Below are positions 1 to 64,000 of a stretch of 64,000 nt of DNA, piece after piece. The position numbers were made by a program, and so were the translations under genes. The notes under the pieces were generated by a model. It made no database searches, was not told the origin of the DNA, and saw nothing but the letters and a program-made list of their open reading frames with translations. The stretch lies in NCBI GenBank assembly GCA_021772895.1, contig JAJFLC010000018.1:1-64000 (forward strand), given 5' to 3'. The stretch is from Mariprofundaceae bacterium (GTDB taxonomy: Bacteria > Pseudomonadota > Zetaproteobacteria > Mariprofundales > Mariprofundaceae). Numbering within the stretch: position 1 is the stretch's first letter; the number at the start of each line of letters is the position of its first letter.

Positions 1-1503
1 GGAATTGTCGGTCACCGTCACCAGTTGTATGGCTGTTGCACTATTGTTATTAGCATCCGTCGCTGTCCATGTCACAGTAGTATTACCAATGGGAAAAGTG
101 GCTGAAGCATCGTTGGTAATGCTAACTGGGTTAAAAGCATCGGTAGCGGTTGCTGTACCAATCGCTACTGCAACGGCATAACCATCCTGTGATACACCTG
201 TCACGGCTGCGGGTGCTGTGACCACAGGGGGTGTGGTATCCTGTACCGTCACTTGCTGTTGAGCCGTAGCTGCATTGCCTGCCACATCTGTCGCTGTGTA
301 AGTCACTGTGGTGATACCCAACGGGAACGTGATGGGCGCGTTGTTCGTTGGCGTCATTGCACCATCCACCAGATCAGTCGCTGTGACTGTGCCAAGATTA
401 ACCGTTGATTGTGCTGCTGTGGCTTCAACTGTAATTGCAAGCTGTTGAATGGTGAGTGTCGGTGCTGTCGTATCGGTAACCACAACATTCTGAATCGCTG
501 TTGTGCTCTTGCCATTGATATCGGTCGCAGTCCATGTAATCACTGTTGCACCTACAGGAAAAGTCCCCGGGGCATTATGTGTGGGTACGACGGCTGCACC
601 TGCATTGTCGGTCGCTGTGGCAGTTCCAATGGTTACCGTGGTGGCTAAACCTGTTGCTTCAATCATGATGTCGGCTGGAACAGTCAGTGTAGGAACGGCT
701 ATAGAAACAAAACTTACCGTGACCAACTGCGTTGCCGTGGCGCTGTTTCCATTTGCGTCCGTAGCTGTCCAGGTAACGGTCGTATTACCCACGGGGAAAA
801 TGACGGGTGCATTGTTTGTAATCGTCACCGCAAAAAGATCGGTCGCTGTGGCAGAGCCAAGCAGCACTGCAACGGGATTGTTATCATTGGATACTGCCTG
901 AACTGCTGCCGGTGCAGTGATCACAGGGGGTGTAGTATCCACTACTGTGATGATCTGTGTCGCAGTGGTTATATTACTGTAAACATCCGTTACTGAATAC
1001 GTGACCGTTGTAACACCCACGGGGAAGGTTGCAGGCGCATCACTGATCACAGTTAGCGGATTACCCGCGCTATCAGAGCCTGTTGCAACTCCGGTGACAA
1101 CGCTATTTTGAACACCTGTGGCTTCAATCGTGATCGCAGCAGGAACAGTAATCGTTGGAGGGGTTGCTGCGCCTCCGCCAGTTCCGCCAGTTCCGCCAGT
1201 TCCGCCAGTTCCGCCAGTTCCGCCAGTTCCGCCAGTTCCGCCAGTTCCGCCAGTTCCGCCAGTTCCGCCAGTTCCGCCAGTTCCGCCAGTTCCGCCAGTG
1301 TCATCATCAATCTCGGACTGTCCATCATGTTCAACATCTTCCGTTTCGGAAGTTTCTCCATGCTCTGGCTCTTCATCATCTGAAAAATAGGAAGTTACAC
1401 TGTTCCATGTCTCTGAAAAAAAACTTTCATCATCGGCATAAGCTGATGAAGCCGTGCTAAAAAATATGAATAATGATAAAAATAGAACGGTAATGATGCG
1501 CAT
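1..1503 (-). CDS. Secreted HYR/Ig-like repeat protein with Thr-Gly-Gly linker, 3' part outside window
   Basis: The frame is open from an ATG at 1503 (GGAGGGAAGG ribosome site just upstream) to base 1, at least 501 codons. It opens with a signal peptide (MRIITVLFLSLFIFFSTASS then AYA-DD), followed by an acidic Asp/Glu/Ser-rich stretch (residues ~24-65), thirteen Thr-Gly-Gly units (~69-107), and then at least five modules of about 75-80 residues. Each module carries a W/YxxTD-type core (e.g. VTWTATDANGNSATATQLV) and a preceding FPVGxTTVT strand. This is the pattern of hyalin-repeat (HYR)/bacterial Ig-like domains, which usually form rods in surface or secreted adhesins. Function beyond an extracellular structural role cannot be read. 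Proline- and leucine-rich frames on the other strand over 1170-1300 are only shadows of the 9-bp repeat. Confidence 0.85.
   Translation of the reverse strand, partial: MRIITVLFLSLFIFFSTASSAYADDESFFSETWNSVTSYFSDDEEPEHGETSETEDVEHDGQSEIDDDTGGTGGTGGTGGTGGTGGTGGTGGTGGTGGTGGTGGTGGTGGGAATPPTITVPAAITIEATGVQNSVVTGVATGSDSAGNPLTVISDAPATFPVGVTTVTYSVTDVYSNITTATQIITVVDTTPPVITAPAAVQAVSNDNNPVAVLLGSATATDLFAVTITNNAPVIFPVGNTTVTWTATDANGNSATATQLVTVSFVSIAVPTLTVPADIMIEATGLATTVTIGTATATDNAGAAVVPTHNAPGTFPVGATVITWTATDINGKSTTAIQNVVVTDTTAPTLTIQQLAITVEATAAQSTVNLGTVTATDLVDGAMTPTNNAPITFPLGITTVTYTATDVAGNAATAQQQVTVQDTTPPVVTAPAAVTGVSQDGYAVAVAIGTATATDAFNPVSITNDASATFPIGNTTVTWTATDANNNSATAIQLVTVTDNS
1181..1297 (-). repeat. 13 exact copies of a 9-bp tandem repeat (GTTCCGCCA on +)
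   Basis: Thirteen perfect head-to-tail copies of a 9-bp unit, coding Thr-Gly-Gly on the minus strand. One further degenerate unit lies next to them (cctccgcca, 1172-1180). As the unit is a multiple of three, gain or loss of copies changes linker length without breaking the frame. The identity between copies suggests recent or ongoing slippage. Confidence 0.95.
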
Positions 1504-1588
1504 AAACCCTTCCCTCCGAAGTTTTTAATAACATAACCATATGGAACTGTTTCAGCGTCCGTGTCAAGGCTAATCTTCAAAAACAGAC

Positions 1589-1822
1589 TTAATTTTGCCG
1601 CCCATGTTTAAACAGCAGGTACTTTTCATATTCCTCTATATCCATTTTACCCAGAATATAAAGCTCATAATCTGAAAGCATGTCTGTATCGGCCTGCACC
1701 CCCTCGCGAAGCTGATGCTGACGCACCATTTCTCTGCGCCGTTCGGATTCGGCTTCATCCACGCCATTGGCACGCTGCATGGCTTCATCCCTCCATGCCT
1801 CGGCTGTTGTATATTTTACCAT
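1589..1822 (-). CDS. Small charged protein, possibly VbhA-like antitoxin
   Basis: This 77-residue ORF begins at ATG 1822 with GGAGG 6-7 bases upstream and runs divergently from dinB, 63 bp away. It is highly charged and helical. The segment ERRREMVRQHQLREGVQADT followed by an acidic helix (LSDYELYILGKMDIEEYEKY) resembles the short VbhA-type antitoxins that inhibit Fic AMP-transferases, including an EG pair where the inhibitory motif (S/T)xxxE(G/N) has one. The S/T position is a His here, and no fic gene is visible nearby. The assignment is therefore tentative; an orphan regulator or an unrelated small protein is equally possible. Confidence 0.5.
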   Translation of the reverse strand: MVKYTTAEAWRDEAMQRANGVDEAESERRREMVRQHQLREGVQADTDMLSDYELYILGKMDIEEYEKYLLFKHGRQN

Positions 1823-1885
1823 TCACGCCTCCATCTGTTCAAAACGCTTCTTGATGACACAGGTTCGATACGTTTCAATACACGC

Positions 1886-3067
1886 ATGCAGCAACCCACT
1901 CTCAGCCATCAAACAATTCTGCATGCAGACATGGACGCCTTCTACGCTTCAGTTGAAGCGCGGGACAACCCCGAGCTGCACGATAAACCGCTCATTGTCG
2001 GGGGCAACGCCACGCAACGTGGCGTTGTTGCTGCTGCAAACTATATCGCCCGTACCTATGGCATTCACAGTGCAATGCCAACAAAAACAGCCTTAAAACT
2101 TTGCCCGCATGTGATGCTATTACCACCTCGGATTAAACACTATGCTGAAATAAGCCAGCACATTCGCGCTATCTTTGCACGATTTACGCCACTGATCGAA
2201 CCCCTCTCTCTGGATGAGGCCTTCCTGAACATCTCCGGCAGCCTGAAACTCTTCGGTTCAGCCGAACATATCGGAAGATCTATTCAGCAAGCGATCAAGA
2301 AGGAACTGAATCTCCCCGTCTCCATCGGCATTGCTCCAAACAAATTCATCGCAAAGATTGCCAGTGACATTGATAAACCCCATGGCTTTGTCTGCATTGC
2401 GGCGGAAGAAGTCCAATCTTTTCTTGATCCATTACCTATCGAACGTATATGGGGCGTTGGCCGTGTCACAACGCAACGATTCGCCAAGGCAAATCTCCAT
2501 ACCATGGGAGCAGTGCGCTGTCTGACAAAAGAAGCGGCCACAAGCCTGCTTGGTAAACATGGTGGACACTTTTGGAAACTGGCTCATGGCATCGATGAAC
2601 GGCCTGTCGTTCCCGAGCACAAAGCCAAATCCATTTCACACGAAACGACATTCAGCGTTGATATTAAAGACAGGGAGATATTATCTGCATGGCTCCTTGA
2701 TCTAACCGAACAGGTCATGCGACGTGTCCGGCAAAAGAAGTTCAAAGGGCGCACCATTCACCTAAAGCTCCGCTTTGATAATTTCACAACGATCACACGC
2801 TCACACACCCTGAAACATTCAACAGATGTCACGCAGGTCGTCTGGCAAGCTGTCCAGCAGATGTTTGAGAAACACCTGCCGCCCCAACAGTCCATTCGCT
2901 TGGTCGGCATGGGCATGGATGGGTTTGGGCATGTATCCGAAAAACAGGCCGAACTGTTTGAAGCTCCCGAACTTAAAAAACAACGTACCGTAGACCATAT
3001 CGTTGATCATATTCAGACACGTTTTGGCAGCAACATTCTTAAGCGTGGCAGCTCACACAAAAAATAG
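1886..3067 (+). CDS. dinB: DNA polymerase IV (Y-family translesion polymerase)
   Basis: A 393-residue Y-family polymerase that performs error-prone bypass synthesis on damaged templates. The N-terminus carries the palm motif ILHADMDAFYASVE (metal ligands Asp15/Asp17, steric gate Tyr20), then the fingers segment with VVAAANYIARTYGI, and the second catalytic motif SLDEAFL (Asp110, Glu111). The helix-hairpin-helix thumb (IWGVGRVT) and C-terminal little-finger domain complete the usual ~350-400 residue length. The ATG at 1886 is chosen because homologs begin about a dozen residues before the HADMD motif; the frame stays open further upstream but there it lies opposite the divergent small ORF. No LexA-box could be identified with confidence. 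Confidence 0.93.
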   Translation: MQQPTLSHQTILHADMDAFYASVEARDNPELHDKPLIVGGNATQRGVVAAANYIARTYGIHSAMPTKTALKLCPHVMLLPPRIKHYAEISQHIRAIFARFTPLIEPLSLDEAFLNISGSLKLFGSAEHIGRSIQQAIKKELNLPVSIGIAPNKFIAKIASDIDKPHGFVCIAAEEVQSFLDPLPIERIWGVGRVTTQRFAKANLHTMGAVRCLTKEAATSLLGKHGGHFWKLAHGIDERPVVPEHKAKSISHETTFSVDIKDREILSAWLLDLTEQVMRRVRQKKFKGRTIHLKLRFDNFTTITRSHTLKHSTDVTQVVWQAVQQMFEKHLPPQQSIRLVGMGMDGFGHVSEKQAELFEAPELKKQRTVDHIVDHIQTRFGSNILKRGSSHKK

Positions 3068-3102
3068 CCTGAACCTCGCAGATAAACATACCAACACATT
3101 TA

Positions 3103-3327
3103 TCACTCTTCTGCTTTATTTCGCGATTCGAATTTCAAACACTGCTGCTGTGAAGCAGAGTAAACCTCCAGGCAAGGTGTAATACGCGATTGAAAGCCAA
3201 AAGCACGGCATCCATACGGGAATTTTGGATTCCATGTCACATAATAATGTTTGCACCGTAGACATTCCGGCCGTTTTGAGTCCTGAGCGACATTGTTTCG
3301 GGCATCATCTTTTTTCTGCACGCTCAA
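3103..3327 (-). CDS. Conserved small cysteine-containing protein of unknown function
   Basis: 74 residues. The core CLRCKHYYVTWNPKFPYGCRAFGFQSR and a later PCLEVY...CLKFE give four to five cysteines spaced like a small metal- or cluster-binding fold. The C-xx-C-KHYYVT-x-P-x-FPYGCRAFGF pattern belongs to a short conserved proteobacterial family without known function. The gene starts inside the end of nnrS (its ATG overlaps the nnrS stop by 4 bp), so the two are translationally coupled. Co-transcription with a metal/nitric-oxide-related membrane protein hints at a redox or metal context, which is inference only. Confidence 0.7.
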   Translation of the reverse strand: MSVQKKDDARNNVAQDSKRPECLRCKHYYVTWNPKFPYGCRAFGFQSRITPCLEVYSASQQQCLKFESRNKAEE

Positions 3328-4574
3328 CCGTCTCGCCCATCAGCCCTTACCTGAACAAGATAAGGTGCGTAAATCCAGACAAACAGGCCAAAGGCCAATA
3401 TCCATCCCGTGCCAGCAATCAATAACCATGTATCTATCATCGCCGGAAACAGAAGTGGCACAAACACGCGCGCTAGCGCTGTCAGTCCCAACGTCACAAA
3501 CCCGATAACCATGGCTTGATGTGCAATCATAGCCCGCCCCGTATGCCCCAGCGATACACGAGCCATCATGCCCAACGTAAACATGCCAATGGCACCTACT
3601 GTCCATGCATGCAGCGCAATATTCCCGGGTATCATTTGCAAACCCGCCAAGCCCTGCAATATAAACCCCGTGACCAGCCAGCCATACGCCATGCATATCA
3701 CCCATAACATCGGAACCTTCCAAATTCGTAGATTACCCCAGCCAAACAATCTTATGCCATGCACCATTGCAGCAACAAAAGCTGCCAGCACCTGCCAAAG
3801 TGAATCCGGATCGACCAGCACAAGCAATAACCAGATTGCAATCAATGGCGTTGCTGCCAGTTCAAGCCATTTTATTTTAACGACACTTGCTCCCGATAGC
3901 CCCTTCTCAATAAAAAAAGGCATCACCCGTCCGCCAATCACCGACATCAACATAAGCACTGCGCCAACGCCTATAGCCAGCCCCGGCTCCATCGAAGCAA
4001 AAGAAAGTTCCAGCACTTGCGCATGAAATAAGCCATTGCCCACCGCCATGAGCATCAACAAAATCACCACTGAAACATTGCGTGACTGGCCTGATTTCAT
4101 AATTGGCCTGAGTATCACCAGCGCCAGTAAAGGAAGAAACACGATATCAACAGATACAACCAACCAACTAGGTAAATCTGGTATAACCAACACAAGTCGC
4201 CCAGCCAGCCATATCAAAAATAATAACAACAACCCTTTACCCGTTACCGTATCGATGCCTGTCCAATTCTTCACCGCAGTTAAAAGAAAACCTGCAATCA
4301 CGGCGACTGCATACCCAAAAAGCATTTCATGCCCATGCCAGAGCGATAAAGAGAGGTAAGCATCATGCCAATCATCCGCGAACAAATTAAAAATAAACAT
4401 GCCCATCAGCAATATAGAAAACAGACCCGCCGCAAGAAAAAACGGACGAAATCCAAGTCTGAAAAGTATAATTGTTCTTTTGCGTTCCTCAGGAACGTCA
4501 GGGTTGTGGATCGGAATTGTCATCATGCCAAGCCTATGTGAGAGATGAAAGACACGCCATCTACTGATAATCAT
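3324..4574 (-). CDS. nnrS: NnrS family multi-spanning membrane protein
   Basis: About 416 residues with around twelve hydrophobic segments. NnrS proteins are heme- and copper-containing membrane proteins linked to nitric-oxide stress tolerance. The family signature near the N-terminus is clear: LFRLGFRPFFLAAGLF, followed by WHGHEMLFGYA and the GFLLTAVKNWTG loop. Conserved histidines occur again in HAWTVGAIGMFTLGMMARVSLGHTGR. The start is uncertain: the ATG at 4574 has GGAGAG 14 bases upstream, while ATGs at 4526/4523 have only AGG but would give the usual ~20 residues before the first helix. It is divergent from rpfF, and no nitrite or NO reductase genes are near. Confidence 0.9.
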   Translation of the reverse strand: MIISRWRVFHLSHRLGMMTIPIHNPDVPEERKRTIILFRLGFRPFFLAAGLFSILLMGMFIFNLFADDWHDAYLSLSLWHGHEMLFGYAVAVIAGFLLTAVKNWTGIDTVTGKGLLLLFLIWLAGRLVLVIPDLPSWLVVSVDIVFLPLLALVILRPIMKSGQSRNVSVVILLMLMAVGNGLFHAQVLELSFASMEPGLAIGVGAVLMLMSVIGGRVMPFFIEKGLSGASVVKIKWLELAATPLIAIWLLLVLVDPDSLWQVLAAFVAAMVHGIRLFGWGNLRIWKVPMLWVICMAYGWLVTGFILQGLAGLQMIPGNIALHAWTVGAIGMFTLGMMARVSLGHTGRAMIAHQAMVIGFVTLGLTALARVFVPLLFPAMIDTWLLIAGTGWILAFGLFVWIYAPYLVQVRADGRDG

Positions 4575-4714
4575 TCATGGATAATTATCTCTCCAATATC
4601 CTGGCTGATAAAACGCACATCAAAACCACAACAAATAGTTGACCTCCTCAACAAAAAAGGTTCAACCTGATGTGGCAGACGGAGTCTGTAAAATTCAATG
4701 GAAGGAAGTGCACA

Positions 4715-5575
4715 ATGTATTACAAAACTAATTTAAAATTAAATTCCAACATCGAAGAGGACTTCACCTCACTCGAAATCCAGTATGATGAACAGCGTGA
4801 ACTGGCTTGGTACCGGATGAACGCACATCCAAGGCCATGTTTCACACCAACAGTTGTTGGAGAAATACAACAATGGTTTGATGAGATCATCAACGGAGAA
4901 AACCCTGCCCATGACAACCTTCGTTACATTGTCATGGCATCTCACGTACCTAATGTATTTTGTCTTGGAGGAGACTTGAACCTTTTCCTACAGCATATAC
5001 GCAACAACGATAGAGATGCGCTTCTGCACTATGATGAAGCATGTATTAAGGCTATGTTCCTTATTCATACAGATCTTGGAAAAGACCTGACAACAATTGC
5101 GTTAGTTCAAGGCGATGCTTTAGGCGGTGGCTTTGAAGGCGTATTAGCAAATGATGTGGTTGTTGCTGAGCGCAGCGCAAAAATGGGACTACCAGACATT
5201 TTGTTTAATCTGTTTCCCGGAGCGGGAGCGTACAGCTTCTTATCCAGGAAAGTTGGTATGATTGAAGCCGAACGCATGGTACTTGGCGGGAAACTCTACT
5301 CTGCCGAAGAGTTACATAAAATGGGGATTGTTGATGTACTTGCTGAAGATGGTGAGGGTGAAAGAGCGGTTTATGAATATATCAGAAAAGAAAACCGTAC
5401 TCGAAATGGGCGAAGGGCATTTAAAAAAACAAAACGCCTATACAATCCAGTCACCTTGGATGAACTCATGGCGTCAGCAAAAATATGGGCTGATGCTGCT
5501 TTTAATCTCGAAGAAAAAGACTTGCGTATGATGGAGCGGCTGGTTAAACGGCAATCTGTAAAATTTAACCAATAA
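4715..5575 (+). CDS. rpfF: RpfF-type DSF synthase (crotonase-fold acyl-ACP thioesterase/dehydratase)
   Basis: 286 residues, close to the 289 of Xanthomonas RpfF, which makes cis-2-unsaturated fatty acid signals (DSF) from 3-hydroxyacyl-ACP. Family-specific blocks are VFCLGGDLNLFLQHIRNNDR, IALVQGDALGGGFEG and MGLPDILFNLFPGAGAYSFL. The latter two define RpfF rather than ordinary enoyl-CoA hydratase. With ATG 4715 (GGAAGGAAG six bases upstream) the first catalytic acid falls at Glu141, as in RpfF, but the second (Glu161 in RpfF) is Asp161 here. An upstream in-frame ATG at 4670 lacks such a site. The gene converges on an RpfC-like kinase, the arrangement known in Xanthomonas. No RpfB or RpfG is in view. 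Confidence 0.85.
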   Translation: MYYKTNLKLNSNIEEDFTSLEIQYDEQRELAWYRMNAHPRPCFTPTVVGEIQQWFDEIINGENPAHDNLRYIVMASHVPNVFCLGGDLNLFLQHIRNNDRDALLHYDEACIKAMFLIHTDLGKDLTTIALVQGDALGGGFEGVLANDVVVAERSAKMGLPDILFNLFPGAGAYSFLSRKVGMIEAERMVLGGKLYSAEELHKMGIVDVLAEDGEGERAVYEYIRKENRTRNGRRAFKKTKRLYNPVTLDELMASAKIWADAAFNLEEKDLRMMERLVKRQSVKFNQ

Positions 5576-5590
5576 GTAAACCTATCCTTC

Positions 5591-5617
5591 GAGGGCCTTG
5601 CTATTAGCCGGGCCCTC
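5591..5617. terminator. Hairpin between convergent rpfF and rpfC
   Basis: Arms GAGGGCC (5591-5597) and GGCCCTC (5611-5617) with a 13-base loop sit between the two convergent stop codons. A perfect GC-rich stem at this position would serve both strands. The U-tract is weak on either side, so efficiency is uncertain. Confidence 0.55.
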
Positions 5618-5649
5618 ACAGGGTTTATTTAAAGCACCCTATCAACTCA

Positions 5650-7476
5650 TTATTTAGTATCTCGCCCAAAGTATTGCTCAAACTCATTACAACTTTTCTT
5701 AAACACACCTACTAACCTAGTAGAAGCTTTCACCATGCCTTCAGGTGTCAAATTGTGTTGTTCTTTTTCCAACTCATCACACATTTGAAAAATAGAAACG
5801 GCACCGACCGTCCCTGCGCCACCTTTAAGTGCATGGATAATATCCTGAAAAGCATTGATATCACCATCTGAAGCAATTTGTTCAAGTGCGTTTAACTCCC
5901 TCGATTCAAGGCGGGAATCCACGAGAACCAATGCCAAGTCTGTAGACCATTCTTCTGCGCGCACAGCTTCCACAAATTGTCGTGCTGTCATGCCCAGCAG
6001 TTCCCCTTCAACAATCGCAACATGAAATGGCCGGGCAACCTCATTGGCCTCAATAAGCTTTGAAAACAACCGCGCCACACTCGAAACGGCTTCCATCTCC
6101 TGCCCCCAACGCTTCAGCGGAATTTGCACCTTAGGCAAAAGATGCTCGCCCAAAAGAGTCAGCACCCGAACATCAGAAAAAGAAGTGGCCGCAATACTCT
6201 CTTTTGGAATATCCGGCTGACGTTCAAAAGGAAGTTCAAACCAGAATTCAGAACCTTTTCCTTCTTCACTTAACAAACCAATTTCTCCATTCATGAGTGT
6301 CACCAGTTCTTTGGAAATCGTTGTTCCCAAACCTGTACCACCATATTCTCGTGTCACTGACACATCAGCCTGAACAAAACTTTCAAAAATTTTCTTTTGA
6401 GCATCTTCTGAAAGGCCAATACCTGTATCGGTCACTCTAAAGCGAATCCAGACGTGCCCCTCCTTTTCGTGTACAAGCTCCAGCACAACTTCAACATACC
6501 CTTCATTGGTAAACTTCACCGCATTACTAAGTAAATTCATTAGTACCTGCCGAAGATGCAACTCATCACCATAAAGACGAAAAGGAACTACAGAATCAAC
6601 ATGAGAAATCAATTCAATACCCTTCTTTCTTGTCTGTGGGTGAAAGGTGTTAACCGTCGCAGCGATAAGCTCATGCAAATCAAACGGTTTCAATTCAGAA
6701 ACAAGTTTTCCCGCTTCAATTTTTGAAATATCAAGAATATCCTCAATCAATGCCAAAAGCGTTTGGCCTGAAGAGTGAATTAGGTTCGCATACTCTTGCT
6801 GCGTTTTATTTAGCTCAGTGGTCACAAGTAAATCGCTCATACCAATGATCCCATTAAGTGGCGTACGTAGCTCATGGCTCATATTGGCGACAAAATGTGA
6901 TTTTGCTTGATTGGCTTCTTCAGCCTTTGCAATAGCTACATGTAACTTCTTAATGAGATAGATCATAAACATCGGCACAACAAAAATAAGAACCAGGTTT
7001 CCTGCCGCCATATGTGAATGCTCCGTCCAAAAGGAATTGAACGTTATCACTACCCCAAACCCAACAAGCGCCAAAAATGTCGTTAAGTATGTGTAATTAA
7101 GCCCATGTCGAAAGGCATAACCCGTAATAATCCAAAGAAATAAGCCAACAAACAGAGTTCCTTCCTCTCCATCTGCGTAATATAAACATACCGTAGTCGT
7201 AGTAATATCACCAAGAGCCATCAAAATCTTTCGCACATCACTGCCGGATGAAAAAAGAAATATCCAGACAAGAAACAACAACGAAATTATAAAATAAGCC
7301 GCTGCCACCTTAAAAAGAAACAGGTTATCTGAAAATGAAAAGTAGACAAATATAGCCAATACTAAAAGCGAACGAGTCACAGATTGTGGCCATTCAGGAT
7401 TTAAGCGACACTTGACCAAGCCTGTTCTAAAGGCCTCTTGATCAAAGAGCGATTTCTTTTCTTTCCTTACTTCCAT
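5650..7476 (-). CDS. rpfC: RpfC-like membrane hybrid sensor histidine kinase with HPt
   Basis: About 608 residues. Five to six N-terminal membrane helices (~35-180) form the RpfC-type DSF input domain, followed by a HisKA domain with the phospho-acceptor in [12 protein letters not shown] (His ~201) and a HATPase domain with N (LLSNAVKF), G1 (DTGIGL) and G2 (GGTGLGT) boxes. The receiver-like segment after ~residue 425 is degenerate: where the phospho-Asp should end strand 3 it reads [13 protein letters not shown], with Glu and no Asp. The C-terminal HPt motif [14 protein letters not shown] keeps its His. The ATG at 7476 lacks a good ribosome site; a TTG at 7494 with GGAAG upstream is an alternative. 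It is convergent with rpfF. Confidence 0.82.
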
Positions 7477-7529
7477 TTCGAAATCGTAGCACAAGAAGCC
7501 AAAGGCTTCCTACACACGATGAAAAAAGG

Positions 7530-7841
7530 CTAATCAATATCGACTTGGATACGCCCTTGATTGATACAAACGGGAAAGGTTTCGACATCCTCATAAGCTG
7601 GCGGCGTGAGTGATTTACCATCCTTGATACAGAAGCGAGCGCCATGGCGAGGGCAGATGATCTGATCGCCTTCACATTGGCCGGAGGCAAGCTCACCGCC
7701 ATCATGGGTGCAAACATCTTCGATGGCATAAAATTCACCATCAAGATTAAAAACGGCAATCTCAGCCACATCTGTGGCGATAATTTTTCGCAGTCCCGGT
7801 TTTAGCTCATCTTCGCCACACACATCAATCCACTCGGCCAT
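7530..7841 (-). CDS. Rieske-type [2Fe-2S] ferredoxin, last gene of the suf operon
   Basis: 103 residues, a free-standing Rieske domain of the NirD/bacterial Rieske ferredoxin type with no membrane anchor. Both ligand boxes are present: Cys-Thr-His in EDVCTHDGGEL and Cys-x-x-His in IICPRHGARF, so cluster binding should be intact. The ATG at 7841 has GAGAGGG upstream and lies 13 bp after the sufT stop. Its place at the end of the suf cluster suggests a role as small electron carrier for, or client of, Fe-S assembly. The exact partner is unknown. Confidence 0.88.
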   Translation of the reverse strand: MAEWIDVCGEDELKPGLRKIIATDVAEIAVFNLDGEFYAIEDVCTHDGGELASGQCEGDQIICPRHGARFCIKDGKSLTPPAYEDVETFPVCINQGRIQVDID

Positions 7842-7854
7842 TAGAACACCCTCT

Positions 7855-8421
7855 CTAAAACATCCCAAGCTGTAACTTGGCTTCATCACTCATCATTGCA
7901 CGATCCCATGGCGGCTCAAAGACCAGATCAACATGTACATCCGAAACATTTGTCACACTGAGGATTTTCTGCCGAACATCATCAACAATAAATGGGCCCA
8001 TACCACAACCGGGTGCAGTCAAAGTCATCACCACATCCACATGATTACCACCCTCATCGGTGTCTACCACATGGCAATCATAGACCAGACCCAAGTCTAC
8101 AATATTGACCGGTATCTCCGGGTCATAGCAGGTTTTTAAAACGTTCCAGACCTCATCTTCATTCACAGGGCCACTTGCAGGCTTGGAATCTGAGGATGTG
8201 GAATCAGCCACTTCAGTCGTTTTTTCTCCGTCCAGCCCTAAGGCATCCGCATCTTTACCTTCTATCCGAGCCAAATTCCCATTCACGGATACGGTATAAC
8301 TTCCGCCCAACTCCTGAGTAATCATCACCTGTGCATTTTCCGGGATCATCACGGGTGTGCCCAGTGGAATTAGCACTGCATCCACATCACGGGTTACTGT
8401 AATCATTGCACCTGAAGTCAT
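7855..8421 (-). CDS. sufT: SufT-like Fe-S assembly factor (MIP18/DUF59 domain)
   Basis: 188 residues. The C-terminal half is a MIP18/DUF59 domain (VWNVLKTCYDPEIPVNIVDL, then MTLTAPGCGMGPFIVDDVRQ), with the conserved reactive Cys in the TAPGCGMG loop. The N-terminal extension with two small beta segments (VLIPLGTPVMIPENAQVMIT) is the SufT-specific part. SufT proteins help deliver clusters to client enzymes when iron-sulfur demand is high. The ATG overlaps the sufU stop by 4 bp (ATGA), indicating coupling. A charged, low-complexity linker (~residues 65-85) joins the two halves. Confidence 0.88.
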   Translation of the reverse strand: MTSGAMITVTRDVDAVLIPLGTPVMIPENAQVMITQELGGSYTVSVNGNLARIEGKDADALGLDGEKTTEVADSTSSDSKPASGPVNEDEVWNVLKTCYDPEIPVNIVDLGLVYDCHVVDTDEGGNHVDVVMTLTAPGCGMGPFIVDDVRQKILSVTNVSDVHVDLVFEPPWDRAMMSDEAKLQLGMF

Positions 8422-8870
8422 TCTGTTTTTGCCGCCTTATCACTGTGTTCAATCGCCGATTTGAGTGTGTGCCAGCAAAGCGTGGCGCATTTGATCCGCG
8501 AGGGGAATTCTTTCACACCTGCCAATACAGCCAGTTTTCCCAACGTTTCTTCATCCGGTTTTTCAGACATATCAGCCGTTGCCATCTCATGAAATGCTTC
8601 AAACAAGTGTTCAAACTCACGAACCGATTTGCCTTTCAATTTCTCTGTCATCAATGAAGCCGAGGCTGTGGAAATCGAACAGCCCTGCCCTTCAAACTTC
8701 ACCTCTTTGATCATGTCATCATCAATCTGCAAATAGACATGTAACTGATCACCGCACAGCGGATTGTAACCTTCCGCATCATGGCTGCATGGTTCCAGCT
8801 TACCAAAATTACGCGGGCTTTTGGTATGGTCGATGATGACCTGCTGATATAAATCACCCAAGTCAAACAT
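8418..8870 (-). CDS. sufU: SufU/IscU-like sulfur relay or scaffold protein
   Basis: 150 residues. The family's three cysteines are present: GYNPLCGDQL, GQGCSISTASASLM and RIKCATLCWHTL, together with the conserved Asp in CGDQ. The insert between the second and third Cys and the ARxxC-like RIKCATLCW ending are typical of SufU rather than IscU. SufU accepts the persulfide sulfur from SufS. ATG 8870 is preferred (AAGGA about 8 bases upstream); two codons earlier is only a TTG. The gene is separated from sufS by a 103-bp inverted-repeat element. Confidence 0.9.
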   Translation of the reverse strand: MFDLGDLYQQVIIDHTKSPRNFGKLEPCSHDAEGYNPLCGDQLHVYLQIDDDMIKEVKFEGQGCSISTASASLMTEKLKGKSVREFEHLFEAFHEMATADMSEKPDEETLGKLAVLAGVKEFPSRIKCATLCWHTLKSAIEHSDKAAKTE

Positions 8871-8887
8871 ACGCAAATCCTTTTTTT

Positions 8888-8990
8888 ACCACAAAGGCAC
8901 AGAGACATGACCCTTGGAAACCTTCGACGGAAGACAAAGAAAAGGAAAAGCCAATATACTCTACTCTTTGTGCCTCTGTGCCTTTGTGGT
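8888..8990. repeat. 103-bp element with perfect 17-bp inverted ends between sufU and sufS
   Basis: ACCACAAAGGCACAGAG at 8888-8904 is exactly mirrored by CTCTGTGCCTTTGTGGT at 8974-8990. The interior is non-coding. It is a MITE-like or hairpin repeat; its left end matches the left end of the element at 12368 in 15 of 17 positions. In the suf mRNA it would form a long stem between two genes. Confidence 0.85.
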
Positions 8991-8999
8991 TCAAATTCT

Positions 9000-10226
9000 T
9001 CATGCAAACAAATCCCTAGCTTTGATAAGTGCGATGAACAGTGCATCAACTTCAGCTTCCGTATTATAAATAGAGAATGATGCACGTGCCGTAGCAGGAA
9101 CTTTATAAAATTGCATGACTGGCATGGCGCAATGATGCCCGGCACGAATCGCGACACCTTCGCGATCCAGAATCGTACCCAAATCATGCGGATGCACGCC
9201 ATCCATCACAAAAGAAAGGACACAGGCCTTATCCTTCGCCGTACCAATCTGACGCAAACCATCAAAAGCCACTGCTTTTTGCGTTGCGTAGTCCAATAAT
9301 ACTTTCTCACGCTCAGCAATCGCATCAAGCCCGATAGCATTGATATATTCAATCGCCTTAGCAAAACCAATCACACCCGCAATATTGGGCGTGCCAGCTT
9401 CAAACTTATGTGGCAAATCATTGTATTGTGTTTTTTCAAAAGTCACGGTCAGGATCATATCCCCACCACCCTGATAAGGCGGCATCGCATCCAATACGGT
9501 TTCTTTGGCAATCAACACACCCACGCCTGTAGGACCATACATTTTGTGTGCCGATGTAGCATAAAAATCGACATCCAATGCCTGCACATCCACAGCCACA
9601 TGCGCTGCCGCCTGCGCGCCATCCACCAATACCCTGGCTCCCACAGCATGAGCCTGTTTAATGATTGTCCGGATCGGATTAATCGTGCCCAACGCATTGG
9701 ACATATGAACCACACCGACCAGTTTTGTACGTTCAGATAGCAATGTCTCAAAAGCATGCATATCCATTTCGCCGGCTTCGTTCATCGGCACCACTTTTAA
9801 TGTCGCCTCAACCCGCTCACACAACATCTGCCAGGGCACAATGTTGGAGTGGTGTTCCATATGGGTAATGAGTATTTCATCACCCTTACCAACATTCGTA
9901 TCGCCCCAGCTTGATGCCACCAGATTGATACTTTCGGTAGTGCCCCGGGTAAAAATCACTTCTTTTTTGGATCGTGCATTAAAAAACAGTCGGATGGTCT
10001 CACGCGCCGCTTCATAATCTGCTGTAGCCCGTTCGGAAAGTGTATGCACCCCACGATGGATGTTTGCATTGTCTTTTTCATAATAATGCCGAACAGCATC
10101 AATCACACAGTGTGGTTTTTGTGTGGTTGCCGCGTTATCCAGATAAACCAGCGGCTTACCGTAAATTTCCTGATGCAAAATCGGAAAATCACTCCGAATC
10201 GCTTCAGTATCGCAAGGCATTCCCAT
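9000..10226 (-). CDS. sufS: SufS cysteine desulfurase (PLP-dependent)
   Basis: 408 residues, class V aminotransferase fold. It removes sulfur from cysteine, leaving alanine and an enzyme persulfide. Visible are the N-terminal YLDNAATTQKP, the PLP-binding TRGTTESINLVA and HMEHHSNIVPW, the Schiff-base lysine in ATSAHKMYGPTG (Lys228), and the active-site cysteine in IRAGHHCAMPV (Cys366), the short-loop arrangement of SufS. The ATG at 10226 overlaps the sufD stop (TGATG). A GTG one codon earlier and an ATG at 10220 are alternatives. Confidence 0.95.
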   Translation of the reverse strand: MGMPCDTEAIRSDFPILHQEIYGKPLVYLDNAATTQKPHCVIDAVRHYYEKDNANIHRGVHTLSERATADYEAARETIRLFFNARSKKEVIFTRGTTESINLVASSWGDTNVGKGDEILITHMEHHSNIVPWQMLCERVEATLKVVPMNEAGEMDMHAFETLLSERTKLVGVVHMSNALGTINPIRTIIKQAHAVGARVLVDGAQAAAHVAVDVQALDVDFYATSAHKMYGPTGVGVLIAKETVLDAMPPYQGGGDMILTVTFEKTQYNDLPHKFEAGTPNIAGVIGFAKAIEYINAIGLDAIAEREKVLLDYATQKAVAFDGLRQIGTAKDKACVLSFVMDGVHPHDLGTILDREGVAIRAGHHCAMPVMQFYKVPATARASFSIYNTEAEVDALFIALIKARDLFA

Positions 10227-11602
10227 CACCCCAAAAGCCCATCAAGCTCCGCACCGTGCGGCAGCTTCTCAAATGCAATGCGTTCCAGATATTTCCGCAC
10301 CTGTGGCACCTTAATCGCTGTCAGCACTTCATCGGCAAAAGCAAACATCAACACATTGCGTGCTTCATCTTCACTCAATCCACGCGAACGCAAATAAAAC
10401 AACTGTTTCATATCCAGTTGGCCCACCGTTGCACCATGTGCGCACTTCACATCATCCGCATAAATTTCCAGATCAGGCTTGGTATCAATTTCAGCTTGAT
10501 CTGAAAGTAAAAGATTGGCATTCGATTGAGCCGAATCCGTTTGATCGGCATTTTCATGAACAACAACCTTGCCATTAAAAACTGCCCGGGCACGACCATC
10601 AATCACGCCTTTATAAGATTCACGGCTTCGACAATTGGGCCGGACATGATCAATACGCGTGTGATGATCCACATGCTGCCTGCCGCCTACCAAATAGAGC
10701 CCGTTAAGTGCGCATTCCGCTCCCTCACCGTTCATTTCAACATGAATATCTCTCCGTGAAAGTGCTGCCCCAAACGCAACCGAGTGTGAGTGATAGTAGC
10801 TGTCCCGGTGCTGATGCACTCGGATCGAGCCAATATTCACTTCCTTACTGCCTGATTGCTGTAGTTTATAGTGCTCAAGCCTGCCGCCTGCATGCAACTC
10901 CACATCAGTCCCTGCATTGATAAAAGCTGTGCTTTCGCCAATTGAAGCATAATGCTCAATCACCGTGACCTGACTACACTCGCCTGCAACAATAAGGTTT
11001 TTAATGTGGTAAGAAGCACTATCCCCGGAAGCTGATAGAAAAAGGCAATGTAAAGGCTGCTCAACCACAACCCCATCCGGAATTTCCAGGTAAACACCAT
11101 CGCTCATCATGGCGTTGTTTAATGCTGCAAAAGCACCGGACACATGCTGATCGTGAAGATAGGCCTCAATAACATCCGGTTCTTTTGCAAACATGTCGGC
11201 CATGCTTTCGATACGTACGCCTGCTGGAATGTTTTTCAGCGAGGATAACGCCTGTGAAACCTTCCCATCGATCATCACAACCCGGAGACTATCCAAATCG
11301 TCAAAAGAGAAAGCGGTAAGCATTTCTTCAGAAACATTCAAAGATGGCATTTCAACTGAGTCAGCAAGCAACCTGTCCAGATACTTTTTAACATCCGTAT
11401 ATTTCCACGCCTCATGCCGTGTGTTTGGCATGCCCTGACTGACAACCTGATCCATGGCGCTCTTACGCAAAACACGCACCCATGATTCATGCGCCCCCGG
11501 CAATGACTTTTGAGTTTCGACAAAGCGATCCTGAAGTTGTTCGGTGAACGTTGCAGATTCGCTCATACGGTCATGCACGTGATCGTTCATCTGATCATTC
11601 AT
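10226..11602 (-). CDS. sufD: SufD, Fe-S scaffold subunit
   Basis: 458 residues. Shares the right-handed beta-helix C-terminal half of the SufB/SufD family (DSYYHSHSVAFGAALSRRD, VDHHTRIDHVRPNCRSRESY, DDVKCAHGATVGQLD, LFYLRSRGLSEDEARNVLM). The His in CAHGATVG matches the SufD residue implicated in cluster assembly with SufB. It functions in the SufBC2D complex, where SufB-SufD form the nascent cluster. The ATG at 11602 overlaps the sufC stop (ATGA) and is preceded by AAGAGG. Later in-frame ATGs (11590, 11566) would trim a Met/Asp/His-rich tail. Confidence 0.93.
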   Translation of the reverse strand: MNDQMNDHVHDRMSESATFTEQLQDRFVETQKSLPGAHESWVRVLRKSAMDQVVSQGMPNTRHEAWKYTDVKKYLDRLLADSVEMPSLNVSEEMLTAFSFDDLDSLRVVMIDGKVSQALSSLKNIPAGVRIESMADMFAKEPDVIEAYLHDQHVSGAFAALNNAMMSDGVYLEIPDGVVVEQPLHCLFLSASGDSASYHIKNLIVAGECSQVTVIEHYASIGESTAFINAGTDVELHAGGRLEHYKLQQSGSKEVNIGSIRVHQHRDSYYHSHSVAFGAALSRRDIHVEMNGEGAECALNGLYLVGGRQHVDHHTRIDHVRPNCRSRESYKGVIDGRARAVFNGKVVVHENADQTDSAQSNANLLLSDQAEIDTKPDLEIYADDVKCAHGATVGQLDMKQLFYLRSRGLSEDEARNVLMFAFADEVLTAIKVPQVRKYLERIAFEKLPHGAELDGLLG

Positions 11603-12351
11603 GCAGTGGCCTCTTGCAGAACCCAATCATAACCACGTTTTTCAAGTTCCAGTGCCAGCTCTTTACCGCCACTTTTCAGAATCTGACCATCTGCCAGTAC
11701 ATGAACCACATCCGGCTCAATATAATCGAGAAGTCTTTGATAATGCGTAACCAGAACCACTGCACGATCCGGACTGCGGAGCTTGTTGACCCCTCCAGCC
11801 ACAATGCGTAAGGCATCAATATCCAAACCTGAATCTGTTTCATCCAGCAGGGCAAGATCCGGTTCCAGCACTGCCATTTGAAAAATCTCATTGCGTTTTT
11901 TCTCACCACCGGAAAAACCTTCATTCACGGAACGGCTCAAAAAGGAATGATCAAGCTCAACAAGATCCGCCTTCTTTTTCACAATTTGCATAAAATCGAT
12001 TGCGTCTAACTCGTCCAGACCCATATGTTTACGTTTTGCATTCAAGCCTGCTTTTAAAAGATAGGTATTATTCACACCTGGAATTTCCACCGGATATTGA
12101 AATGCAAGGAACACACCTTCCCATGCACGTTCTTCGGGGCTCATCTCAAGCAGCTCCTTACCCTTATAGATCACAGAACCCTGAGTTATCTCATAACCAT
12201 CCCGACCCGCAATCACATTAGACAATGTGCTTTTTCCAGAACCATTGGGCCCCATAATCGCGTGAATTTCGCCAGCCTTCACATCAAGATCAATCCCCTT
12301 AAGGATCTCTTTGCCAGCCACTGAGGCGTACAGGTTTTCAATCTTTAACAT
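11599..12351 (-). CDS. sufC: SufC ATPase of the Fe-S assembly complex
   Basis: 250 residues, soluble ABC-type ATPase. Walker A is MGPNGSGKSTLSN, the Q-loop AFQYPVEIPG, the ABC signature GFSGGEKKRNEI, Walker B LALLDETDSGLD and the switch His in VLVTHYQRLL. The FQYPVEIPGV and SGGEKKRNEI variants are diagnostic of SufC rather than a transporter. ATP hydrolysis drives rearrangement of SufB-SufD during cluster formation. A 455-bp gap carrying a repeat-bounded insertion separates it from sufB, while it is tightly coupled to sufD. Confidence 0.95.
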   Translation of the reverse strand: MLKIENLYASVAGKEILKGIDLDVKAGEIHAIMGPNGSGKSTLSNVIAGRDGYEITQGSVIYKGKELLEMSPEERAWEGVFLAFQYPVEIPGVNNTYLLKAGLNAKRKHMGLDELDAIDFMQIVKKKADLVELDHSFLSRSVNEGFSGGEKKRNEIFQMAVLEPDLALLDETDSGLDIDALRIVAGGVNKLRSPDRAVVLVTHYQRLLDYIEPDVVHVLADGQILKSGGKELALELEKRGYDWVLQEATA

Positions 12352-12367
12352 GTTTCAAATCCTTTTA

Positions 12368-12797
12368 ACCACAAAGTCACGGAGACACAAAGTTTTCATA
12401 ATGCAACCCGTTTAATGCCATCTTTTATTCTTGCTGTATTGAAATTGATTAATAACCCCAAACGACTATCTGCAAGCTTCAGATAAGTGAGTAGTTGTGC
12501 TTTATGAACATTATTCAGTTGTTCAACAGCTTTTATCTCTAGAATAATCTTTTCTTCAACCCAAATATCGAGACGAAATCCGGTATCCAACTTTATTCCA
12601 TCATACATAATTGGTAATGACACTTGCCTCTGGAAAGTAACTCCCCGTTTGTTCAGTTCATGACACAAACAAACTTCGTAAACTGACTCAAGCAGCCCAG
12701 CACCCAACTCTGTATGAACACAATAAGCTGCATCGACAATGACTCGTGACAGCTCATTGATTTCATCACTGATCGCTTCTCTTCGTGTCTTCGTGGT
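12368..12797. mobile_element. 430-bp cassette with imperfect inverted ends carrying a GxxExxY gene, inserted between sufB and sufC
   Basis: The left end ACCACAAAGTCACGGAG (12368-12384, continuing ACACAAAG to 12392) and right end CTTCGTGTCTTCGTGGT (12781-12797) are imperfect inverted repeats. Nearly the whole interval is filled by a GxxExxY-family frame. Such accacgaagacacgaag-type repeats are often seen beside GxxExxY genes. Treating the unit as a mobile or formerly mobile cassette is inference; no transposase is present and no target duplication was established. Confidence 0.55.
12396..12707 (-). CDS. GxxExxY-family protein, probably with a damaged 5' end
   Basis: The family motif GAGLLESVYEVCLCHEL gives it its name (G-x-x-E-x-x-Y), followed by a PD-(D/E)XK-like core: LDTGFRLDIWVEEKIILEIKAV and the QLLTYLKLADSRLGLLINFN strand-helix. 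The family is widespread in environmental bacteria with unknown function. The TTG at 12707 is only the first possible start codon. The frame continues upstream with family-like residues (EINELSRVIVDAAYCVHTEL) to a stop at 12798-12800, without an ATG, GTG or TTG. The ATG at 12801 (MNHEDTKRSDQ, stop at 12766-12768) is in another frame. A frameshift near 12770-12795 is the simplest reading, so the gene may be a pseudogene. Confidence 0.7.
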   Translation of the reverse strand: MGAGLLESVYEVCLCHELNKRGVTFQRQVSLPIMYDGIKLDTGFRLDIWVEEKIILEIKAVEQLNNVHKAQLLTYLKLADSRLGLLINFNTARIKDGIKRVAL

Positions 12798-12806
12798 TCA
12801 TATTCT

Positions 12807-14264
12807 TTATCCCACGGCCCCTTCCAAACTCACTTCCATGAGTCGATTCGCTTCAACCGCAAATTCCATAGGCAATTCATTAAACACTTCTTTACAAAAA
12901 CCATTCACAATCAATGAAACAGCATCCTCTTCAGAGATACCGCGTTGCTGGCAATAAAATAACTGATCTTCGCCAATTTTTGATGTGGTAGCTTCATGCT
13001 CCACAATGGCAGTCGAATTTTTCACCTCAACATAAGGAAACGTATGTGCGCCGCACGTTTTACCTAGCAACAACGAATCACATTGTGTGTAGTTACGCGC
13101 ACCTTCTGCATCTTTACCGATACGCACCAGCCCACGATAAGATTGCTGGCCGTGTCCTGCTGAGATTCCTTTGGCAATAATGGTACTTGTTGTATTTCTG
13201 CCAAGGTGAATCATCTTTGTGCCCGTATCGGCCTGCTGATAATTACTGGTCAGCGCTACCGAATAAAACTCACCCACTGAATCATCACCTTTCAGCACAC
13301 AGCTCGGATATTTCCACGTAATCGCACTGCCTGTTTCAACCTGAGTCCATGAAATTTTGGCCCGATCGCCCCTGCATTCACCACGTTTGGTCACAAAATT
13401 ATAGATTCCACCCACGCCATTTTCATCACCCGGATACCAGTTCTGAACCGTAGAATATTTAATCTGAGCATCTTCAAGTGCCACAAGCTCGACAACAGCA
13501 GCATGTAGCTGATTTTCATCACGCATTGGAGCCGTACAGCCTTCAAGATAGCTCACATATGATCCCTCTTCCGCAATGATCAAAGTGCGCTCAAACTGAC
13601 CGGTATTCATCGCATTGATGCGAAAATAGGTTGAAAGTTCCATCGGGCTGCGTACCCCCTTCGGGATAAAGACAAACGAACCATCCGTGAACACCGCTGA
13701 ATTCAGTGCCGCAAAAAAGTTATCGCCAGTTGGCACAACCGAACCAAGGTACTGCTGTACCAATTCAGGATAATCACGCACAGCCTCTGAAATCGGGCAA
13801 AAAATTACACCTGCCTCTTTGAGTTTTCCCTTAAATGTCGTTGCAACCGAAACAGAATCAAACACGGCATCAACGGCCACATTTTTTACGCCGGCCAAAA
13901 ATGCCTGTTCACGCAGCGGAATGCCCAGCTTGTCATACGTCTCTAAAAGCTTTGGATCAACCTCATCAAGGCTCTTTGGCGCGTCATCATCAGATTTAGG
14001 TGCCGAATAGTAAGAGATTGATTGATAATCAATCGCCTCATGATGCACATTGGCCCACTGCGGCTCAGCCATTGTCTGCCAATGGCGAAATGCCTCCAAT
14101 CGCCAATTCAACAACCATTCAGGTTCATCTTTTTTGGCGGATATGGCACGAACCACATCCTCATCAAGACCTGGTGGTAACGTATCCGAATCAATATCAG
14201 TGATAAATCCCGCTTCATACTCCCGAGATTTAAGCTGCTCAGTCAGCTCTTCATTTGTTGCCAT
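12807..14264 (-). CDS. sufB: SufB, Fe-S scaffold subunit
   Basis: 485 residues, the usual SufB length. Signature blocks include [80 protein letters not shown] and [20 protein letters not shown] with [20 protein letters not shown]. The Cys in KTCGAHTFP and the Glu of the [12 protein letters not shown] strand correspond to residues used in cluster assembly with SufD. The ATG overlaps the sufR stop by one base (TAATG). It is first structural gene of the operon and forms SufBC2D with the downstream genes. Confidence 0.95.
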
Positions 14265-14749
14265 TATGCAGCCTCATAATTTTCTTTCGAAGATGAATCA
14301 ATCGAACTAATGGATAGAACTTTCTTCAAAGAAAAAACCGGCATAAAATCCTTTTCAGTCATATCCTTCAATGAGATATTATCGAGTGCGCCACGCACAG
14401 CTTCGTTAATCCGCTTCCAGTTATTCTGGGTTGAACAGAACGGCAACTGCTCACACTCACCATCATCGAGATTACATTCGGTCAGTGCGATATTTCCTTC
14501 AAAGCAATCAATGATTTCTCGCACAGATACTTCACCGGCCGGTCTCGCCAGACGATAACCACCTTTTGCACCACGAATGGACTCCAACAAACCAGCACCC
14601 AGAAGGGCCTGTAAAACTTTGCTCACAGTCGGAGAAGGAATATGTGTCGCGTTGGAAAGATCATTGGATGCAAACAAGCAAGCTTCATCCGCCGCCATAT
14701 GTGTTAACAACAGTATCCCATAGTCCGTCAATTTGGTCAGCCTGAGCAT
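14264..14749 (-). CDS. sufR: Rrf2-family SUF regulator
   Basis: 161 residues. An N-terminal winged helix ([19 protein letters not shown], then [20 protein letters not shown] and [20 protein letters not shown]) identifies the Rrf2/IscR family. Three cysteines, [18 protein letters not shown], are in the cluster-ligand loop, so it probably senses Fe-S status and represses the operon when clusters are plentiful. ATG 14749 has GAGAAAG upstream. It heads the suf operon. An inverted repeat overlapping its promoter (14781-14805) is a likely autoregulatory site. Confidence 0.9.
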
Positions 14750-14780
14750 ATCTTTCTCACAACCATGCACTCCCGAAATA

Positions 14781-14819
14781 AATCAGGAGCATTCTAATCC
14801 TGATTAAAAAGCTCTTCAA
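14781..14819 (-). promoter_or_regulatory. Probable suf promoter with overlapping Rrf2 operator
   Basis: On the minus strand a -35 TTGAAG (14814-14819) and a -10 TAGAAT (14791-14796) are separated by 17 bp. Over the -10 lies an inverted repeat, AATCAGGA (14781-14788) and TCCTGATT (14798-14805), with 9 bp between arms. This is about 32 bp before the sufR ATG. Position and symmetry suit autorepression by the Rrf2 regulator. The match to a known IscR/SufR consensus was not tested. Confidence 0.65.
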
Positions 14820-15172
14820 CACACAATATGTAAGGATATATAAAAATGATTCACTACGGAAAATCAAAAGGGAAAATTTAAGAGTGTTTTGAAAAAGCCA
14901 GAGTCTTCGTATAGACCATAGATAGCTTGCCAAAGCCATGTACGCGAAGCGTTTTATTTTGTGAGTAAAGGAAAAATCGGGCTTTTGCCTTTACATGCTG
15001 AAAATTACATGGGCGCAGTTCTTCAGAATACCATTAAGTCGTAACGAGTGCTTTCAAGCAAATTGAAGCTCATAAAAAAAACAAGCACAGAAAGCCAACA
15101 CTATTACAACAAAAAGAGCCATAACTTTAGAAAAATGCAAAGTTTAACGCATCCACATCAAACCAAAGTCAT
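14820..15172. other. AT-rich intergenic region between the suf promoter and cyc2 terminator
   Basis: No convincing coding frame, RNA gene or repeat is visible. Short frames here lack ribosome sites and family resemblance. It separates the 5' end of the suf operon from the 3' end of the cytochrome-porin gene. Confidence 0.6.
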
Positions 15173-15207
15173 ACAAAAAAAAGAGGGGACCCGAAGGCCC
15201 CCTCTCT
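15173..15207 (-). terminator. Rho-independent terminator of the cytochrome-porin gene
   Basis: Stem AGAGGGG (15182-15188) / CCCCTCT (15199-15205) with a 10-base loop, followed on the minus strand by a run of eight or more U residues (15173-15181). It lies about 25 bp past the stop codon. Confidence 0.85.
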
Positions 15208-15230
15208 AAACAGAGAATCCCGAAGGAATC

Positions 15231-16496
15231 TTAGTATACGTACTCGACCTGTAGAGTCGTAGAGTTCAACTTAGAGCTAGTCACGCCAGCAGTCTTAAAC
15301 TTAATTGCGTTATACTCAAGATCCAAAGTCAGGTTCTGAGCAACGTCATACCACACACCAGCAATGAAGTTGTTGTACTTAACGTCGTTTACACCAACTG
15401 CAGTACCGGAAGTCTTAGCATAATCATAACCCAAACGCACACCCGCTTGACCGAATGCAATATTCACATATGGATTAAAACCAGTAACCTTTGTCTTCAA
15501 GCCTGTAAGTGTTGTTGTAGTTTCAGCCTTAAGAACGACTGGCATGTAGAAACCAATCGATGCATCACCCATGTCACCCTGAATCTGAAAGTCCAGACCG
15601 AATTCTTTGCGGTTATTCTTAGGAGCACCAGTCTGCTTATGGTTCGCTGCATCAACACTTGCAAACCAACCACCAGCAACAACATCCAAACCACCTAGTT
15701 CGCCAGTATAAGCAGCACGCAGATATGGGCTCAGTGTCATGTCGATACCAGCGTTACCAGCAGCAGTACCACCAACAGGGGTAATACCAGCAACTGCGAA
15801 GTATACAGAATCAGCCAAATGACCATATACACCAAGACCACTCACACCAGTATGCATTACTGTTGAACGCAGTGATTGAGCACGCGTCTGAATACCACGA
15901 ACGTTACGGGAAACTGCATTTGATGGATCATTAAAGACCGAAGGTGCACCCAAAGCATCAGTTGTACCAAATGCTAGAGCAACGATACCTGCATCCAAAT
16001 CAAATACATAAGCAAGCTTAGCACCCAACAGGCCAGTAGCGCCTTCAATCACACTCCATTCGTTGAAGATACCAGTGTGCTCACCTAGACGACCACCAAA
16101 CAGCAGAGCTGCTTCATCAGGAAACTGAAGAGCAACAGCAGAACTAGCAGGACCAGTACCAATTGGACCACCCTTTGCCGTTACTACGCCAGCAGCATTT
16201 TTAGTAGAACCATGAGCAAAACGAGCCTTCATTAGGAAAGCCGCGTTGAATACTGCAGGTAGAGACAGATGCTCATCTTCGATTAGAGCCTGTTCGCCCA
16301 TGTCGCGGAAAGCATTCATACGGAAGTTACGACCAAAAGCGGTCAGACGTGGAATTGCCTGGAAATGGCAGTTCAAACATGCAGCGCCAGTCTGACGTGC
16401 AAATGCTGGTACAGCTTCAGAAGTAGTTGGAGCAACTGCAACAGCAGAAACAGCAACAACAGCGAAAGCTACAGCAGAAAAAAGCATTTTTTTCAT
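15231..16496 (-). CDS. cyc2: Cyc2-like outer-membrane monoheme cytochrome-porin
   Basis: 421 residues. A signal peptide (~1-28, ending TTSEA) is followed by VPAFARQTGAACLNCHFQAI, a single CxxCH heme site (Cys40, Cys43, His44), then LTAFGRNFRMNAF and EDEHLSLPAVFNAAFL. The remainder is alternating, aromatic-rich beta-strand sequence ending in VEYVY with a terminal aromatic, as expected of an outer-membrane barrel. A short heme domain fused to a ~16-strand porin is the architecture of Cyc2, the Fe(II) oxidase of iron-oxidising bacteria. The FARQTG-CxxCHF-P-L-FGR-F pattern matches that family. Related porin-cytochromes of non-iron-oxidisers cannot be excluded. It is monocistronic, with ribosome site GAGGATAAC and its own terminator. 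Confidence 0.75.
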   Translation of the reverse strand: MKKMLFSAVAFAVVAVSAVAVAPTTSEAVPAFARQTGAACLNCHFQAIPRLTAFGRNFRMNAFRDMGEQALIEDEHLSLPAVFNAAFLMKARFAHGSTKNAAGVVTAKGGPIGTGPASSAVALQFPDEAALLFGGRLGEHTGIFNEWSVIEGATGLLGAKLAYVFDLDAGIVALAFGTTDALGAPSVFNDPSNAVSRNVRGIQTRAQSLRSTVMHTGVSGLGVYGHLADSVYFAVAGITPVGGTAAGNAGIDMTLSPYLRAAYTGELGGLDVVAGGWFASVDAANHKQTGAPKNNRKEFGLDFQIQGDMGDASIGFYMPVVLKAETTTTLTGLKTKVTGFNPYVNIAFGQAGVRLGYDYAKTSGTAVGVNDVKYNNFIAGVWYDVAQNLTLDLEYNAIKFKTAGVTSSKLNSTTLQVEYVY

Positions 16497-16689
16497 AGTA
16501 TTGTTATCCTCTTAATAAATTTGATTCACTTTAAAGTAAACCAGTAAAAAATTTGTTCTCCCCTCCGTTTCTGCGCCTCTCTTCGACCTGCTGCTGAGTC
16601 ATTTAACACATGCCCAGTCAACAGAGATTTGCGCAAACCTTTCTGGAAGTACGCGGCTAACGTTGCGTGTTCTACACCACAGGGTCAAC

Positions 16690-16713
16690 ATGACACACCT
16701 CTTCATGTGTCAT
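16690..16713. promoter_or_regulatory. Inverted repeat between divergent cytochrome-porin and glutamate-cysteine ligase genes
   Basis: ATGACACA (16690-16697) and TGTGTCAT (16706-16713) with an 8-base centre. It lies in the only sizeable divergent spacer here (16497-16782). It could be an operator or a hairpin in the leader of either gene; no regulator is identified. Confidence 0.35.
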
Positions 16714-16782
16714 TTTGATACACCTTCGCACTTCATTTGATATGAATAGCAATCCTGCAAAAATCTGCATAGCTTCCACTGC

Positions 16783-18138
16783 ATGCACGATACACAGCGA
16801 CACACCATAGACAGAACCGATCTCGCCTCACTCTTTTCTTCAGGCTGCAAACCCGGAAGTGAGTGGCGTATTGGCACAGAGCACGAAAAAATTGGTTTTT
16901 GTGTCGATACATTCAAACCCTTACCTTATGAAGGCAAGAAAAGCATCCGCACACTGCTTACATTACTTTCTGAAAGTGTCGGCGAGCCGGTTTTTGAACA
17001 TGGCAACATCATTAGCATTCTTGAAAACAACGCTTCAATCACGCTTGAGCCGGGTGGCCAACTGGAGCTGTCAGGTGCGCCATTGGCAACCATTCACGAG
17101 ACCTGCACAGAAACCGGACAGCATCTATCCCTATTAAAAAACGCAACTAACAAGCTTGGGATCGGATTTTTAGGTTTAGGCTTTCAACCCAAGTGGCATA
17201 GAGAAGATATCCATTGGATGCCAAAAGAACGCTATCAAATCATGAAGAACTACATGCCTGAAGTCGGTTCCCAAGGGCTCGATATGATGCTCCGCACTGC
17301 AACGGTGCAAGCCAACCTCGACTTTTCATCCGAAAAAGATATGACAAAAAAAATGCGTGTCAGCTGTGCACTTCAACCGCTTGTTACAGCACTGTGTGCG
17401 GCTTCTCCTTTTGTGAATGGCAAACCTTCAGGTTACCTCTCAAGTCGCGCAGCCTGCTGGATTGATACCGACCCGGCCCGCACTGGCATTCCAGGCAGTG
17501 TCTTTGATGATAATTTCGGGTTTGAAAGCTACGTAGAATGGGCTTTGGATGCCCCGATGTATTTCATCATAAGAGATGGACAATACATTAATTGTGCAGG
17601 GCTAAGCTTTCGTGGTTTTCTAGATGGTAAACTTCCTGCTCTGCCGGGAGAGCGACCTACACTTGACGATTGGGAAGTGCATACCGGCACACTCTTCCCC
17701 GAAGTTCGCCTGAAACAGTTCCTTGAAATGCGTGGTGCTGATGCAGGCCCCCAGGCATGGATATGTTCACTCCCCGCACTATGGAAAGGTCTTCTTTATG
17801 ATGAAACAGCGCTAGAGAAAGCATGGCAAATGATTGCAGACTGGACACATGCTGAAGTTACCCATTTACGACAGGAAGTCCCACGCACGGCTTTTTCAAC
17901 ACTGTTTAGAGATACAAATGTCCACAGTCTTTGTGAACAAATGCTCGATATCGCATGTAATGGCCTTAAAAAAATTAACGCTTTAAACGAGCATGGTGAA
18001 AATGAATCCATCTTTCTTAACCCGATGATCCATGCTATCACACATAAAAAAACACAGGCCGAAATGTGGCTGGATGCCTATCATGGTTCGTGGAATGGCA
18101 ACATTGATCGTATCTTCACTGAGGCTATGCATCCATAA
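16783..18138 (+). CDS. gshA: Glutamate-cysteine ligase, plant/alphaproteobacterial type
   Basis: 451 residues of the GCS2-type ligase found in plants and many proteobacteria, unrelated in length to E. coli GshA. It makes gamma-glutamylcysteine, the first step to glutathione. Motifs include EWRIGTEHEKIGF, LEPGGQLELSGAP, GFLGLGFQPKW, MLRTATVQANLDF and the C-terminal DAYHGSWNGNIDRIF. Cysteines such as those in GKPSGYLSSRAACWID may form the redox-regulating disulfides described for the plant enzyme, but this was not tested. No glutathione synthetase lies nearby. The ATG at 16783 lacks a strong ribosome site. Confidence 0.9.
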   Translation: MHDTQRHTIDRTDLASLFSSGCKPGSEWRIGTEHEKIGFCVDTFKPLPYEGKKSIRTLLTLLSESVGEPVFEHGNIISILENNASITLEPGGQLELSGAPLATIHETCTETGQHLSLLKNATNKLGIGFLGLGFQPKWHREDIHWMPKERYQIMKNYMPEVGSQGLDMMLRTATVQANLDFSSEKDMTKKMRVSCALQPLVTALCAASPFVNGKPSGYLSSRAACWIDTDPARTGIPGSVFDDNFGFESYVEWALDAPMYFIIRDGQYINCAGLSFRGFLDGKLPALPGERPTLDDWEVHTGTLFPEVRLKQFLEMRGADAGPQAWICSLPALWKGLLYDETALEKAWQMIADWTHAEVTHLRQEVPRTAFSTLFRDTNVHSLCEQMLDIACNGLKKINALNEHGENESIFLNPMIHAITHKKTQAEMWLDAYHGSWNGNIDRIFTEAMHP

Positions 18139-18163
18139 AAATCAGCTCAATACAAACCGATGC

Positions 18164-18526
18164 CTATGGCTGCTGGAGGATTTCTATCGCATAACCATCG
18201 GGATCCCTGCAAAACAGTGCTTCCCTGCCAGACCTGCTTTTAGTGTAGTCGATACCCCTTTCTTTTAACCTGCCAAGCACAACATCCAGATCATCGGTCA
18301 CCAAAGCAATATGGTGATCTCGGCCACCATGTTCCGGTTTCACATATCCATCGTAAGGATTATCAATCTGCATAAGATGCAGCTGCTGACCGTTCCCCAG
18401 TTTATAAAACAAGCCCGAAAACCCCAGATCCGGCCGGACATCAAGCTCCAACGCCAACACCTCCCCATAAAATTCGGCTGATTTATTCAGATCACTACTG
18501 ATCATTGCAACATGATGAAACCGCAT
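18164..18526 (-). CDS. VOC-superfamily (glyoxalase-like) protein
   Basis: 120 residues, a single pair of beta-alpha-beta-beta-beta modules: RFHHVAMISSDLNKSAEFYG, DHHIALVTDDLDVVLGRLKE and CRDPDGYAIEILQ. The potential metal ligands His (FHHVA), His (DHHIA) and Glu (YAIEIL) are present, so it may be a metal-dependent lyase, dioxygenase or resistance protein. The substrate cannot be read. Start ATG 18526 has AAGGGTG upstream. It converges on gshA with 25 bp between stops; a link to thiol chemistry would be speculative. Confidence 0.85.
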   Translation of the reverse strand: MRFHHVAMISSDLNKSAEFYGEVLALELDVRPDLGFSGLFYKLGNGQQLHLMQIDNPYDGYVKPEHGGRDHHIALVTDDLDVVLGRLKERGIDYTKSRSGREALFCRDPDGYAIEILQQP

Positions 18527-18636
18527 AGATACACCCTTTTTATAAGCAAGATTTTTAGCCCTACACAAATAACACACGAAGAAAAACCAGCTAAAGATTT
18601 ACCGAAACCATCAATCCTGCAACAATCCGCATTCCT

Positions 18637-19509
18637 ATGAATATGACAACTGCAAAAATCCTGGATGGGAAAGCACTTTCAGAGCGCATGCGTAAAGACA
18701 TGCATGCTGATGTTTCCAACATGGTCAAAAAACATGGCAGGGCCCCCGGCCTTGCCGTCATTCTGGTCGGTGATGATCCCGCATCACACGTCTATGTAAA
18801 GAATAAGAAGCTGGCCTGCGAGAAAGTCGGAATCGTCTCATTCTCCCATCAACTTCCGGCGGACACCACCCAACAGCATATCCTTGGTCTGATTGTCGAG
18901 CTCAATCAGGACCCACGCGTAGACGGTATTCTTGTCCAGCTACCACTCCCTGAACATATTGATTCCGAAGCTATTATCATAGCGATCAACCCGGATAAAG
19001 ATGTGGATGGCTTTCACCCTTATAACATTGGAAGTTTAACAGCCCGCATGCCAGGGCTTCGCCCCTGCACACCCTTTGGATGCATGAAATTGCTTGAAGA
19101 GACAGGCATTGATTTACATGGTCAGGAGGCTGTTATCGTGGGCGCATCCAATATGGTAGGCCGCCCGATGGCACTGGAGCTATTACTTGCAGGAGCCACA
19201 GTTACCATCACCCACCGCTTTTCTCTCGATTTAAAATCGCACATCGAACGTGCTGACATTGTGGTTGCGGCGGCAGGCAAACAGGGGCTGATTCAAGGTA
19301 AGTGGATCAAAAAAGGCGCGATTGTGATTGATGTAGGTATCCACCGTCTGGATAACGGAAGTTTGACCGGCGATGTGGAATTTGAATCGGCTGCCAAACA
19401 CGCATCCTGGATCACACCGGTTCCGGGCGGTGTTGGCCCCATGACCATCACCATGCTTTTATATAATACTATCACAGCTTTTCGCACCCATGTTGGAGAC
19501 CATACATGA
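18637..19509 (+). CDS. folD: FolD, methylene-THF dehydrogenase/cyclohydrolase
   Basis: 290 residues. Bifunctional enzyme converting 5,10-methylene-THF to methenyl- and 10-formyl-THF with NADP. The catalytic-domain motif [18 protein letters not shown] contains the family's Tyr and Lys; [11 protein letters not shown] and [12 protein letters not shown] follow; the Rossmann part has [18 protein letters not shown] and the C-terminus [13 protein letters not shown]. Its stop overlaps the gcvT ATG by 4 bp, so it is the first gene of a one-carbon operon, supplying or consuming the methylene-THF made by glycine cleavage. Confidence 0.96.
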
Positions 19510-20648
19510 ACACTTCCGATCAGACTTTCGATCAGACTTCAGAGCATAACTCAAACGACAGACTCGCAAAAACGCCTCTGTTTGATGAGCACATTCGTCT
19601 GGGTGGGAAAATGGTCCCATTTGCTGGCTTTGAAATGCCAGTTCAGTACCCGCTTGGCGCCTTGAAAGAGTATCAGGCTGTCCGCGATGGTAAGGCAGGG
19701 CTGTTTGATATCTCACACATGGGACAGGTACGTGTAAAAGGGGCTGGTGCGCTTGCATTTCTCCAGTACGTCACCACCAATGATGTTTCCAAGTTGACAG
19801 ATGGGCAGGTACAATACTCTGCGCTTCTCAATGAGCAGGGCACCTTTATTGATGACATCACCACCTACCGCATCAATAAGAATGAATACTACCTCTGCAT
19901 CAATGCAGCCAACCGACACAAAGATGTTGCCCATTTAAAAAAACACGCGACCCGTTTTGATGTGACAGTATCAGATGAGTCCGATGATACCGTGCTGATT
20001 GCGCTTCAAGGGCACAAAGCTCAACAGCTCTTACAGGCCCTGACCAAAACAAATCTTGATGACATTGCTTATTACCGTTTTGCCATCATTCAACTCGGTG
20101 ATGCAAATGCCATTGTCTCCCGCACGGGTTACACGGGTGAAGACGGCTTCGAAATATATACCCCAAACGACAACGCGATTGCAATCTGGTCTGCGCTGGA
20201 AAATTCCGGTGCGATTCCAATTGGTCTGGCAGCTCGCGATATGTTACGTACCGAGATGGGTTATGCACTTTACGGCCATGAAATTCATGACCAGGTCACC
20301 CCGATTGAAGCAAAGCTCATGTGGATTACCAAACTCGATAAAGGCGATTTTATTGGGCGCGCTGCAGTTGAGCAACGCAAACGTGAAGGCAAAAAACTGT
20401 CGATGATCGCTCTGAAACTGACGGGGCGCGGCATTCCACGTGAACACTATAAAGTTGTTTCCGGCGATAAAACAGTCGGCGAAGTCACATCAGGAATGCA
20501 CTCTCCCCTTACAAGCTGCGGGGTTGCCATTGCCTATGTTGAACCTGAGTATACTGCATCTGATGTGTTAGCGATTGAAATACGTGGCAAAGCTGTACTG
20601 GCGGAGCGAACAAGCACGCCGTTTGTGCGCAGCAACGTCCGCAAATAA
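19506..20648 (+). CDS. gcvT: Glycine cleavage T protein (aminomethyltransferase)
   Basis: 380 residues. Transfers the methylene group from the H-protein-bound intermediate to tetrahydrofolate, releasing ammonia. Recognised by [35 protein letters not shown], the folate-contacting [34 protein letters not shown] and the C-terminal [20 protein letters not shown]. The N-terminal ~15 residues (Ser/Asp/Gln-rich) are extra to the family core. It is coupled to folD by ATGA overlap and followed 31 bp later by gcvH. Confidence 0.96.
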
Positions 20649-20679
20649 TAAAACTGATCTGCTTAGAGAGGAGAGCAAC

Positions 20680-21060
20680 ATGAGCATTCCAGCTGACTTA
20701 AAATACACCAAAGACCATGAGTGGGTTCGCATTGAAGATGATATTGCGACGTTCGGTCTGACCGACCATGCACAGGAAGCACTCGGTGACATTGTATTTG
20801 TCGAACTTCCTGAAGAAGGTCGCACAGTTAATGCTGGTGATGCATTTGCAGTTGTTGAATCTGTTAAAGCAGTATCCGATGCCTATGCGCCCATCGCTGG
20901 AGAAGTCACTGAAGGCAATGTAGCGCTGGAAGCCACACCTGAAAAAGTGAATGAAGATCCTTATGGTGATGGCTGGATCGTAAAAGTAAAAATCACAACT
21001 GATGACACCTCACATCTGATGGATGCGAGTGCTTATAACAACTATTTGGAAGAAGCATAA
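20680..21060 (+). CDS. gcvH: Glycine cleavage H protein
   Basis: 126 residues. Lipoyl carrier that shuttles the aminomethyl group between P, T and L proteins. The lipoyl-lysine lies in VVESVKAVSDAYAPI, within the ESVKA motif, preceded by the GLTDHAQEALGDIVFVELPE hairpin. The start is ATG 20680, preceded by AGAGAGGAGAG; an upstream extension in this frame overlaps gcvT and is not needed. No lipoate attachment gene or L-protein gene is in the window. Confidence 0.97.
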   Translation: MSIPADLKYTKDHEWVRIEDDIATFGLTDHAQEALGDIVFVELPEEGRTVNAGDAFAVVESVKAVSDAYAPIAGEVTEGNVALEATPEKVNEDPYGDGWIVKVKITTDDTSHLMDASAYNNYLEEA

Positions 21061-21094
21061 ACCTTCTAATTTAACCTGTTTTTGGAGTTGATCC

Positions 21095-22441
21095 ATGCGA
21101 TATCTGCCGCACACTGATGCAGACCGTTCGGCCATGCTGGAAACCATTGGTGTATCCAGCATGCGTGAACTGTTTGCCGATATTCCTGCCGAGTTTCACA
21201 TTGAACCGCAGAGCCTGAAGATGCCCGATGCCCTTTCAGAAGCGGGCATTGTTCGAAAATTCACAAAGGCATCAGAAAAAAACAGACATGCCGGCAACCA
21301 TAGCTACTTCCTCGGCGCTGGCACTTATCATCATTTCATTCCGGCAGTGGTTGATTATATCATTTCGCGTGGCGAATTTTTAACAGCTTATACACCGTAT
21401 CAACCGGAAATTGCCCAAGGCACACTACAGGTCTTATTTGAATTCCAGACCATGACCGCACGCCTGCTCGGCATGGATATTTCCAACGCCTCTATGTATG
21501 ACGCAGCGACCAGCGTTGCTGAAGCAGCACTCATGTCCAGACGTGTAAACCGCCGTGATCGTGTTGTCATCGCTGGCAGTGTTAATCCGCGCTATCGAAG
21601 TGTCACAAAAAATTACCTGACGCATCTGGGCGGTGAAACTGTAGAACTGCCATCCACAGGGTTCAGTACAGACATCAAACAGATCATTTCAAACATCGAT
21701 GACACAACAGCCTGTGTCATCGTCCAGTATCCTGATTTTTACGGATCTGTTTATGATCTGGCCGACATTCGCAGTAAATGTGATGAAACCGGAGCTCTGA
21801 TGGTGGTTGCATTTTCTGATGCATCTGCTTTTGGACTGATCAAATCTCCCGGCGAATATGGCGCAGACATTGTGGTTGGCTCGGGTCAGGCTCTGGGTAT
21901 TCCGATGGGGTTTGGGGGGCCGCATTTAGGGATTTTCACCTGTACTCAGAAGCTGATTCGGCAAATGCCCGGGCGTGTCTGTGGCATGACTCATGATGCC
22001 AATGATAAACGCGGTTTTGTACTCACCCTTTCGACCCGGGAACAACATATCCGCCGTGAAAAGGCAACCTCCAACATCTGCTCGAATCAGGGTTTGATGT
22101 GCACCGCTGCAGCCACTTACATGACACTGATGGGCGATGCAGGCTTGAAAACTGTGGCACAACATTCCGCCGCAGCTTTGCAAAAAATTGTGACTGGCTT
22201 ACCTGCCCACGTAACAGCCGCAAACGGCGCCCGTTACAACGAAACCGTTTTAAGTTTCGCTGATCAAAACAGTCGCGATAATTTCCTGATCCGCGCTGAA
22301 GAAAAAAATATCTTTGCAGGCATCCCACTTGAGAAACTTGAAACAAACATCGAAGCAAAACATCTGCTGATTGCGACCACAGAAATGACAGAAGAATCAG
22401 ACATCACTAACTACCTGGCATTACTGGAGGCTGCACAATGA
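21095..22441 (+). CDS. gcvPA: Glycine dehydrogenase (decarboxylating) subunit 1
   Basis: 448 residues, the N-terminal half of the P protein in organisms with a split enzyme. Motifs include RYLPHTDADRSAMLETIGV, FLGAGTYHHFIPAVVDYI, TAYTPYQPEIAQGTLQVLFE, MYDAATSVAEAALMSRR and QALGIPMGFGGPHLGIFTC. Together with the next gene it decarboxylates glycine and loads the aminomethyl group on GcvH. Start ATG 21095 has GGAG 8 bases upstream; the 3' end overlaps gcvPB by ATGA. Confidence 0.96.
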   Translation: MRYLPHTDADRSAMLETIGVSSMRELFADIPAEFHIEPQSLKMPDALSEAGIVRKFTKASEKNRHAGNHSYFLGAGTYHHFIPAVVDYIISRGEFLTAYTPYQPEIAQGTLQVLFEFQTMTARLLGMDISNASMYDAATSVAEAALMSRRVNRRDRVVIAGSVNPRYRSVTKNYLTHLGGETVELPSTGFSTDIKQIISNIDDTTACVIVQYPDFYGSVYDLADIRSKCDETGALMVVAFSDASAFGLIKSPGEYGADIVVGSGQALGIPMGFGGPHLGIFTCTQKLIRQMPGRVCGMTHDANDKRGFVLTLSTREQHIRREKATSNICSNQGLMCTAAATYMTLMGDAGLKTVAQHSAAALQKIVTGLPAHVTAANGARYNETVLSFADQNSRDNFLIRAEEKNIFAGIPLEKLETNIEAKHLLIATTEMTEESDITNYLALLEAAQ

Positions 22442-23940
22442 GCGTCTCAAACACAGACCAGACCACCACCCAATACTCGGGAACATCCGGCCTGATGCAT
22501 GAAGAGCCTCTGCTTTTTGAACATGCACATGAAAAAGCCACAAGCATCAGTCTTCCGGGTGTGGTTGGTGAACTTTCAAATGAGTTGCAGGCGTTTGCCC
22601 GCACAGAAAATGCAAACATTCCCGGACTATCTGAGCCTGAAACCGTACGCCATTTTGTGCGTCTCTCACAGTGGAACCATGCCATCGAAACGGGATTTTA
22701 TCCTCTCGGCTCCTGCACCATGAAATACAACCCAAGAGTGAATGAGCAGGTTGTACGTCTACCGGGTCTTTCCGGCATTCATCCGGATCAGCCTGAAGAA
22801 AGCGTACAGGGTGCCCTTGCGTTACTTTATGAATTACAGAACTGGCTAGGTGAAATCACAGGATTGCCACACACAACCCTGCAACCTGCCGCAGGCGCAC
22901 ATGGCGAATGGACAGGCCTGATGATGATTCGTGCAGCACTTGATGCACGAGGTGAATCACATCGTAACAAGGTTCTGGTTCCTGATTCTGCCCATGGAAC
23001 CAACCCTGCATCCGCAGCACTTTGTGGCATGCAAACAGTAGAGATTAAATCCACTGCCGAAGGCCGTGTTGATCTCAATGAACTGAAAGCGCATCTGGAC
23101 AATGATGTTGCAGCCCTAATGTTAACCAATCCAAATACAGCCGGCATGTTTGAATCTGATATTGCTGAGATTTGCCGCCTTGTTCATGAGGCTGGTGGTT
23201 TTGTTTATGGTGATGGCGCCAACCTTAACGCACTTGTTGGCATTGCCAAAGTGGGTGATATGGGCATCGACTGCCTGCATATCAATGTTCACAAAACCTT
23301 TTCCACGCCGCATGGAGGCGGTGGCCCGGGTGGTGGCCCTGTGGTGGTAAACGATACACTGGCTGCATTTTTGCCAACACCGCGCATCGAAAAGGTTGCA
23401 GAAACATATAAAATCATACAGCAGGATGAGACAAGTATCGGGCAAGTGCTGGGCTCAATTGGTCAAGTGGGTGTGCTTCTTCGTGCCGCTGCTTATATTG
23501 CCGCCTTTGGTAAGAATCATCTGCATAAAATCGCAGAAGATGCCGTGCTCAATGCCAATTATATACTGGCCCGCCTGAAAGACAGTTACCATGTACCATT
23601 CAAAGGCCTCTGCAAACACGAGTGCCTGTTAACGGATGAGATTCAAAACAGACACGGCATCAAAACACTCGACATTGCCAAACGTCTGATTGATCTGGGT
23701 TTCCACCCGATGACAGTGTATTTCCCATTGGTCGTGCATGGTGCTATGCTGATCGAACCCACTGAAAGTGAATCCCGTGAAACCATTGATGCATTCTGTG
23801 ATGCCATGCTGGAAATTGCTGAGGCATGTGAAAAAGGCAATACAGAAGAAATACACAAGGCGCCACTGCTCCCCATACGTTCGCGTCTGAATGAAACCGC
23901 AGCGGCACGGAAACCTCTGTTAGTCTGGCCGAATTGTTAG
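22438..23940 (+). CDS. gcvPB: Glycine dehydrogenase (decarboxylating) subunit 2
   Basis: 500 residues, the PLP-bearing half of the split P protein. The Schiff-base lysine is in CLHINVHKTFSTPHGGGGPG; also visible are FYPLGSCTMKYNPRVNE, AGAHGEWTGLMMIRAAL, DSAHGTNPASAALCGM and PTESESRETIDAFCDAM. ATGA overlap with gcvPA implies coupled synthesis of the two halves. The 160 bp after it contain no convincing gene or terminator. Confidence 0.96.
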   Translation: MSVSNTDQTTTQYSGTSGLMHEEPLLFEHAHEKATSISLPGVVGELSNELQAFARTENANIPGLSEPETVRHFVRLSQWNHAIETGFYPLGSCTMKYNPRVNEQVVRLPGLSGIHPDQPEESVQGALALLYELQNWLGEITGLPHTTLQPAAGAHGEWTGLMMIRAALDARGESHRNKVLVPDSAHGTNPASAALCGMQTVEIKSTAEGRVDLNELKAHLDNDVAALMLTNPNTAGMFESDIAEICRLVHEAGGFVYGDGANLNALVGIAKVGDMGIDCLHINVHKTFSTPHGGGGPGGGPVVVNDTLAAFLPTPRIEKVAETYKIIQQDETSIGQVLGSIGQVGVLLRAAAYIAAFGKNHLHKIAEDAVLNANYILARLKDSYHVPFKGLCKHECLLTDEIQNRHGIKTLDIAKRLIDLGFHPMTVYFPLVVHGAMLIEPTESESRETIDAFCDAMLEIAEACEKGNTEEIHKAPLLPIRSRLNETAAARKPLLVWPNC

Positions 23941-24099
23941 ATGCAAAAGAGGCTGCCGAAAAAAGGATAAAGCAGCAACGCGCGCCCATTTTTTCCACGC
24001 TGACAAGAAACCCCGAAAGACAGTCAGATGCCGAGGTATCTTTCCTTGGCTCTTTCTTGACCAAACAGGGAGACAACTCAGATCATACACAACAAATCA

Positions 24100-24537
24100 C
24101 TAAATTGGCTTCACCACCACCATGATGACAACCGCAATCAGAACCAAAGTCGGAAACTCATTATACCAACGATAAAATTTGTGACTTCGCGTGTTTTCGC
24201 CTGCTGAAAATACCGTCACAATATGTCCGGTATAAAAATGATAAATCAGCAAAGGTAAAACAAATGCCATTTTAGCCCAGAACCATGGCTCACTCTGCAC
24301 ATATTCCCACTCAATCACTGCAAGAGCCACACCACATGCCACAGTCACAATCATGGCAGGTTGCATGATAATCTTAAAAAGTTTGAATTCCATGACACAG
24401 AATTGCTCATGTATTGGCCCATCTTTTTGCGCCACGTGATAAACAAAAATACGCGGCAGATAAAAAAGCCCTGCAAACCACGAGACCATAGCAATAATGT
24501 GAAAGGCTTCAATCCACTCAATAACTCCAGATTCCAT
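24100..24537 (-). CDS. hemJ: HemJ protoporphyrinogen IX oxidase
   Basis: 145 residues, four transmembrane helices, family formerly TIGR00701/UPF0093. It oxidises protoporphyrinogen IX to protoporphyrin IX in the penultimate part of heme synthesis. Conserved residues seen: His in IEAFHIIAMVSWFAGLFYLP, RIFVYH, the Lys in KLFKIIMQPAMI, WFWAKMAFVLPLLIYHFYTG and the C-terminal FYRWYNEFPTL. Start ATG 24537, nine bases after the stop of the upstream small gene, so the two are probably co-transcribed. Confidence 0.92.
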   Translation of the reverse strand: MESGVIEWIEAFHIIAMVSWFAGLFYLPRIFVYHVAQKDGPIHEQFCVMEFKLFKIIMQPAMIVTVACGVALAVIEWEYVQSEPWFWAKMAFVLPLLIYHFYTGHIVTVFSAGENTRSHKFYRWYNEFPTLVLIAVVIMVVVKPI

Positions 24538-24546
24538 GGGCCGACA

Positions 24547-24777
24547 CTACTCCTCCGGCAATTCAATCGCCAGAATGTCTTGTAAGCGTATCTCCAAAAC
24601 TTCCCCTGACTCCGAAATAAAAATCCCCCACTGCACATCATCAATATCCTGCCAGGATTGAGGCATTGCCATAACCGCATGGTGTTCACCGTGATCATCC
24701 GAATAAACAATGCGGCAATGAGTTTTTGTGGCCGCAGCCAGCTCGAAACGATCGTGATATGAATATGATATTGCCAT
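24547..24777 (-). CDS. Small protein resembling Rho-binding antiterminator (ROF)
   Basis: 76 residues from ATG 24777. The pattern SYSYHDRFELAAATKTHCRI near the N-terminus and the closing EVLEIRLQDILAIELPEE resemble ROF/YaeO proteins: a small beta barrel with a 'D-xx-E-x-A' opening and 'R-x-I-R-L-xx-I' ending. ROF binds Rho and blocks termination. Similarity is judged by eye only. The start is uncertain (ATG 24795 and TTG 24810 are possible) and overlaps the aminotransferase promoter region. It precedes hemJ. Confidence 0.55.
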   Translation of the reverse strand: MAISYSYHDRFELAAATKTHCRIVYSDDHGEHHAVMAMPQSWQDIDDVQWGIFISESGEVLEIRLQDILAIELPEE

Positions 24778-24812
24778 GCGACAAGTATAGACCATATCGT
24801 TATCGTTCAAAC

Positions 24813-25943
24813 ATGCGAAGAATTGATTTCATTGAACCCTTCCGTGTTATGCAATTGCTCGAACGTGCAAAAGAACTGGAAAAACAGGGGAAAAAAATCA
24901 TTCACATGGAAATTGGCGAGCCTGATTTTTTGACTCCTGATGCCATCATCACGGCTGCCAAACTACATCTTGATCAACACAATCAATTCTACACGCCATC
25001 AACAGGGGCGCCGGAACTACAACAGGCACTCTCAAACTGGTACAACACTGAATACAACGTAAAGGTCTCTCCCGATCGCATTCTTATCACACCCGGAACC
25101 TCCGGGGCATTTAATCTAATCTATGCCGTTTTACTTGAAGCAGGAGAATCCGTCCTCCTCCCGGACCCGGGTTATCCATGCCAGCGCAACTTTATTCGTC
25201 TTGCAGGTGGCACCCCAATCAATATTCCGGTCGGGCCGGAGAGTCGCTATCATCTCTCTGCCGAACTGATAGAAAAAAACTGGCAAAAAAAAACACGCGC
25301 AGCCGTTGTGATTAACCCGGGCAATCCAACCGGCACATTGATTCAGCCCGAAGCGCTAAAAAAAATGGCCTCAGTTTGCAGCAATCATGATGGCTATCTC
25401 ATCTCTGATGAGATTTATCACGGCCTTACCTACTGCACAAAAGCATCTTGTGCATTGACGTTTGATGAAGAAGCCATTGTTGTGAATGGCTTTTCAAAAC
25501 GCTGGGCCATGACCGGTTGGCGAATAGGCTGGATCATTGTTCCCGAATCGCTTATTGATGCCTGTAGACGTGTGATGCAAAATATTTTTATCGCTGCTCC
25601 TACGCTCTCTCAATATGCAGCCATTGCGGCATTAAAAGAGGTACAGTCCATTGAAAACATGCGCTTGGCATATGATGAACGCAGACAATTTCTGCTTAAT
25701 GAACTACCCAAACTCGGTTTTGATATCGTTGTAGAACCACAAGGTGCATTTTATATCTATGCCAATGTTGAAAAACTCACAAATGACTCCAAAGCATTTT
25801 GCTGGAAATTGTTAGAAGAAAAAGGCGTTGCCATCACGCCCGGAGAAGATTTTGGTGTTTTTAACGCTGCTTCCCATGTCCGCCTCTCCTATGCCACCGA
25901 TATGGCAGCGCTCAAGGAAGGCATTTGTTGCCTTGCCATATGA
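24813..25943 (+). CDS. PLP-dependent class I/II aminotransferase
   Basis: 376 residues, fold-type I aminotransferase of the aspartate/AlaT-like group. Markers: HMEIGEPDFLTPDAIITAA, FYTPSTGAPELQQALSNWY, LPDPGYPCQRNF, NPGNPTGTLIQPEALKKM, SDEIYHGLTYC, and the PLP lysine in VNGFSKRWAMTGWRIGW, with the carboxylate-binding Arg in FNAASHVRLSYATDM. Substrate cannot be decided; some close relatives are alanine or succinyldiaminopimelate aminotransferases. ATG 24813 is chosen because the family starts a few residues before RIDFIEPFRVM. Its stop overlaps the next small ORF. Confidence 0.92.
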   Translation: MRRIDFIEPFRVMQLLERAKELEKQGKKIIHMEIGEPDFLTPDAIITAAKLHLDQHNQFYTPSTGAPELQQALSNWYNTEYNVKVSPDRILITPGTSGAFNLIYAVLLEAGESVLLPDPGYPCQRNFIRLAGGTPINIPVGPESRYHLSAELIEKNWQKKTRAAVVINPGNPTGTLIQPEALKKMASVCSNHDGYLISDEIYHGLTYCTKASCALTFDEEAIVVNGFSKRWAMTGWRIGWIIVPESLIDACRRVMQNIFIAAPTLSQYAAIAALKEVQSIENMRLAYDERRQFLLNELPKLGFDIVVEPQGAFYIYANVEKLTNDSKAFCWKLLEEKGVAITPGEDFGVFNAASHVRLSYATDMAALKEGICCLAI

Positions 25944-26119
25944 ATAAGCACTTGCCAACAATAGTTCTCCAGCAAGAATATCCATCATTACAGGAGGCTG
26001 TTCATAACAGAAAGCTAGTACATATCGCAGAGACTCGTAGTGTAATAAATGACACCAATATGATAGAAGGTGGTGATATCTGCGAACGCTTACTCAAAAA
26101 TATATGGCAGACTGAATAA
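25940..26119 (+). CDS. Small ORF coupled to the aminotransferase, unknown function
   Basis: 59 residues beginning at an ATG that overlaps the aminotransferase stop (ATGA). Sequence is mixed and soluble (PTIVLQQEYPSLQEAVHNRK near the N-terminus, GGDICERLLKNIWQTE at the end), with no family recognised. Coupling and absence of internal stops argue mildly for expression; composition alone does not decide. Confidence 0.4.
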   Translation: MNKHLPTIVLQQEYPSLQEAVHNRKLVHIAETRSVINDTNMIEGGDICERLLKNIWQTE

Positions 26120-26201
26120 TTCAAGGATTCTATTTCATGAGACAAAGCCCCTTTCTGTATAAAAAGCTCTCGGTTATACTCCACGCAATTGGAGAATATT
26201 G

Positions 26202-26855
26202 ATGGAAACATATTCTGTTTTAATCGTTGAAGATGATTTGGTTACCTTGAATGTGCTCATTCAAGTGGTTGAAAATGAATCTCAACTCACGCTCGCTGGC
26301 ACTGCCACAAGCTACACTGATGCAAAAGCTTATTTAAGAAAAAAACCTGATATTCTTCTTATCGATATTGGCTTGCCTGACGGCAACGGCATTGATCTGG
26401 TTCGTCAGGCAAAGAAAAAACTTCCTGAAAGTGAAATTTTAATTATCTCCAGTTATGGTGACGAAAGTCACGTTGTTGATGCTTTTGAAGCAGGCGCAAC
26501 AGGTTATCTGTTAAAAGACAATTCACTCACAAAAGTCGGTTCACACATATTAGGACTCATGAAAGGGGACTCCCCCATTAGTCCAAGCATTGCCCGTTAT
26601 CTGCTGCGCCGTCTCCAGCATGATCCTCAAGACAACACTAAAAATGCATCCTCCAGATTAACCGAGCAGGAAAAAAATGTCCTGACGCTGATCGCCAAAG
26701 GTTACAGCCGGGAAAAAACGGCTAAATCACTTCATTTAAGCAAACACACCGTCACCACCCACATTAAACATATTTACAAAAAACTTTCTGTGCATTCCCG
26801 AACCGAAGCTGTTTTTGAAGCCTTTCAAATGGGCTTAATTAAACCATACGACTAA
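26202..26855 (+). CDS. NarL/FixJ-type response regulator
   Basis: 217 residues. Receiver domain with the acidic pair in IVEDDLVTLNVL, phospho-Asp in ILLIDIGLPDGNGIDL, switch Ser in ILIISSYGDE and Lys in GYLLKDNSLT. After a short linker comes a LuxR-type HTH: LTEQEKNVLTLIAKGYSREK, then HLSKHTVTTHIKHIYKKLSV. ATG 26202 with GGAG upstream. No histidine kinase is adjacent, so it is an orphan; a partner elsewhere is expected. Confidence 0.9.
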   Translation: METYSVLIVEDDLVTLNVLIQVVENESQLTLAGTATSYTDAKAYLRKKPDILLIDIGLPDGNGIDLVRQAKKKLPESEILIISSYGDESHVVDAFEAGATGYLLKDNSLTKVGSHILGLMKGDSPISPSIARYLLRRLQHDPQDNTKNASSRLTEQEKNVLTLIAKGYSREKTAKSLHLSKHTVTTHIKHIYKKLSVHSRTEAVFEAFQMGLIKPYD

Positions 26856-26924
26856 CAATTTTTTCGATCTGACTGAATAAATGGAAACATGATTGATCCA
26901 TCCTTTTGCAAATATACCCTTTTT

Positions 26925-27057
26925 GCGGGATACCAGCGACAATCCCTTCCCGCTACACTTCGCACCTGCAATACATACAAACCTAGCATTGAAGGGAAGA
27001 ATAGGATGCTAGGATTGGGAAGGGGTAGAGAGGGGGCATGATGCCCCCTATTTTTTT
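26925..27057 (+). ncRNA. Candidate structured RNA or leader ending in a terminator, upstream of secA
   Basis: Between the response regulator and secA lie several nested complementary segments: GCGGGA (26925-26930) with TCCCGC (26948-26953); CCCTTCCC (26944-26951) with GGGAAGGG (27017-27024); CCTAGCAT (26982-26989) with ATGCTAGG (27006-27013); then the terminator hairpin. The first two pairings share bases and exclude each other. This could be a small RNA, the 3' UTR of the regulator gene, or an attenuator. No family was recognised. Confidence 0.4.
27031..27057 (+). terminator. Strong Rho-independent terminator before secA
   Basis: AGGGGGCAT (27031-27039) and ATGCCCCCT (27041-27049) pair perfectly around one base and are followed by ATTTTTTT to 27057. 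It lies 175 bp after the response-regulator stop and 144 bp before the secA ATG. Confidence 0.88.
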
Positions 27058-27200
27058 GCCATCATAAAACAGGGTTTTATCATCACTTAACATCGCCAGT
27101 ATTCTGATGCATCTAGATAAAGATGACATCTTCTTCGGCGTTGCTAGACTCTCCATCCTTTAAAACAAATGATTTAATCCACACTGGAGCCCATCTCCCT

Positions 27201-29864
27201 ATGTTTAATATTCTCACAAAATTCTTCGGCAGCCGTAATGAGCGCATTCTCAAAGATATGTATCCTGTTGTAGATCAAATCAATGCGTTAGAAGAACAGA
27301 TTAAATCGCTCTCCGATGATGCGTTAAAAGCAAAAACTGATGAATTTAAACAACGTGTTGCTGATGGTACCGCTCTTGATGACCTGCTACCCGAAGCATT
27401 TGCAGTCGCGCGTGAGGCATCCACTCGTATTCTTGGCATGCGCCATTTTGATGTACAATTGATTGGCGGCATGATTCTTCACCACGGAAAAATTGCGGAG
27501 ATGAAAACCGGTGAAGGTAAAACCTTGATGGCAACCCTGCCAGTCTACCTCAATGCACTGACAGGCCGTGGCGTACACGTTGTCACCGTGAATGATTATC
27601 TGGCAGCACGTGATGCAGAATGGATGAACAAGCTCTATAGCTTCCTGGGACTTACCACAGGCACCATTGTGCACGGCATTTCCAATGAAGAGCGTCAAGC
27701 TGCTTATGCTGCTGACATCACTTACGGCACAAACAATGAGTTTGGTTTCGATTATCTGCGCGATAACATGACCTTCACAAAAGAAGAGCTCTGCCAGCGC
27801 GACAAACATTTTGCTATTGTCGATGAGGTCGATTCCATCCTGATTGATGAAGCCAGAACGCCATTGATCATTTCAGGACCTGCTGAACAGGCCACTGATC
27901 TTTACCAGCAAGCGAATGAACTAATCAAAACGCTGGCCCCCTCTGCTTATGAAAAAGATGAAAAGGATAAAGCCGTTTCATTTACAGAAGATGGCATGGA
28001 AGAGGTCGAAGAGCTTTTCCGTAAAGCAGGGTTGATGGAAACCGGCAACCTCTACGACCCGGAAAACGTTAACCTGATGCATGCCGCCACCCAGTCTCTG
28101 CGTGCCAACACACTCTTTACCCGTGAAATTGATTATATTGTACGCAATGATGAAGTCATTCTCATTGACGAATTCACTGGCCGGATGACACCCGGCCGCC
28201 GTTATTCAGATGGCCTGCATCAATCACTGGAAGCCAAAGAAGGCGTAACCGTTCAACCGGAAAACCAGACACTGGCATCCATCACATTTCAGAACTACTT
28301 CCGCATGTACGACAAGCTGGCGGGCATGACCGGTACAGCGGATACAGAAGCCGAAGAGTTTGAAAAAATCTACAAGCTTGAAGTTGTGATTGTTCCAACC
28401 AACCGGGATATGATACGCAATGACATGTCCGATCTGATCTACCGTGATCAGGAGGATAAATATAATGCCATACTTGAAGATATCGTTGCCACACATGCAA
28501 AAGGACAGCCTATACTTGTTGGCACCACATCCATTGAAAAATCAGAACTGCTTGCCAGCCTGTTGAAAAAACACGGCGTTCCACATGAAGTGCTGAATGC
28601 TAAACATCATGAGCGTGAAGCAGAAATCGTGGCTCAGGCAGGCCGCAAAGGTGTTGTCACGATTGCAACCAACATGGCTGGCCGTGGTACCGACATCATG
28701 CTCGGTGGCAACCCCGATATGTTGATCTCACAACTGCCTAAAAAGCTTTCTGACAACGAACGTGAAGCACAAGCAAGCGAAATTCGAAACACATGCAAAA
28801 TTGAGCATGATGAAGTCACTGCCGCGGGTGGCCTTCATATCCTCAGTTCTGAGCGTCATGAATCACGCCGAATTGATAATCAGCTTCGTGGCCGTGCAGG
28901 TCGTCAGGGTGATCCGGGCTCCACCCGTTTTTATCTCTCGATGGAAGATGATCTGATGCGCATCTTTGGCGGTGAAAAGATGCAGGGCATGCTAACCAAA
29001 ATGGGTTTCACAAAAGGTGAAGTGATCGAACACCCCTGGGTTACCAAGGCGATTGAAAATTCCCAGAAAAAAGTCGAAGGCCGCAACTTTGATGTCCGCA
29101 AACAGTTGCTGGAATATGATGATGTCATGAACCAGCAACGTGACGTGATTTACTCACAGCGTCGCGAATTACTGGAAGCTGAAGACGTACGCGATGTGAT
29201 TGAAGACATGCGCCGCGATTACGCTGAGCAACTTACAGCCAACTTTATCTCAGGTCATGTCGAAACATGGGACATGGAAGCTTACAAAGAAGCTCTCGAA
29301 AAAAACTTATCAATGGTTGACGCTGATGTCGAAGCATGGCGTGAAGCGTGTGACATGCATGATGTGGAATCAATGGCAGCAAAATTGACCGAGGCGTTAG
29401 AAGCGCAGATGCAAGAAAAAGAGGCCATTACAGGTCCTGAGCAGATGCGCGGTTTCGAGAAATGGCTGCTGTTAAATGTGCTGGATCAACACTGGAAAGA
29501 ACATCTTCTGGCCATGGATCACTTGCGTCAGAGCGTTGGCCTGCGTGGTTATGCACAGAAACAACCGTTACAGGAATATAAACGCGAATCATTTGAACTT
29601 TTTGCTGCCATGATCAATAAAGTCCGTGAAGAAGCGATGAACACACTACATAGCGTTCAGATTGAGCAACCGGAAGCGATGCCCAATGCCATCGAACAAC
29701 AAAAACCCAAAAAAGAATCTAACGTCTCCTATAGTCGCGGTGAAAATGAAAACGCTGAACCTGCTCACACATACAAACGTGAACAGCCAAAAGTTGGGCG
29801 CAATGATCCATGTCCGTGTGGTTCAGGCAAAAAATACAAACAGTGTCATGGAAAGCGGGGTTAA
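27201..29864 (+). CDS. secA: SecA preprotein translocase ATPase
   Basis: 887 residues. Motor of Sec-dependent export; works with SecYEG at the inner membrane. Visible: [20 protein letters not shown], Walker [18 protein letters not shown]-box [20 protein letters not shown], the preprotein-binding insertion, [15 protein letters not shown] and [17 protein letters not shown], and the C-terminal zinc site [18 protein letters not shown] (three Cys and a His) that also binds SecB. ATG 27201 has GGAG upstream and the standard [15 protein letters not shown] beginning; the frame continues upstream but without family support. Confidence 0.97.
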
Positions 29865-29955
29865 TTTGATCCACCTTTCTCCATCACTGGCTTCGGCCTT
29901 GAAAAGCTATGTAATAAGTATGCGAATTTGCTTACGACTCGTCTTCGCTCACTAC

Positions 29956-29986
29956 TTCACCACTTGTGAAAAGAGGTGAAATTTTT
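29956..29986 (+). terminator. Possible weak terminator after secA
   Basis: TTCACC (29956-29961) and GGTGAA (29975-29980) followed by ATTTTT. The stem is short and mostly A/T-closed, so this is a tentative call in the 148-bp gap between secA and argJ. Confidence 0.3.
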
Positions 29987-30012
29987 CACATGTTTGAGAT
30001 AAGGTAAAAAAG

Positions 30013-31224
30013 ATGTCAGTGAATCCACCACACCTCAAACCGGCACTCGCAGTTCCCGGCTTTAAAGTCGGCACGGCTTCATGTGGCATAAAATCTCCTG
30101 AGCAAAAAGGTAAACGTCAGGATGTTAGCCTGATTGTTTCTGATGTGCCGTGTCATGCAGCAGGTGTGTTTACACAAAATCGTTTTCGCGCCGTATGTGT
30201 CAAGCTTGGCGAAGCCACGATCGAAAGTTACGCAACAGATATCCGCGCCATTATTGCCAACAGCGGCAATGCCAATGCTGGCACAGGCAAATTCGAACAA
30301 CAGTGGTCTGAAGATTTAATCAATGCAGCGGCCAATGCCGCCAATGTAGATACTAACAGGGTGCTCTCCGCTTCCACCGGTGTCATCGGCACACCTTTTC
30401 CCATTGAACGAATTCAGGGCGGCATGCATGAAGCCGCAGAAAGCCTGAATGAAAACCATTGGGATGCAGCTGCTCACGCGATCCGAACCACCGATACCTT
30501 TGCCAAATGGTCTTCCAGAAAAGTGGGTGATTATACCATCACCGGTATCGCCAAAGGTTCCGGCATGATTCACCCAAATATGGCTACCATGTTGGCGTTT
30601 ATTGCCACCGATGCACCAATCCATGCCAAACAGCTTGCGCCCATGCTCAGGCGTGTTGCTGATCGTTCATTCAATTGCATCAGTGTGGATGGTGATACCT
30701 CGACCAACGATACGCTTTATCTACTTTCCAGCGGCATTGGCCTGGGACACACACCGCTTGAGGAGACTTCTGAATTTGAACAAGCTTTGACAGAACTCTG
30801 TATCGAACTGGCTCAATTGATTGTTCGCGATGGCGAAGGCGTTTCAAAATTTGTCACCATTGAAGTCACCGGCTCAAAAAATGAGACAGACGCCAGAACC
30901 GTTGGCCGTTCCATTGCCATCTCTCCTCTGGTCAAAACCGCCTTTGCTGGCAGTGATGCCAATTGGGGTCGTATTCTCATGGCCATAGGTAATGCTGGTA
31001 TTGACATCGACACCGACAAAGTCTCTCTAAAAGCGGATCAGGTCATAATGCTGGAATCCGGCAATCTACACCCGGACTACCGTGATGAAGATGGTATGGC
31101 CATCTTTGCCAAAGATGAATTCACCCTTCATGTTGATCTTGGCTTGGGTCATGCCTCTGCCACAGTCTGGACTGGCGATCTGACCCACGAATATATTGTC
31201 ATTAATGCCGAATACAGGTCCTGA
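30013..31224 (+). CDS. argJ: Bifunctional ornithine acetyltransferase/N-acetylglutamate synthase
   Basis: 403 residues. Recycles the acetyl group in arginine synthesis. The self-cleaving Thr nucleophile is in KGSGMIHPNMATMLAFIATD; other family blocks are PGFKVGTASCGIK, ANSGNANAGTG, SASTGVIGTPFPIERI, SVDGDTSTNDTLYLLSSG, GEGVSKFVTIEVTG and GSDANWGRILMAIG. The precursor is cut before that Thr to give alpha and beta chains. The 3' end overlaps the mutT gene by 20 bp. No other arg genes are in the window. Confidence 0.95.
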   Translation: MSVNPPHLKPALAVPGFKVGTASCGIKSPEQKGKRQDVSLIVSDVPCHAAGVFTQNRFRAVCVKLGEATIESYATDIRAIIANSGNANAGTGKFEQQWSEDLINAAANAANVDTNRVLSASTGVIGTPFPIERIQGGMHEAAESLNENHWDAAAHAIRTTDTFAKWSSRKVGDYTITGIAKGSGMIHPNMATMLAFIATDAPIHAKQLAPMLRRVADRSFNCISVDGDTSTNDTLYLLSSGIGLGHTPLEETSEFEQALTELCIELAQLIVRDGEGVSKFVTIEVTGSKNETDARTVGRSIAISPLVKTAFAGSDANWGRILMAIGNAGIDIDTDKVSLKADQVIMLESGNLHPDYRDEDGMAIFAKDEFTLHVDLGLGHASATVWTGDLTHEYIVINAEYRS

Positions 31225-31636
31225 TACTGCTCAGGTTATTGCTCTCGTAGCGGCCTTTAACGACAACAAAGAATTACTACTTCTCAAGCGCCCGAATGAT
31301 GTTCATCAAGGCGGGCTATGGTCTTTCCCCGGTGGTAAAGTTGAAACCAGTGAAACCCCTTTGGATGCTGCTGTTCGTGAACTCAAAGAAGAAACAGGTC
31401 TCTCAGGCAAATGCTGGCGACATCTCGGAAAATCATCACACAGCTATAATGACCGAACGCTCAATTTTCTCTTTTTTACCTGCATTTGCCCTAACAGCTT
31501 AATTTTAAGCAGCGAGTCGATTCATACATGGGTTACACGCGATCAACTTAACAACTATCCGATGCCGAAAGCCAATATCAAGCTTCTTCCCATGCTCTTT
31601 ATCTCTGAAATGGATGAATACTTAGGGATGCTCTGA
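31205..31636 (+). CDS. mutT: MutT-like Nudix hydrolase
   Basis: 143 residues. The Nudix box is complete: GGKVETSETPLDAAVRELKE followed by ETG, giving G-x5-E-x7-REUxEE. The preceding WSFPGGKVE and the C-terminal TWVTRDQLNNYPMPKANIKL resemble MutT 8-oxo-dGTP diphosphatases, often found beside argJ or secA. ATG 31205 lies within the argJ end; a TTG at 31196 is an alternative. Substrate specificity is inferred from the resemblance. Confidence 0.88.
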   Translation: MPNTGPDTAQVIALVAAFNDNKELLLLKRPNDVHQGGLWSFPGGKVETSETPLDAAVRELKEETGLSGKCWRHLGKSSHSYNDRTLNFLFFTCICPNSLILSSESIHTWVTRDQLNNYPMPKANIKLLPMLFISEMDEYLGML

Positions 31637-31961
31637 TTTTTTCAGAATATCCTTAGACCATTCGTATGATCTAGCCATGACGAACGCTCTACCTTAAAAA
31701 AATACGCCAAACAAGGCTTGAGCCCTAAACATAGATAAACAAATAACACCTTCGACCGAAGCATTTTTTCTCACAGCAATTTGACGCACATCCACTTTCC
31801 ATTCACAGTATATATTCGGGGCAGGGCTGATTTTCATTCCATATTTTATACTTGAATATGTAATATAATGGAAAACATCCCCCCCCCCCCCCTATAAAAG
31901 CATCATATGCGGAAAATTAATAGCTCATATTGTGTTAGTTATGCCCAAAAGAGAGGAAAGA
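31637..31961. other. AT-rich intergenic region with a 14-C tract
   Basis: No gene is seen. A TATAAT lies at 31864-31869 without a good -35 at the proper distance. Ten bases further is an uninterrupted run of 14 C (31879-31892), placing it in the leader of the following gene if that -10 is used. Confidence 0.6.
31879..31892 (+). repeat. Poly-C tract (14 C)
   Basis: Homopolymer of 14 cytosines, about 70 bp upstream of the ATG at 31962. Such tracts are prone to slippage during replication and also to sequencing error. Confidence 0.85.
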
Positions 31962-32552
31962 ATGTTTGAAATACTGCTTCTTCTGGCATTCGTTATTTTA
32001 GTGTTCATTGCATATAAGCTTATTGGGCTCGAAAAAACGCTCGGGCCCATCGCTTCTGAAAAAACGGTGTACTTGTCAACAACACTAAACCCTCTCTTCT
32101 CTGAACAAGAGATCGCTTTTCAAAGGAACCTTTCTCAACAGTGGCAAAAGAAAGTGGATTTGTATTTTGACCAACTACAAAAGACTGAAAAGGAAGAGAT
32201 TCACAAACACCAAAATTCGGGAAAAGATAAGTCCGAATTTGTGGCCTGTCCGAGAATCAAGAATCTGGTCCTACAGAATTCCATCGCTATTACTGGCAGA
32301 AATGCTACGAAAGCGGCCGCAGAACAGATGATCGAAACAAATATATCCATCTTAAACGGGAAACCGATCAACGAGACATCTGACGAGTTCTATAGCAAGC
32401 GTGATGGCATACCATGGAATAACCTTCAACTTGATGCCGAGGCTTGGAGTCGCAAACCAAAAATACGAGAGGGTTTTGAAAAGGACTTCCTTTCACGTAG
32501 TGATTACTGGCAAAGTAGCTGGGAACATATCCTAGATGACTATAATAAATGA
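31962..32552 (+). CDS. Membrane-anchored protein of unknown function
   Basis: 196 residues. One N-terminal hydrophobic helix (EILLLLAFVILVFIAYKLIG) followed by a charged, helical soluble domain with patterns such as QEIAFQRNLSQQWQKKVDLY and, near the end, DYWQSSWEHILDDYNK. No family was recognised. ATG 31962 is preferred since GAGAGGAAAG lies just before it; GTG 31932 and ATG 31941 are upstream alternatives. It faces xerC tail-to-tail with 19 bp between stops. Its AT-rich leader with the poly-C tract sets it apart from neighbours and may signal transfer. Confidence 0.65.
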   Translation: MFEILLLLAFVILVFIAYKLIGLEKTLGPIASEKTVYLSTTLNPLFSEQEIAFQRNLSQQWQKKVDLYFDQLQKTEKEEIHKHQNSGKDKSEFVACPRIKNLVLQNSIAITGRNATKAAAEQMIETNISILNGKPINETSDEFYSKRDGIPWNNLQLDAEAWSRKPKIREGFEKDFLSRSDYWQSSWEHILDDYNK

Positions 32553-32571
32553 GAAGTGGCTAACCGGTTAT

Positions 32572-33465
32572 TCAGGATTTACGTTTTGCTCTTGGATGTG
32601 CTGAATCATACACTTCAGTCAATTTGGCAATATCAAGATGGGTATAACGCTCAGTAGTCCCAAGTGATGAATGCCCAAGCAACTCCTGAATAGCTCGCAA
32701 ATCAACGCCACCGGCAAGCAAGTGCGTTGCAAAAGAGTGACGCAAACGATGCGGTGTAACCGAAATATCCGCGCCCGTTTCCAGCGCACGTTTTTTAACC
32801 ATCCGCTGCACACTTCTGGCCGTTAACCGACCTCCACGTTGATTCAGAAAAAGCGCCTGTTCCAACCCATCACCAATCAATGTAATTCCGTTCCGCTCTT
32901 CCAGATAATCCTGAAGCAGGTTTATAGCACCTTCAGGCATCGGAACCACCCGCTCTTTTTTACCCTTACCAAACACCCGCAACTCAGCAGCTTCCAGACT
33001 GACATCATGAAGATTCAAACCCACAGCTTCTGAAACACGCAGACCACATCCATACATCACAGAAAATATCGCCAGATCACGCGCTTCAGATGATGAATCC
33101 GTTGCATGCATCATCTGGTTGGTCTGTTCAGGGGGAAGTGTTTGAGGCAAACGTTTCGGCTGTTTTGGAGGCCGAATGCCAGCCGCCACGTTTTTTTCAC
33201 ACCAGCCAGCCTGCATCGATATATCAAGAAAACCACGCAATGCCGAAAGCCTTCGTGCCAAGGTAACTGGCGAAAGACCCTCTGCATAACCCTGAACCAT
33301 CCAGTTCTGCACATGTTCTCTCAAAATATCCCGGACAGGGATATCACCGCAATGTTCAATAAAGCGGGTTAAATCACGTTTGTAATTTGAAGTTGTATGT
33401 TCCGATGCCAGCCGAACTTCGGAAAGTTGTTTAAGATAGCGGGCTAATGCCTCACTTAGCTGCAT
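32572..33465 (-). CDS. xerC: XerC site-specific tyrosine recombinase
   Basis: 297 residues, right length for the chromosome-dimer resolvase subunit acting at dif. All catalytic residues are in place: Arg143 (YGCGLRVSEA), Lys167 (GKGKKERVVP), His239/Arg242 (TPHRLRHSFATHLL), His265 (LLGHSSLGTTERYTH) and Tyr274. The SAM-like N-terminal domain and the PRAKRKS tail favour XerC over XerD. It follows the DUF484-GGDEF gene by 6 bp; DUF484 next to xerC is a known conserved pair. Confidence 0.93.
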   Translation of the reverse strand: MQLSEALARYLKQLSEVRLASEHTTSNYKRDLTRFIEHCGDIPVRDILREHVQNWMVQGYAEGLSPVTLARRLSALRGFLDISMQAGWCEKNVAAGIRPPKQPKRLPQTLPPEQTNQMMHATDSSSEARDLAIFSVMYGCGLRVSEAVGLNLHDVSLEAAELRVFGKGKKERVVPMPEGAINLLQDYLEERNGITLIGDGLEQALFLNQRGGRLTARSVQRMVKKRALETGADISVTPHRLRHSFATHLLAGGVDLRAIQELLGHSSLGTTERYTHLDIAKLTEVYDSAHPRAKRKS

Positions 33466-33471
33466 TTGAGG

Positions 33472-34608
33472 CTATTTAGCAGCGCCCTTATTTTCTTCAG
33501 AAACCTCGAAGCGGGAACCACCCAATGCCTTGGCCACATACATCGCCTGATCTGCACTTCCAATCAACTGCTTCACCGGCATATCCCGATCTTCAGCCGA
33601 ATATGCAATACCCATGCTAATCGAAGCCTTTTCATCCTGAACAGAAAGCTCACCACAGCCCCGAACAATGCGCCCGGCAATCTCACATGCCTTGGCTTCT
33701 GAACAACCGGGAAGTAAAAGCACAAATTCATCACCTCCCATTCGGATCAATGGGTCTTTTTCACGTACAAACTGCTGAGCAGTTGATGCAATAGCGGTAA
33801 GTAAATCATCCCCGGCTTCATGACCCAAACGATCATTCACTGCTTTGAAACCATCCACATCAAAATAAAGACATGCAACCTGTGAACCTTTGCCAAACCA
33901 TTGAGAAAGAGGCTGATGACTGTGTGGTTGCAAAAAGCGGCGGTTATGACTTCCGGTTAAACTGTCCGTAATAGAAATACGTGCCAGACGCTCTCTTGCG
34001 ATCGCGTTTTCAAGACTTAAACCCACCACTTGTGCCAAATGTTGTAAAAAATCGACACTTTGATCCGGAGAAAAACGCTCCGCTTCGACTGAACCCATAC
34101 CCAATATCCCAAAAGGTTTCTCGGGATTCCCCAGCACCAGCAAGGCCATGGAAGCAAGGTGTTCATCCTGCTTTTCCAGCCAGGCAAAACCCTTCTCCTG
34201 ACTTAAAGAGATCAGGCAAACATGTTTGCCTAACAATCCCATATTGGCAATTTCACCCTTCTCCAACCAGACAAGATCACGTTCTGACAAACCTTCCAAC
34301 TGACAGTTACCCATAAAACTTGAGCGATCAAACCAAAAACGAACCATATCAAGGGAAAACCCTGTGCGAAGGCCACGCAGGAGTGTAAAACAGAGGTCTT
34401 CGGGATCGGTGGCGGAAAGCACTTTGGATTCAAGCTCAAACATCCGTGAAAACAGACGTTCGTTTTCACGCAAGCGTTTCATGACATCGGCAACATATTG
34501 TTTCAACTCATGATTTTCATCGGCCAACTGTTGCATGCGCCGGTCAGTAAGGTTTTTGACTTCGCCCCTCTCTTTGACTCCCTTAGCGCCTTCCTTTTCT
34601 CCACTCAT
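33472..34608 (-). CDS. DUF484-like sensor fused to GGDEF diguanylate cyclase
   Basis: 378 residues. The N-terminal coiled coil (QLADENHELKQYVADVMKRL then RENERLFSRM) and GAF-like core have the DUF484 pattern. From ~residue 205 there is a GGDEF domain: ITDSLTGSHNRRFL, YFDVDGFKAVNDRLGHEAGD, and an intact MGGDEFVLLLPG active site (291-295), preceded by the RxxD inhibitory site REKD exactly five residues before GGDEF. It should make c-di-GMP with product inhibition. In many proteobacteria DUF484 alone precedes xerC; here it is fused to a cyclase. The ATG overlaps the L,D-transpeptidase stop by 4 bp. Confidence 0.88.
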   Translation of the reverse strand: MSGEKEGAKGVKERGEVKNLTDRRMQQLADENHELKQYVADVMKRLRENERLFSRMFELESKVLSATDPEDLCFTLLRGLRTGFSLDMVRFWFDRSSFMGNCQLEGLSERDLVWLEKGEIANMGLLGKHVCLISLSQEKGFAWLEKQDEHLASMALLVLGNPEKPFGILGMGSVEAERFSPDQSVDFLQHLAQVVGLSLENAIARERLARISITDSLTGSHNRRFLQPHSHQPLSQWFGKGSQVACLYFDVDGFKAVNDRLGHEAGDDLLTAIASTAQQFVREKDPLIRMGGDEFVLLLPGCSEAKACEIAGRIVRGCGELSVQDEKASISMGIAYSAEDRDMPVKQLIGSADQAMYVAKALGGSRFEVSEENKGAAK

Positions 34609-35879
34609 GGGGTGACACTTTCCTCAATCAACACCTTCCAGGGGCCAATATCGTTCGCCCGTGCCAGATAGATACGCTTACGAGTGACATCCTGATAATT
34701 ATTTGAACGGTAATGTTGATCAAACTCTGCAACCACAACTTCACCTTCCGGCCAATGGTTTGGATCATGAATCAGACTGATATCTGACAGGGATACTTTA
34801 ATAAACGATTTATGACTGTTTACCTTTTTTTTATAACGTTTCCATCCCGCCAAATCACGTTTCCCGGAACGAAATGCCTGATGATAGTGTTCAAGGTATG
34901 ATTCCGTATCCAGTGATGCCCAATCCTGTTGCCATTGCGTCAAAGTAGATGTTACCGAGCTTAACAAGGCATCCCGTTTACCATCCTGATCAAAAACAAA
35001 GTTCTCACCAACAATCACCCAGCTATGTTGAAGATGCACATGTTCTGCCATCGCCAGAAGCCGATCGTTCGGGAGCGCAAAGCAACCCCGTGTATCTTGT
35101 GGCGGGCGCCTTCCTACACCTTCAGGATAACCATGCATCCAAATTCCCGAGCCATTTTTATGATGCAACTGGTCTAACTCATTGGGATAATCAATCGGGA
35201 ATGCAACCGGCCCGTAACGTGCTTCAAGCTGATCATCATTCAAGCGTTTAACAAAACGGTAGATACCATTTGGAGTGCGGGCATCTCCGCGTTTCTGTTT
35301 ATCCCCGCCTTTTGCCCCGGTCACAATATACTCATCAGCCACACGCTGAAACTCACCGGCTTCATCTCGCTCGTAAACAAACATTCTCGAGCGGGTTTTA
35401 TCCACCATGAATACACTTTCAATATCCGAAGCCAGACGTAACAAATGTAACGGCTTGCCATAAACACCATCAAGACGATCCATAAATGCATTCAAACGCA
35501 CTTCCGCCTCCACCAGACCAGGTGAAAAATCAGCGCCTTCAAGCTTCTTTTTTTCATTTTTCAGACCACTGGCATAATCACCGGCTCTTGTAACCGCCTG
35601 CAATGCAGACTGACGATGTGCCTCGGCTTCAAGCAACGCCACCAGAGGATCTATTCCAGAGCCTTCCTCTTTTAAATAACCCAACGCACGTTCCGGGGAA
35701 CCACCTTTTAACGCCAATGCTGCCTTTAAAACAAGCTTTTCAGAACGAGGGAGTATTTTAACAGCATCAGCCTCGCCCGCATCCAATGCCACCATTGCAC
35801 GCTGATCGATCGATGATACCTGTTCAGCACTGGCCACCGTTGATAGCAACAATAACAAAACAACCATCATATTTTTCAT
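34605..35879 (-). CDS. L,D-transpeptidase (YkuD) with C-terminal NTF2-like domain
   Basis: 424 residues. Signal peptide MMVVLLLLLSTVASAEQ; helical region to ~160; YkuD domain with VFMVDKTRSRMFVYE, GIWMHGYPEGVGRRPPQDTR and the catalytic Cys ~266 in RGCFALPN. The last ~110 residues form an NTF2/Cds6-like domain (WQQDWASLDTESYLEHYHQA to GPWKVLIEE) closely matching the C-terminus of the preceding TPR gene. L,D-transpeptidases crosslink peptidoglycan or attach proteins to it. ATG 35879 overlaps the upstream stop (TGATG). Confidence 0.88.
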   Translation of the reverse strand: MKNMMVVLLLLLSTVASAEQVSSIDQRAMVALDAGEADAVKILPRSEKLVLKAALALKGGSPERALGYLKEEGSGIDPLVALLEAEAHRQSALQAVTRAGDYASGLKNEKKKLEGADFSPGLVEAEVRLNAFMDRLDGVYGKPLHLLRLASDIESVFMVDKTRSRMFVYERDEAGEFQRVADEYIVTGAKGGDKQKRGDARTPNGIYRFVKRLNDDQLEARYGPVAFPIDYPNELDQLHHKNGSGIWMHGYPEGVGRRPPQDTRGCFALPNDRLLAMAEHVHLQHSWVIVGENFVFDQDGKRDALLSSVTSTLTQWQQDWASLDTESYLEHYHQAFRSGKRDLAGWKRYKKKVNSHKSFIKVSLSDISLIHDPNHWPEGEVVVAEFDQHYRSNNYQDVTRKRIYLARANDIGPWKVLIEESVTP

Positions 35880-36958
35880 CACGAGATAGAAGCCTCGCTC
35901 ACAATTTTCCATACACCTTTATCCTGTCTCATCTGCAAGACTTTAACATCATCGCCATTGTAACTGTTCGAACGAAATTTTTGAAAAAATTTCACGCTGC
36001 CTCTCTTTCCATCTTCCTCGATTTCAACCTGAACATCACTTAATTCAACCTGAATATATGTTTTAGAGCTGATGACACGCTGCTTATAACGTTGCCAATC
36101 TTCAAATGAGGAAAAGCGTTTCGGAATTTGAAAACCTTCAGCATAAGCAAAAAAATACGCTGCCAAATCACGGGAAGACCAGGCCAAACGCCACATCTCC
36201 ACCGCTTGTAAAAGCTCTTTTTTAACTGCTTTAATTGCCATGGAATCATTCGCTTTTACCAAAGCATGGTCAGACTCAGCATGAATCACAGGCAATGTTT
36301 TTGGTGATTTTTCAATCTGCTTCGGTTGACTCAAAGCAACCGGTTCAATAACTTTTTTCACCTTCCTGTTTTCACTTTCAGGCATTAAAACGGGAGGCGT
36401 TTTCATCACTATTTTTTCTGAAGAAACCGCCGATGAAGCAACCACGGGATCACGCACCTGTAACAAACGCATATAGCGGCGTTCCAAGCTCTGGCTTGGC
36501 TCTTTTTCCAACGCTCTTCGATAATTTTGCAGGGCAAGCTTCACATAAAGATCAGCGAGGTTTTCTTCTGCAATCGCATAACCGGGATGTTTTTCGAGTG
36601 ATTGTTCTAACTCCTTCACCGCAGCACGAACATCACCCAATTCATTGTATATCACCGCCAGATTATTATGCGGCTCGGCCAACAAAGGTTTCAGTTCAAT
36701 CACATGGCGAAAGGCTTCAATGGCCTGATGGTAGCGTTGCTTACGTGCATTCACGACACCAAGCAAAAACCATGCTTGATAATGATCCGGATCTTTCTTG
36801 ATAATTTCATTCAAGGCGCCTTGAGCCAGTTCTATACGACCATTTTGGACATCCAGCTTGGCTTTCTCGTATGCGCCCGTTGCTGCGGCATTGAAAGGAC
36901 ACAGACAAAATACGAACAAGACAATCTGCGTCACATACTGTTTACAAAACTGCTTCAT
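35879..36958 (-). CDS. Secreted TPR protein with C-terminal NTF2-like domain
   Basis: 359 residues. Signal peptide (CKQYVTQIVLFVFCLCPFNA-AATG), then three to four TPR units (~30-150; e.g. YQAWFLLGVVNARKQRYHQA, AEPHNNLAVIYNELGDVRAA), a low-complexity basic linker with Pro, Lys and Ser (~170-240), and a Cds6/NTF2-like domain (MWRLAWSSRDLAAYFFAYAE to VWKIVSEAS). That last domain is a paralogue of the one in the next gene, L,D-transpeptidase. A shared periplasmic complex is inferred. ATG 36958 has AAGGGGAAG upstream. Confidence 0.85.
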   Translation of the reverse strand: MKQFCKQYVTQIVLFVFCLCPFNAAATGAYEKAKLDVQNGRIELAQGALNEIIKKDPDHYQAWFLLGVVNARKQRYHQAIEAFRHVIELKPLLAEPHNNLAVIYNELGDVRAAVKELEQSLEKHPGYAIAEENLADLYVKLALQNYRRALEKEPSQSLERRYMRLLQVRDPVVASSAVSSEKIVMKTPPVLMPESENRKVKKVIEPVALSQPKQIEKSPKTLPVIHAESDHALVKANDSMAIKAVKKELLQAVEMWRLAWSSRDLAAYFFAYAEGFQIPKRFSSFEDWQRYKQRVISSKTYIQVELSDVQVEIEEDGKRGSVKFFQKFRSNSYNGDDVKVLQMRQDKGVWKIVSEASIS

Positions 36959-36962
36959 CACT

Positions 36963-37577
36963 CTACTTCCCCTTACGGTTCTCTTCCGTCGGATCAATCA
37001 TTCCTCCGGAAACTACAACCTTCATTCCCTCTTCCACACTCATCTCCAACGGAATCAAATCCGACTCACTCACAAACAACAGCCATCCAGATGTGGGGTT
37101 CGGTGTTGTTGCCACAAATACGGCCACTTTTGGATGTTCACCCGGAACAGGCAGTGAAGTTTCTCCTGTGACAAAACCGATTGTCCACTGGCCCTTCTGT
37201 GGAAAAGGCACAAGAACAACCTGACGGAATGCCTTGCCATCTTTACCCAGCACAGCCTCCATCAATTGTTTAACGGCACTATAAATAGACCTGACAACAG
37301 GCACCTTAGCCAAAAACCTGTCAAACCAGCGCATCATATATTTACCAATAAAATTGGTTGTTAACGCACCGATTATTACAAGCCCTAACAAAGTCAGAAG
37401 CACACCCAGACCCGGAATATGCCTGCCAAACAGTGCTTCAGCGTGAAAACTCGGGGGTAACAGGTTCAACGCACGGTCTGAAATATCTACCAACCAGCTT
37501 ACAACAAAAAAAGTAATCAGAATCGGGGCCGAGACCACGACACCTGCCACAAGGTATCGACGCAGTGCTCCAATCAT
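36963..37577 (-). CDS. DUF502 membrane protein
   Basis: 204 residues. Two membrane helices (LVAGVVVSAPILITFFVVSW and PGLGVLLTLLGLVIIGALTT) followed by the DUF502 core: FLAKVPVVRSIYSAVKQLME, VVLVPFPQKGQWTIGFVTGE and VFVATTPNPTSGWLLFVSES. Family function is unknown. The ATG overlaps the upstream deacetylase stop by ATGA. Confidence 0.9.
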   Translation of the reverse strand: MIGALRRYLVAGVVVSAPILITFFVVSWLVDISDRALNLLPPSFHAEALFGRHIPGLGVLLTLLGLVIIGALTTNFIGKYMMRWFDRFLAKVPVVRSIYSAVKQLMEAVLGKDGKAFRQVVLVPFPQKGQWTIGFVTGETSLPVPGEHPKVAVFVATTPNPTSGWLLFVSESDLIPLEMSVEEGMKVVVSGGMIDPTEENRKGK

Positions 37578-38539
37578 GACTTACCCCCTGTATGCAACAT
37601 CGATGTGACAGGATGAATAAAGTGATGATCCTTTTCTGCGACTTGCTGTTCTAGAAAATTTAACGTTTCTGCATGTGGGTGAGCAATAACAATACATGAT
37701 TTTTGCTGCTCTGCACATCGTATCGCCGCTGCCCATGCCATCTTCAAATCCTCTGCATCAACCGTGTGATCCAAAAAAATTTGGCGTGTGCCCCATGTAA
37801 GCCCATATTCTGAAGCAATATCAGCAGCAACAGAGGTATGTGACGTTTTCGAATCAACAAAAAACAATGCACGCTCCTTGCATATCGCCATCACCCACTT
37901 CATCGGTGCTTCAAGTGTTGTTAGCAATGACCCCATATGATTATTGACACCAACCACATATGGCACTTGTTTTAAGGCTGCATAAAAACGTTCGCGAATC
38001 TGAGCTTCAGTCATATCAATACGCAAAAATGATTCAGTCATACGTGAACGATATTTCGCATTTGAAGGTTCCATGGGAAGATGAAGCATCACAACTTCGC
38101 CTGCCTCATGCGCCATCGTTGCTGCCTTGACCGCTGCGGGCGCATCCGGCAGAACAGAGATAGAAACCGGAAAGGGGAGGGCTAACACCCTTTTCAACGC
38201 ATTCAGATCATAACCAACATCATCCATAACCAGCGCAATGCCAGACTCAGGAAGTTTCTGCGGAACAACAGCCTCTTCGACATCTTTGGGTGCCTGCAAG
38301 CTTTTCTCTTCTGTTAACGCCTCGTATGCAAAATTGAGTGGATTTTCCGGGTTCGAATTTGACAACGCATTTGATGGCGATTCCCGATTCAGCATGCCCT
38401 CTTGTTCCTGAACAATACTCTGGTCCAAAACCACTTCTTCCTGAACTGTTGGCAACAGCACAACCAATACCAACATGACAAGCAGAAGTGCCAATGCCAC
38501 ATGTAACCACTGAGGCGTTTTTTTAAAAGTTCGACGCAT
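37574..38539 (-). CDS. Divergent polysaccharide deacetylase (YibQ-like)
   Basis: 321 residues. One N-terminal membrane anchor (~15-35), a Ser/Asn/Glu-rich linker, then a divergent polysaccharide-deacetylase domain: GIALVMDDVGYDLNALKRVL, ISVLPDAPAAVKAATMAHEA, GEVVMLHLPMEPSN, VVGVNNHMGSLLT and VIAHPHAETL. It lies directly downstream of envC-ctp, the usual setting of yibQ. Role in cell-wall work is inferred. ATG 38539; the codon before is TTG. Confidence 0.9.
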   Translation of the reverse strand: MRRTFKKTPQWLHVALALLLVMLVLVVLLPTVQEEVVLDQSIVQEQEGMLNRESPSNALSNSNPENPLNFAYEALTEEKSLQAPKDVEEAVVPQKLPESGIALVMDDVGYDLNALKRVLALPFPVSISVLPDAPAAVKAATMAHEAGEVVMLHLPMEPSNAKYRSRMTESFLRIDMTEAQIRERFYAALKQVPYVVGVNNHMGSLLTTLEAPMKWVMAICKERALFFVDSKTSHTSVAADIASEYGLTWGTRQIFLDHTVDAEDLKMAWAAAIRCAEQQKSCIVIAHPHAETLNFLEQQVAEKDHHFIHPVTSMLHTGGKS

Positions 38540-38563
38540 CAAATCAATATCATCTAAATCCGA

Positions 38564-39895
38564 TTAGCTATGGGATTGAATCGCATTCAAACCTTTCAAA
38601 AGATCCAGTGCACGCTGCAACTGAACATCTCTGGTAAGCCGCTCTTTCATGAGATCACTCAGTTCATCTTTGGCAGGCTTTTTATCCCCTGACTTACCCG
38701 CACTTTTTTTGCCGTTACCATTTGCCAAATGCCCTTTCAGATCCCGCTCAGAAATCGACAAACGTTTACGCTTCTCTTCTACCTTGACCACAACCTGCTC
38801 AACTTCGATATCAGGCTCAATACCCGTTGCCTGAATGGAGTTTCCACTTGGCGTATAATAAAGTGATGTGGTCAACTTAAATGCAGTCCCATCATTCAAA
38901 GGAACGATTCTCTGTACAGAACCTTTACCAAAAGTTTTGGTACCCATCAACACAGCACGTTTATTATCCTTTAAAGCACCACTGACAATTTCAGAAGCGG
39001 AGGCTGAACCATTATTGATCAACACAACCAGAGGCAAACCATCGAGAAGATCACCCTTCTCCGCTTCAAAAGACATGCTTCTGCCAACACGGGACCTGGT
39101 GCTGACAATACCACCTTTATCCAAAAACAGATCAGTTACTTCAACGGCTTGATCCAACAGACCACCGGGATTGTTACGCAGATCAAGCACAGCACCACGA
39201 AGTTTACCACTGGACCGTTTACGCAAATCAGCAAATTGTTTTTTCAACTGATCGCTTGTTTTCTCCTGAAATTGTGCCACACGTAAATAGGCATAACCGG
39301 GTGCCAACAAATCACTTTTCACCGATTTAACCTTAATCACTGCGCGTACAATTTTGATGTCAATCGGCTGAGCTTCCGCTTCTCGAAAAATCGTCAGAGC
39401 AATCGGTGTTCCCGGTTTGCCCCGCATCATTTTTACGGCTTCTACGAGAGATATGTCTTTTGCCAACTGATCTTCAATTTTGATGATCAGATCACCAGCC
39501 TGAATGCCTGCATGATCAGCGGGTGTATCTTCGATAGGAGCCACCACTCGAATGCCGCCTTCAGCCGCCACAATTTCAATACCCAACCCACCAAACTCAC
39601 CACTTGTATCAACTTGCATCTGCTTAAACATTTCTTTATCCAAATAGCTTGAATGCGGATCAAGCTTTGAAAGCATGCCGGAGAGTGCTCCATTGATGAG
39701 CTCTTCATCCGTCACTTCTTCCACATAAGAGCGGCGCACTGCATCCATCACCTGAGAGAATTTACTTAATTGTTTATAATCAGTAGCCGCTGTCGCCTGT
39801 TGAAAGCCTTCTGACGGATTCCAAGCCACAACTGCGGCACCTAACACTGCCGCTATACCTGCAGCCAATACAAATCGTGTTGTCTTCAAACTCAT
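38564..39895 (-). CDS. ctpA: C-terminal processing peptidase (S41, Ctp)
   Basis: 443 residues, periplasmic protease with one N-terminal signal/anchor. Order: helical N-terminus, PDZ (GEFGGLGIEIVAAEGGIRVV, VKMMRGKPGTPIAL), S41 protease with LDLRNNPGGLLDQAVEV, catalytic Ser in NNGSASASEIVSGAL and Lys in MGTKTFGKGSVQ. The tail is Lys/Gly-rich (GNGKKSAGKSGDKKPAKDEL), probably flexible. ATG 39895 has AAGGAGAGAG upstream. Typical substrates are cell-wall hydrolases or their regulators, which fits the EnvC-like neighbour. Confidence 0.93.
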   Translation of the reverse strand: MSLKTTRFVLAAGIAAVLGAAVVAWNPSEGFQQATAATDYKQLSKFSQVMDAVRRSYVEEVTDEELINGALSGMLSKLDPHSSYLDKEMFKQMQVDTSGEFGGLGIEIVAAEGGIRVVAPIEDTPADHAGIQAGDLIIKIEDQLAKDISLVEAVKMMRGKPGTPIALTIFREAEAQPIDIKIVRAVIKVKSVKSDLLAPGYAYLRVAQFQEKTSDQLKKQFADLRKRSSGKLRGAVLDLRNNPGGLLDQAVEVTDLFLDKGGIVSTRSRVGRSMSFEAEKGDLLDGLPLVVLINNGSASASEIVSGALKDNKRAVLMGTKTFGKGSVQRIVPLNDGTAFKLTTSLYYTPSGNSIQATGIEPDIEVEQVVVKVEEKRKRLSISERDLKGHLANGNGKKSAGKSGDKKPAKDELSDLMKERLTRDVQLQRALDLLKGLNAIQSHS

Positions 39896-39925
39896 CACTC
39901 TCTCCTTGAAACCACCATCAATCAT

Positions 39926-41074
39926 TTATCTTTTTTTGCACCAAAGCTTTGGATTAACCGGTTTGCCCATATCGCGAAGCTCAAAATAGAGCCGGGTATT
40001 TTCAATCCAGCCTGTGCTACCGGCTTCGGCCAGTGCTTCACCCATCTCAACCCAGTCACCCATTTGCCAATATAGCGCATCATTATGGGCATAGACAGAG
40101 ATTAAGCCATCCCCATGATCAACAATCATCATAAGACCATAACCACCAAACCAATCAGCATAACGCACCTGTCCCGCAGCAATTGATTGAACCTGCCTGC
40201 CTTTCTCACTTTTATATTTAGGGGATAACTGGACACCGGTCAGTCTTGGTCTTCCCGGCACAAGACGTGAGCCATAACTTGCAACAATTTTTCCCTGCAA
40301 AGGCCATGGTAATTTTCCTTTTTGTTTCCTGCCAAACTTTGATCTTAGAGACTTATCTGTTCCGAGAAGTCCAACTGAAATACCTTGCAGCAAGCGTTTT
40401 AGCGCTTCTTCCTGCTCCACCAACTGCTTTTCTCTTTCTTTATTAAGACCAACATCCTTACGCACTCTTTTTGCCATGTTACGTTTTTCATCAACCTGCA
40501 CAGCAATCTTTTGTTCGTGTTTTCTTTTTTCTTTCTTTAACGCAACCAGCTCACTGCGTTTAATCAGCTCCAGCTTTTCAGTGTTTGCAAGTTCAATGAC
40601 TTTTCCCTGCCAGAGCACACGTTCTTTTTCCTGAGATAACATGGCAAATTGCAGCATTTTTTTACGATGTGGAACTTTAGATGCTGAAACACCCGAAAAT
40701 ACATCCATCCAACCCGGCTGACGACTCGCGCGCTGATAAGCGGCAATTGATTGCTGAAGCATCTGCGCTTCCAAATCAGAAATTTCTGATTTCAACTTCT
40801 TTTTTCTATGCCGTAAGATGCCAAGATTTCGGTCTGCATCGGCAATTTTCACATCAACCTTGCGCCGGGCGGCACGTGCTGCAACCAGTGATGTATCAAG
40901 TTTGCGCAAAGCTTTTCCAAGCGTGCCAAGTCTGGACTCAAGCTGTTTACGTATTTTTATAAGCTTCTGTTTTTCCTGGCGCACCTGCTCAAGCTCTGCT
41001 TCAGTGCTACGACCAGCCTGTATATCGCTTGGCGCACAAAGAAAACACAATAGCAAAAAAGGTAATAAACGCAC
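39926..41074 (-). CDS. envC: EnvC-like amidase activator with degenerate LytM domain
   Basis: 382 residues from a GTG start. A signal peptide (LLPFLLLCFLCAPSDIQAG) is followed by a long coiled coil (~25-240) and a C-terminal LytM/M23 fold. The zinc ligands of active M23 enzymes are missing: the HxxxD position reads LTGVQLSPKYKS, the HxH position reads YFELRD, and only SVYAHNDAL keeps a His. This mirrors E. coli EnvC, which activates AmiA/AmiB during division rather than cutting peptidoglycan. It sits upstream of ctp and the divergent deacetylase, as usual for envC. Confidence 0.88.
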   Translation of the reverse strand: MRLLPFLLLCFLCAPSDIQAGRSTEAELEQVRQEKQKLIKIRKQLESRLGTLGKALRKLDTSLVAARAARRKVDVKIADADRNLGILRHRKKKLKSEISDLEAQMLQQSIAAYQRASRQPGWMDVFSGVSASKVPHRKKMLQFAMLSQEKERVLWQGKVIELANTEKLELIKRSELVALKKEKRKHEQKIAVQVDEKRNMAKRVRKDVGLNKEREKQLVEQEEALKRLLQGISVGLLGTDKSLRSKFGRKQKGKLPWPLQGKIVASYGSRLVPGRPRLTGVQLSPKYKSEKGRQVQSIAAGQVRYADWFGGYGLMMIVDHGDGLISVYAHNDALYWQMGDWVEMGEALAEAGSTGWIENTRLYFELRDMGKPVNPKLWCKKR

Positions 41075-41236
41075 TATAACAGCCCTGTTGTTTTGTTCAT
41101 CTTAGCTAGACAAAATAACTGAAAAGTCGGCACAATTATAGATTCATTGCCCACACCCCATGCCATTTCATCTTCAACGATGGCATCACTTGGCCCAACC
41201 AAAAGAATCAGGTTTCCCGCCGAGGTATGCATCATG

Positions 41237-41686
41237 TTATTCGCGATGATAAGGATGCCCTTGTATAATGGTAAAAGCACGGTAGAGCTGCTCAATCACC
41301 AGCGTCCGTGCCAGTTTGTGTGGCAGTGTTAATGCGGAAAGGCTCCAACAAACTTTCGCTTTCTGGCGTACAGCATCCGAGACACCCGATGCGCCACCAA
41401 TAACAAAATCCAACGACATCCCGCCATGCAATGTTTGCAAATAATCTGCCCATTGCATGCTTTTCATGCTTTTTCCATGTTCATCAAAAAGAATAAAATC
41501 AGTCGCGACAGTTTTCAAAATTTGTTTTGCCTCTTCCTGTTTACGCTGCGTCATCTGCTTTCCTTTCCCTTCAGGAAGCTCAATGATTTCAAAAGGGCAA
41601 TGTCCTTTTAGACGCTTTAAATACTCTGTTTCAAACGTACTTAATTCAGTGGCCCCTCGCCCGACTACAATCAGGCGCAATTTCAC
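41237..41686 (-). CDS. rlmH: RlmH 23S rRNA pseudouridine-1915 N3-methyltransferase
   Basis: 149 residues, SPOUT fold. N-terminus MKLRLIVVGRG; SAM-binding knot with LDFVIGGASGVSD; tail LARTLVIEQLYRAFTIIQGH followed by PYHRE, all diagnostic. It acts on mature 70S ribosomes. It overlaps rsfS by 4 bp. The 162 bp between it and envC contain no further gene. Confidence 0.95.
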   Translation of the reverse strand: MKLRLIVVGRGATELSTFETEYLKRLKGHCPFEIIELPEGKGKQMTQRKQEEAKQILKTVATDFILFDEHGKSMKSMQWADYLQTLHGGMSLDFVIGGASGVSDAVRQKAKVCWSLSALTLPHKLARTLVIEQLYRAFTIIQGHPYHRE

Positions 41687-42048
41687 CCCTGGCTTGCCTC
41701 ACCCTCGGGCCTTGTCCAAAGACGTTCAAACTGGAATTCTTCACGCACATCCGGCAAAAACAAATGCACCACAACATCACCAAGATCAATGAGCAGCCAC
41801 TCCATGGCTTCCAGACCCTCAATACTTGCTGTTAAATTGTGTTTATGCGCTGCTTCCGTCACAGACTGTGCAATCGCCTTCAATTGTCTGTTTGTCCGGC
41901 CTGTTGCCACAACAAAACGATCTGTAAATGCACACTCGCCACGCACATCCATCACCAGTACATCCTGCGCTTTTTTATCTTCCACAGCATCAAGAACCGA
42001 TTGCGTTAACGCCTCCAGTTTTTCATCTTTTACAATCGTCTTACTCAA
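41683..42048 (-). CDS. rsfS: Ribosomal silencing factor RsfS
   Basis: 121 residues. Binds uL14 and blocks subunit joining when nutrients are scarce. Pattern: DVRGECAFTDRFVVATGRTN and then ASIEGLEAMEWLLIDLGDVV followed by VHLF. A TTG at 42048 is the best start: AGGAGA lies about 8 bases upstream inside the nadD end, and the length then matches the family. A longer frame would overlap more of nadD. It overlaps nadD by 8 bp, indicating coupling. Confidence 0.93.
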   Translation of the reverse strand: MSKTIVKDEKLEALTQSVLDAVEDKKAQDVLVMDVRGECAFTDRFVVATGRTNRQLKAIAQSVTEAAHKHNLTASIEGLEAMEWLLIDLGDVVVHLFLPDVREEFQFERLWTRPEGEASQG

Positions 42049-42700
42049 TGGTTTCTCCTGTCCCCGGTTTGTACCGGGACTCAATTTCTTTACATATTCG
42101 GCTGTTAACCAGCCCTTTCAAACTCTTACCATGCGCAGCCATATCACGTATGTTGCTTGCCGATATGTCTGGCAAACTGGCATCCAGCCAGATGACATGT
42201 CCCGGCCCAACACTCTGACCTTTTTTTTGACTGGAACACCATGCTTCACGGCTTAGCGGTTTCCAGCTCATAAAGTGTTCTGCGACAGCTTCTCCAGCAC
42301 GGGCAAACACAGCCACATTACATAACGCATGATGTTCAGGATAATCAACCCATTGTCTCATTGTGGCAAATGAATCAGCACCACATAACCAGAGAGGAAC
42401 AACATCAGGACAAACATCTCTGAATGTTTTAATGGTTTGAATCGCAGCCACAGGTTCAGACTGACTCACTTCCCAACCCTTGACCTGAACATTCGGATTC
42501 TCTGAAAACATCGCTTCCATCCATGCCATACGCAGCTCAGCACTTGCGTGTCCAGATAAGTTTCGATGTACTGGCAGACCCGCAGGAATCACCCAGACTT
42601 CATCAAGATCAAGGCATTTCAACGCCTCTCTCACCAGTGTTTCATGACCACAATGAGGTGGATCAAAACTACCACCAAAAAGGCCAATACTGCGATTCAT
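42041..42700 (-). CDS. nadD: Nicotinate-mononucleotide adenylyltransferase
   Basis: 219 residues. Converts NaMN and ATP to NaAD. The nucleotidyltransferase HxGH motif is in GLFGGSFDPPHCGHETLV, and the C-terminal counterpart ASLPDISASNIRDM replaces the common ISSTxIR. VPLWLCGADSFATMRQW is the substrate-binding segment. It follows proA by about 20 bp and is coupled to rsfS. Confidence 0.94.
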   Translation of the reverse strand: MNRSIGLFGGSFDPPHCGHETLVREALKCLDLDEVWVIPAGLPVHRNLSGHASAELRMAWMEAMFSENPNVQVKGWEVSQSEPVAAIQTIKTFRDVCPDVVPLWLCGADSFATMRQWVDYPEHHALCNVAVFARAGEAVAEHFMSWKPLSREAWCSSQKKGQSVGPGHVIWLDASLPDISASNIRDMAAHGKSLKGLVNSRICKEIESRYKPGTGETIE

Positions 42701-42721
42701 GTTGAATGTTTCCTTAGCAAA

Positions 42722-43987
42722 TCACTCGCGAATTTCGCCATGCCCCATCACAATCCATTTCTCTGTTGTCAGCCCCTCAAGACCCACCGGCCCACGTACA
42801 TGCAGACGATCAGTTGAAATCCCTATCTCTGCCCCCAAACCATACTCAAACCCATCGGCAAAACGTGTGCTTGCATTCACAATGACCGATGATGAATCCA
42901 CCTCACGCAAAAAACGTTGTCCTGCATCATGATCTTTGGTGACAATCGTATCGGTATGTCCTGAGCCATATTGACCTATATGATCCATTGCCTGCTCGAT
43001 ATTTTCAACCATTCGAATCGAAAGAATGGCTGCAAGGTATTCCGTCGCCCAGTCCTCTTCATTTGCGACTTTAACATCCAGTTTGCCAGCTGCTGCTACA
43101 GTTTTTTCACAACCACGGACTTCGACTCCCTTATCCAGCATCCCCTTCACAATCGCATTCACGCTATCGATTGCATCCTGATGAATAAGCAATGTCTCCA
43201 TCGCATTACAAACGCCATAACGATGTGTTTTTGCATTCATTGCAATATTCAGTGCCATGGCGCGATCAGCACTGGCATCAATATAAACATGGCAGATGCC
43301 ATCCAGATGTTTGATCACAGGCACACGCGATTCCACAGCGACACGCTCAATCAATGAGCGGCCTCCACGCGGGATGATGACATCAACATATTTTTCTGAT
43401 TGAAGCAGCGCTCCAACCAGTGCACGATCCGTAGAATCGACCAACTGCACCGCATCCTGTGGCAGTCCTGCATCCACCAGTGCGCGTCTCAAACAGGCCG
43501 CAACCGCACGATTGGAATGTATCGCTTCTGAACCGCCACGCAAAATCGTTGCATTGCCAGATTTCAAACACAGTGCCGCGGCATCCGCTGTTACATTCGG
43601 ACGGGACTCGTAAATAATGCCGATGACGCCCAACGGCACACGCATATGTCCAACCTGAATACCAGATGGCCGATACACAAGATCATTGATGGCCCCAACA
43701 GGATCAGCCAATGCCGCAATTTGCGTCAGACCTTCGGCCATCGCATCCACCCGGTCTGCATTCAGGGCAAGACGATCTTTCAAGGCTGCGTCCAGTCCAC
43801 TTTCATCCGCAGCTTTCATATCCAGAGCATTGGCTGCCAGGATCTCCGCTGTTTCACGGCGCAAAACAGCCGCAGCAAGCTCAAGGGCTCGATTTTTTGC
43901 CTGCGTATCAACCATACGCATGACTTTCGCAGCATTTTTTGCCTGCTGCCCTAACCTGATCATAACCTGTTCTGCATCACCGCTCAT
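42722..43987 (-). CDS. proA: Gamma-glutamyl phosphate reductase
   Basis: 421 residues. NADPH-dependent second step of proline synthesis. The aldehyde-dehydrogenase-like fold shows [46 protein letters not shown] and the catalytic Cys in [35 protein letters not shown] is the C-terminal signature. ATG 43987 has GGAG 7 bases upstream; ATG 44005 is less likely. It lies downstream of proB. Confidence 0.95.
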
Positions 43988-44029
43988 CGATATTCTCCAT
44001 ACCATAACTTTAAAGCATCCAGCGTGTCC

Positions 44030-45175
44030 TTAATGAGCTTTATGCTCCAATTCCAGCAAAACCAGATTATCCCGATGAATCACCGAGGTAAAATCAACAT
44101 AACCTAACACTGCCTCAATTTTCTCACTGCTCACACCCACAAGCTTGCGCATTTCATCCACATTGTAATTACACAGCCCTCTGGAAAAAACACCCTCCGG
44201 GCCTTCAAGTTCAACACATTCACCTTTATCAAACATGCCCTCAACCTGTAGCATACCAATCGGAAGAAGGCTGCCACCACCTTCAACGATGGCTTTGGCT
44301 GCGCCCGCATCAACATGAATTTTTCCAGCCGGTTGCAGAACATCCATAATCCAATGTTGCCGTTTGGACTGTCTGTCTTCTCCACAAAGAAAAAGCGTAC
44401 CTACATCAAGTCCATTCAGGAAATCCACAAGCACATTATCACGATGCCCATTCACAATCCCTGTCGCCACACCACCGCGTATTGCGATCCGGGCTGCCTT
44501 GAGCTTACTAACCATGCCACCTGTACCAAAGCTGCTACCAGCATCCCCTGCCATATTCATCACATCGTGAGTGACCGTTTCAACCACAGACAATCGTTTG
44601 GCAGCAGGATTATCGGCAGGGTCTTCATCAAAAAGCCCTTCCACATCCGTCATCATCAACATGATGTCTGCATCAACCACCAGACTAACCAGTGCACCCA
44701 GCATGTCATTATCGCCAAATTTAATCTCTTCAACCACGACCGTGTCATTTTCATTCACAATAGGGATAATTCCTGCTGCAAAGAGTGTCTCACTGGTATT
44801 ACTGGCATTGAGATAACGTCTGCGATGCCTGAGATCATCCTTGGTCAGAAGAAGCTGCGCCACATTCAAACCATGTTCGGAAAATGCCTGTTTATAGGCA
44901 TTCATCAATGCAGGCTGCCCCATCGCCGCACATGCCTGCTTTTCATGCACAGATAATTTTCGGTTCAGCCAGCCCATCTGCACACGGCCAAGCGCCACCG
45001 CGCCCGAAGAGACGATGCAAACCTCGATGCCTTTTGCACGTAGTGTGGCAACCTCCGCAGCAATCCTTTCGACAACAGACATACGAATACCCACCGCTGA
45101 ATCTGTCAGAAGTGAGCTGCCAATTTTAACGATTAACCTGCGGGTACGTCCTAAATCAGTTCGAACCTGAATCAT
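44030..45175 (-). CDS. proB: Glutamate 5-kinase with PUA domain
   Basis: 381 residues. Phosphorylates glutamate in the first step of proline synthesis and is normally feedback-inhibited by proline. AAK domain: LIVKIGSSLLTD, VSSGAVALGRVQMG, QACAAMGQPALMNAY, IVNENDTVVVEEIKFGDNDM and SSFGTGGMVSKLKAARIA. The last ~100 residues are a PUA domain (GKIHVDAGAAKAIVEGGGSL). ATG 45175 (GGAAGAGGAAA upstream) starts inside the obg end. Confidence 0.95.
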   Translation of the reverse strand: MIQVRTDLGRTRRLIVKIGSSLLTDSAVGIRMSVVERIAAEVATLRAKGIEVCIVSSGAVALGRVQMGWLNRKLSVHEKQACAAMGQPALMNAYKQAFSEHGLNVAQLLLTKDDLRHRRRYLNASNTSETLFAAGIIPIVNENDTVVVEEIKFGDNDMLGALVSLVVDADIMLMMTDVEGLFDEDPADNPAAKRLSVVETVTHDVMNMAGDAGSSFGTGGMVSKLKAARIAIRGGVATGIVNGHRDNVLVDFLNGLDVGTLFLCGEDRQSKRQHWIMDVLQPAGKIHVDAGAAKAIVEGGGSLLPIGMLQVEGMFDKGECVELEGPEGVFSRGLCNYNVDEMRKLVGVSSEKIEAVLGYVDFTSVIHRDNLVLLELEHKAH

Positions 45176-46217
45176 TTTCCTCTTCCAAAAACGCCACCGT
45201 ATCCGTTGCAATTTCCTCTTCCTGTACTGCCCGAACCTGCGCATACAAGTCCCTTAACAACTGCTGAATCCCCTCTCCTGAAACCGAAGAAATCGTATAA
45301 TAAATCATGTCAAGTTTCGTCGCCTCTTCCAGCAAAGATTCACGATCTTCATCCTGCAAGGCATCCATTTTATTCAACACCAACAAACGCCGCTTGTGAT
45401 AAACTGTATCACCATAACCTTTCAATTCTGTATCAATTTCATTGAACTGATCAGTAATTGAAATCCCCTCCGGGTGTGCCACATCAACCAGGTGCAATAA
45501 AACGCGTGTACGTTCGATATGTTTTAAAAACCGATGGCCCAGTCCTTTACCTTCGTGGGCTCCTTCAATCAGGCCGGGTATATCTGCCATGACAAAACCA
45601 TCACCGTCATCCATGAACACCTGCCCCAGCGAGGGTGCAATCGTTGTGAACGGATAATCAGCAATCTTTGGCCTTGCGTTCGAAACGCGTGAGATCAACG
45701 TTGACTTACCTGCATTCGGCAGCCCAACCAAACCGACATCTGCCATCGATTTCAGTTCAAGAAAACGAATGCCTGACTCACCCTCTTCTCCGGGTTGAGA
45801 ATAGCGTGGTGCCCGGTTGGTACTGGTCGCAAAATGTGTATTACCCAGGCCGCCTTTTCCGCCTTTGGCAAGGAATGCCTCCTGGCCCTCACGGGTCAAA
45901 TCAAAAAGGGTTTCGCCATACTCATCTTTCACAAGGGTACCAAGCGGCACCTTGATGCTGACGTCCACGCCTTTACGGCCATGCCTGTGTTTGCCCATAC
46001 CCGACTTTCCATTCTCGGCAAAAATCCGCTTACGCAGATAAAGTTCCTGTAACGTGTTTTTGTCGCTACTGGCAACAAGAAGGACATGTCCACCTCGGCC
46101 ACCATCCCCACCATCAGGACCACCCTTAGGGATATATTTCTCACGCCGCATGGACGAACCACCAGCGCCGCCATTGCCAGCCCGAACTTCAATTTTTACT
46201 TCATCGATAAATCGCAT
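45156..46217 (-). CDS. obgE: Obg/CgtA GTPase
   Basis: 353 residues. Ribosome-associated GTPase in large-subunit assembly. The glycine-rich Obg fold (VKIEVRAGNGGAGGSSMRRE, GGPDGGDGGRGGHVL) precedes the G domain: G1 GLPNAGKSTL, G3 ADIPGLIEGAHEGKGLGHRF and G4 LVLNKMDAL. The C-terminal acidic tail is short. It lies downstream of rpmA past a terminator, with its own upstream spacer (46218-46385), and overlaps proB by 20 bp. Confidence 0.96.
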   Translation of the reverse strand: MRFIDEVKIEVRAGNGGAGGSSMRREKYIPKGGPDGGDGGRGGHVLLVASSDKNTLQELYLRKRIFAENGKSGMGKHRHGRKGVDVSIKVPLGTLVKDEYGETLFDLTREGQEAFLAKGGKGGLGNTHFATSTNRAPRYSQPGEEGESGIRFLELKSMADVGLVGLPNAGKSTLISRVSNARPKIADYPFTTIAPSLGQVFMDDGDGFVMADIPGLIEGAHEGKGLGHRFLKHIERTRVLLHLVDVAHPEGISITDQFNEIDTELKGYGDTVYHKRRLLVLNKMDALQDEDRESLLEEATKLDMIYYTISSVSGEGIQQLLRDLYAQVRAVQEEEIATDTVAFLEEENDSGSN

Positions 46218-46385
46218 GGGGTTTTAACCTAACTGAATTTTTTACGACACAAAAGCTTACCATCATTCATTTTGGAGAGGGCCAAGTGAAACAGATAAAA
46301 AGCAAACCTTGCACACGATAATGAGCCAGCTTGTTTTATTTTCGACACAAACATGCTTCACAACCAATGCAAAGACCCATAAACC

Positions 46386-46414
46386 AAAAAAGGGTGCTGT
46401 TTAGGCACCCTTTT
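46386..46414 (-). terminator. Terminator after rpmA
   Basis: AAAAGGGTGC and GCACCCTTTT arms around a short TGTTTAG loop, with a U-rich run on the minus strand side (46386-46390). It ends the rpmE-rplU-rpmA unit before the obg promoter region. Confidence 0.8.
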
Positions 46415-46433
46415 CCAGATCATCTAAGGTTGT

Positions 46434-46682
46434 TTAACCTGCAATACGAACCGTTGTACGGCCTGCACGCTTGTAATATTCAACCTGACCATCAGTCAGT
46501 GCAAACAGGGTAAAATCTTTACCACAACCTACATTTTCACCCGGTCGAATCTTTGTTCCACGCTGGCGAACAAGAATATTTCCTGCAATGACAGCTTCGC
46601 CGCCATATTTTTTCACGCCAAGGCGCTTGGAATTTGAATCGCGGCCATTATTGGTAGAGCCGCCTGCTTTTTTATGTGCCAT
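46434..46682 (-). CDS. rpmA: 50S ribosomal protein L27
   Basis: 82 residues, bL27. [20 protein letters not shown] is the canonical N-terminus reaching the peptidyl-transferase centre; no cleavable N-terminal extension is present. [18 protein letters not shown] and [12 protein letters not shown] follow. It starts three bases after rplU. Confidence 0.98.
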
Positions 46683-46685
46683 GCC

Positions 46686-47039
46686 TTACTCCTTACCCGC
46701 CTCAGCGGCTACTTTTTTAGCTACTGCACGTGGCTTGGTAATTTTCTCAATCTGAACCGTGGTAAAAGACTGACGATGCCCTTGGGTCAAACGATAGTTT
46801 TTACGGCGACGTTTTTTGAAAACGACAACCTTCTTGCCACGACCTTCTTCAGTGACTACAGCAGAAACTTTCGCTTTTGCAGCGTCCGCACCCACTTGAA
46901 TGTCTGAGCCTTCGCCAAACATCAGTACCTGATCAAAGGTAACTTTTTTTCCGACTTCGGCATCGAGCTTTTCAATGCGCAGGACATCGCCCTGTTGCAC
47001 ACGGTACTGCTTGCCGCCCGTCTTAATTACTGCATACAT
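46686..47039 (-). CDS. rplU: 50S ribosomal protein L21
   Basis: 117 residues, bL21. [20 protein letters not shown] start and [20 protein letters not shown] core. The C-terminal ~15 residues ([13 protein letters not shown]) extend past the usual ~103-residue length with an Ala/Lys tail. Directly upstream of rpmA, the standard order. Confidence 0.97.
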
Positions 47040-47060
47040 ATCAGTATTCTCCAGTCTCGA

Positions 47061-47273
47061 TTACGCAGCCTTAGCAGGCTTGCCGTATTTCTTATAGAAG
47101 CGCTCAACGCGGCCTTCAGTATCCATGATTTTCTGTTTACCAGTATAAAATGGATGGCATGCAGAACAAACTTCCACACTAATGTCACCACGTGTTGAAC
47201 GGGTCTCAAATGTATTACCGCATGAGCATGTCACTTTTGCAGCAATATATTCAGGATGAATTTCAGCTTTCAC
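47061..47273 (-). CDS. rpmE: 50S ribosomal protein L31, zinc-binding type
   Basis: 70 residues from a GTG start (CAGGAG six bases upstream). Cysteines in VTCSCGNTF and [15 protein letters not shown] make the CxC...CxxC zinc site of type-A bL31. The frame continues upstream but without similarity. It precedes rplU by 21 bp and so may be co-transcribed, which is not the commonest position for rpmE. Confidence 0.95.
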
Positions 47274-47399
47274 TTTTAGCTCCTGTCCTTTGAAAGGGCG
47301 CGATTTATACATTCGCAGCCACCATAATACAAGCATAAATAATAAAGCGGGCATTCTGAATATCAAAACACCCACCATTAACGGTTAAAGAAAATCTAT

Positions 47400-48863
47400 T
47401 TAGACCAATCCAGCCAATGCCATTCTGCAAACATCCATCACCGGATCGGGATACACGCCTATCACAACAATGATTATCGATGTCAATGCAACGGTTGCTT
47501 TCATCAGCACATTATCACTGAAGTTAAAAGCCACCCGCTCTTCATCAAAGTAGATATATTTAACCACTCGAATATAATAGAAGGCACCAATCGCAGAGAA
47601 CATAATTGCAGCCAGACCAAGATAGAGATGCCCTGCATCAATAACGGCTGCAATCACTGCAAATTTAGCCCAGAAGCCGCCTAGAAATGGAATCCCTGCC
47701 AGTGAAAACATCATCAGGCCCATCGCCAATGCATAACCCGGACGAACCTTCGACATACCTGCAAAATCATCCAGCAATTCACCCTGAATGCCATCGCGGC
47801 GCATCAAAATAATAATGGCAAATGTTCCCATCGTCATAAAGAGATAGATGGTCATATAAATCAGAATAGCGGCATAACCCTCAGGGCTTGCAGCGATGAG
47901 ACCCAGTAGCACAAAGCCAACATGTCCAATCGTTGAATAAGCCATCATGCGTTTAATATTACGCTGAGCAATCGCCGCAATATTGCCTACGGCAAGAGAC
48001 AGAACCGCCATCCATAAAAGAACCGTGACATAATCATGTTCCAGAGCTGGCATAGCATCCACCAGAATACGCATCAAAATTGCAAACCCTGCAACTTTTG
48101 GCCCAACGGACATAAATGCGGTTACCGGCGTAGGCGCGCCTTCATAGGCATCCGGTGTCCACATATGGAACGGTGCCACAGAAACCTTAAAGGCCATGCC
48201 TGCAAGGACAAACAACATACCTACAAGTGTTGCAGTACGTGCTGAATCTCCACTGTTCGCAAGGGCCTCACCGATCAGGTTAAAATCAAAGTTTCCGGTT
48301 GTACCATAAAGGAAAGAAATACCATAAAGCAGCATGCCCGATGAAAGTGAACCGAGAATAAAATATTTCAATGCAGCTTCAGATGAACGTAATACATCCC
48401 GCTGATAGCCGACCAGTACATATACAGACAACGCCATCAACTCCACGCCCAGATACATGGTGATAAAGTTGGTTGCAGAAACCATCAGCATCATGCCAAG
48501 CAAAGCAAACAACATCAGCGCATAATATTCACCAATATTTGTTTCCTCTTTCATGTAATCCAAAGACAGGATGATACCAAACACAGTAGCCGCCAACATC
48601 AGAAGCTTGGTAAAGGCCGCAAAATAATCCTGAACAAAGAAACCATAGAAAGTCATCATGGATTCTGAACCGGTGACATTCACAGTCGTGATTGCAGCGG
48701 CAATACAGGTCGCGATTGCCAGCCACGCGCTAATCTGCTTTTTCTCTTTTGATACAAACAAATCAAACAGAAGAATCACCATGGCCATCACAGCAATAAT
48801 GATTTCCGGCAGCAAAATTTCCATATTTGCGGGAAACGGGAACGGGAAAGTTACGTTAGCCAT
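47400..48863 (-). CDS. nuoN: Complex I subunit N
   Basis: 487 residues, antiporter-like membrane subunit with about 14 helices. Characteristic: MYLGVELMALSVYVLVGYQR, the KYFILGSLSSGMLLYGISFL helix, PFHMWTPDAYEGAPTPVTAF and RMMAYSTIGHVGFVLLGLIA. It provides one of the proton channels. It is last in the nuo operon; no strong terminator is visible in the 126 bp before rpmE. Confidence 0.96.
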   Translation of the reverse strand: MANVTFPFPFPANMEILLPEIIIAVMAMVILLFDLFVSKEKKQISAWLAIATCIAAAITTVNVTGSESMMTFYGFFVQDYFAAFTKLLMLAATVFGIILSLDYMKEETNIGEYYALMLFALLGMMLMVSATNFITMYLGVELMALSVYVLVGYQRDVLRSSEAALKYFILGSLSSGMLLYGISFLYGTTGNFDFNLIGEALANSGDSARTATLVGMLFVLAGMAFKVSVAPFHMWTPDAYEGAPTPVTAFMSVGPKVAGFAILMRILVDAMPALEHDYVTVLLWMAVLSLAVGNIAAIAQRNIKRMMAYSTIGHVGFVLLGLIAASPEGYAAILIYMTIYLFMTMGTFAIIILMRRDGIQGELLDDFAGMSKVRPGYALAMGLMMFSLAGIPFLGGFWAKFAVIAAVIDAGHLYLGLAAIMFSAIGAFYYIRVVKYIYFDEERVAFNFSDNVLMKATVALTSIIIVVIGVYPDPVMDVCRMALAGLV

Positions 48864-48874
48864 TAATCAATACC

Positions 48875-50437
48875 TCAGTGAACTGCGACTTCATGTGCCA
48901 TGCCTGCTAACGCAGCCGCAGCTTCAAGCTTACTACTTGTGGCCTGCTCAATCAGATGTGCAACCGACTCATGCATGACATCAAGAACCGGCAGAGGATA
49001 GAAACCCATCCACAACACAAGCACAATCAGTGGTACAAAATATGAAAATTCTCGCACACTCATATCTTTCATGGTCTTCACTGCATCATGTTTGATATCA
49101 CCCATGATGACACGTTTATACATCCACAGCGTATAACAGGCAGAGAGAATGACACTCAGCGCTGCCGCAACCGCAATCCACTTGGCTGAAACACTTAGCT
49201 GCGACGGGTCTGCGGCAAATGTACCGATCAACACCATGATTTCACCCACAAAGGAACTGGTTCCCGGAAGTGCCACGTTGGCGATGGAGAATAACATCAT
49301 GACCGCAGCAAACACCGGCATGACATTCACCACACCACCATAGTCAGCAATTTCACGTGTGTGTAATCGATCATACATCACACCCACACAAAGGAAGAGC
49401 GCAGCAGCAACAAAACCATGTGAAATCATGTTAATGATCGCGCCCTCTACAGCAGGTTGCGTGAACATGAAGGTTCCAAGGGTTACAAAACCCATGTGTG
49501 CAATCGATGAATAAGCAATCAGGCGCTTCATATCTGTCTGCATCATCGCAACCAGTGAGATATAAATAATCGCAACCAGACTCAGACCCACCATGAACGG
49601 TACAAAATACTGGGATGCATCCGGGCAAATCGGCAGTGAAAAACGGAGGAAACCATACGCGCCCATCTTCAACAGAATCCCTGCCAGAATCACTGAACCT
49701 GCGGTGGGAGCTTCCGTATGTGCATCAGGCAGCCATGTATGCACTGGCCACATCGGAACCTTCACGGCAAAGGCAATAAAAAATGCAATCCAGATCCAGT
49801 ATTGCCATTGGAAATCAAACGGAAAGTCCATGTATGCCAGAATGCTGAATGTGCCACCTGATTTGAAATACATCGCCAACAGCGCAATCAACATCAACAC
49901 CGAACCCGCTAAGGTATAAAGGAAAAACTTGATTGTGGCATACACACGGTTTTTACCACCCCAAATACCGATAATCAGGTACATCGGAATCAGCATGGCC
50001 TCCCAAAAGAAGTAAAACAGCATCGAATCAAGTGCTGCAAACACACCAATCAATGTGGTTTCCAATATCAGGAATGCAACCATGTATTCCTTCACACGTT
50101 TCTGAATGCACTGCCACGCCGAAACAATACAAACAATGGTTAGCAAACTGGTAAGAATAATAAATGGCATCGAGATGCCATCGACGCCCAAATTGTAGTT
50201 GATGTTGAACGTTTCAATCCAGGCATGAAACTCTCCGAACTGCATCTTCGAAGTCGACGTATCAAAGTGTGTTGCCAGCGGCACAGTCACAATGAATGTT
50301 ACAATCGATACCAACAAAGCGGACCAGCGGACCACCTGCTCATTTTTAATAAACAGCCAGATCACCAGCGCACCTGCCAACGGCAGAAAAATACTCAGAG
50401 TCAGAATCGGGAAGCCCAAGACGTTATGCAATTCCAT
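48875..50437 (-). CDS. nuoM: Complex I subunit M
   Basis: 520 residues, about 14 helices. Signature NLGVDGISMPFIILTSLLTI, FYFFWEAMLIPMYLIIGIWG, the PVHTWLPDAHTEAPTAGSVI loop with conserved Lys nearby, and DMKRLIAYSSIAHMGFVTLG. The tail after ~490 is Ala/Glu-rich. ATG 50437 is used; GTG 50446 is an alternative with a closer GGGGAG. Lies between nuoL and nuoN. Confidence 0.96.
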   Translation of the reverse strand: MELHNVLGFPILTLSIFLPLAGALVIWLFIKNEQVVRWSALLVSIVTFIVTVPLATHFDTSTSKMQFGEFHAWIETFNINYNLGVDGISMPFIILTSLLTIVCIVSAWQCIQKRVKEYMVAFLILETTLIGVFAALDSMLFYFFWEAMLIPMYLIIGIWGGKNRVYATIKFFLYTLAGSVLMLIALLAMYFKSGGTFSILAYMDFPFDFQWQYWIWIAFFIAFAVKVPMWPVHTWLPDAHTEAPTAGSVILAGILLKMGAYGFLRFSLPICPDASQYFVPFMVGLSLVAIIYISLVAMMQTDMKRLIAYSSIAHMGFVTLGTFMFTQPAVEGAIINMISHGFVAAALFLCVGVMYDRLHTREIADYGGVVNVMPVFAAVMMLFSIANVALPGTSSFVGEIMVLIGTFAADPSQLSVSAKWIAVAAALSVILSACYTLWMYKRVIMGDIKHDAVKTMKDMSVREFSYFVPLIVLVLWMGFYPLPVLDVMHESVAHLIEQATSSKLEAAAALAGMAHEVAVH

Positions 50438-50455
50438 GGTAGGCACTCTCTCCCC

Positions 50456-52450
50456 TTATGCGTTCAGCATCAGGTATGTCAGAAATCCGAACACACCGAT
50501 TACCATTGCGTAAGCATAGTGATAAACCATGCCTGTCTGTACGGCTCGCAAACGAGCTGCGGCCTCTTTAATCGAATCAACAATGCCCGTATGAATCAAC
50601 TTACCATCGATCATACCAAGATCACCCTTCTGCCAGAACCACGTACCCAAATGACGGGTTGGGCGAATGATCGCTTTTTCATATAACTCATCCCAATACC
50701 ATTTATTCAGCAGGAAGGTGTGTAGACGAGGCAGCGTGTTTGCGATCATCGCCGGGTACTTCGTTTCACGGAAATACATCAAAAAGGCTACGCCAATACC
50801 TGATAAAGCCAGAATCAACGGCCCGTTTTCAAGCCAAAAATGTGATTGCCCGTGGTCATGCTCCAATACTTGCAGCTTCATCAAAGGGTTGTGCTGATCC
50901 AACACAAAGATCGAGCCATCAAAATAGGCTCCGAGTTCACCCATCTCCAGATAAGTGACCCCTATCCAACCCGACAATACAGCGCCAACGGCAAGAATTA
51001 TGAGCGGAATGGTGATCACTTTCGGTGATTCATGCAGATGCGCTTTTGTTTCAGCAGGCACACGGTCTGAATTATGAAACGTGAGGAAAAACATACGGAA
51101 AGTATAAAAGGCAGTCATAAACACACCGGATATAACGGCGTAATAGGCCACATCACTTACCCAGCCCATCTCACGTACCGCGGTGGCCTCAATAATCAAA
51201 TCCTTGGAGAAGAAGCCTGCAAACGGTGGAATACCTGATAAGGCCAATGCCGCAAGAAACATCGTCACATAAGTAACCGGCATATATTTACGCAGTTGCC
51301 CCATTTTACGAATATCCTGCTCCGCCATCACTGCGTGGATCACAGAACCCGCCGCCAAGAAGAGCAATGCTTTGAAATAAGCGTGTGTCATCAGATGAAA
51401 AATACCAGCCGAATAAGCTGAAACACCACAGGCCACAAACATGTAACCGAGCTGTGAACAGGTTGAATATGCAATGACACGTTTAATGTCATTCTGAACC
51501 AGACCAATGGTTGCACACATCCAGGCTGTCGTTGCACCAACCAGCACCACTGCCGCCAATGCCACCTCGGAATATTCGAACATCGGTGACAGGCGTGCCA
51601 CCATGAAGACACCTGCCGTCACCATCGTTGCAGCATGGATCAACGCGGAGATTGGCGTTGGGCCTTCCATAGAATCCGGCAACCAGACATGTAGCGGAAC
51701 CTGACCCGATTTACCCATCGCACCCACAAACAGAGCCAAACAGATAAAGGTAATTGCTGATACATCCCAGCTCAGGAACGAAAGCGAAACGCCAGATTCA
51801 ACAAGTGCGGGAACCGCTGCAAAAACCTTAGAGTATTCGACCGTACCAAAATAGTACCAGACAGCCAGAATACCCACTGCAAAACCAAAATCTCCCACAC
51901 GGTTCACAATGAAAGCCTTCATGGCTGCAACTGTTGCAGTCTCTCTCTGATACCAGAAACCGATCAACAGATAAGAAAACAGGCCTACAGCTTCCCAGCC
52001 GAAAAACAGTGTGAAGAAACTATTGCCCATCACCAGCACCAGCATGGAGAAGGTGAACGCAGAGATATATGAAAAGAAACGTGAATAACCCGGGTCACCA
52101 TGCATGTAACCAATGGTGTAGATATGCACACAGGCAGAAACAATCGTAACGGTCATCATCATGACCGTTGTTAATCGATCGATCATCATGCCAATGGGAA
52201 TGTCCAGATCACCTGAAATAATCCATGTCCAGAAGTTGCCATGAAAAGAAGCGCCACCCATCACCTGAATGAATACATGTATGGATAACACCGTCGATGC
52301 GATCACCAGAGTGCATGTGATCCAATGCGAAAGCCTTTCTTTCAGGAACCATCCAAACAGACCCACAACCATGGCACCGATTAGCGGCAATACAGGAATC
52401 GCCAGAAGTTCAACTGTACTAAGTGTCTCTTGCGTCAAAACCTCTTGCAC
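50456..52450 (-). CDS. nuoL: Complex I subunit L
   Basis: 664 residues. The largest antiporter-like subunit, with the C-terminal lateral helix that runs along the membrane arm. Motifs: SFFTLFFGWEAVGLFSYLLI, GKSGQVPLHVWLPDSMEGPT, PISALIHAATMVTAGVFMVA and AYSTCSQLGYMFVACG. A GTG at 52450 is chosen since GGGAGG lies five bases before it; TTG at 52453 is too close to that site. Confidence 0.95.
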   Translation of the reverse strand: MQEVLTQETLSTVELLAIPVLPLIGAMVVGLFGWFLKERLSHWITCTLVIASTVLSIHVFIQVMGGASFHGNFWTWIISGDLDIPIGMMIDRLTTVMMMTVTIVSACVHIYTIGYMHGDPGYSRFFSYISAFTFSMLVLVMGNSFFTLFFGWEAVGLFSYLLIGFWYQRETATVAAMKAFIVNRVGDFGFAVGILAVWYYFGTVEYSKVFAAVPALVESGVSLSFLSWDVSAITFICLALFVGAMGKSGQVPLHVWLPDSMEGPTPISALIHAATMVTAGVFMVARLSPMFEYSEVALAAVVLVGATTAWMCATIGLVQNDIKRVIAYSTCSQLGYMFVACGVSAYSAGIFHLMTHAYFKALLFLAAGSVIHAVMAEQDIRKMGQLRKYMPVTYVTMFLAALALSGIPPFAGFFSKDLIIEATAVREMGWVSDVAYYAVISGVFMTAFYTFRMFFLTFHNSDRVPAETKAHLHESPKVITIPLIILAVGAVLSGWIGVTYLEMGELGAYFDGSIFVLDQHNPLMKLQVLEHDHGQSHFWLENGPLILALSGIGVAFLMYFRETKYPAMIANTLPRLHTFLLNKWYWDELYEKAIIRPTRHLGTWFWQKGDLGMIDGKLIHTGIVDSIKEAAARLRAVQTGMVYHYAYAMVIGVFGFLTYLMLNA

Positions 52451-52461
52451 CAAAGCCTCCC

Positions 52462-52767
52462 TTAACCCTGCAACGTATTGATATCTTCAATATCAATAGA
52501 ACGACGCTGACGATAAAAAGCCACCAGAATGGCAAGGCCCACTGCCACCTCACTGGCAGCAACTGTCAACACAAAGAAAACAAAAATCTGGCCAGCCAGA
52601 TCATTCAGAAAATGTGAGAAGGCTACAAAATTGATATTCACAGCCAACAGCATCAATTCGATACACATCAGGATCGTAATCACATTTTTACGATTCAGAA
52701 ACAACCCGATCACGCCCAATGAAAACAAACAGGCCGCAACAACTAAATACGCCGATAGAGGTACCAT
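52462..52767 (-). CDS. nuoK: Complex I subunit K
   Basis: 101 residues, three helices. Glu residues in [20 protein letters not shown] and [20 protein letters not shown] are those of the proton path. The ATG overlaps the nuoJ stop by one base. Confidence 0.97.
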
Positions 52768-53351
52768 TACATCTTCACCTTGCGCAGGCGATCTTCTTTA
52801 CGGGTATTCACCTGAGCTGAAATATTTTGATATTTTGCATCTTTACGTTCACGCAGTGTCAATACAATTGCACCCACCAGAGCGACCAGCAAAATAATTG
52901 CCGCCACCTCAAAGCCCAGCAGGTATTTGGTATAAAGTTCTTTGCCGATTTCAACCGTGTTGTTCACTTCCTGACCCAGATGCACTGCCTGCACCATTTC
53001 ATCAGAAACAAACACGCCACTGCTTGCAGAAGCAATCAGTTCCACCAGAAGGATCACTGCAATAATGCCGCCCATCGGCAGATACTGAAGAAAACCTTCG
53101 CGCAACTTAGCCCGGTTCACATCCAGCATCATGATCACAAACATGAACAGCACCATCACAGCACCAACATAAATGAGAATCAAAATAATTCCGATAAATT
53201 CGGCATCAAGCAGAAAGAAAAGCCCTGCAGCGTTAAAAAAGCAAAAAATGAGAAACATCACGGAGTGCATGGTGTTATGTGCAAGCACAACGCCCATCCC
53301 TGCCAGGACAGCAAGCCCTCCAAACAGATAAAAGAAAACAGTTTCTAACAT
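52767..53351 (-). CDS. nuoJ: Complex I subunit J
   Basis: 194 residues, five helices. [40 protein letters not shown] and [20 protein letters not shown] are the family blocks; the [12 protein letters not shown] helix holds the pi-bulge region. A charged C-terminal tail of ~25 residues is unremarkable. Confidence 0.96.
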
Positions 53352-53360
53352 CTCTTCTCC

Positions 53361-53852
53361 TTAACCTTTGCGCGGAACATCTACAGCAATATTTGCAGCA
53401 ATTTGAGATTCATAGCGTTTACCAACATCCAGTAACATATCTTTGGTATAATAAAGATTTGCACGGGTTTCAGTGGCATATTCAAATTCCTGAGTCTCTA
53501 CAATCGCATCAACAGGACAGGCTTCCTGACAGAAACCACAGAAAATACATTTGCTCATATCAATATCATAACGTGTGGTTCGGCGTGTTCCGTCATCACG
53601 CTCTTCTGACTCAATCAGAATCGCCAGAGCCGGACAGACCACTTCACAAAGTTTGCAGGCAATGCAGCGCTCTTCACCATTTTCATAACGACGTAACGCA
53701 TGCAAACCACGGAAACGTGGCGAAAGTGGCGTGCGCTCCTCAGGGTATTCAACGGTAATCTTCTTTTTAAACAGATACTTGCCAGTCAAAGCCATGCCAC
53801 GAAGCAATTCAAGCAGCAACCAGGTTTTGAGTGCACGTTTGATTAATGACAT
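53361..53852 (-). CDS. nuoI: Complex I subunit I (two 4Fe-4S clusters)
   Basis: 163 residues. Two ferredoxin motifs, [17 protein letters not shown] and [20 protein letters not shown], bind clusters N6a and N6b that pass electrons toward NuoB. The short amphipathic N-terminus lies on the membrane. ATG 53852 has GGAGGTG seven bases before it; the longer frame upstream overlaps nuoH. Confidence 0.97.
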
Positions 53853-53856
53853 CCCA

Positions 53857-54972
53857 TCACCTCCAAGGCTGCCAGAAGCCGATAACATCACTGATCCAGG
53901 TCAGGTTCGATGAAATATCACCCGCATACGTTGCCATACCAATCACCGCGATCCATGACAACGTCCACGGCAGAAACACTTTCCAACCCAGACGCATCAG
54001 CTGGTCATAACGAAAACGGGGAAAGGTTGCGCGGAACCATATAAAAACAAAAATCAAAAATGAGGTTTTGCCAAGCAGCCATACTGTTCCAGGAATCGCA
54101 TCAAAAAATGCGCCTACAACCGGGAAATCTGCCGGAAGCGGTGCATACCAGCCGCCAAGGAACATAATCGCAGTCATCAGACTGATCAAAATCATGGCGG
54201 CATATTCAGCCAGTGAGAAGGTCGCAAACCACATACCGGAATATTCCACAAAGAAACCTGCTACCAGCTCCGCTTCGCCCTCAGGCAGATCGAAGGGTGA
54301 ACGGTTCGTTTCTGCACAGCCTGAGATGAAAAACACGACAAACATTGGAAACAGAGGGATAATATACCAATTCAAAAATCCATACTCGCCAGCCTGAGCG
54401 TGTACAATCGCAGAAAGATTCATGCTTCCCGCCATAATCAGAACACAGACAATGGAAAATCCCATCGCAATTTCATATGAAATCATCTGACCTGTCGCAC
54501 GAAGCGCACCAATCAATGCATATTTGGAATTTGAAGCCCAACCCGCCATCAAGATACCGTAAATCGCAAGGCTTGAGATCGCCATGACGTAGAGTACACC
54601 AACATTGAGATTCGCAATCGCCATCACATGGGTCTCTTCCCAAAAACCAAACAGGGTCGTCTCACCAAATGGAACCACAGCAAAGGCGACCAGCGCTGGC
54701 ACCAATGCCATCACAGGGGCAGCAACAAAAAGATATTTATTTGCAGTTGTTGGAATAATGGTTTCTTTCAAAAAAAGTTTTAGACCATCGGCAATCGGCT
54801 GTAAAAGCCCCGCAGGACCGACACGGTTACAGCCTTTACGAATCTGCATCCAACCGATCACCCGGCGCTCAGCATAGGTAATATAAGCCACTGATAGTGC
54901 AATTGGTACTGCAATAGCCAAAATCTCAAGCGCCCAGATGCCACCCTGCATTGCAACATCTAACCAACTCAT
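53857..54972 (-). CDS. nuoH: Complex I subunit H
   Basis: 371 residues, eight or nine helices. Forms part of the quinone chamber. [60 protein letters not shown] and [20 protein letters not shown] are diagnostic, including the charged loop [16 protein letters not shown]. Overlaps the nuoG stop (ATGA). Confidence 0.97.
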
Positions 54973-57311
54973 GCTGCACCCCCCACAAAATCAACCTCGG
55001 ATTCACTGGAAAGGTCACCTGCAACACCACGCTTGGCGACAAACAACACGCCCGGCACAACATCTTCCCGGCTTCCAACGTGAACGCTTTGTTCACCACT
55101 CGAGGTTCTAACTACCCGTTCACCTTCCGCACCTGCAAGTGTATTCGGGTGCACAAGCACATCATCCAGCGCGTGCAGGCAACCCGCTTCAGACAACAGG
55201 TCAGAGGCGCGTACCCATGCACCTTCACGATACATCGAGTAACGACTGATGAGATCCAGAGATCTGCTCGGAGCTTTTGTGGATGATGCATGTGTAGCTG
55301 TATTGTTTCGCGCAGCCGTAATCATCAGTTCATCGGATGAACGCCATGCATGTTCCATTTGAGGTGCAAAACGGATCACATGAGCGCGCAACTCGTCCAG
55401 ATTAACGGCCGGAATATCTCCACCCATATCCTGAATCAAACGCATCATGACCTTCCAAAGCGGGCGTTCAGCACCCAAAGAAGAGAGTGGATTCTCTGCA
55501 ACCCGAATTCGCCCTTCCATATTCACAAAACTGCCTTCGACTTCAGAATAAGCAGCCGCTGGCAGTTGCACTTCAGCATATTCACTGATCTGACCTGAAA
55601 TAGCACCGACCTGAACCAAAGGCACCTTATCCATCGCCTGTTTAGCCTGAACTGAAAACAGGCCATCACCCTGTGGATCACTACCAATCAACAGCAGCAC
55701 ATCCAGTTCACCATTCGATGCGGCATCAAACAACTCACCCGCACTTGTACGCACATCACCAAATACAGATGAAAGTAACTGCGGATTCATGCCTTCCGAA
55801 ATCAGGTTACGTCCATCTTTGCCTGCTTCCGCATGGCCGCAGGCACGCATCAGAAGATCCAGCCCATAAATAAGTGCCGCTGCATCTTCATGTGAACGAA
55901 TCTCTTCTCCGACCAGCAAGGCACAGGAATCATCCATCAACGCATCAGCAAGTAGTTTGCCTGCTTCATGACGCCCTTCAACCCCAGCCATCCATGCATC
56001 CATGCCAGCGGCTGTTTTGCCAAGGCCCGAAACCTGCTGCATCGCAAAAGCAATCACTGCGGACCAGTCCCGAGGCCTGATCAACGAATCCTTGGTCGGT
56101 TCTGTATTGGTTCGGTAGTTCATCGCACCAATACGACTGACAGGTTTACCTGCATTGATTCGTTTACGTAATCGCTGCATCAAAACAGGCAATCGCTGAC
56201 GAAGATCCGAGCCAAGAATGACAACCTGACCCGAATCTTCAATCTGTTGCGTGGTCATCGCCAGGCCTTCTTCAAAGGCAAAACTGCGCATATCGCGGCG
56301 GTGCAGATCAAATGCGACTTTAGCACCTTCAAACACAGCATCATTCAACAAACGAATCGATGTTAACCCTTCAACACTCCAGTCAGGTGAGAAAACAATT
56401 CCCACACGCTTGCCCTTCATCAGCTCGACAGCACGACCAATCGCATCATCCCAGCTTGCAGCGACCAGCCCGCCACTTTCACGGACTTTTGGCTCAAGAA
56501 TTCGCTGCTCTGAGCGGAATGCATCATAAACATAACGTCCACGATCACAGATCCAAGGCTCCATGCCATCCTTTTCCGGACGAATACGAATCACCTCATC
56601 CCCACGGGACTCAATCGTAATATCACAACCTTGCGGACATTGGGTACATGTACTCTTGTGGCGTGTTACTTCCCATGGACGCGACACATCATGCGAAGGT
56701 TTATCCAACAATGCGCCAACCGGACAAATATCCGACAGGTTACCTGACAATTCAGAACTCAAACAATCTTCAACGATACCATCGATACGCATATGATCGC
56801 CACGATCAAGCACACCCATATCACCTGTGCCAGCCACTTCATCCGCGAAACGAACACAACGCGTACAATGAATGCAACGTGTCATACAGGTACTAACAAA
56901 CGGGCCAAGATCATGATCAACCACTGCGCGTTTCATTTCAGCATAACGGCCATGTGAAGCGCCATGTTCAACTGCATAGTCCTGTAATTTACATGCACCA
57001 CCCTGATCACAAACCGGGCAATCAAGCGGATGGTGGATCAGCAAATATTCCATCATCATTTCACGATCTTTTTCCAACGCTTCCGTTTGAGTTCGGACTT
57101 TCATACCTTCAGCCACAGGCGTGCAGCATGAAGCAGCGGGTTTATTCCAGCCTTCAATCTCAACCAGACACATACGGCAATTCGCAGCCACAGAAAGTTC
57201 AGGGTGATAACAGAAATATGGAACCTCAGCACCATTTTCACGGCAGGCTTCAAGGATACTTGTACCAGGCGTTACGGTTACTTCTTCATCGTTGATATAC
57301 AGCGCCGTCAT
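54969..57311 (-). CDS. nuoG: Complex I subunit G
   Basis: 780 residues. N-terminal [2Fe-2S] domain ([26 protein letters not shown]), then 4Fe-4S sites: [32 protein letters not shown], and the molybdopterin-type [20 protein letters not shown]. The C-terminal part is the molybdopterin-oxidoreductase-like fold but has lost catalysis in this family. Translation overlap with nuoF and nuoH on either side. The last ~90 residues contain a low-similarity region typical for NuoG. Confidence 0.96.
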
Positions 57312-58600
57312 GCTGATTGCTCCTCTTGATGAGATTGAGCCATGCGAGATCGAAGCTCATCCGGAAAATGCTCAAGCAAAGAAAGAATCGGAGCCGCAGC
57401 ACCATCAGCCAGCGCACAAATTGTACGCCCGGCCATATGCTCCGATGCCTCTTTCAAAACCTTCAAATCAGCTTCACAGCCATGACCCGTTTCCACACGA
57501 TTCATCACGCGTTCCAGCCAACCCGTACCTTCACGGCATGGCGTACACTGACCACATGACTCATGCGCATAAAAATGTGCCAGCCGCCGGGTTAAGGCTA
57601 CCAAATCAGCAGTTTCATCCATCACAATAATCGCACCTGAACCCAGCATGGAGCCTGCTTTAATCAGATCATCAAATGTTAATGGCACATCGTAATGCTC
57701 TGCCATCAACCATGCGGAAGAAGAGCCGCCGGGAATAATTGCTTTTGGAACCGTGCCGTGCTGAAGACCACCACAATAGTCCTCGATCAGTGTTCTCATC
57801 GTTGTGCCCATCGGCACTTCATAATTGCCCGGCTTATTCACATGACCGGAAACTGAAAATATCTTGAAGCCTGTATTGTTCGGCACCCCAATCGCCGCAT
57901 GCCATGCGCCACCATGCTCCAGAATTGCTGGAACAGTTGCCAGCGTTTCCACATTATTCACAACTGTGGGACAACCATAAAAACCTTCAACCGCAGGGAA
58001 TGGCGGTTTAAAGCGAGGACGTCCCGGCCGACCCTCCAGCGATTCAATCAACGCTGTCTCTTCACCACAAATGTAAGCACCAGCACCACGGTGCACAGTC
58101 AGATCCATTGAATAATCAGTGCCAAGGATATTTTCACCCAGCAGGTTGGCGGCATAGGCCTCACGAATCGCCTCATTCATCACATTGGCTTCGTGCAGAA
58201 ATTCACCCCGAATATAGATATAGGCATCTTTTACATCGAGTGCAAACCCAGCCATAATCATGCCTTCAATCAACAGGTGTGGATCAAAACGCATAATATC
58301 ACGATCTTTGAAAGTACCCGGCTCTCCCTCATCTGCATTACAGAGAAGATAAGTCGGTTTACCCGTATTGCGCGGAACAAATGACCACTTCAAACCTGTT
58401 GGGAAGCCCGCCCCGCCACGACCACGAAGGCCTGACGTTTTCACTTCATCAATAATTTTATCTGCATCAAACTCTTTCAAGACAGTCGGAAGGAACGCAT
58501 ACGCACCATTTTTACGGGCAACAGCAAGCGAGTTTTGATTTGGCACATCAACATGATCAAAACAAATTCCGGTAACTTTCTGCGGATCAGACGGGATCAT
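57308..58600 (-). CDS. nuoF: Complex I subunit F (NADH/FMN binding)
   Basis: 430 residues. FMN site GLRGRGGAGFPTGLKWSFVP, NADH loop LLCNADEGEPGTFKDRDI, AYIYIRGEF, AGAYICGEETALIESLEG, and the N3 4Fe-4S ligands SCGQCTPCREGTGWLERV plus a later Cys in ETGHGCEADLKV. It takes electrons from NADH (or gives them in reverse flow). Presence of NuoE-F-G shows a full NADH-oxidising module. Confidence 0.97.
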   Translation of the reverse strand: MIPSDPQKVTGICFDHVDVPNQNSLAVARKNGAYAFLPTVLKEFDADKIIDEVKTSGLRGRGGAGFPTGLKWSFVPRNTGKPTYLLCNADEGEPGTFKDRDIMRFDPHLLIEGMIMAGFALDVKDAYIYIRGEFLHEANVMNEAIREAYAANLLGENILGTDYSMDLTVHRGAGAYICGEETALIESLEGRPGRPRFKPPFPAVEGFYGCPTVVNNVETLATVPAILEHGGAWHAAIGVPNNTGFKIFSVSGHVNKPGNYEVPMGTTMRTLIEDYCGGLQHGTVPKAIIPGGSSSAWLMAEHYDVPLTFDDLIKAGSMLGSGAIIVMDETADLVALTRRLAHFYAHESCGQCTPCREGTGWLERVMNRVETGHGCEADLKVLKEASEHMAGRTICALADGAAAPILSLLEHFPDELRSRMAQSHQEEQSA

Positions 58601-59106
58601 TTCTTCCCTCCTTGCCCGCGGGCCTCAGTAATAAATACATCCATATGAGCCGCATCCACCTTTTCATGGTAGGCATTATTAATTTGAACCACCGGTGCGC
58701 CCGCACAGGCACCCGCACACTCAACTTCGGTGACGGTAAACAAGCCATCGGGAGTCGTCCCGCCGACTTTGATTTCAAGCGTATCACAAAGGTGGCGAAC
58801 CAGCTCATCTGCGCCATTTAACATGCAACCGGCATTGGTACATACTTCAAGCAAATAAGTGCCACATGGTTTTTCACGGAACATGGTATAAAAGGTGACA
58901 ACTTCACGCACAGCCATCAGATGCAGGCCCAACGTTTTAGCCACCAGCTTCTGCACATCCATCGAAAGATATTCAAAATCCTCCTGTGCCATGTGTAAAA
59001 CAGGAAGCAGTGCTGAACGTGAATGTGGATAACGCGCAATCAATGTTTTGATCTCTTCAAGACGCTTGCTGGAAAATTGTGGCAGAGCCTGCTCAACAGC
59101 ACTCAT
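58597..59106 (-). CDS. nuoE: Complex I subunit E (2Fe-2S)
   Basis: 169 residues from ATG 59106, which overlaps the nuoD stop (ATGA) and follows GGAGGTGG. Thioredoxin-like [2Fe-2S] domain: cysteines in [14 protein letters not shown] and [20 protein letters not shown] ligate N1a. The N-terminal three-helix part contains [20 protein letters not shown]. Longer frame upstream is inside nuoD. Confidence 0.96.
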
Positions 59107-60281
59107 CGGTCCACCTCCCCAAACACGATATCCTGTGTGCCCAAAATGGTGACCACATCGGCAATCATGTGACCACGACACATATAATCAAGCGCTCCAA
59201 GATGAGCAAAACCAGGTGCGCGCACCTTCATGCGATATGGCTTATTGGAACCATCAGAAACAATATAAACACCAAACTCGCCTTTTGGATGTTCAACTGC
59301 GGCATAAACCTCGCCCTCTTTTACTGGATAACCCTCAGCGAAAAATTTAAAGTGATGAATTAACGACTCCATATCAGCCTTCATGGCATCACGAGGCGGA
59401 CTGGTCAATTTATAATCATCAATGGTGACCGGCCCCGGATTCTGCTCAAGCCACTCAATACACTGGCTGATAATCCTGTTGGACTGACGCATTTCTTCCA
59501 CACGCACGAGATAGCGATCATACGAATCACCTGTTGCACCCACAGGAATATCAAAATCCATTTTATCATACACGTCATACGGTTGTGTTTTGCGCAAATC
59601 CCAGGCTATGCCTGAGCTACGGATCATTGGCCCGGTAAAGCCCCACGCCAGAGCAGCCTCTTTATCCACAACACCAACATCCACTGTGCGCTGCTTCCAA
59701 ATGCGGTTTTCGGTCAAAAGTGTTTCATATTCATCCACATAACCCGGGAAACGCTCCGTAAACCCCTTAATTCGCTCAAGCAGTCCTTCAGGAAGATCTT
59801 TGGCCACACCGCCCGGACGGAAATAAGCAGCATGCATACGCGCACCACTCACTGCTTCATAATAATCAAAAATATCTTCGCGTTCGCGGAAGCAGTAAAG
59901 AAAAACAGTCATCGCGCCAATATCGAGTGCATGCGCGCCCAACCACAAGCAATGATTCAAAATCCTTGTCAGCTCTGCAAACATGACACGGATATATTGC
60001 GCACGCTCAGGTGCCTCAATACCCAACAACTTCTCAACAGCCAATGCATACGCATGCTCATTGGCCATCATAGAAACATAATCAAAACGATCAAAATAAG
60101 GGATATTCTGGAAATAGGTTTTATACTCGAACAGCTTCTCGGTGCCACGATGCAACAGGCCAATATGAGATTCTGCCCGCTCAACCACTTCACCATCCAA
60201 TTCAAGCACCAGCCGCAATACGCCATGTGCTGATGGATGCTGCGGACCAAAATTCAGCGTATAATTCTTAATTTCAGCCAC
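59103..60281 (-). CDS. nuoD: Complex I subunit D
   Basis: 392 residues. Quinone-site subunit, separate from NuoC here. [20 protein letters not shown] begins the protein; [40 protein letters not shown] and the ending [13 protein letters not shown] are diagnostic, with the quinone-binding His and Tyr present. GTG 60281 is taken as start because homologs begin at [14 protein letters not shown] 60287 is two codons earlier. Confidence 0.96.
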
Positions 60282-60897
60282 GATCAACCCCCGGCCACGC
60301 CTTCGGAATCAGCACACGATTTTCCACCTTGTTCGGCCGGTAAACACAACGCCACTGCGTCTCATCAAAAAACACCTCAACACGGCCTGTCAGCGGGAAG
60401 TCCTTACGCAGCGGGTGACCCTCAAAGCCATAATCAGTAAGAATACGGCGCAAATCCGGGTGATGATTAAAAATAATGCCATACATATCAAAGGCTTCAC
60501 GCTCAAACCAGTTCACCGTTGGCCAGACTTCTACCACAGATTCAACAAGCTCACGCTCATCCACTTCAAGCTTCAAGCGGATACGTTTATTCTTCGAGAC
60601 TGAAAGCAGCTGATAAACAACACGAAAACGAGCTTCGCCATCTTTGTATGATGGGTATTCAGACATATCAACGCCACATAAATCGATCATCTGCTCAAAA
60701 TCACATTCATCTTTCAAAAAATGGCAAATATCGACAATGCCTTTCCGAGCCACTGTCACTTCGAAACAATCAATACCTGAATTCACATTCAGCACCTGAT
60801 CACCAAACTTCTCTTTCAAAGCCAGCACATCAGCAGGAATGTTCACCTCTTGCTGAGCCTCTTCCTGAATCTCTTCTTTAGTTATCTCTTCACTCAT
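60274..60897 (-). CDS. nuoC: Complex I subunit C
   Basis: 207 residues. The 30-kDa-subunit signature [20 protein letters not shown] followed by [20 protein letters not shown] is complete. The first ~20 residues are unusually Glu/Gln-rich ([17 protein letters not shown]), an acidic extension. Ends within the nuoD start. Confidence 0.96.
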
Positions 60898-60911
60898 ACT
60901 TATTCTGCACC

Positions 60912-61388
60912 TTACCGAGCAATCGTATTGGTACGTTTGATTTTTTCCTGCAACTGAATAAAACCATACAGAAGCGCCTCAGCAGTTGGTGGACAGCCCG
61001 GCACATAAATATCAACAGGTACGATGCGGTCACAGCCACGTACCACCGGATAAGAATAGTGGTAATACCCACCACCATTGGCACAGGAGCCCATTGAAAT
61101 AACCCAGCGAGGCTCGGCCATTTGGTCATAAACCTTTCTGAGTGCCGGTGCCATTTTATTACAAAGTGTCCCGGCAACAATCATCAAATCTGATTGACGC
61201 GGAGACGGACGGGGAACAATACCAAAACGATCCATATCATAACGGGATGCACCCGCATGCATAAATTCAACAGCACAACAGGCAAGACCAAAGGTCATCG
61301 GCCAGATTGAGCCTGCACGGGCCCAGTTAATCGCTTTATCAACCGTGGTGGTGACAAAACCTTTATCCAGCACACCTTCTATTCCCAT
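60912..61388 (-). CDS. nuoB: Complex I subunit B (N2 cluster)
   Basis: 158 residues. Ligands of cluster N2: the adjacent cysteine pair in [20 protein letters not shown], then Cys in [20 protein letters not shown] and [14 protein letters not shown]. It couples the electron chain to quinone. Overlaps the 3' end of nuoA by 10 bp. Confidence 0.97.
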
Positions 61389-61750
61389 TGCAGAGCTCCC
61401 TTCTTCCAGGCGTAGATATAACCCACCAGCAATATCACCAGGAAAAGCATCATCTCAATAAAACCAAAAATACCAATCTGATCAAGTACCACGGCCCATG
61501 GAAAAAGAAACGCCGTCTCCAGATCAAAAATCACAAACAGGATTGCCACCAGATAAAAACGCACATCGAAAGGCATACGGGCATCTTCAAATGCCTCGAA
61601 ACCACACTCGTAAGCAGAGAGTTTTTCATCATCCGGATTTTGCTCGGCAACAAGCATGGTCAGCACGAGTGGCGCTGCCCCCATACCTAAAGCAATCAGG
61701 ATAAAAACGAATATTGGTGCATATTCGTTCGCCAAATAACTGGCGCCCAT
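61379..61750 (-). CDS. nuoA: Complex I subunit A
   Basis: 123 residues, three helices. [20 protein letters not shown] is the loop near the quinone tunnel, with [20 protein letters not shown] following. First gene of the nuo operon; ribosome site AAGGAGGG. Confidence 0.97.
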
Positions 61751-62103
61751 TGGCCTCCCTCCTTTTAAGCATTATAATAGTCACATGCCGGGTGCGGCAG
61801 TCTCTGTGAGGCCGGATTGCTACCACCGCTAAAGGCCCAGTGTCAAGCCAAACAAGGCGTCAAACCCTCCCCTCAAACAAAAAATTAATTTCATCTAACT
61901 ATTTAATATAAAAATATAAATTGATGAATTTCTTTTTTCTCAGATCACTTTTCAAACAGGATGATTAAAAAAAATTCATAATCAATTGCCCCCCTGTAAA
62001 GGAAAGTGATTTATCATACAATGCAATGTAACGTGTCATGCATAGACTTCACGACAGTCATCTCTGTGACGTTAAACAACACTTTTTGGAATCTGGAGCA
62101 GCC
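61751..62103. other. Divergent spacer between nuoA and mscS
   Basis: No gene is seen. On the minus strand a TATAAT (61771-61776) lies 21 bp before the nuoA start but without a clear -35, and a TTGACA (61841-61846) lies further up without a good -10 at standard distance. The part from 61880 to 62030 is A/T-rich and may hold the mscS promoter. Confidence 0.5.
61771..61846 (-). promoter_or_regulatory. Candidate nuo promoter elements
   Basis: TATAAT at 61771-61776 and TTGACA at 61841-61846 on the minus strand. Each is a perfect hexamer but they are not at 17-bp spacing to each other, so at most one belongs to the real start site. Confidence 0.3.
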
Positions 62104-62925
62104 ATGCCGGGAAACATCAACATCTCTGAAATAAGCAATGATTATATCATTCCCTGGGGCATCAATATTGCTCTGGCACTCGCCATCTTTCTTGTTGGTC
62201 GTATGATTGTAAAAATCACCCTCAACATCGTCAAAAAAGTTCTGCTAAAGTCAGGTACAGATGCCATGCTGACCGATTTCATCTGCGCCATCGCAAATGG
62301 TGTGTTCATGCTGTTTATCACCATTGCCGCGCTGGATCAACTTGGCATTGATACCTCATCATTGGTCGCACTCATTGCAGCAGCCGGTCTTGCGATTGGT
62401 CTGTCATTGCAGGATTCACTCAAGAACTTTGCTTCTGGCGTCATGTTAATCCTATTCCGTCCATTCAAGTCCGGAGATGTTGTAGAAGCCGGCGGCACTG
62501 CTGGCACGGTTGAAAAAATCAATATTTTCAGCACCGTCATGCGAACGGGTGACAATCGCGAGGTGATTGTTCCAAATGGTGCTATTTATAATGGAACCAT
62601 CACGAACCATTCAGCACGCGAAACACGCCGTATTGATATGGTCTTTGCTATTGGCTACGACGATGACATACGTAAAGCCAAACAAATCATGCAGGAAGCC
62701 ATGAATGCAGACTCACGCATCCTCAAAGAACCTGTAGCCAAAGTTGCCATGACTGAACTGGCAGACAACAGTATCAATTTCAATGTTCGCCCCTGGGTCA
62801 ATACGGATGACTACTGGAACGTTCATTCCGATCTGCTTGAAGCCATCAAACTGGCCTTTGATGAAAACGGTATCGCTATCCCGTATCCCCAGATGGACAT
62901 CCACATGAGCAAACCTGAATCGTAA
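62104..62925 (+). CDS. mscS: Small-conductance mechanosensitive channel
   Basis: 273 residues, close to E. coli MscS (286). Three N-terminal helices, with the pore-lining TM3 in LIAAAGLAIGLSLQDSLKNF followed by ASGVMLILFRPFKSGDVVEA, and the beta domain with the RTGDNREVIVPNGAIYNGTI motif. It releases solutes on hypo-osmotic shock. ATG 62104 (CTGGAG upstream) matches the family; the frame opens at 62038 but that extension has no support. Confidence 0.94.
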   Translation: MPGNINISEISNDYIIPWGINIALALAIFLVGRMIVKITLNIVKKVLLKSGTDAMLTDFICAIANGVFMLFITIAALDQLGIDTSSLVALIAAAGLAIGLSLQDSLKNFASGVMLILFRPFKSGDVVEAGGTAGTVEKINIFSTVMRTGDNREVIVPNGAIYNGTITNHSARETRRIDMVFAIGYDDDIRKAKQIMQEAMNADSRILKEPVAKVAMTELADNSINFNVRPWVNTDDYWNVHSDLLEAIKLAFDENGIAIPYPQMDIHMSKPES

Positions 62926-63061
62926 TCATGTCAGGTACGACCCCTGTTAGTCTAAGGACACCCTGAAAAAGCAAAAGCGCGGTTTTGATTTTGTGAGCCA
63001 TCCATGGCCGCATGAATACTCCAGCCTTTTCAGAGCATTCCTAACCCATCGCCTTGTTCCT

Positions 63062-64000
63062 TCATGCTCTTTTTGATTTCATAATCCGATAACAGGGTTT
63101 ATAGCTTTTGCTCGCCATCTTCATGCGTTTTTGTTCCACACATGCTGTCAACAGGGTATCAATAGACTCCATGATGCCGGCATCGCCGTAAATTTCATAA
63201 TCACCATGCTCCTCAACCGCACGAATACCTTCCTCTTTCACATTTCCTGCCACCAACACCGAAAAAACCCTGCGCATATTGGCAGCCACCAGGTAACCCT
63301 CCTGCTCTTTATGCAAGGCCAAATTCCGCACATTCTCATGTGTTGGCGCAAACGGCTCCTGAAAAGCCTGATCCACCTTCAGTGTCCAGTTAAAATAATA
63401 CGCATCACCAATTTTTTTCCGATGATCCCGAACCTGCTTAATACCCGCCTGCAACTCTTGCGCCACCAAAGCCGGATCATTGATAATAATTTTATATTTT
63501 TTCTGCATGTCAACGCCCAGCGTATCAGCAATAAATTGATGCACGCCCTCAAAATATCCCCGAGCCGATTCAGGCCCTGTCATAATCAGTGGAAATGGAA
63601 CATCCTTATTTTCCGGGTGCATCAACACACCCAGGACATATAATATTTCTTCAACCGTCCCTACACCACCAGCAAACACAACAATGCCATGCCCAGTTCG
63701 CACAAATGCCTCAAGGCGCTTTTCAATATCCGGCAAAATCACCAGATTATTCACAATCGGATTGGGCGATTCCGCAGCAATAATGCCTGGCTCAGTAATA
63801 CCCAGATAGAGTCCGTTTTTGATACGCTGTTTGGCATGACCAATCGTTGCGCCCTTCATAGGTCCTTTCATTGCCCCCGGTCCGCAACCAGTACACACAT
63901 CCAACCCACGCAACCCCATCTCGTGACCCACCTCTTTGGTATAATCATATTCTTCACGTGAAATCGAATGCCCGCCCCAGCAGACCACCAGCCTCGGCTC
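63062..64000 (-). CDS. ppnN: PpnN-type nucleotide 5'-monophosphate nucleosidase, N-terminus outside window
   Basis: At least 313 codons, open through the window end (reading EPRLVVCWGGHSISREEYDY at the edge), so the beginning is missing. LOG-like fold: GLRGLDVCTGCGPGAMKGPM, the family motif FAGGVGTVEEILYVLGVLM, and the PpnN-specific C-terminal domain (KYKIIINDPALVAQEL, AFQEPFAPTHENV). PpnN hydrolyses purine/pyrimidine monophosphates and in E. coli responds to (p)ppGpp. The E. coli motif PGGAGT is AGGVGT here. GTG 63988 is not the true start. Confidence 0.85.
   Translation of the reverse strand, partial: EPRLVVCWGGHSISREEYDYTKEVGHEMGLRGLDVCTGCGPGAMKGPMKGATIGHAKQRIKNGLYLGITEPGIIAAESPNPIVNNLVILPDIEKRLEAFVRTGHGIVVFAGGVGTVEEILYVLGVLMHPENKDVPFPLIMTGPESARGYFEGVHQFIADTLGVDMQKKYKIIINDPALVAQELQAGIKQVRDHRKKIGDAYYFNWTLKVDQAFQEPFAPTHENVRNLALHKEQEGYLVAANMRRVFSVLVAGNVKEEGIRAVEEHGDYEIYGDAGIMESIDTLLTACVEQKRMKMASKSYKPCYRIMKSKRA

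Follow-up and report, generated by a model that had tools for sequence, protein, structure and literature searches.

In Xanthomonas, the receiver of the sensor kinase RpfC blocks the synthase RpfF, loss of rpfC leads to DSF overproduction, and the phosphorelay runs through the receiver and HPt (PMC9864630, PMC4517397, PMC5391125). Glu141 and Glu161 of RpfF are catalytic, and Met170 possibly contacts the precursor (PMC9864630). DSF signalling has also been studied experimentally in the iron oxidiser Leptospirillum (PMC8357829). A literature search joining Mariprofundus and DSF gave no match. The locus described here lies in a 64,000-nucleotide stretch of DNA (the window) within the 2.45-Mb genome of a Mariprofundaceae bacterium. 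We read it, with a probability of roughly 0.68, as a zetaproteobacterial DSF locus in which RpfF makes up a matched module with the RpfC input domain, the kinase core is inherited separately, and RpfC is left without its receiver and with half an HPt.

A sequence-only reading of this DNA had proposed a convergent RpfF and RpfC pair in a zetaproteobacterial host. Both open reading frames are present and their identity is backed by sequence and layout; the two genes converge on a common strong hairpin (Table 1). The host assignment was borne out as well, and the Cyc2-like gene on which it had leaned (15231-16496) encodes 421 aa with one CxxCH near the start followed by barrel-like sequence, which fits Cyc2. 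Since the same Suf-linked locus recurs in many relatives, the pairing is not due to chance; the DSF-type locus is real, and its identity and layout are ordinary. The longest crotonase frame runs from 4670 to 5575 (+, 301 aa), or 286 aa from the ATG at 4715, and the longest kinase frame from 5650 to 7494 (-, 614 aa, TTG start), or 608 aa from the ATG at 7476. The two ATG starts give products closer in length to those of relatives than the longest frames do. Elsewhere in the window, positions 1053-1460 hold a low-complexity tandem repeat with several frames open (e.g. LAE or PPV repeats).

Table 1. Features of the rpfF/rpfC locus and its surroundings (positions in the window).
Feature	Position	Strand	Remarks
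NnrS-family gene	3324..4574	-	Adjoins rpfF in several relatives also
rpfF-like crotonase (DSF-synthase family)	4715..5575	+	AGGAAG upstream of 4715 ATG; length as in relatives
Glu156 (301-aa frame), equivalent to catalytic Glu141 of RpfF	5135..5137	+	GGGFE, conserved
Asp176, at position of RpfF catalytic Glu161	5195..5197	+	GLPD for GLPE
Ala185, at position of RpfF Met170	5222..5224	+	Substrate-pocket residue (pocket role: PMC9864630)
Hairpin between convergent genes	5591..5617		Likely shared terminator; -24.8 kcal/mol, z -3.64
rpfC-like membrane sensor kinase	5650..7476	-	Internal in-frame deletion; 608 aa, compared with ~820-870 aa in relatives
HPt remnant, phosphoacceptor His554	5668..5874	-	HALKGGAG; first helices missing
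Deletion junction	5875..5889	-	~233 codons missing relative to same-genus kinases
Degenerate (pseudo-) receiver domain	5920..6177	-	End shortened; alignment with relatives
HisKA and HATPase_c core	6220..6948	-	Phosphoacceptor His207 in SHELRTPL
RpfC-type membrane input domain	6949..7437	-	~Residues 20-182, with 5-6 membrane helices predicted; clusters with D-type lineages rather than own genus
Rieske-type protein and Suf/SufT/IscU cluster	7530..14770	-	Conserved neighbourhood, served as vertical control

The pair occurs in 33 of the 74 genomes of the family; all four sister-family genomes lack it, and most of the loci viewed have it beside the same Suf genes. GTDB species contain at least 573 related loci, and these species include Thiobacillus, Acidithiobacillus ferrivorans, Leptospirillum and Methylophaga; most of 80 of them show the order rpfF, convergent rpfC, rpfG. 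The suggestion that the present pair newly extends DSF signalling to lithotrophs therefore falls: DSF loci that include rpfG are common among Thiobacillus, Acidithiobacillus and Leptospirillum relatives, and the Leptospirillum work is already published.

The kinase is recognizable as RpfC at its membrane end. Over residues 1-199 it matches the input domains of four rpfF-linked kinases with domain E-values of 3.6e-13 to 1.2e-10; these kinases, each with a convergent rpfF, come from Xanthomonadaceae and related genomes, the Xanthomonadaceae label resting on an RpfF that is 82% identical to the Xanthomonas enzyme of known structure. The membrane domain thus proved to match the RpfC input domain, as the first reading of the pair had assumed. 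AlphaFold models five to six membrane helices and the core, with low confidence at the start of the HPt remnant, and a fold search with the model matched generic kinase cores, such as those of GacS and RetS, and nothing more specific. In two of these genomes, both Xanthomonadaceae, 910-aa RpfC-like reading frames (L212, L213) carry the input module twice in tandem, which fits the 10-segment RpfC type reported for Stenotrophomonas (PMC5928129).

Beyond the core, a large part of the protein is missing. Full-length relatives contain an input domain, HisKA, HATPase, a degenerate receiver, a true receiver and an HPt. Pfam finds HisKA, HATPase_c and a truncated Hpt match in the window kinase (profile positions 13-71 of 84, with the His kept and the first helices missing or of low confidence), and no receiver domain. 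Where same-genus kinases have 254-255 residues it has 22, in frame, as seen in one assembly; the deletion takes the rest of the pseudo-receiver, the whole true receiver and the start of the HPt. The receiver with its phosphoacceptor Asp, present in full-length relatives that have rpfF, is gone, and the best solved match of the same-genus true receiver is the RpfF-binding receiver of RpfC itself (3m6m chain D). A search of the genome for the missing receiver-HPt unit at another place found generic receivers and no similar unit.

The usual output partner is missing as well. RpfG had been noted as lacking from the window; none adjoins the pair and no RpfG orthologue was found in the genome. Among the HD-GYP proteins of the genome, the two that could be placed (L001, L002) fall outside the rpfC-linked RpfG clade in a tree, and the third (L003) has no receiver match. 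One of these, L001, was ruled out as RpfG by the tree, and its best NCBIfam match is of NosR type, below cut-off. Among the loci viewed, a linked RpfG occurs within the family in genome G066 alone, which suggests that rpfG was lost after the lineage of G066 split off; this locus (L080, 7986-11903) is the sole zetaproteobacterial one seen with rpfG still beside rpfC. The same cannot be said of RpfB. Its absence had likewise been proposed, and no rpfB adjoins the pair, but the genome has five AMP-binding enzymes and, away from the pair, a FadD/FadJ/FadI-like operon with a FadD-like ligase, so the genome cannot be said to lack an RpfB-like acyl-CoA ligase activity. That operon lies next to a gene for a 945-aa hybrid kinase (L083, 3634-11926, on contig C19 of the same genome) and might serve to turn over or sense fatty acids. 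Of the two outputs that had been put forward, neither the GGDEF protein at 33472 nor the regulator at 26202 gained or lost support here, and in that role both remain speculation. The GGDEF protein (32575-34608) has an N-terminal DUF484, and its gene directly adjoins one for a XerC/D-type recombinase.

These losses can be read as decay. After the loss of rpfG, RpfC would be a relay without output and its gene would drift, the deletion being a step towards its loss, and rpfF might follow. We consider this possible, and doubtful rather than improbable. The failure to find an RpfG orthologue agrees with it, as do the absence of the pair from 41 of the 74 family genomes and the damage seen in rpfC-like genes of other family members in which rpfF was not detected. 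Against it, the reading frame is kept across the deletion, the H, N, G1, F and G2 boxes of the kinase and the HPt His are intact, and RpfF is undamaged, since both ends of its sequence are present and Glu141 is conserved. Two RpfC-like genes from other family genomes may be described here: one (L074, genome G055, 7592-9955) lacks the first part of the receiver and the other (L191, genome G064, 2213-3673) has an internal stop, with no rpfF detected in either.

The crotonase scores 371.7 bits on NF006452, above the cut-off of 177, and 241.9 bits on the NCBIfam RpfF model NF053515, below the cut-off of 550; the next best score, on ordinary hydratase models, is 83.5 bits. Its best four PDB matches are all RpfF-type (7zq7, 3m6m, 6dgn and 5fus, E 1e-49 to 1e-58), at ~36-42% identity. 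The next protein has an E-value of 4e-16, and ordinary hydratases lie more than 30 orders of magnitude behind. When its possible grouping with non-RpfF hydratases was checked, RpfF-type enzymes were closest. The active site departs from the standard one at two of the three positions in Table 1. Asp at the Glu161 position is found in 15 of 109 RpfF-family sequences, all zetaproteobacterial; every one of the 15 lacks Met170 (Ala or Ile instead), and all 94 Glu-type sequences keep Met. Among these 109 sequences, the Asp/Ala variant is a coupled change specific to Zetaproteobacteria.

With Asp in place of Glu161 the enzyme may be less active or yield a different product. In pairwise comparisons of Asp-type genes, dN is 0.03-0.06 and dS 0.3-1.2, and these enzymes are therefore under purifying selection; with the change common to whole clades, decay of the enzyme was ruled out. 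The best tree has three changes to Asp, but constraining the Asp/Ala type to one origin is not rejected (p_AU 0.127); the three changes are therefore a best-tree count and we do not claim convergence. The crotonase might instead be an enzyme of a related kind, an acyl-ACP hydratase or thioesterase, that makes something other than DSF, and two observations fit that idea: both altered positions are tied to DSF synthesis (PMC9864630), and the score falls short of the RpfF-specific cut-off. We think it unlikely. The gene is always tightly linked to rpfC, Glu141 is kept, the nearest solved structures are RpfF, and the standard residues are present in Glu-type relatives at this locus.

We then compared how the parts of the locus vary. 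The C-terminus of the window RpfC groups with its own genus, and placing it with the Asp-type (D) clade is rejected (p_AU 6e-74), as it is for the core (4e-6). The input domain falls with Asp-type lineages, with support of 100/99 for a set of seven, and grouping it with its own genus clade is rejected (p_AU 1e-61). Judged by these topologies, the window RpfC is a chimera of a D-type input domain and a core of its own genus type. Across 30 zetaproteobacterial pairs, RpfF distances track input-domain distances when the core is held constant (partial r 0.54, p 0.0003), and the input domain hardly tracks its own core given RpfF (partial r 0.06, p 0.14), the partial Mantel tests used being liberal. 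Nearest neighbours agree between RpfF and input domain in 17 of 30 cases, and between input domain and core in 5 of 30. With SufT as the vertical control, over 22 genomes, the corresponding figures are 0.49 and 0.16; beyond Zetaproteobacteria, the residual correlation is 0.62. The coupling of RpfF to the input domain is not exclusive, because with the input domain held constant RpfF follows the core too (partial r 0.38); this weaker tracking is expected if RpfF binds the receiver.

The same pattern is visible in single pairs of genomes. Between G032 and G033, Suf proteins are 93-95% identical and the core and C-terminus 90%, compared with 43% for the input domain and 60% for RpfF, and the DNA boundaries are sharp at both sides. 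Thiobacillus clades show the same two-island pattern. That the synthase and the input domain of the sensor diversify as matched modules is well supported at the sequence level; the synthase and the receiving end change together as if lineages used different dialects. The alternative is that lineages exchange or convert the kinase core, and that the covariation has nothing to do with coevolution of signal and receptor. Core and C-terminus do travel as a block (partial r 0.87), and recombination at the rpf locus is evidently frequent. However, the Suf genes at the flanks are conserved to the same degree as the core in both G032/G033 and G026/G028, and RpfF and the input domain are therefore the odd ones out; the two moreover agree though they are not adjacent. 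Core exchange is an improbable account of the covariation. Genome G026 (L008/L039, L188, L189) carries three rpfC-like genes together with two complete rpfF genes and a partial one, which differ in type; either one cell has several dialects or the bin (5% contamination) mixes strains.

Misassembly, or a rare variant among strains, is a very unlikely explanation of the deletion. Short similar stretches (GCACTTGA-like) flank the junction and the species is represented by one genome, but most assemblers would not collapse shared stretches of such length, and the genome, in 24 contigs, is 98.5% complete and 0.04% contaminated.

Returning to the matched module with a separately inherited core, we propose the following scheme. 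Going by its family, RpfF with the Asp/Ala active site would make a cis-2-unsaturated fatty acid, which the RpfC membrane domain would sense. Synthase and input domain would form a signal/receptor module whose halves diversify together, joined to a kinase core with an inheritance of its own. The in-frame deletion, in removing the receiver and half of the HPt, is predicted to leave RpfF no longer held in check by RpfC and RpfC with no internal His-Asp-His run. Such a cell would make signal constitutively and be deaf to it through RpfC, unless the kinase passes phosphate to a separate receiver. DSF sensing has been kept in this lineage though RpfG, its usual c-di-GMP partner, is missing, and therefore it would have another output, or the signal would serve only neighbours.

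More tentatively, and as something close to an even bet, DSF signalling in Zetaproteobacteria and Thiobacillus may consist of polymorphic dialects. Synthase and input domain, split by a conserved core, would be co-selected and exchanged as a matched pair, the Asp161/Ala170 enzymes would mark one signal class, and the window strain would be a sender without relay through RpfC. If the covariation reflects signal specificity, it offers a sequence-level test of how fatty-acid quorum sensing diverges and of which residues determine the signal. The bacteria concerned build iron mats, in which attachment is important. The receiver-less sensor would be a natural separation-of-function mutant, for which freed signal production and lost relay are predicted.

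Compared with RpfF/RpfC/RpfG of Xanthomonas, the locus has an RpfF-family synthase, a convergent RpfC, a homologous membrane input domain, HisKA and HATPase. It differs in having no RpfG orthologue, no receiver and half an HPt, and in carrying Asp for Glu161 and Ala for Met170; its full-length relatives have an extra pseudo-receiver before the true one, which the Xanthomonadaceae loci do not. In the agr groups of Staphylococcus, the signal-making parts and the receptor input parts also vary together while the kinase core is conserved. There the signal is a peptide and the variable region is contiguous; here a fatty-acid synthase and an input domain vary, with the conserved core between them on the DNA. 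The rpfF-rpfC-rpfG locus of Leptospirillum is likewise a DSF locus in an iron-oxidising lithotroph, and RpfC of L. ferriphilum is also altered, being split with the receiver-HPt part encoded separately (PMC8357829). Unlike the window, Leptospirillum keeps rpfG and the receiver-HPt part in a same-direction operon, and the Leptospirillum relatives sampled keep Glu161 and Met170. The closest precedent for the matched association is rpf-1/rpf-2 of Stenotrophomonas maltophilia, in which RpfF variants are in fixed association with RpfC variants, the latter differing mainly at the N-terminal sensor side (PMC4517397, PMC5928129). In that species there are two variants, with 10 or 5 membrane segments (PMC4517397, PMC5928129); here there are many across genera, with core and flanks conserved and a coupled change in the RpfF active site.
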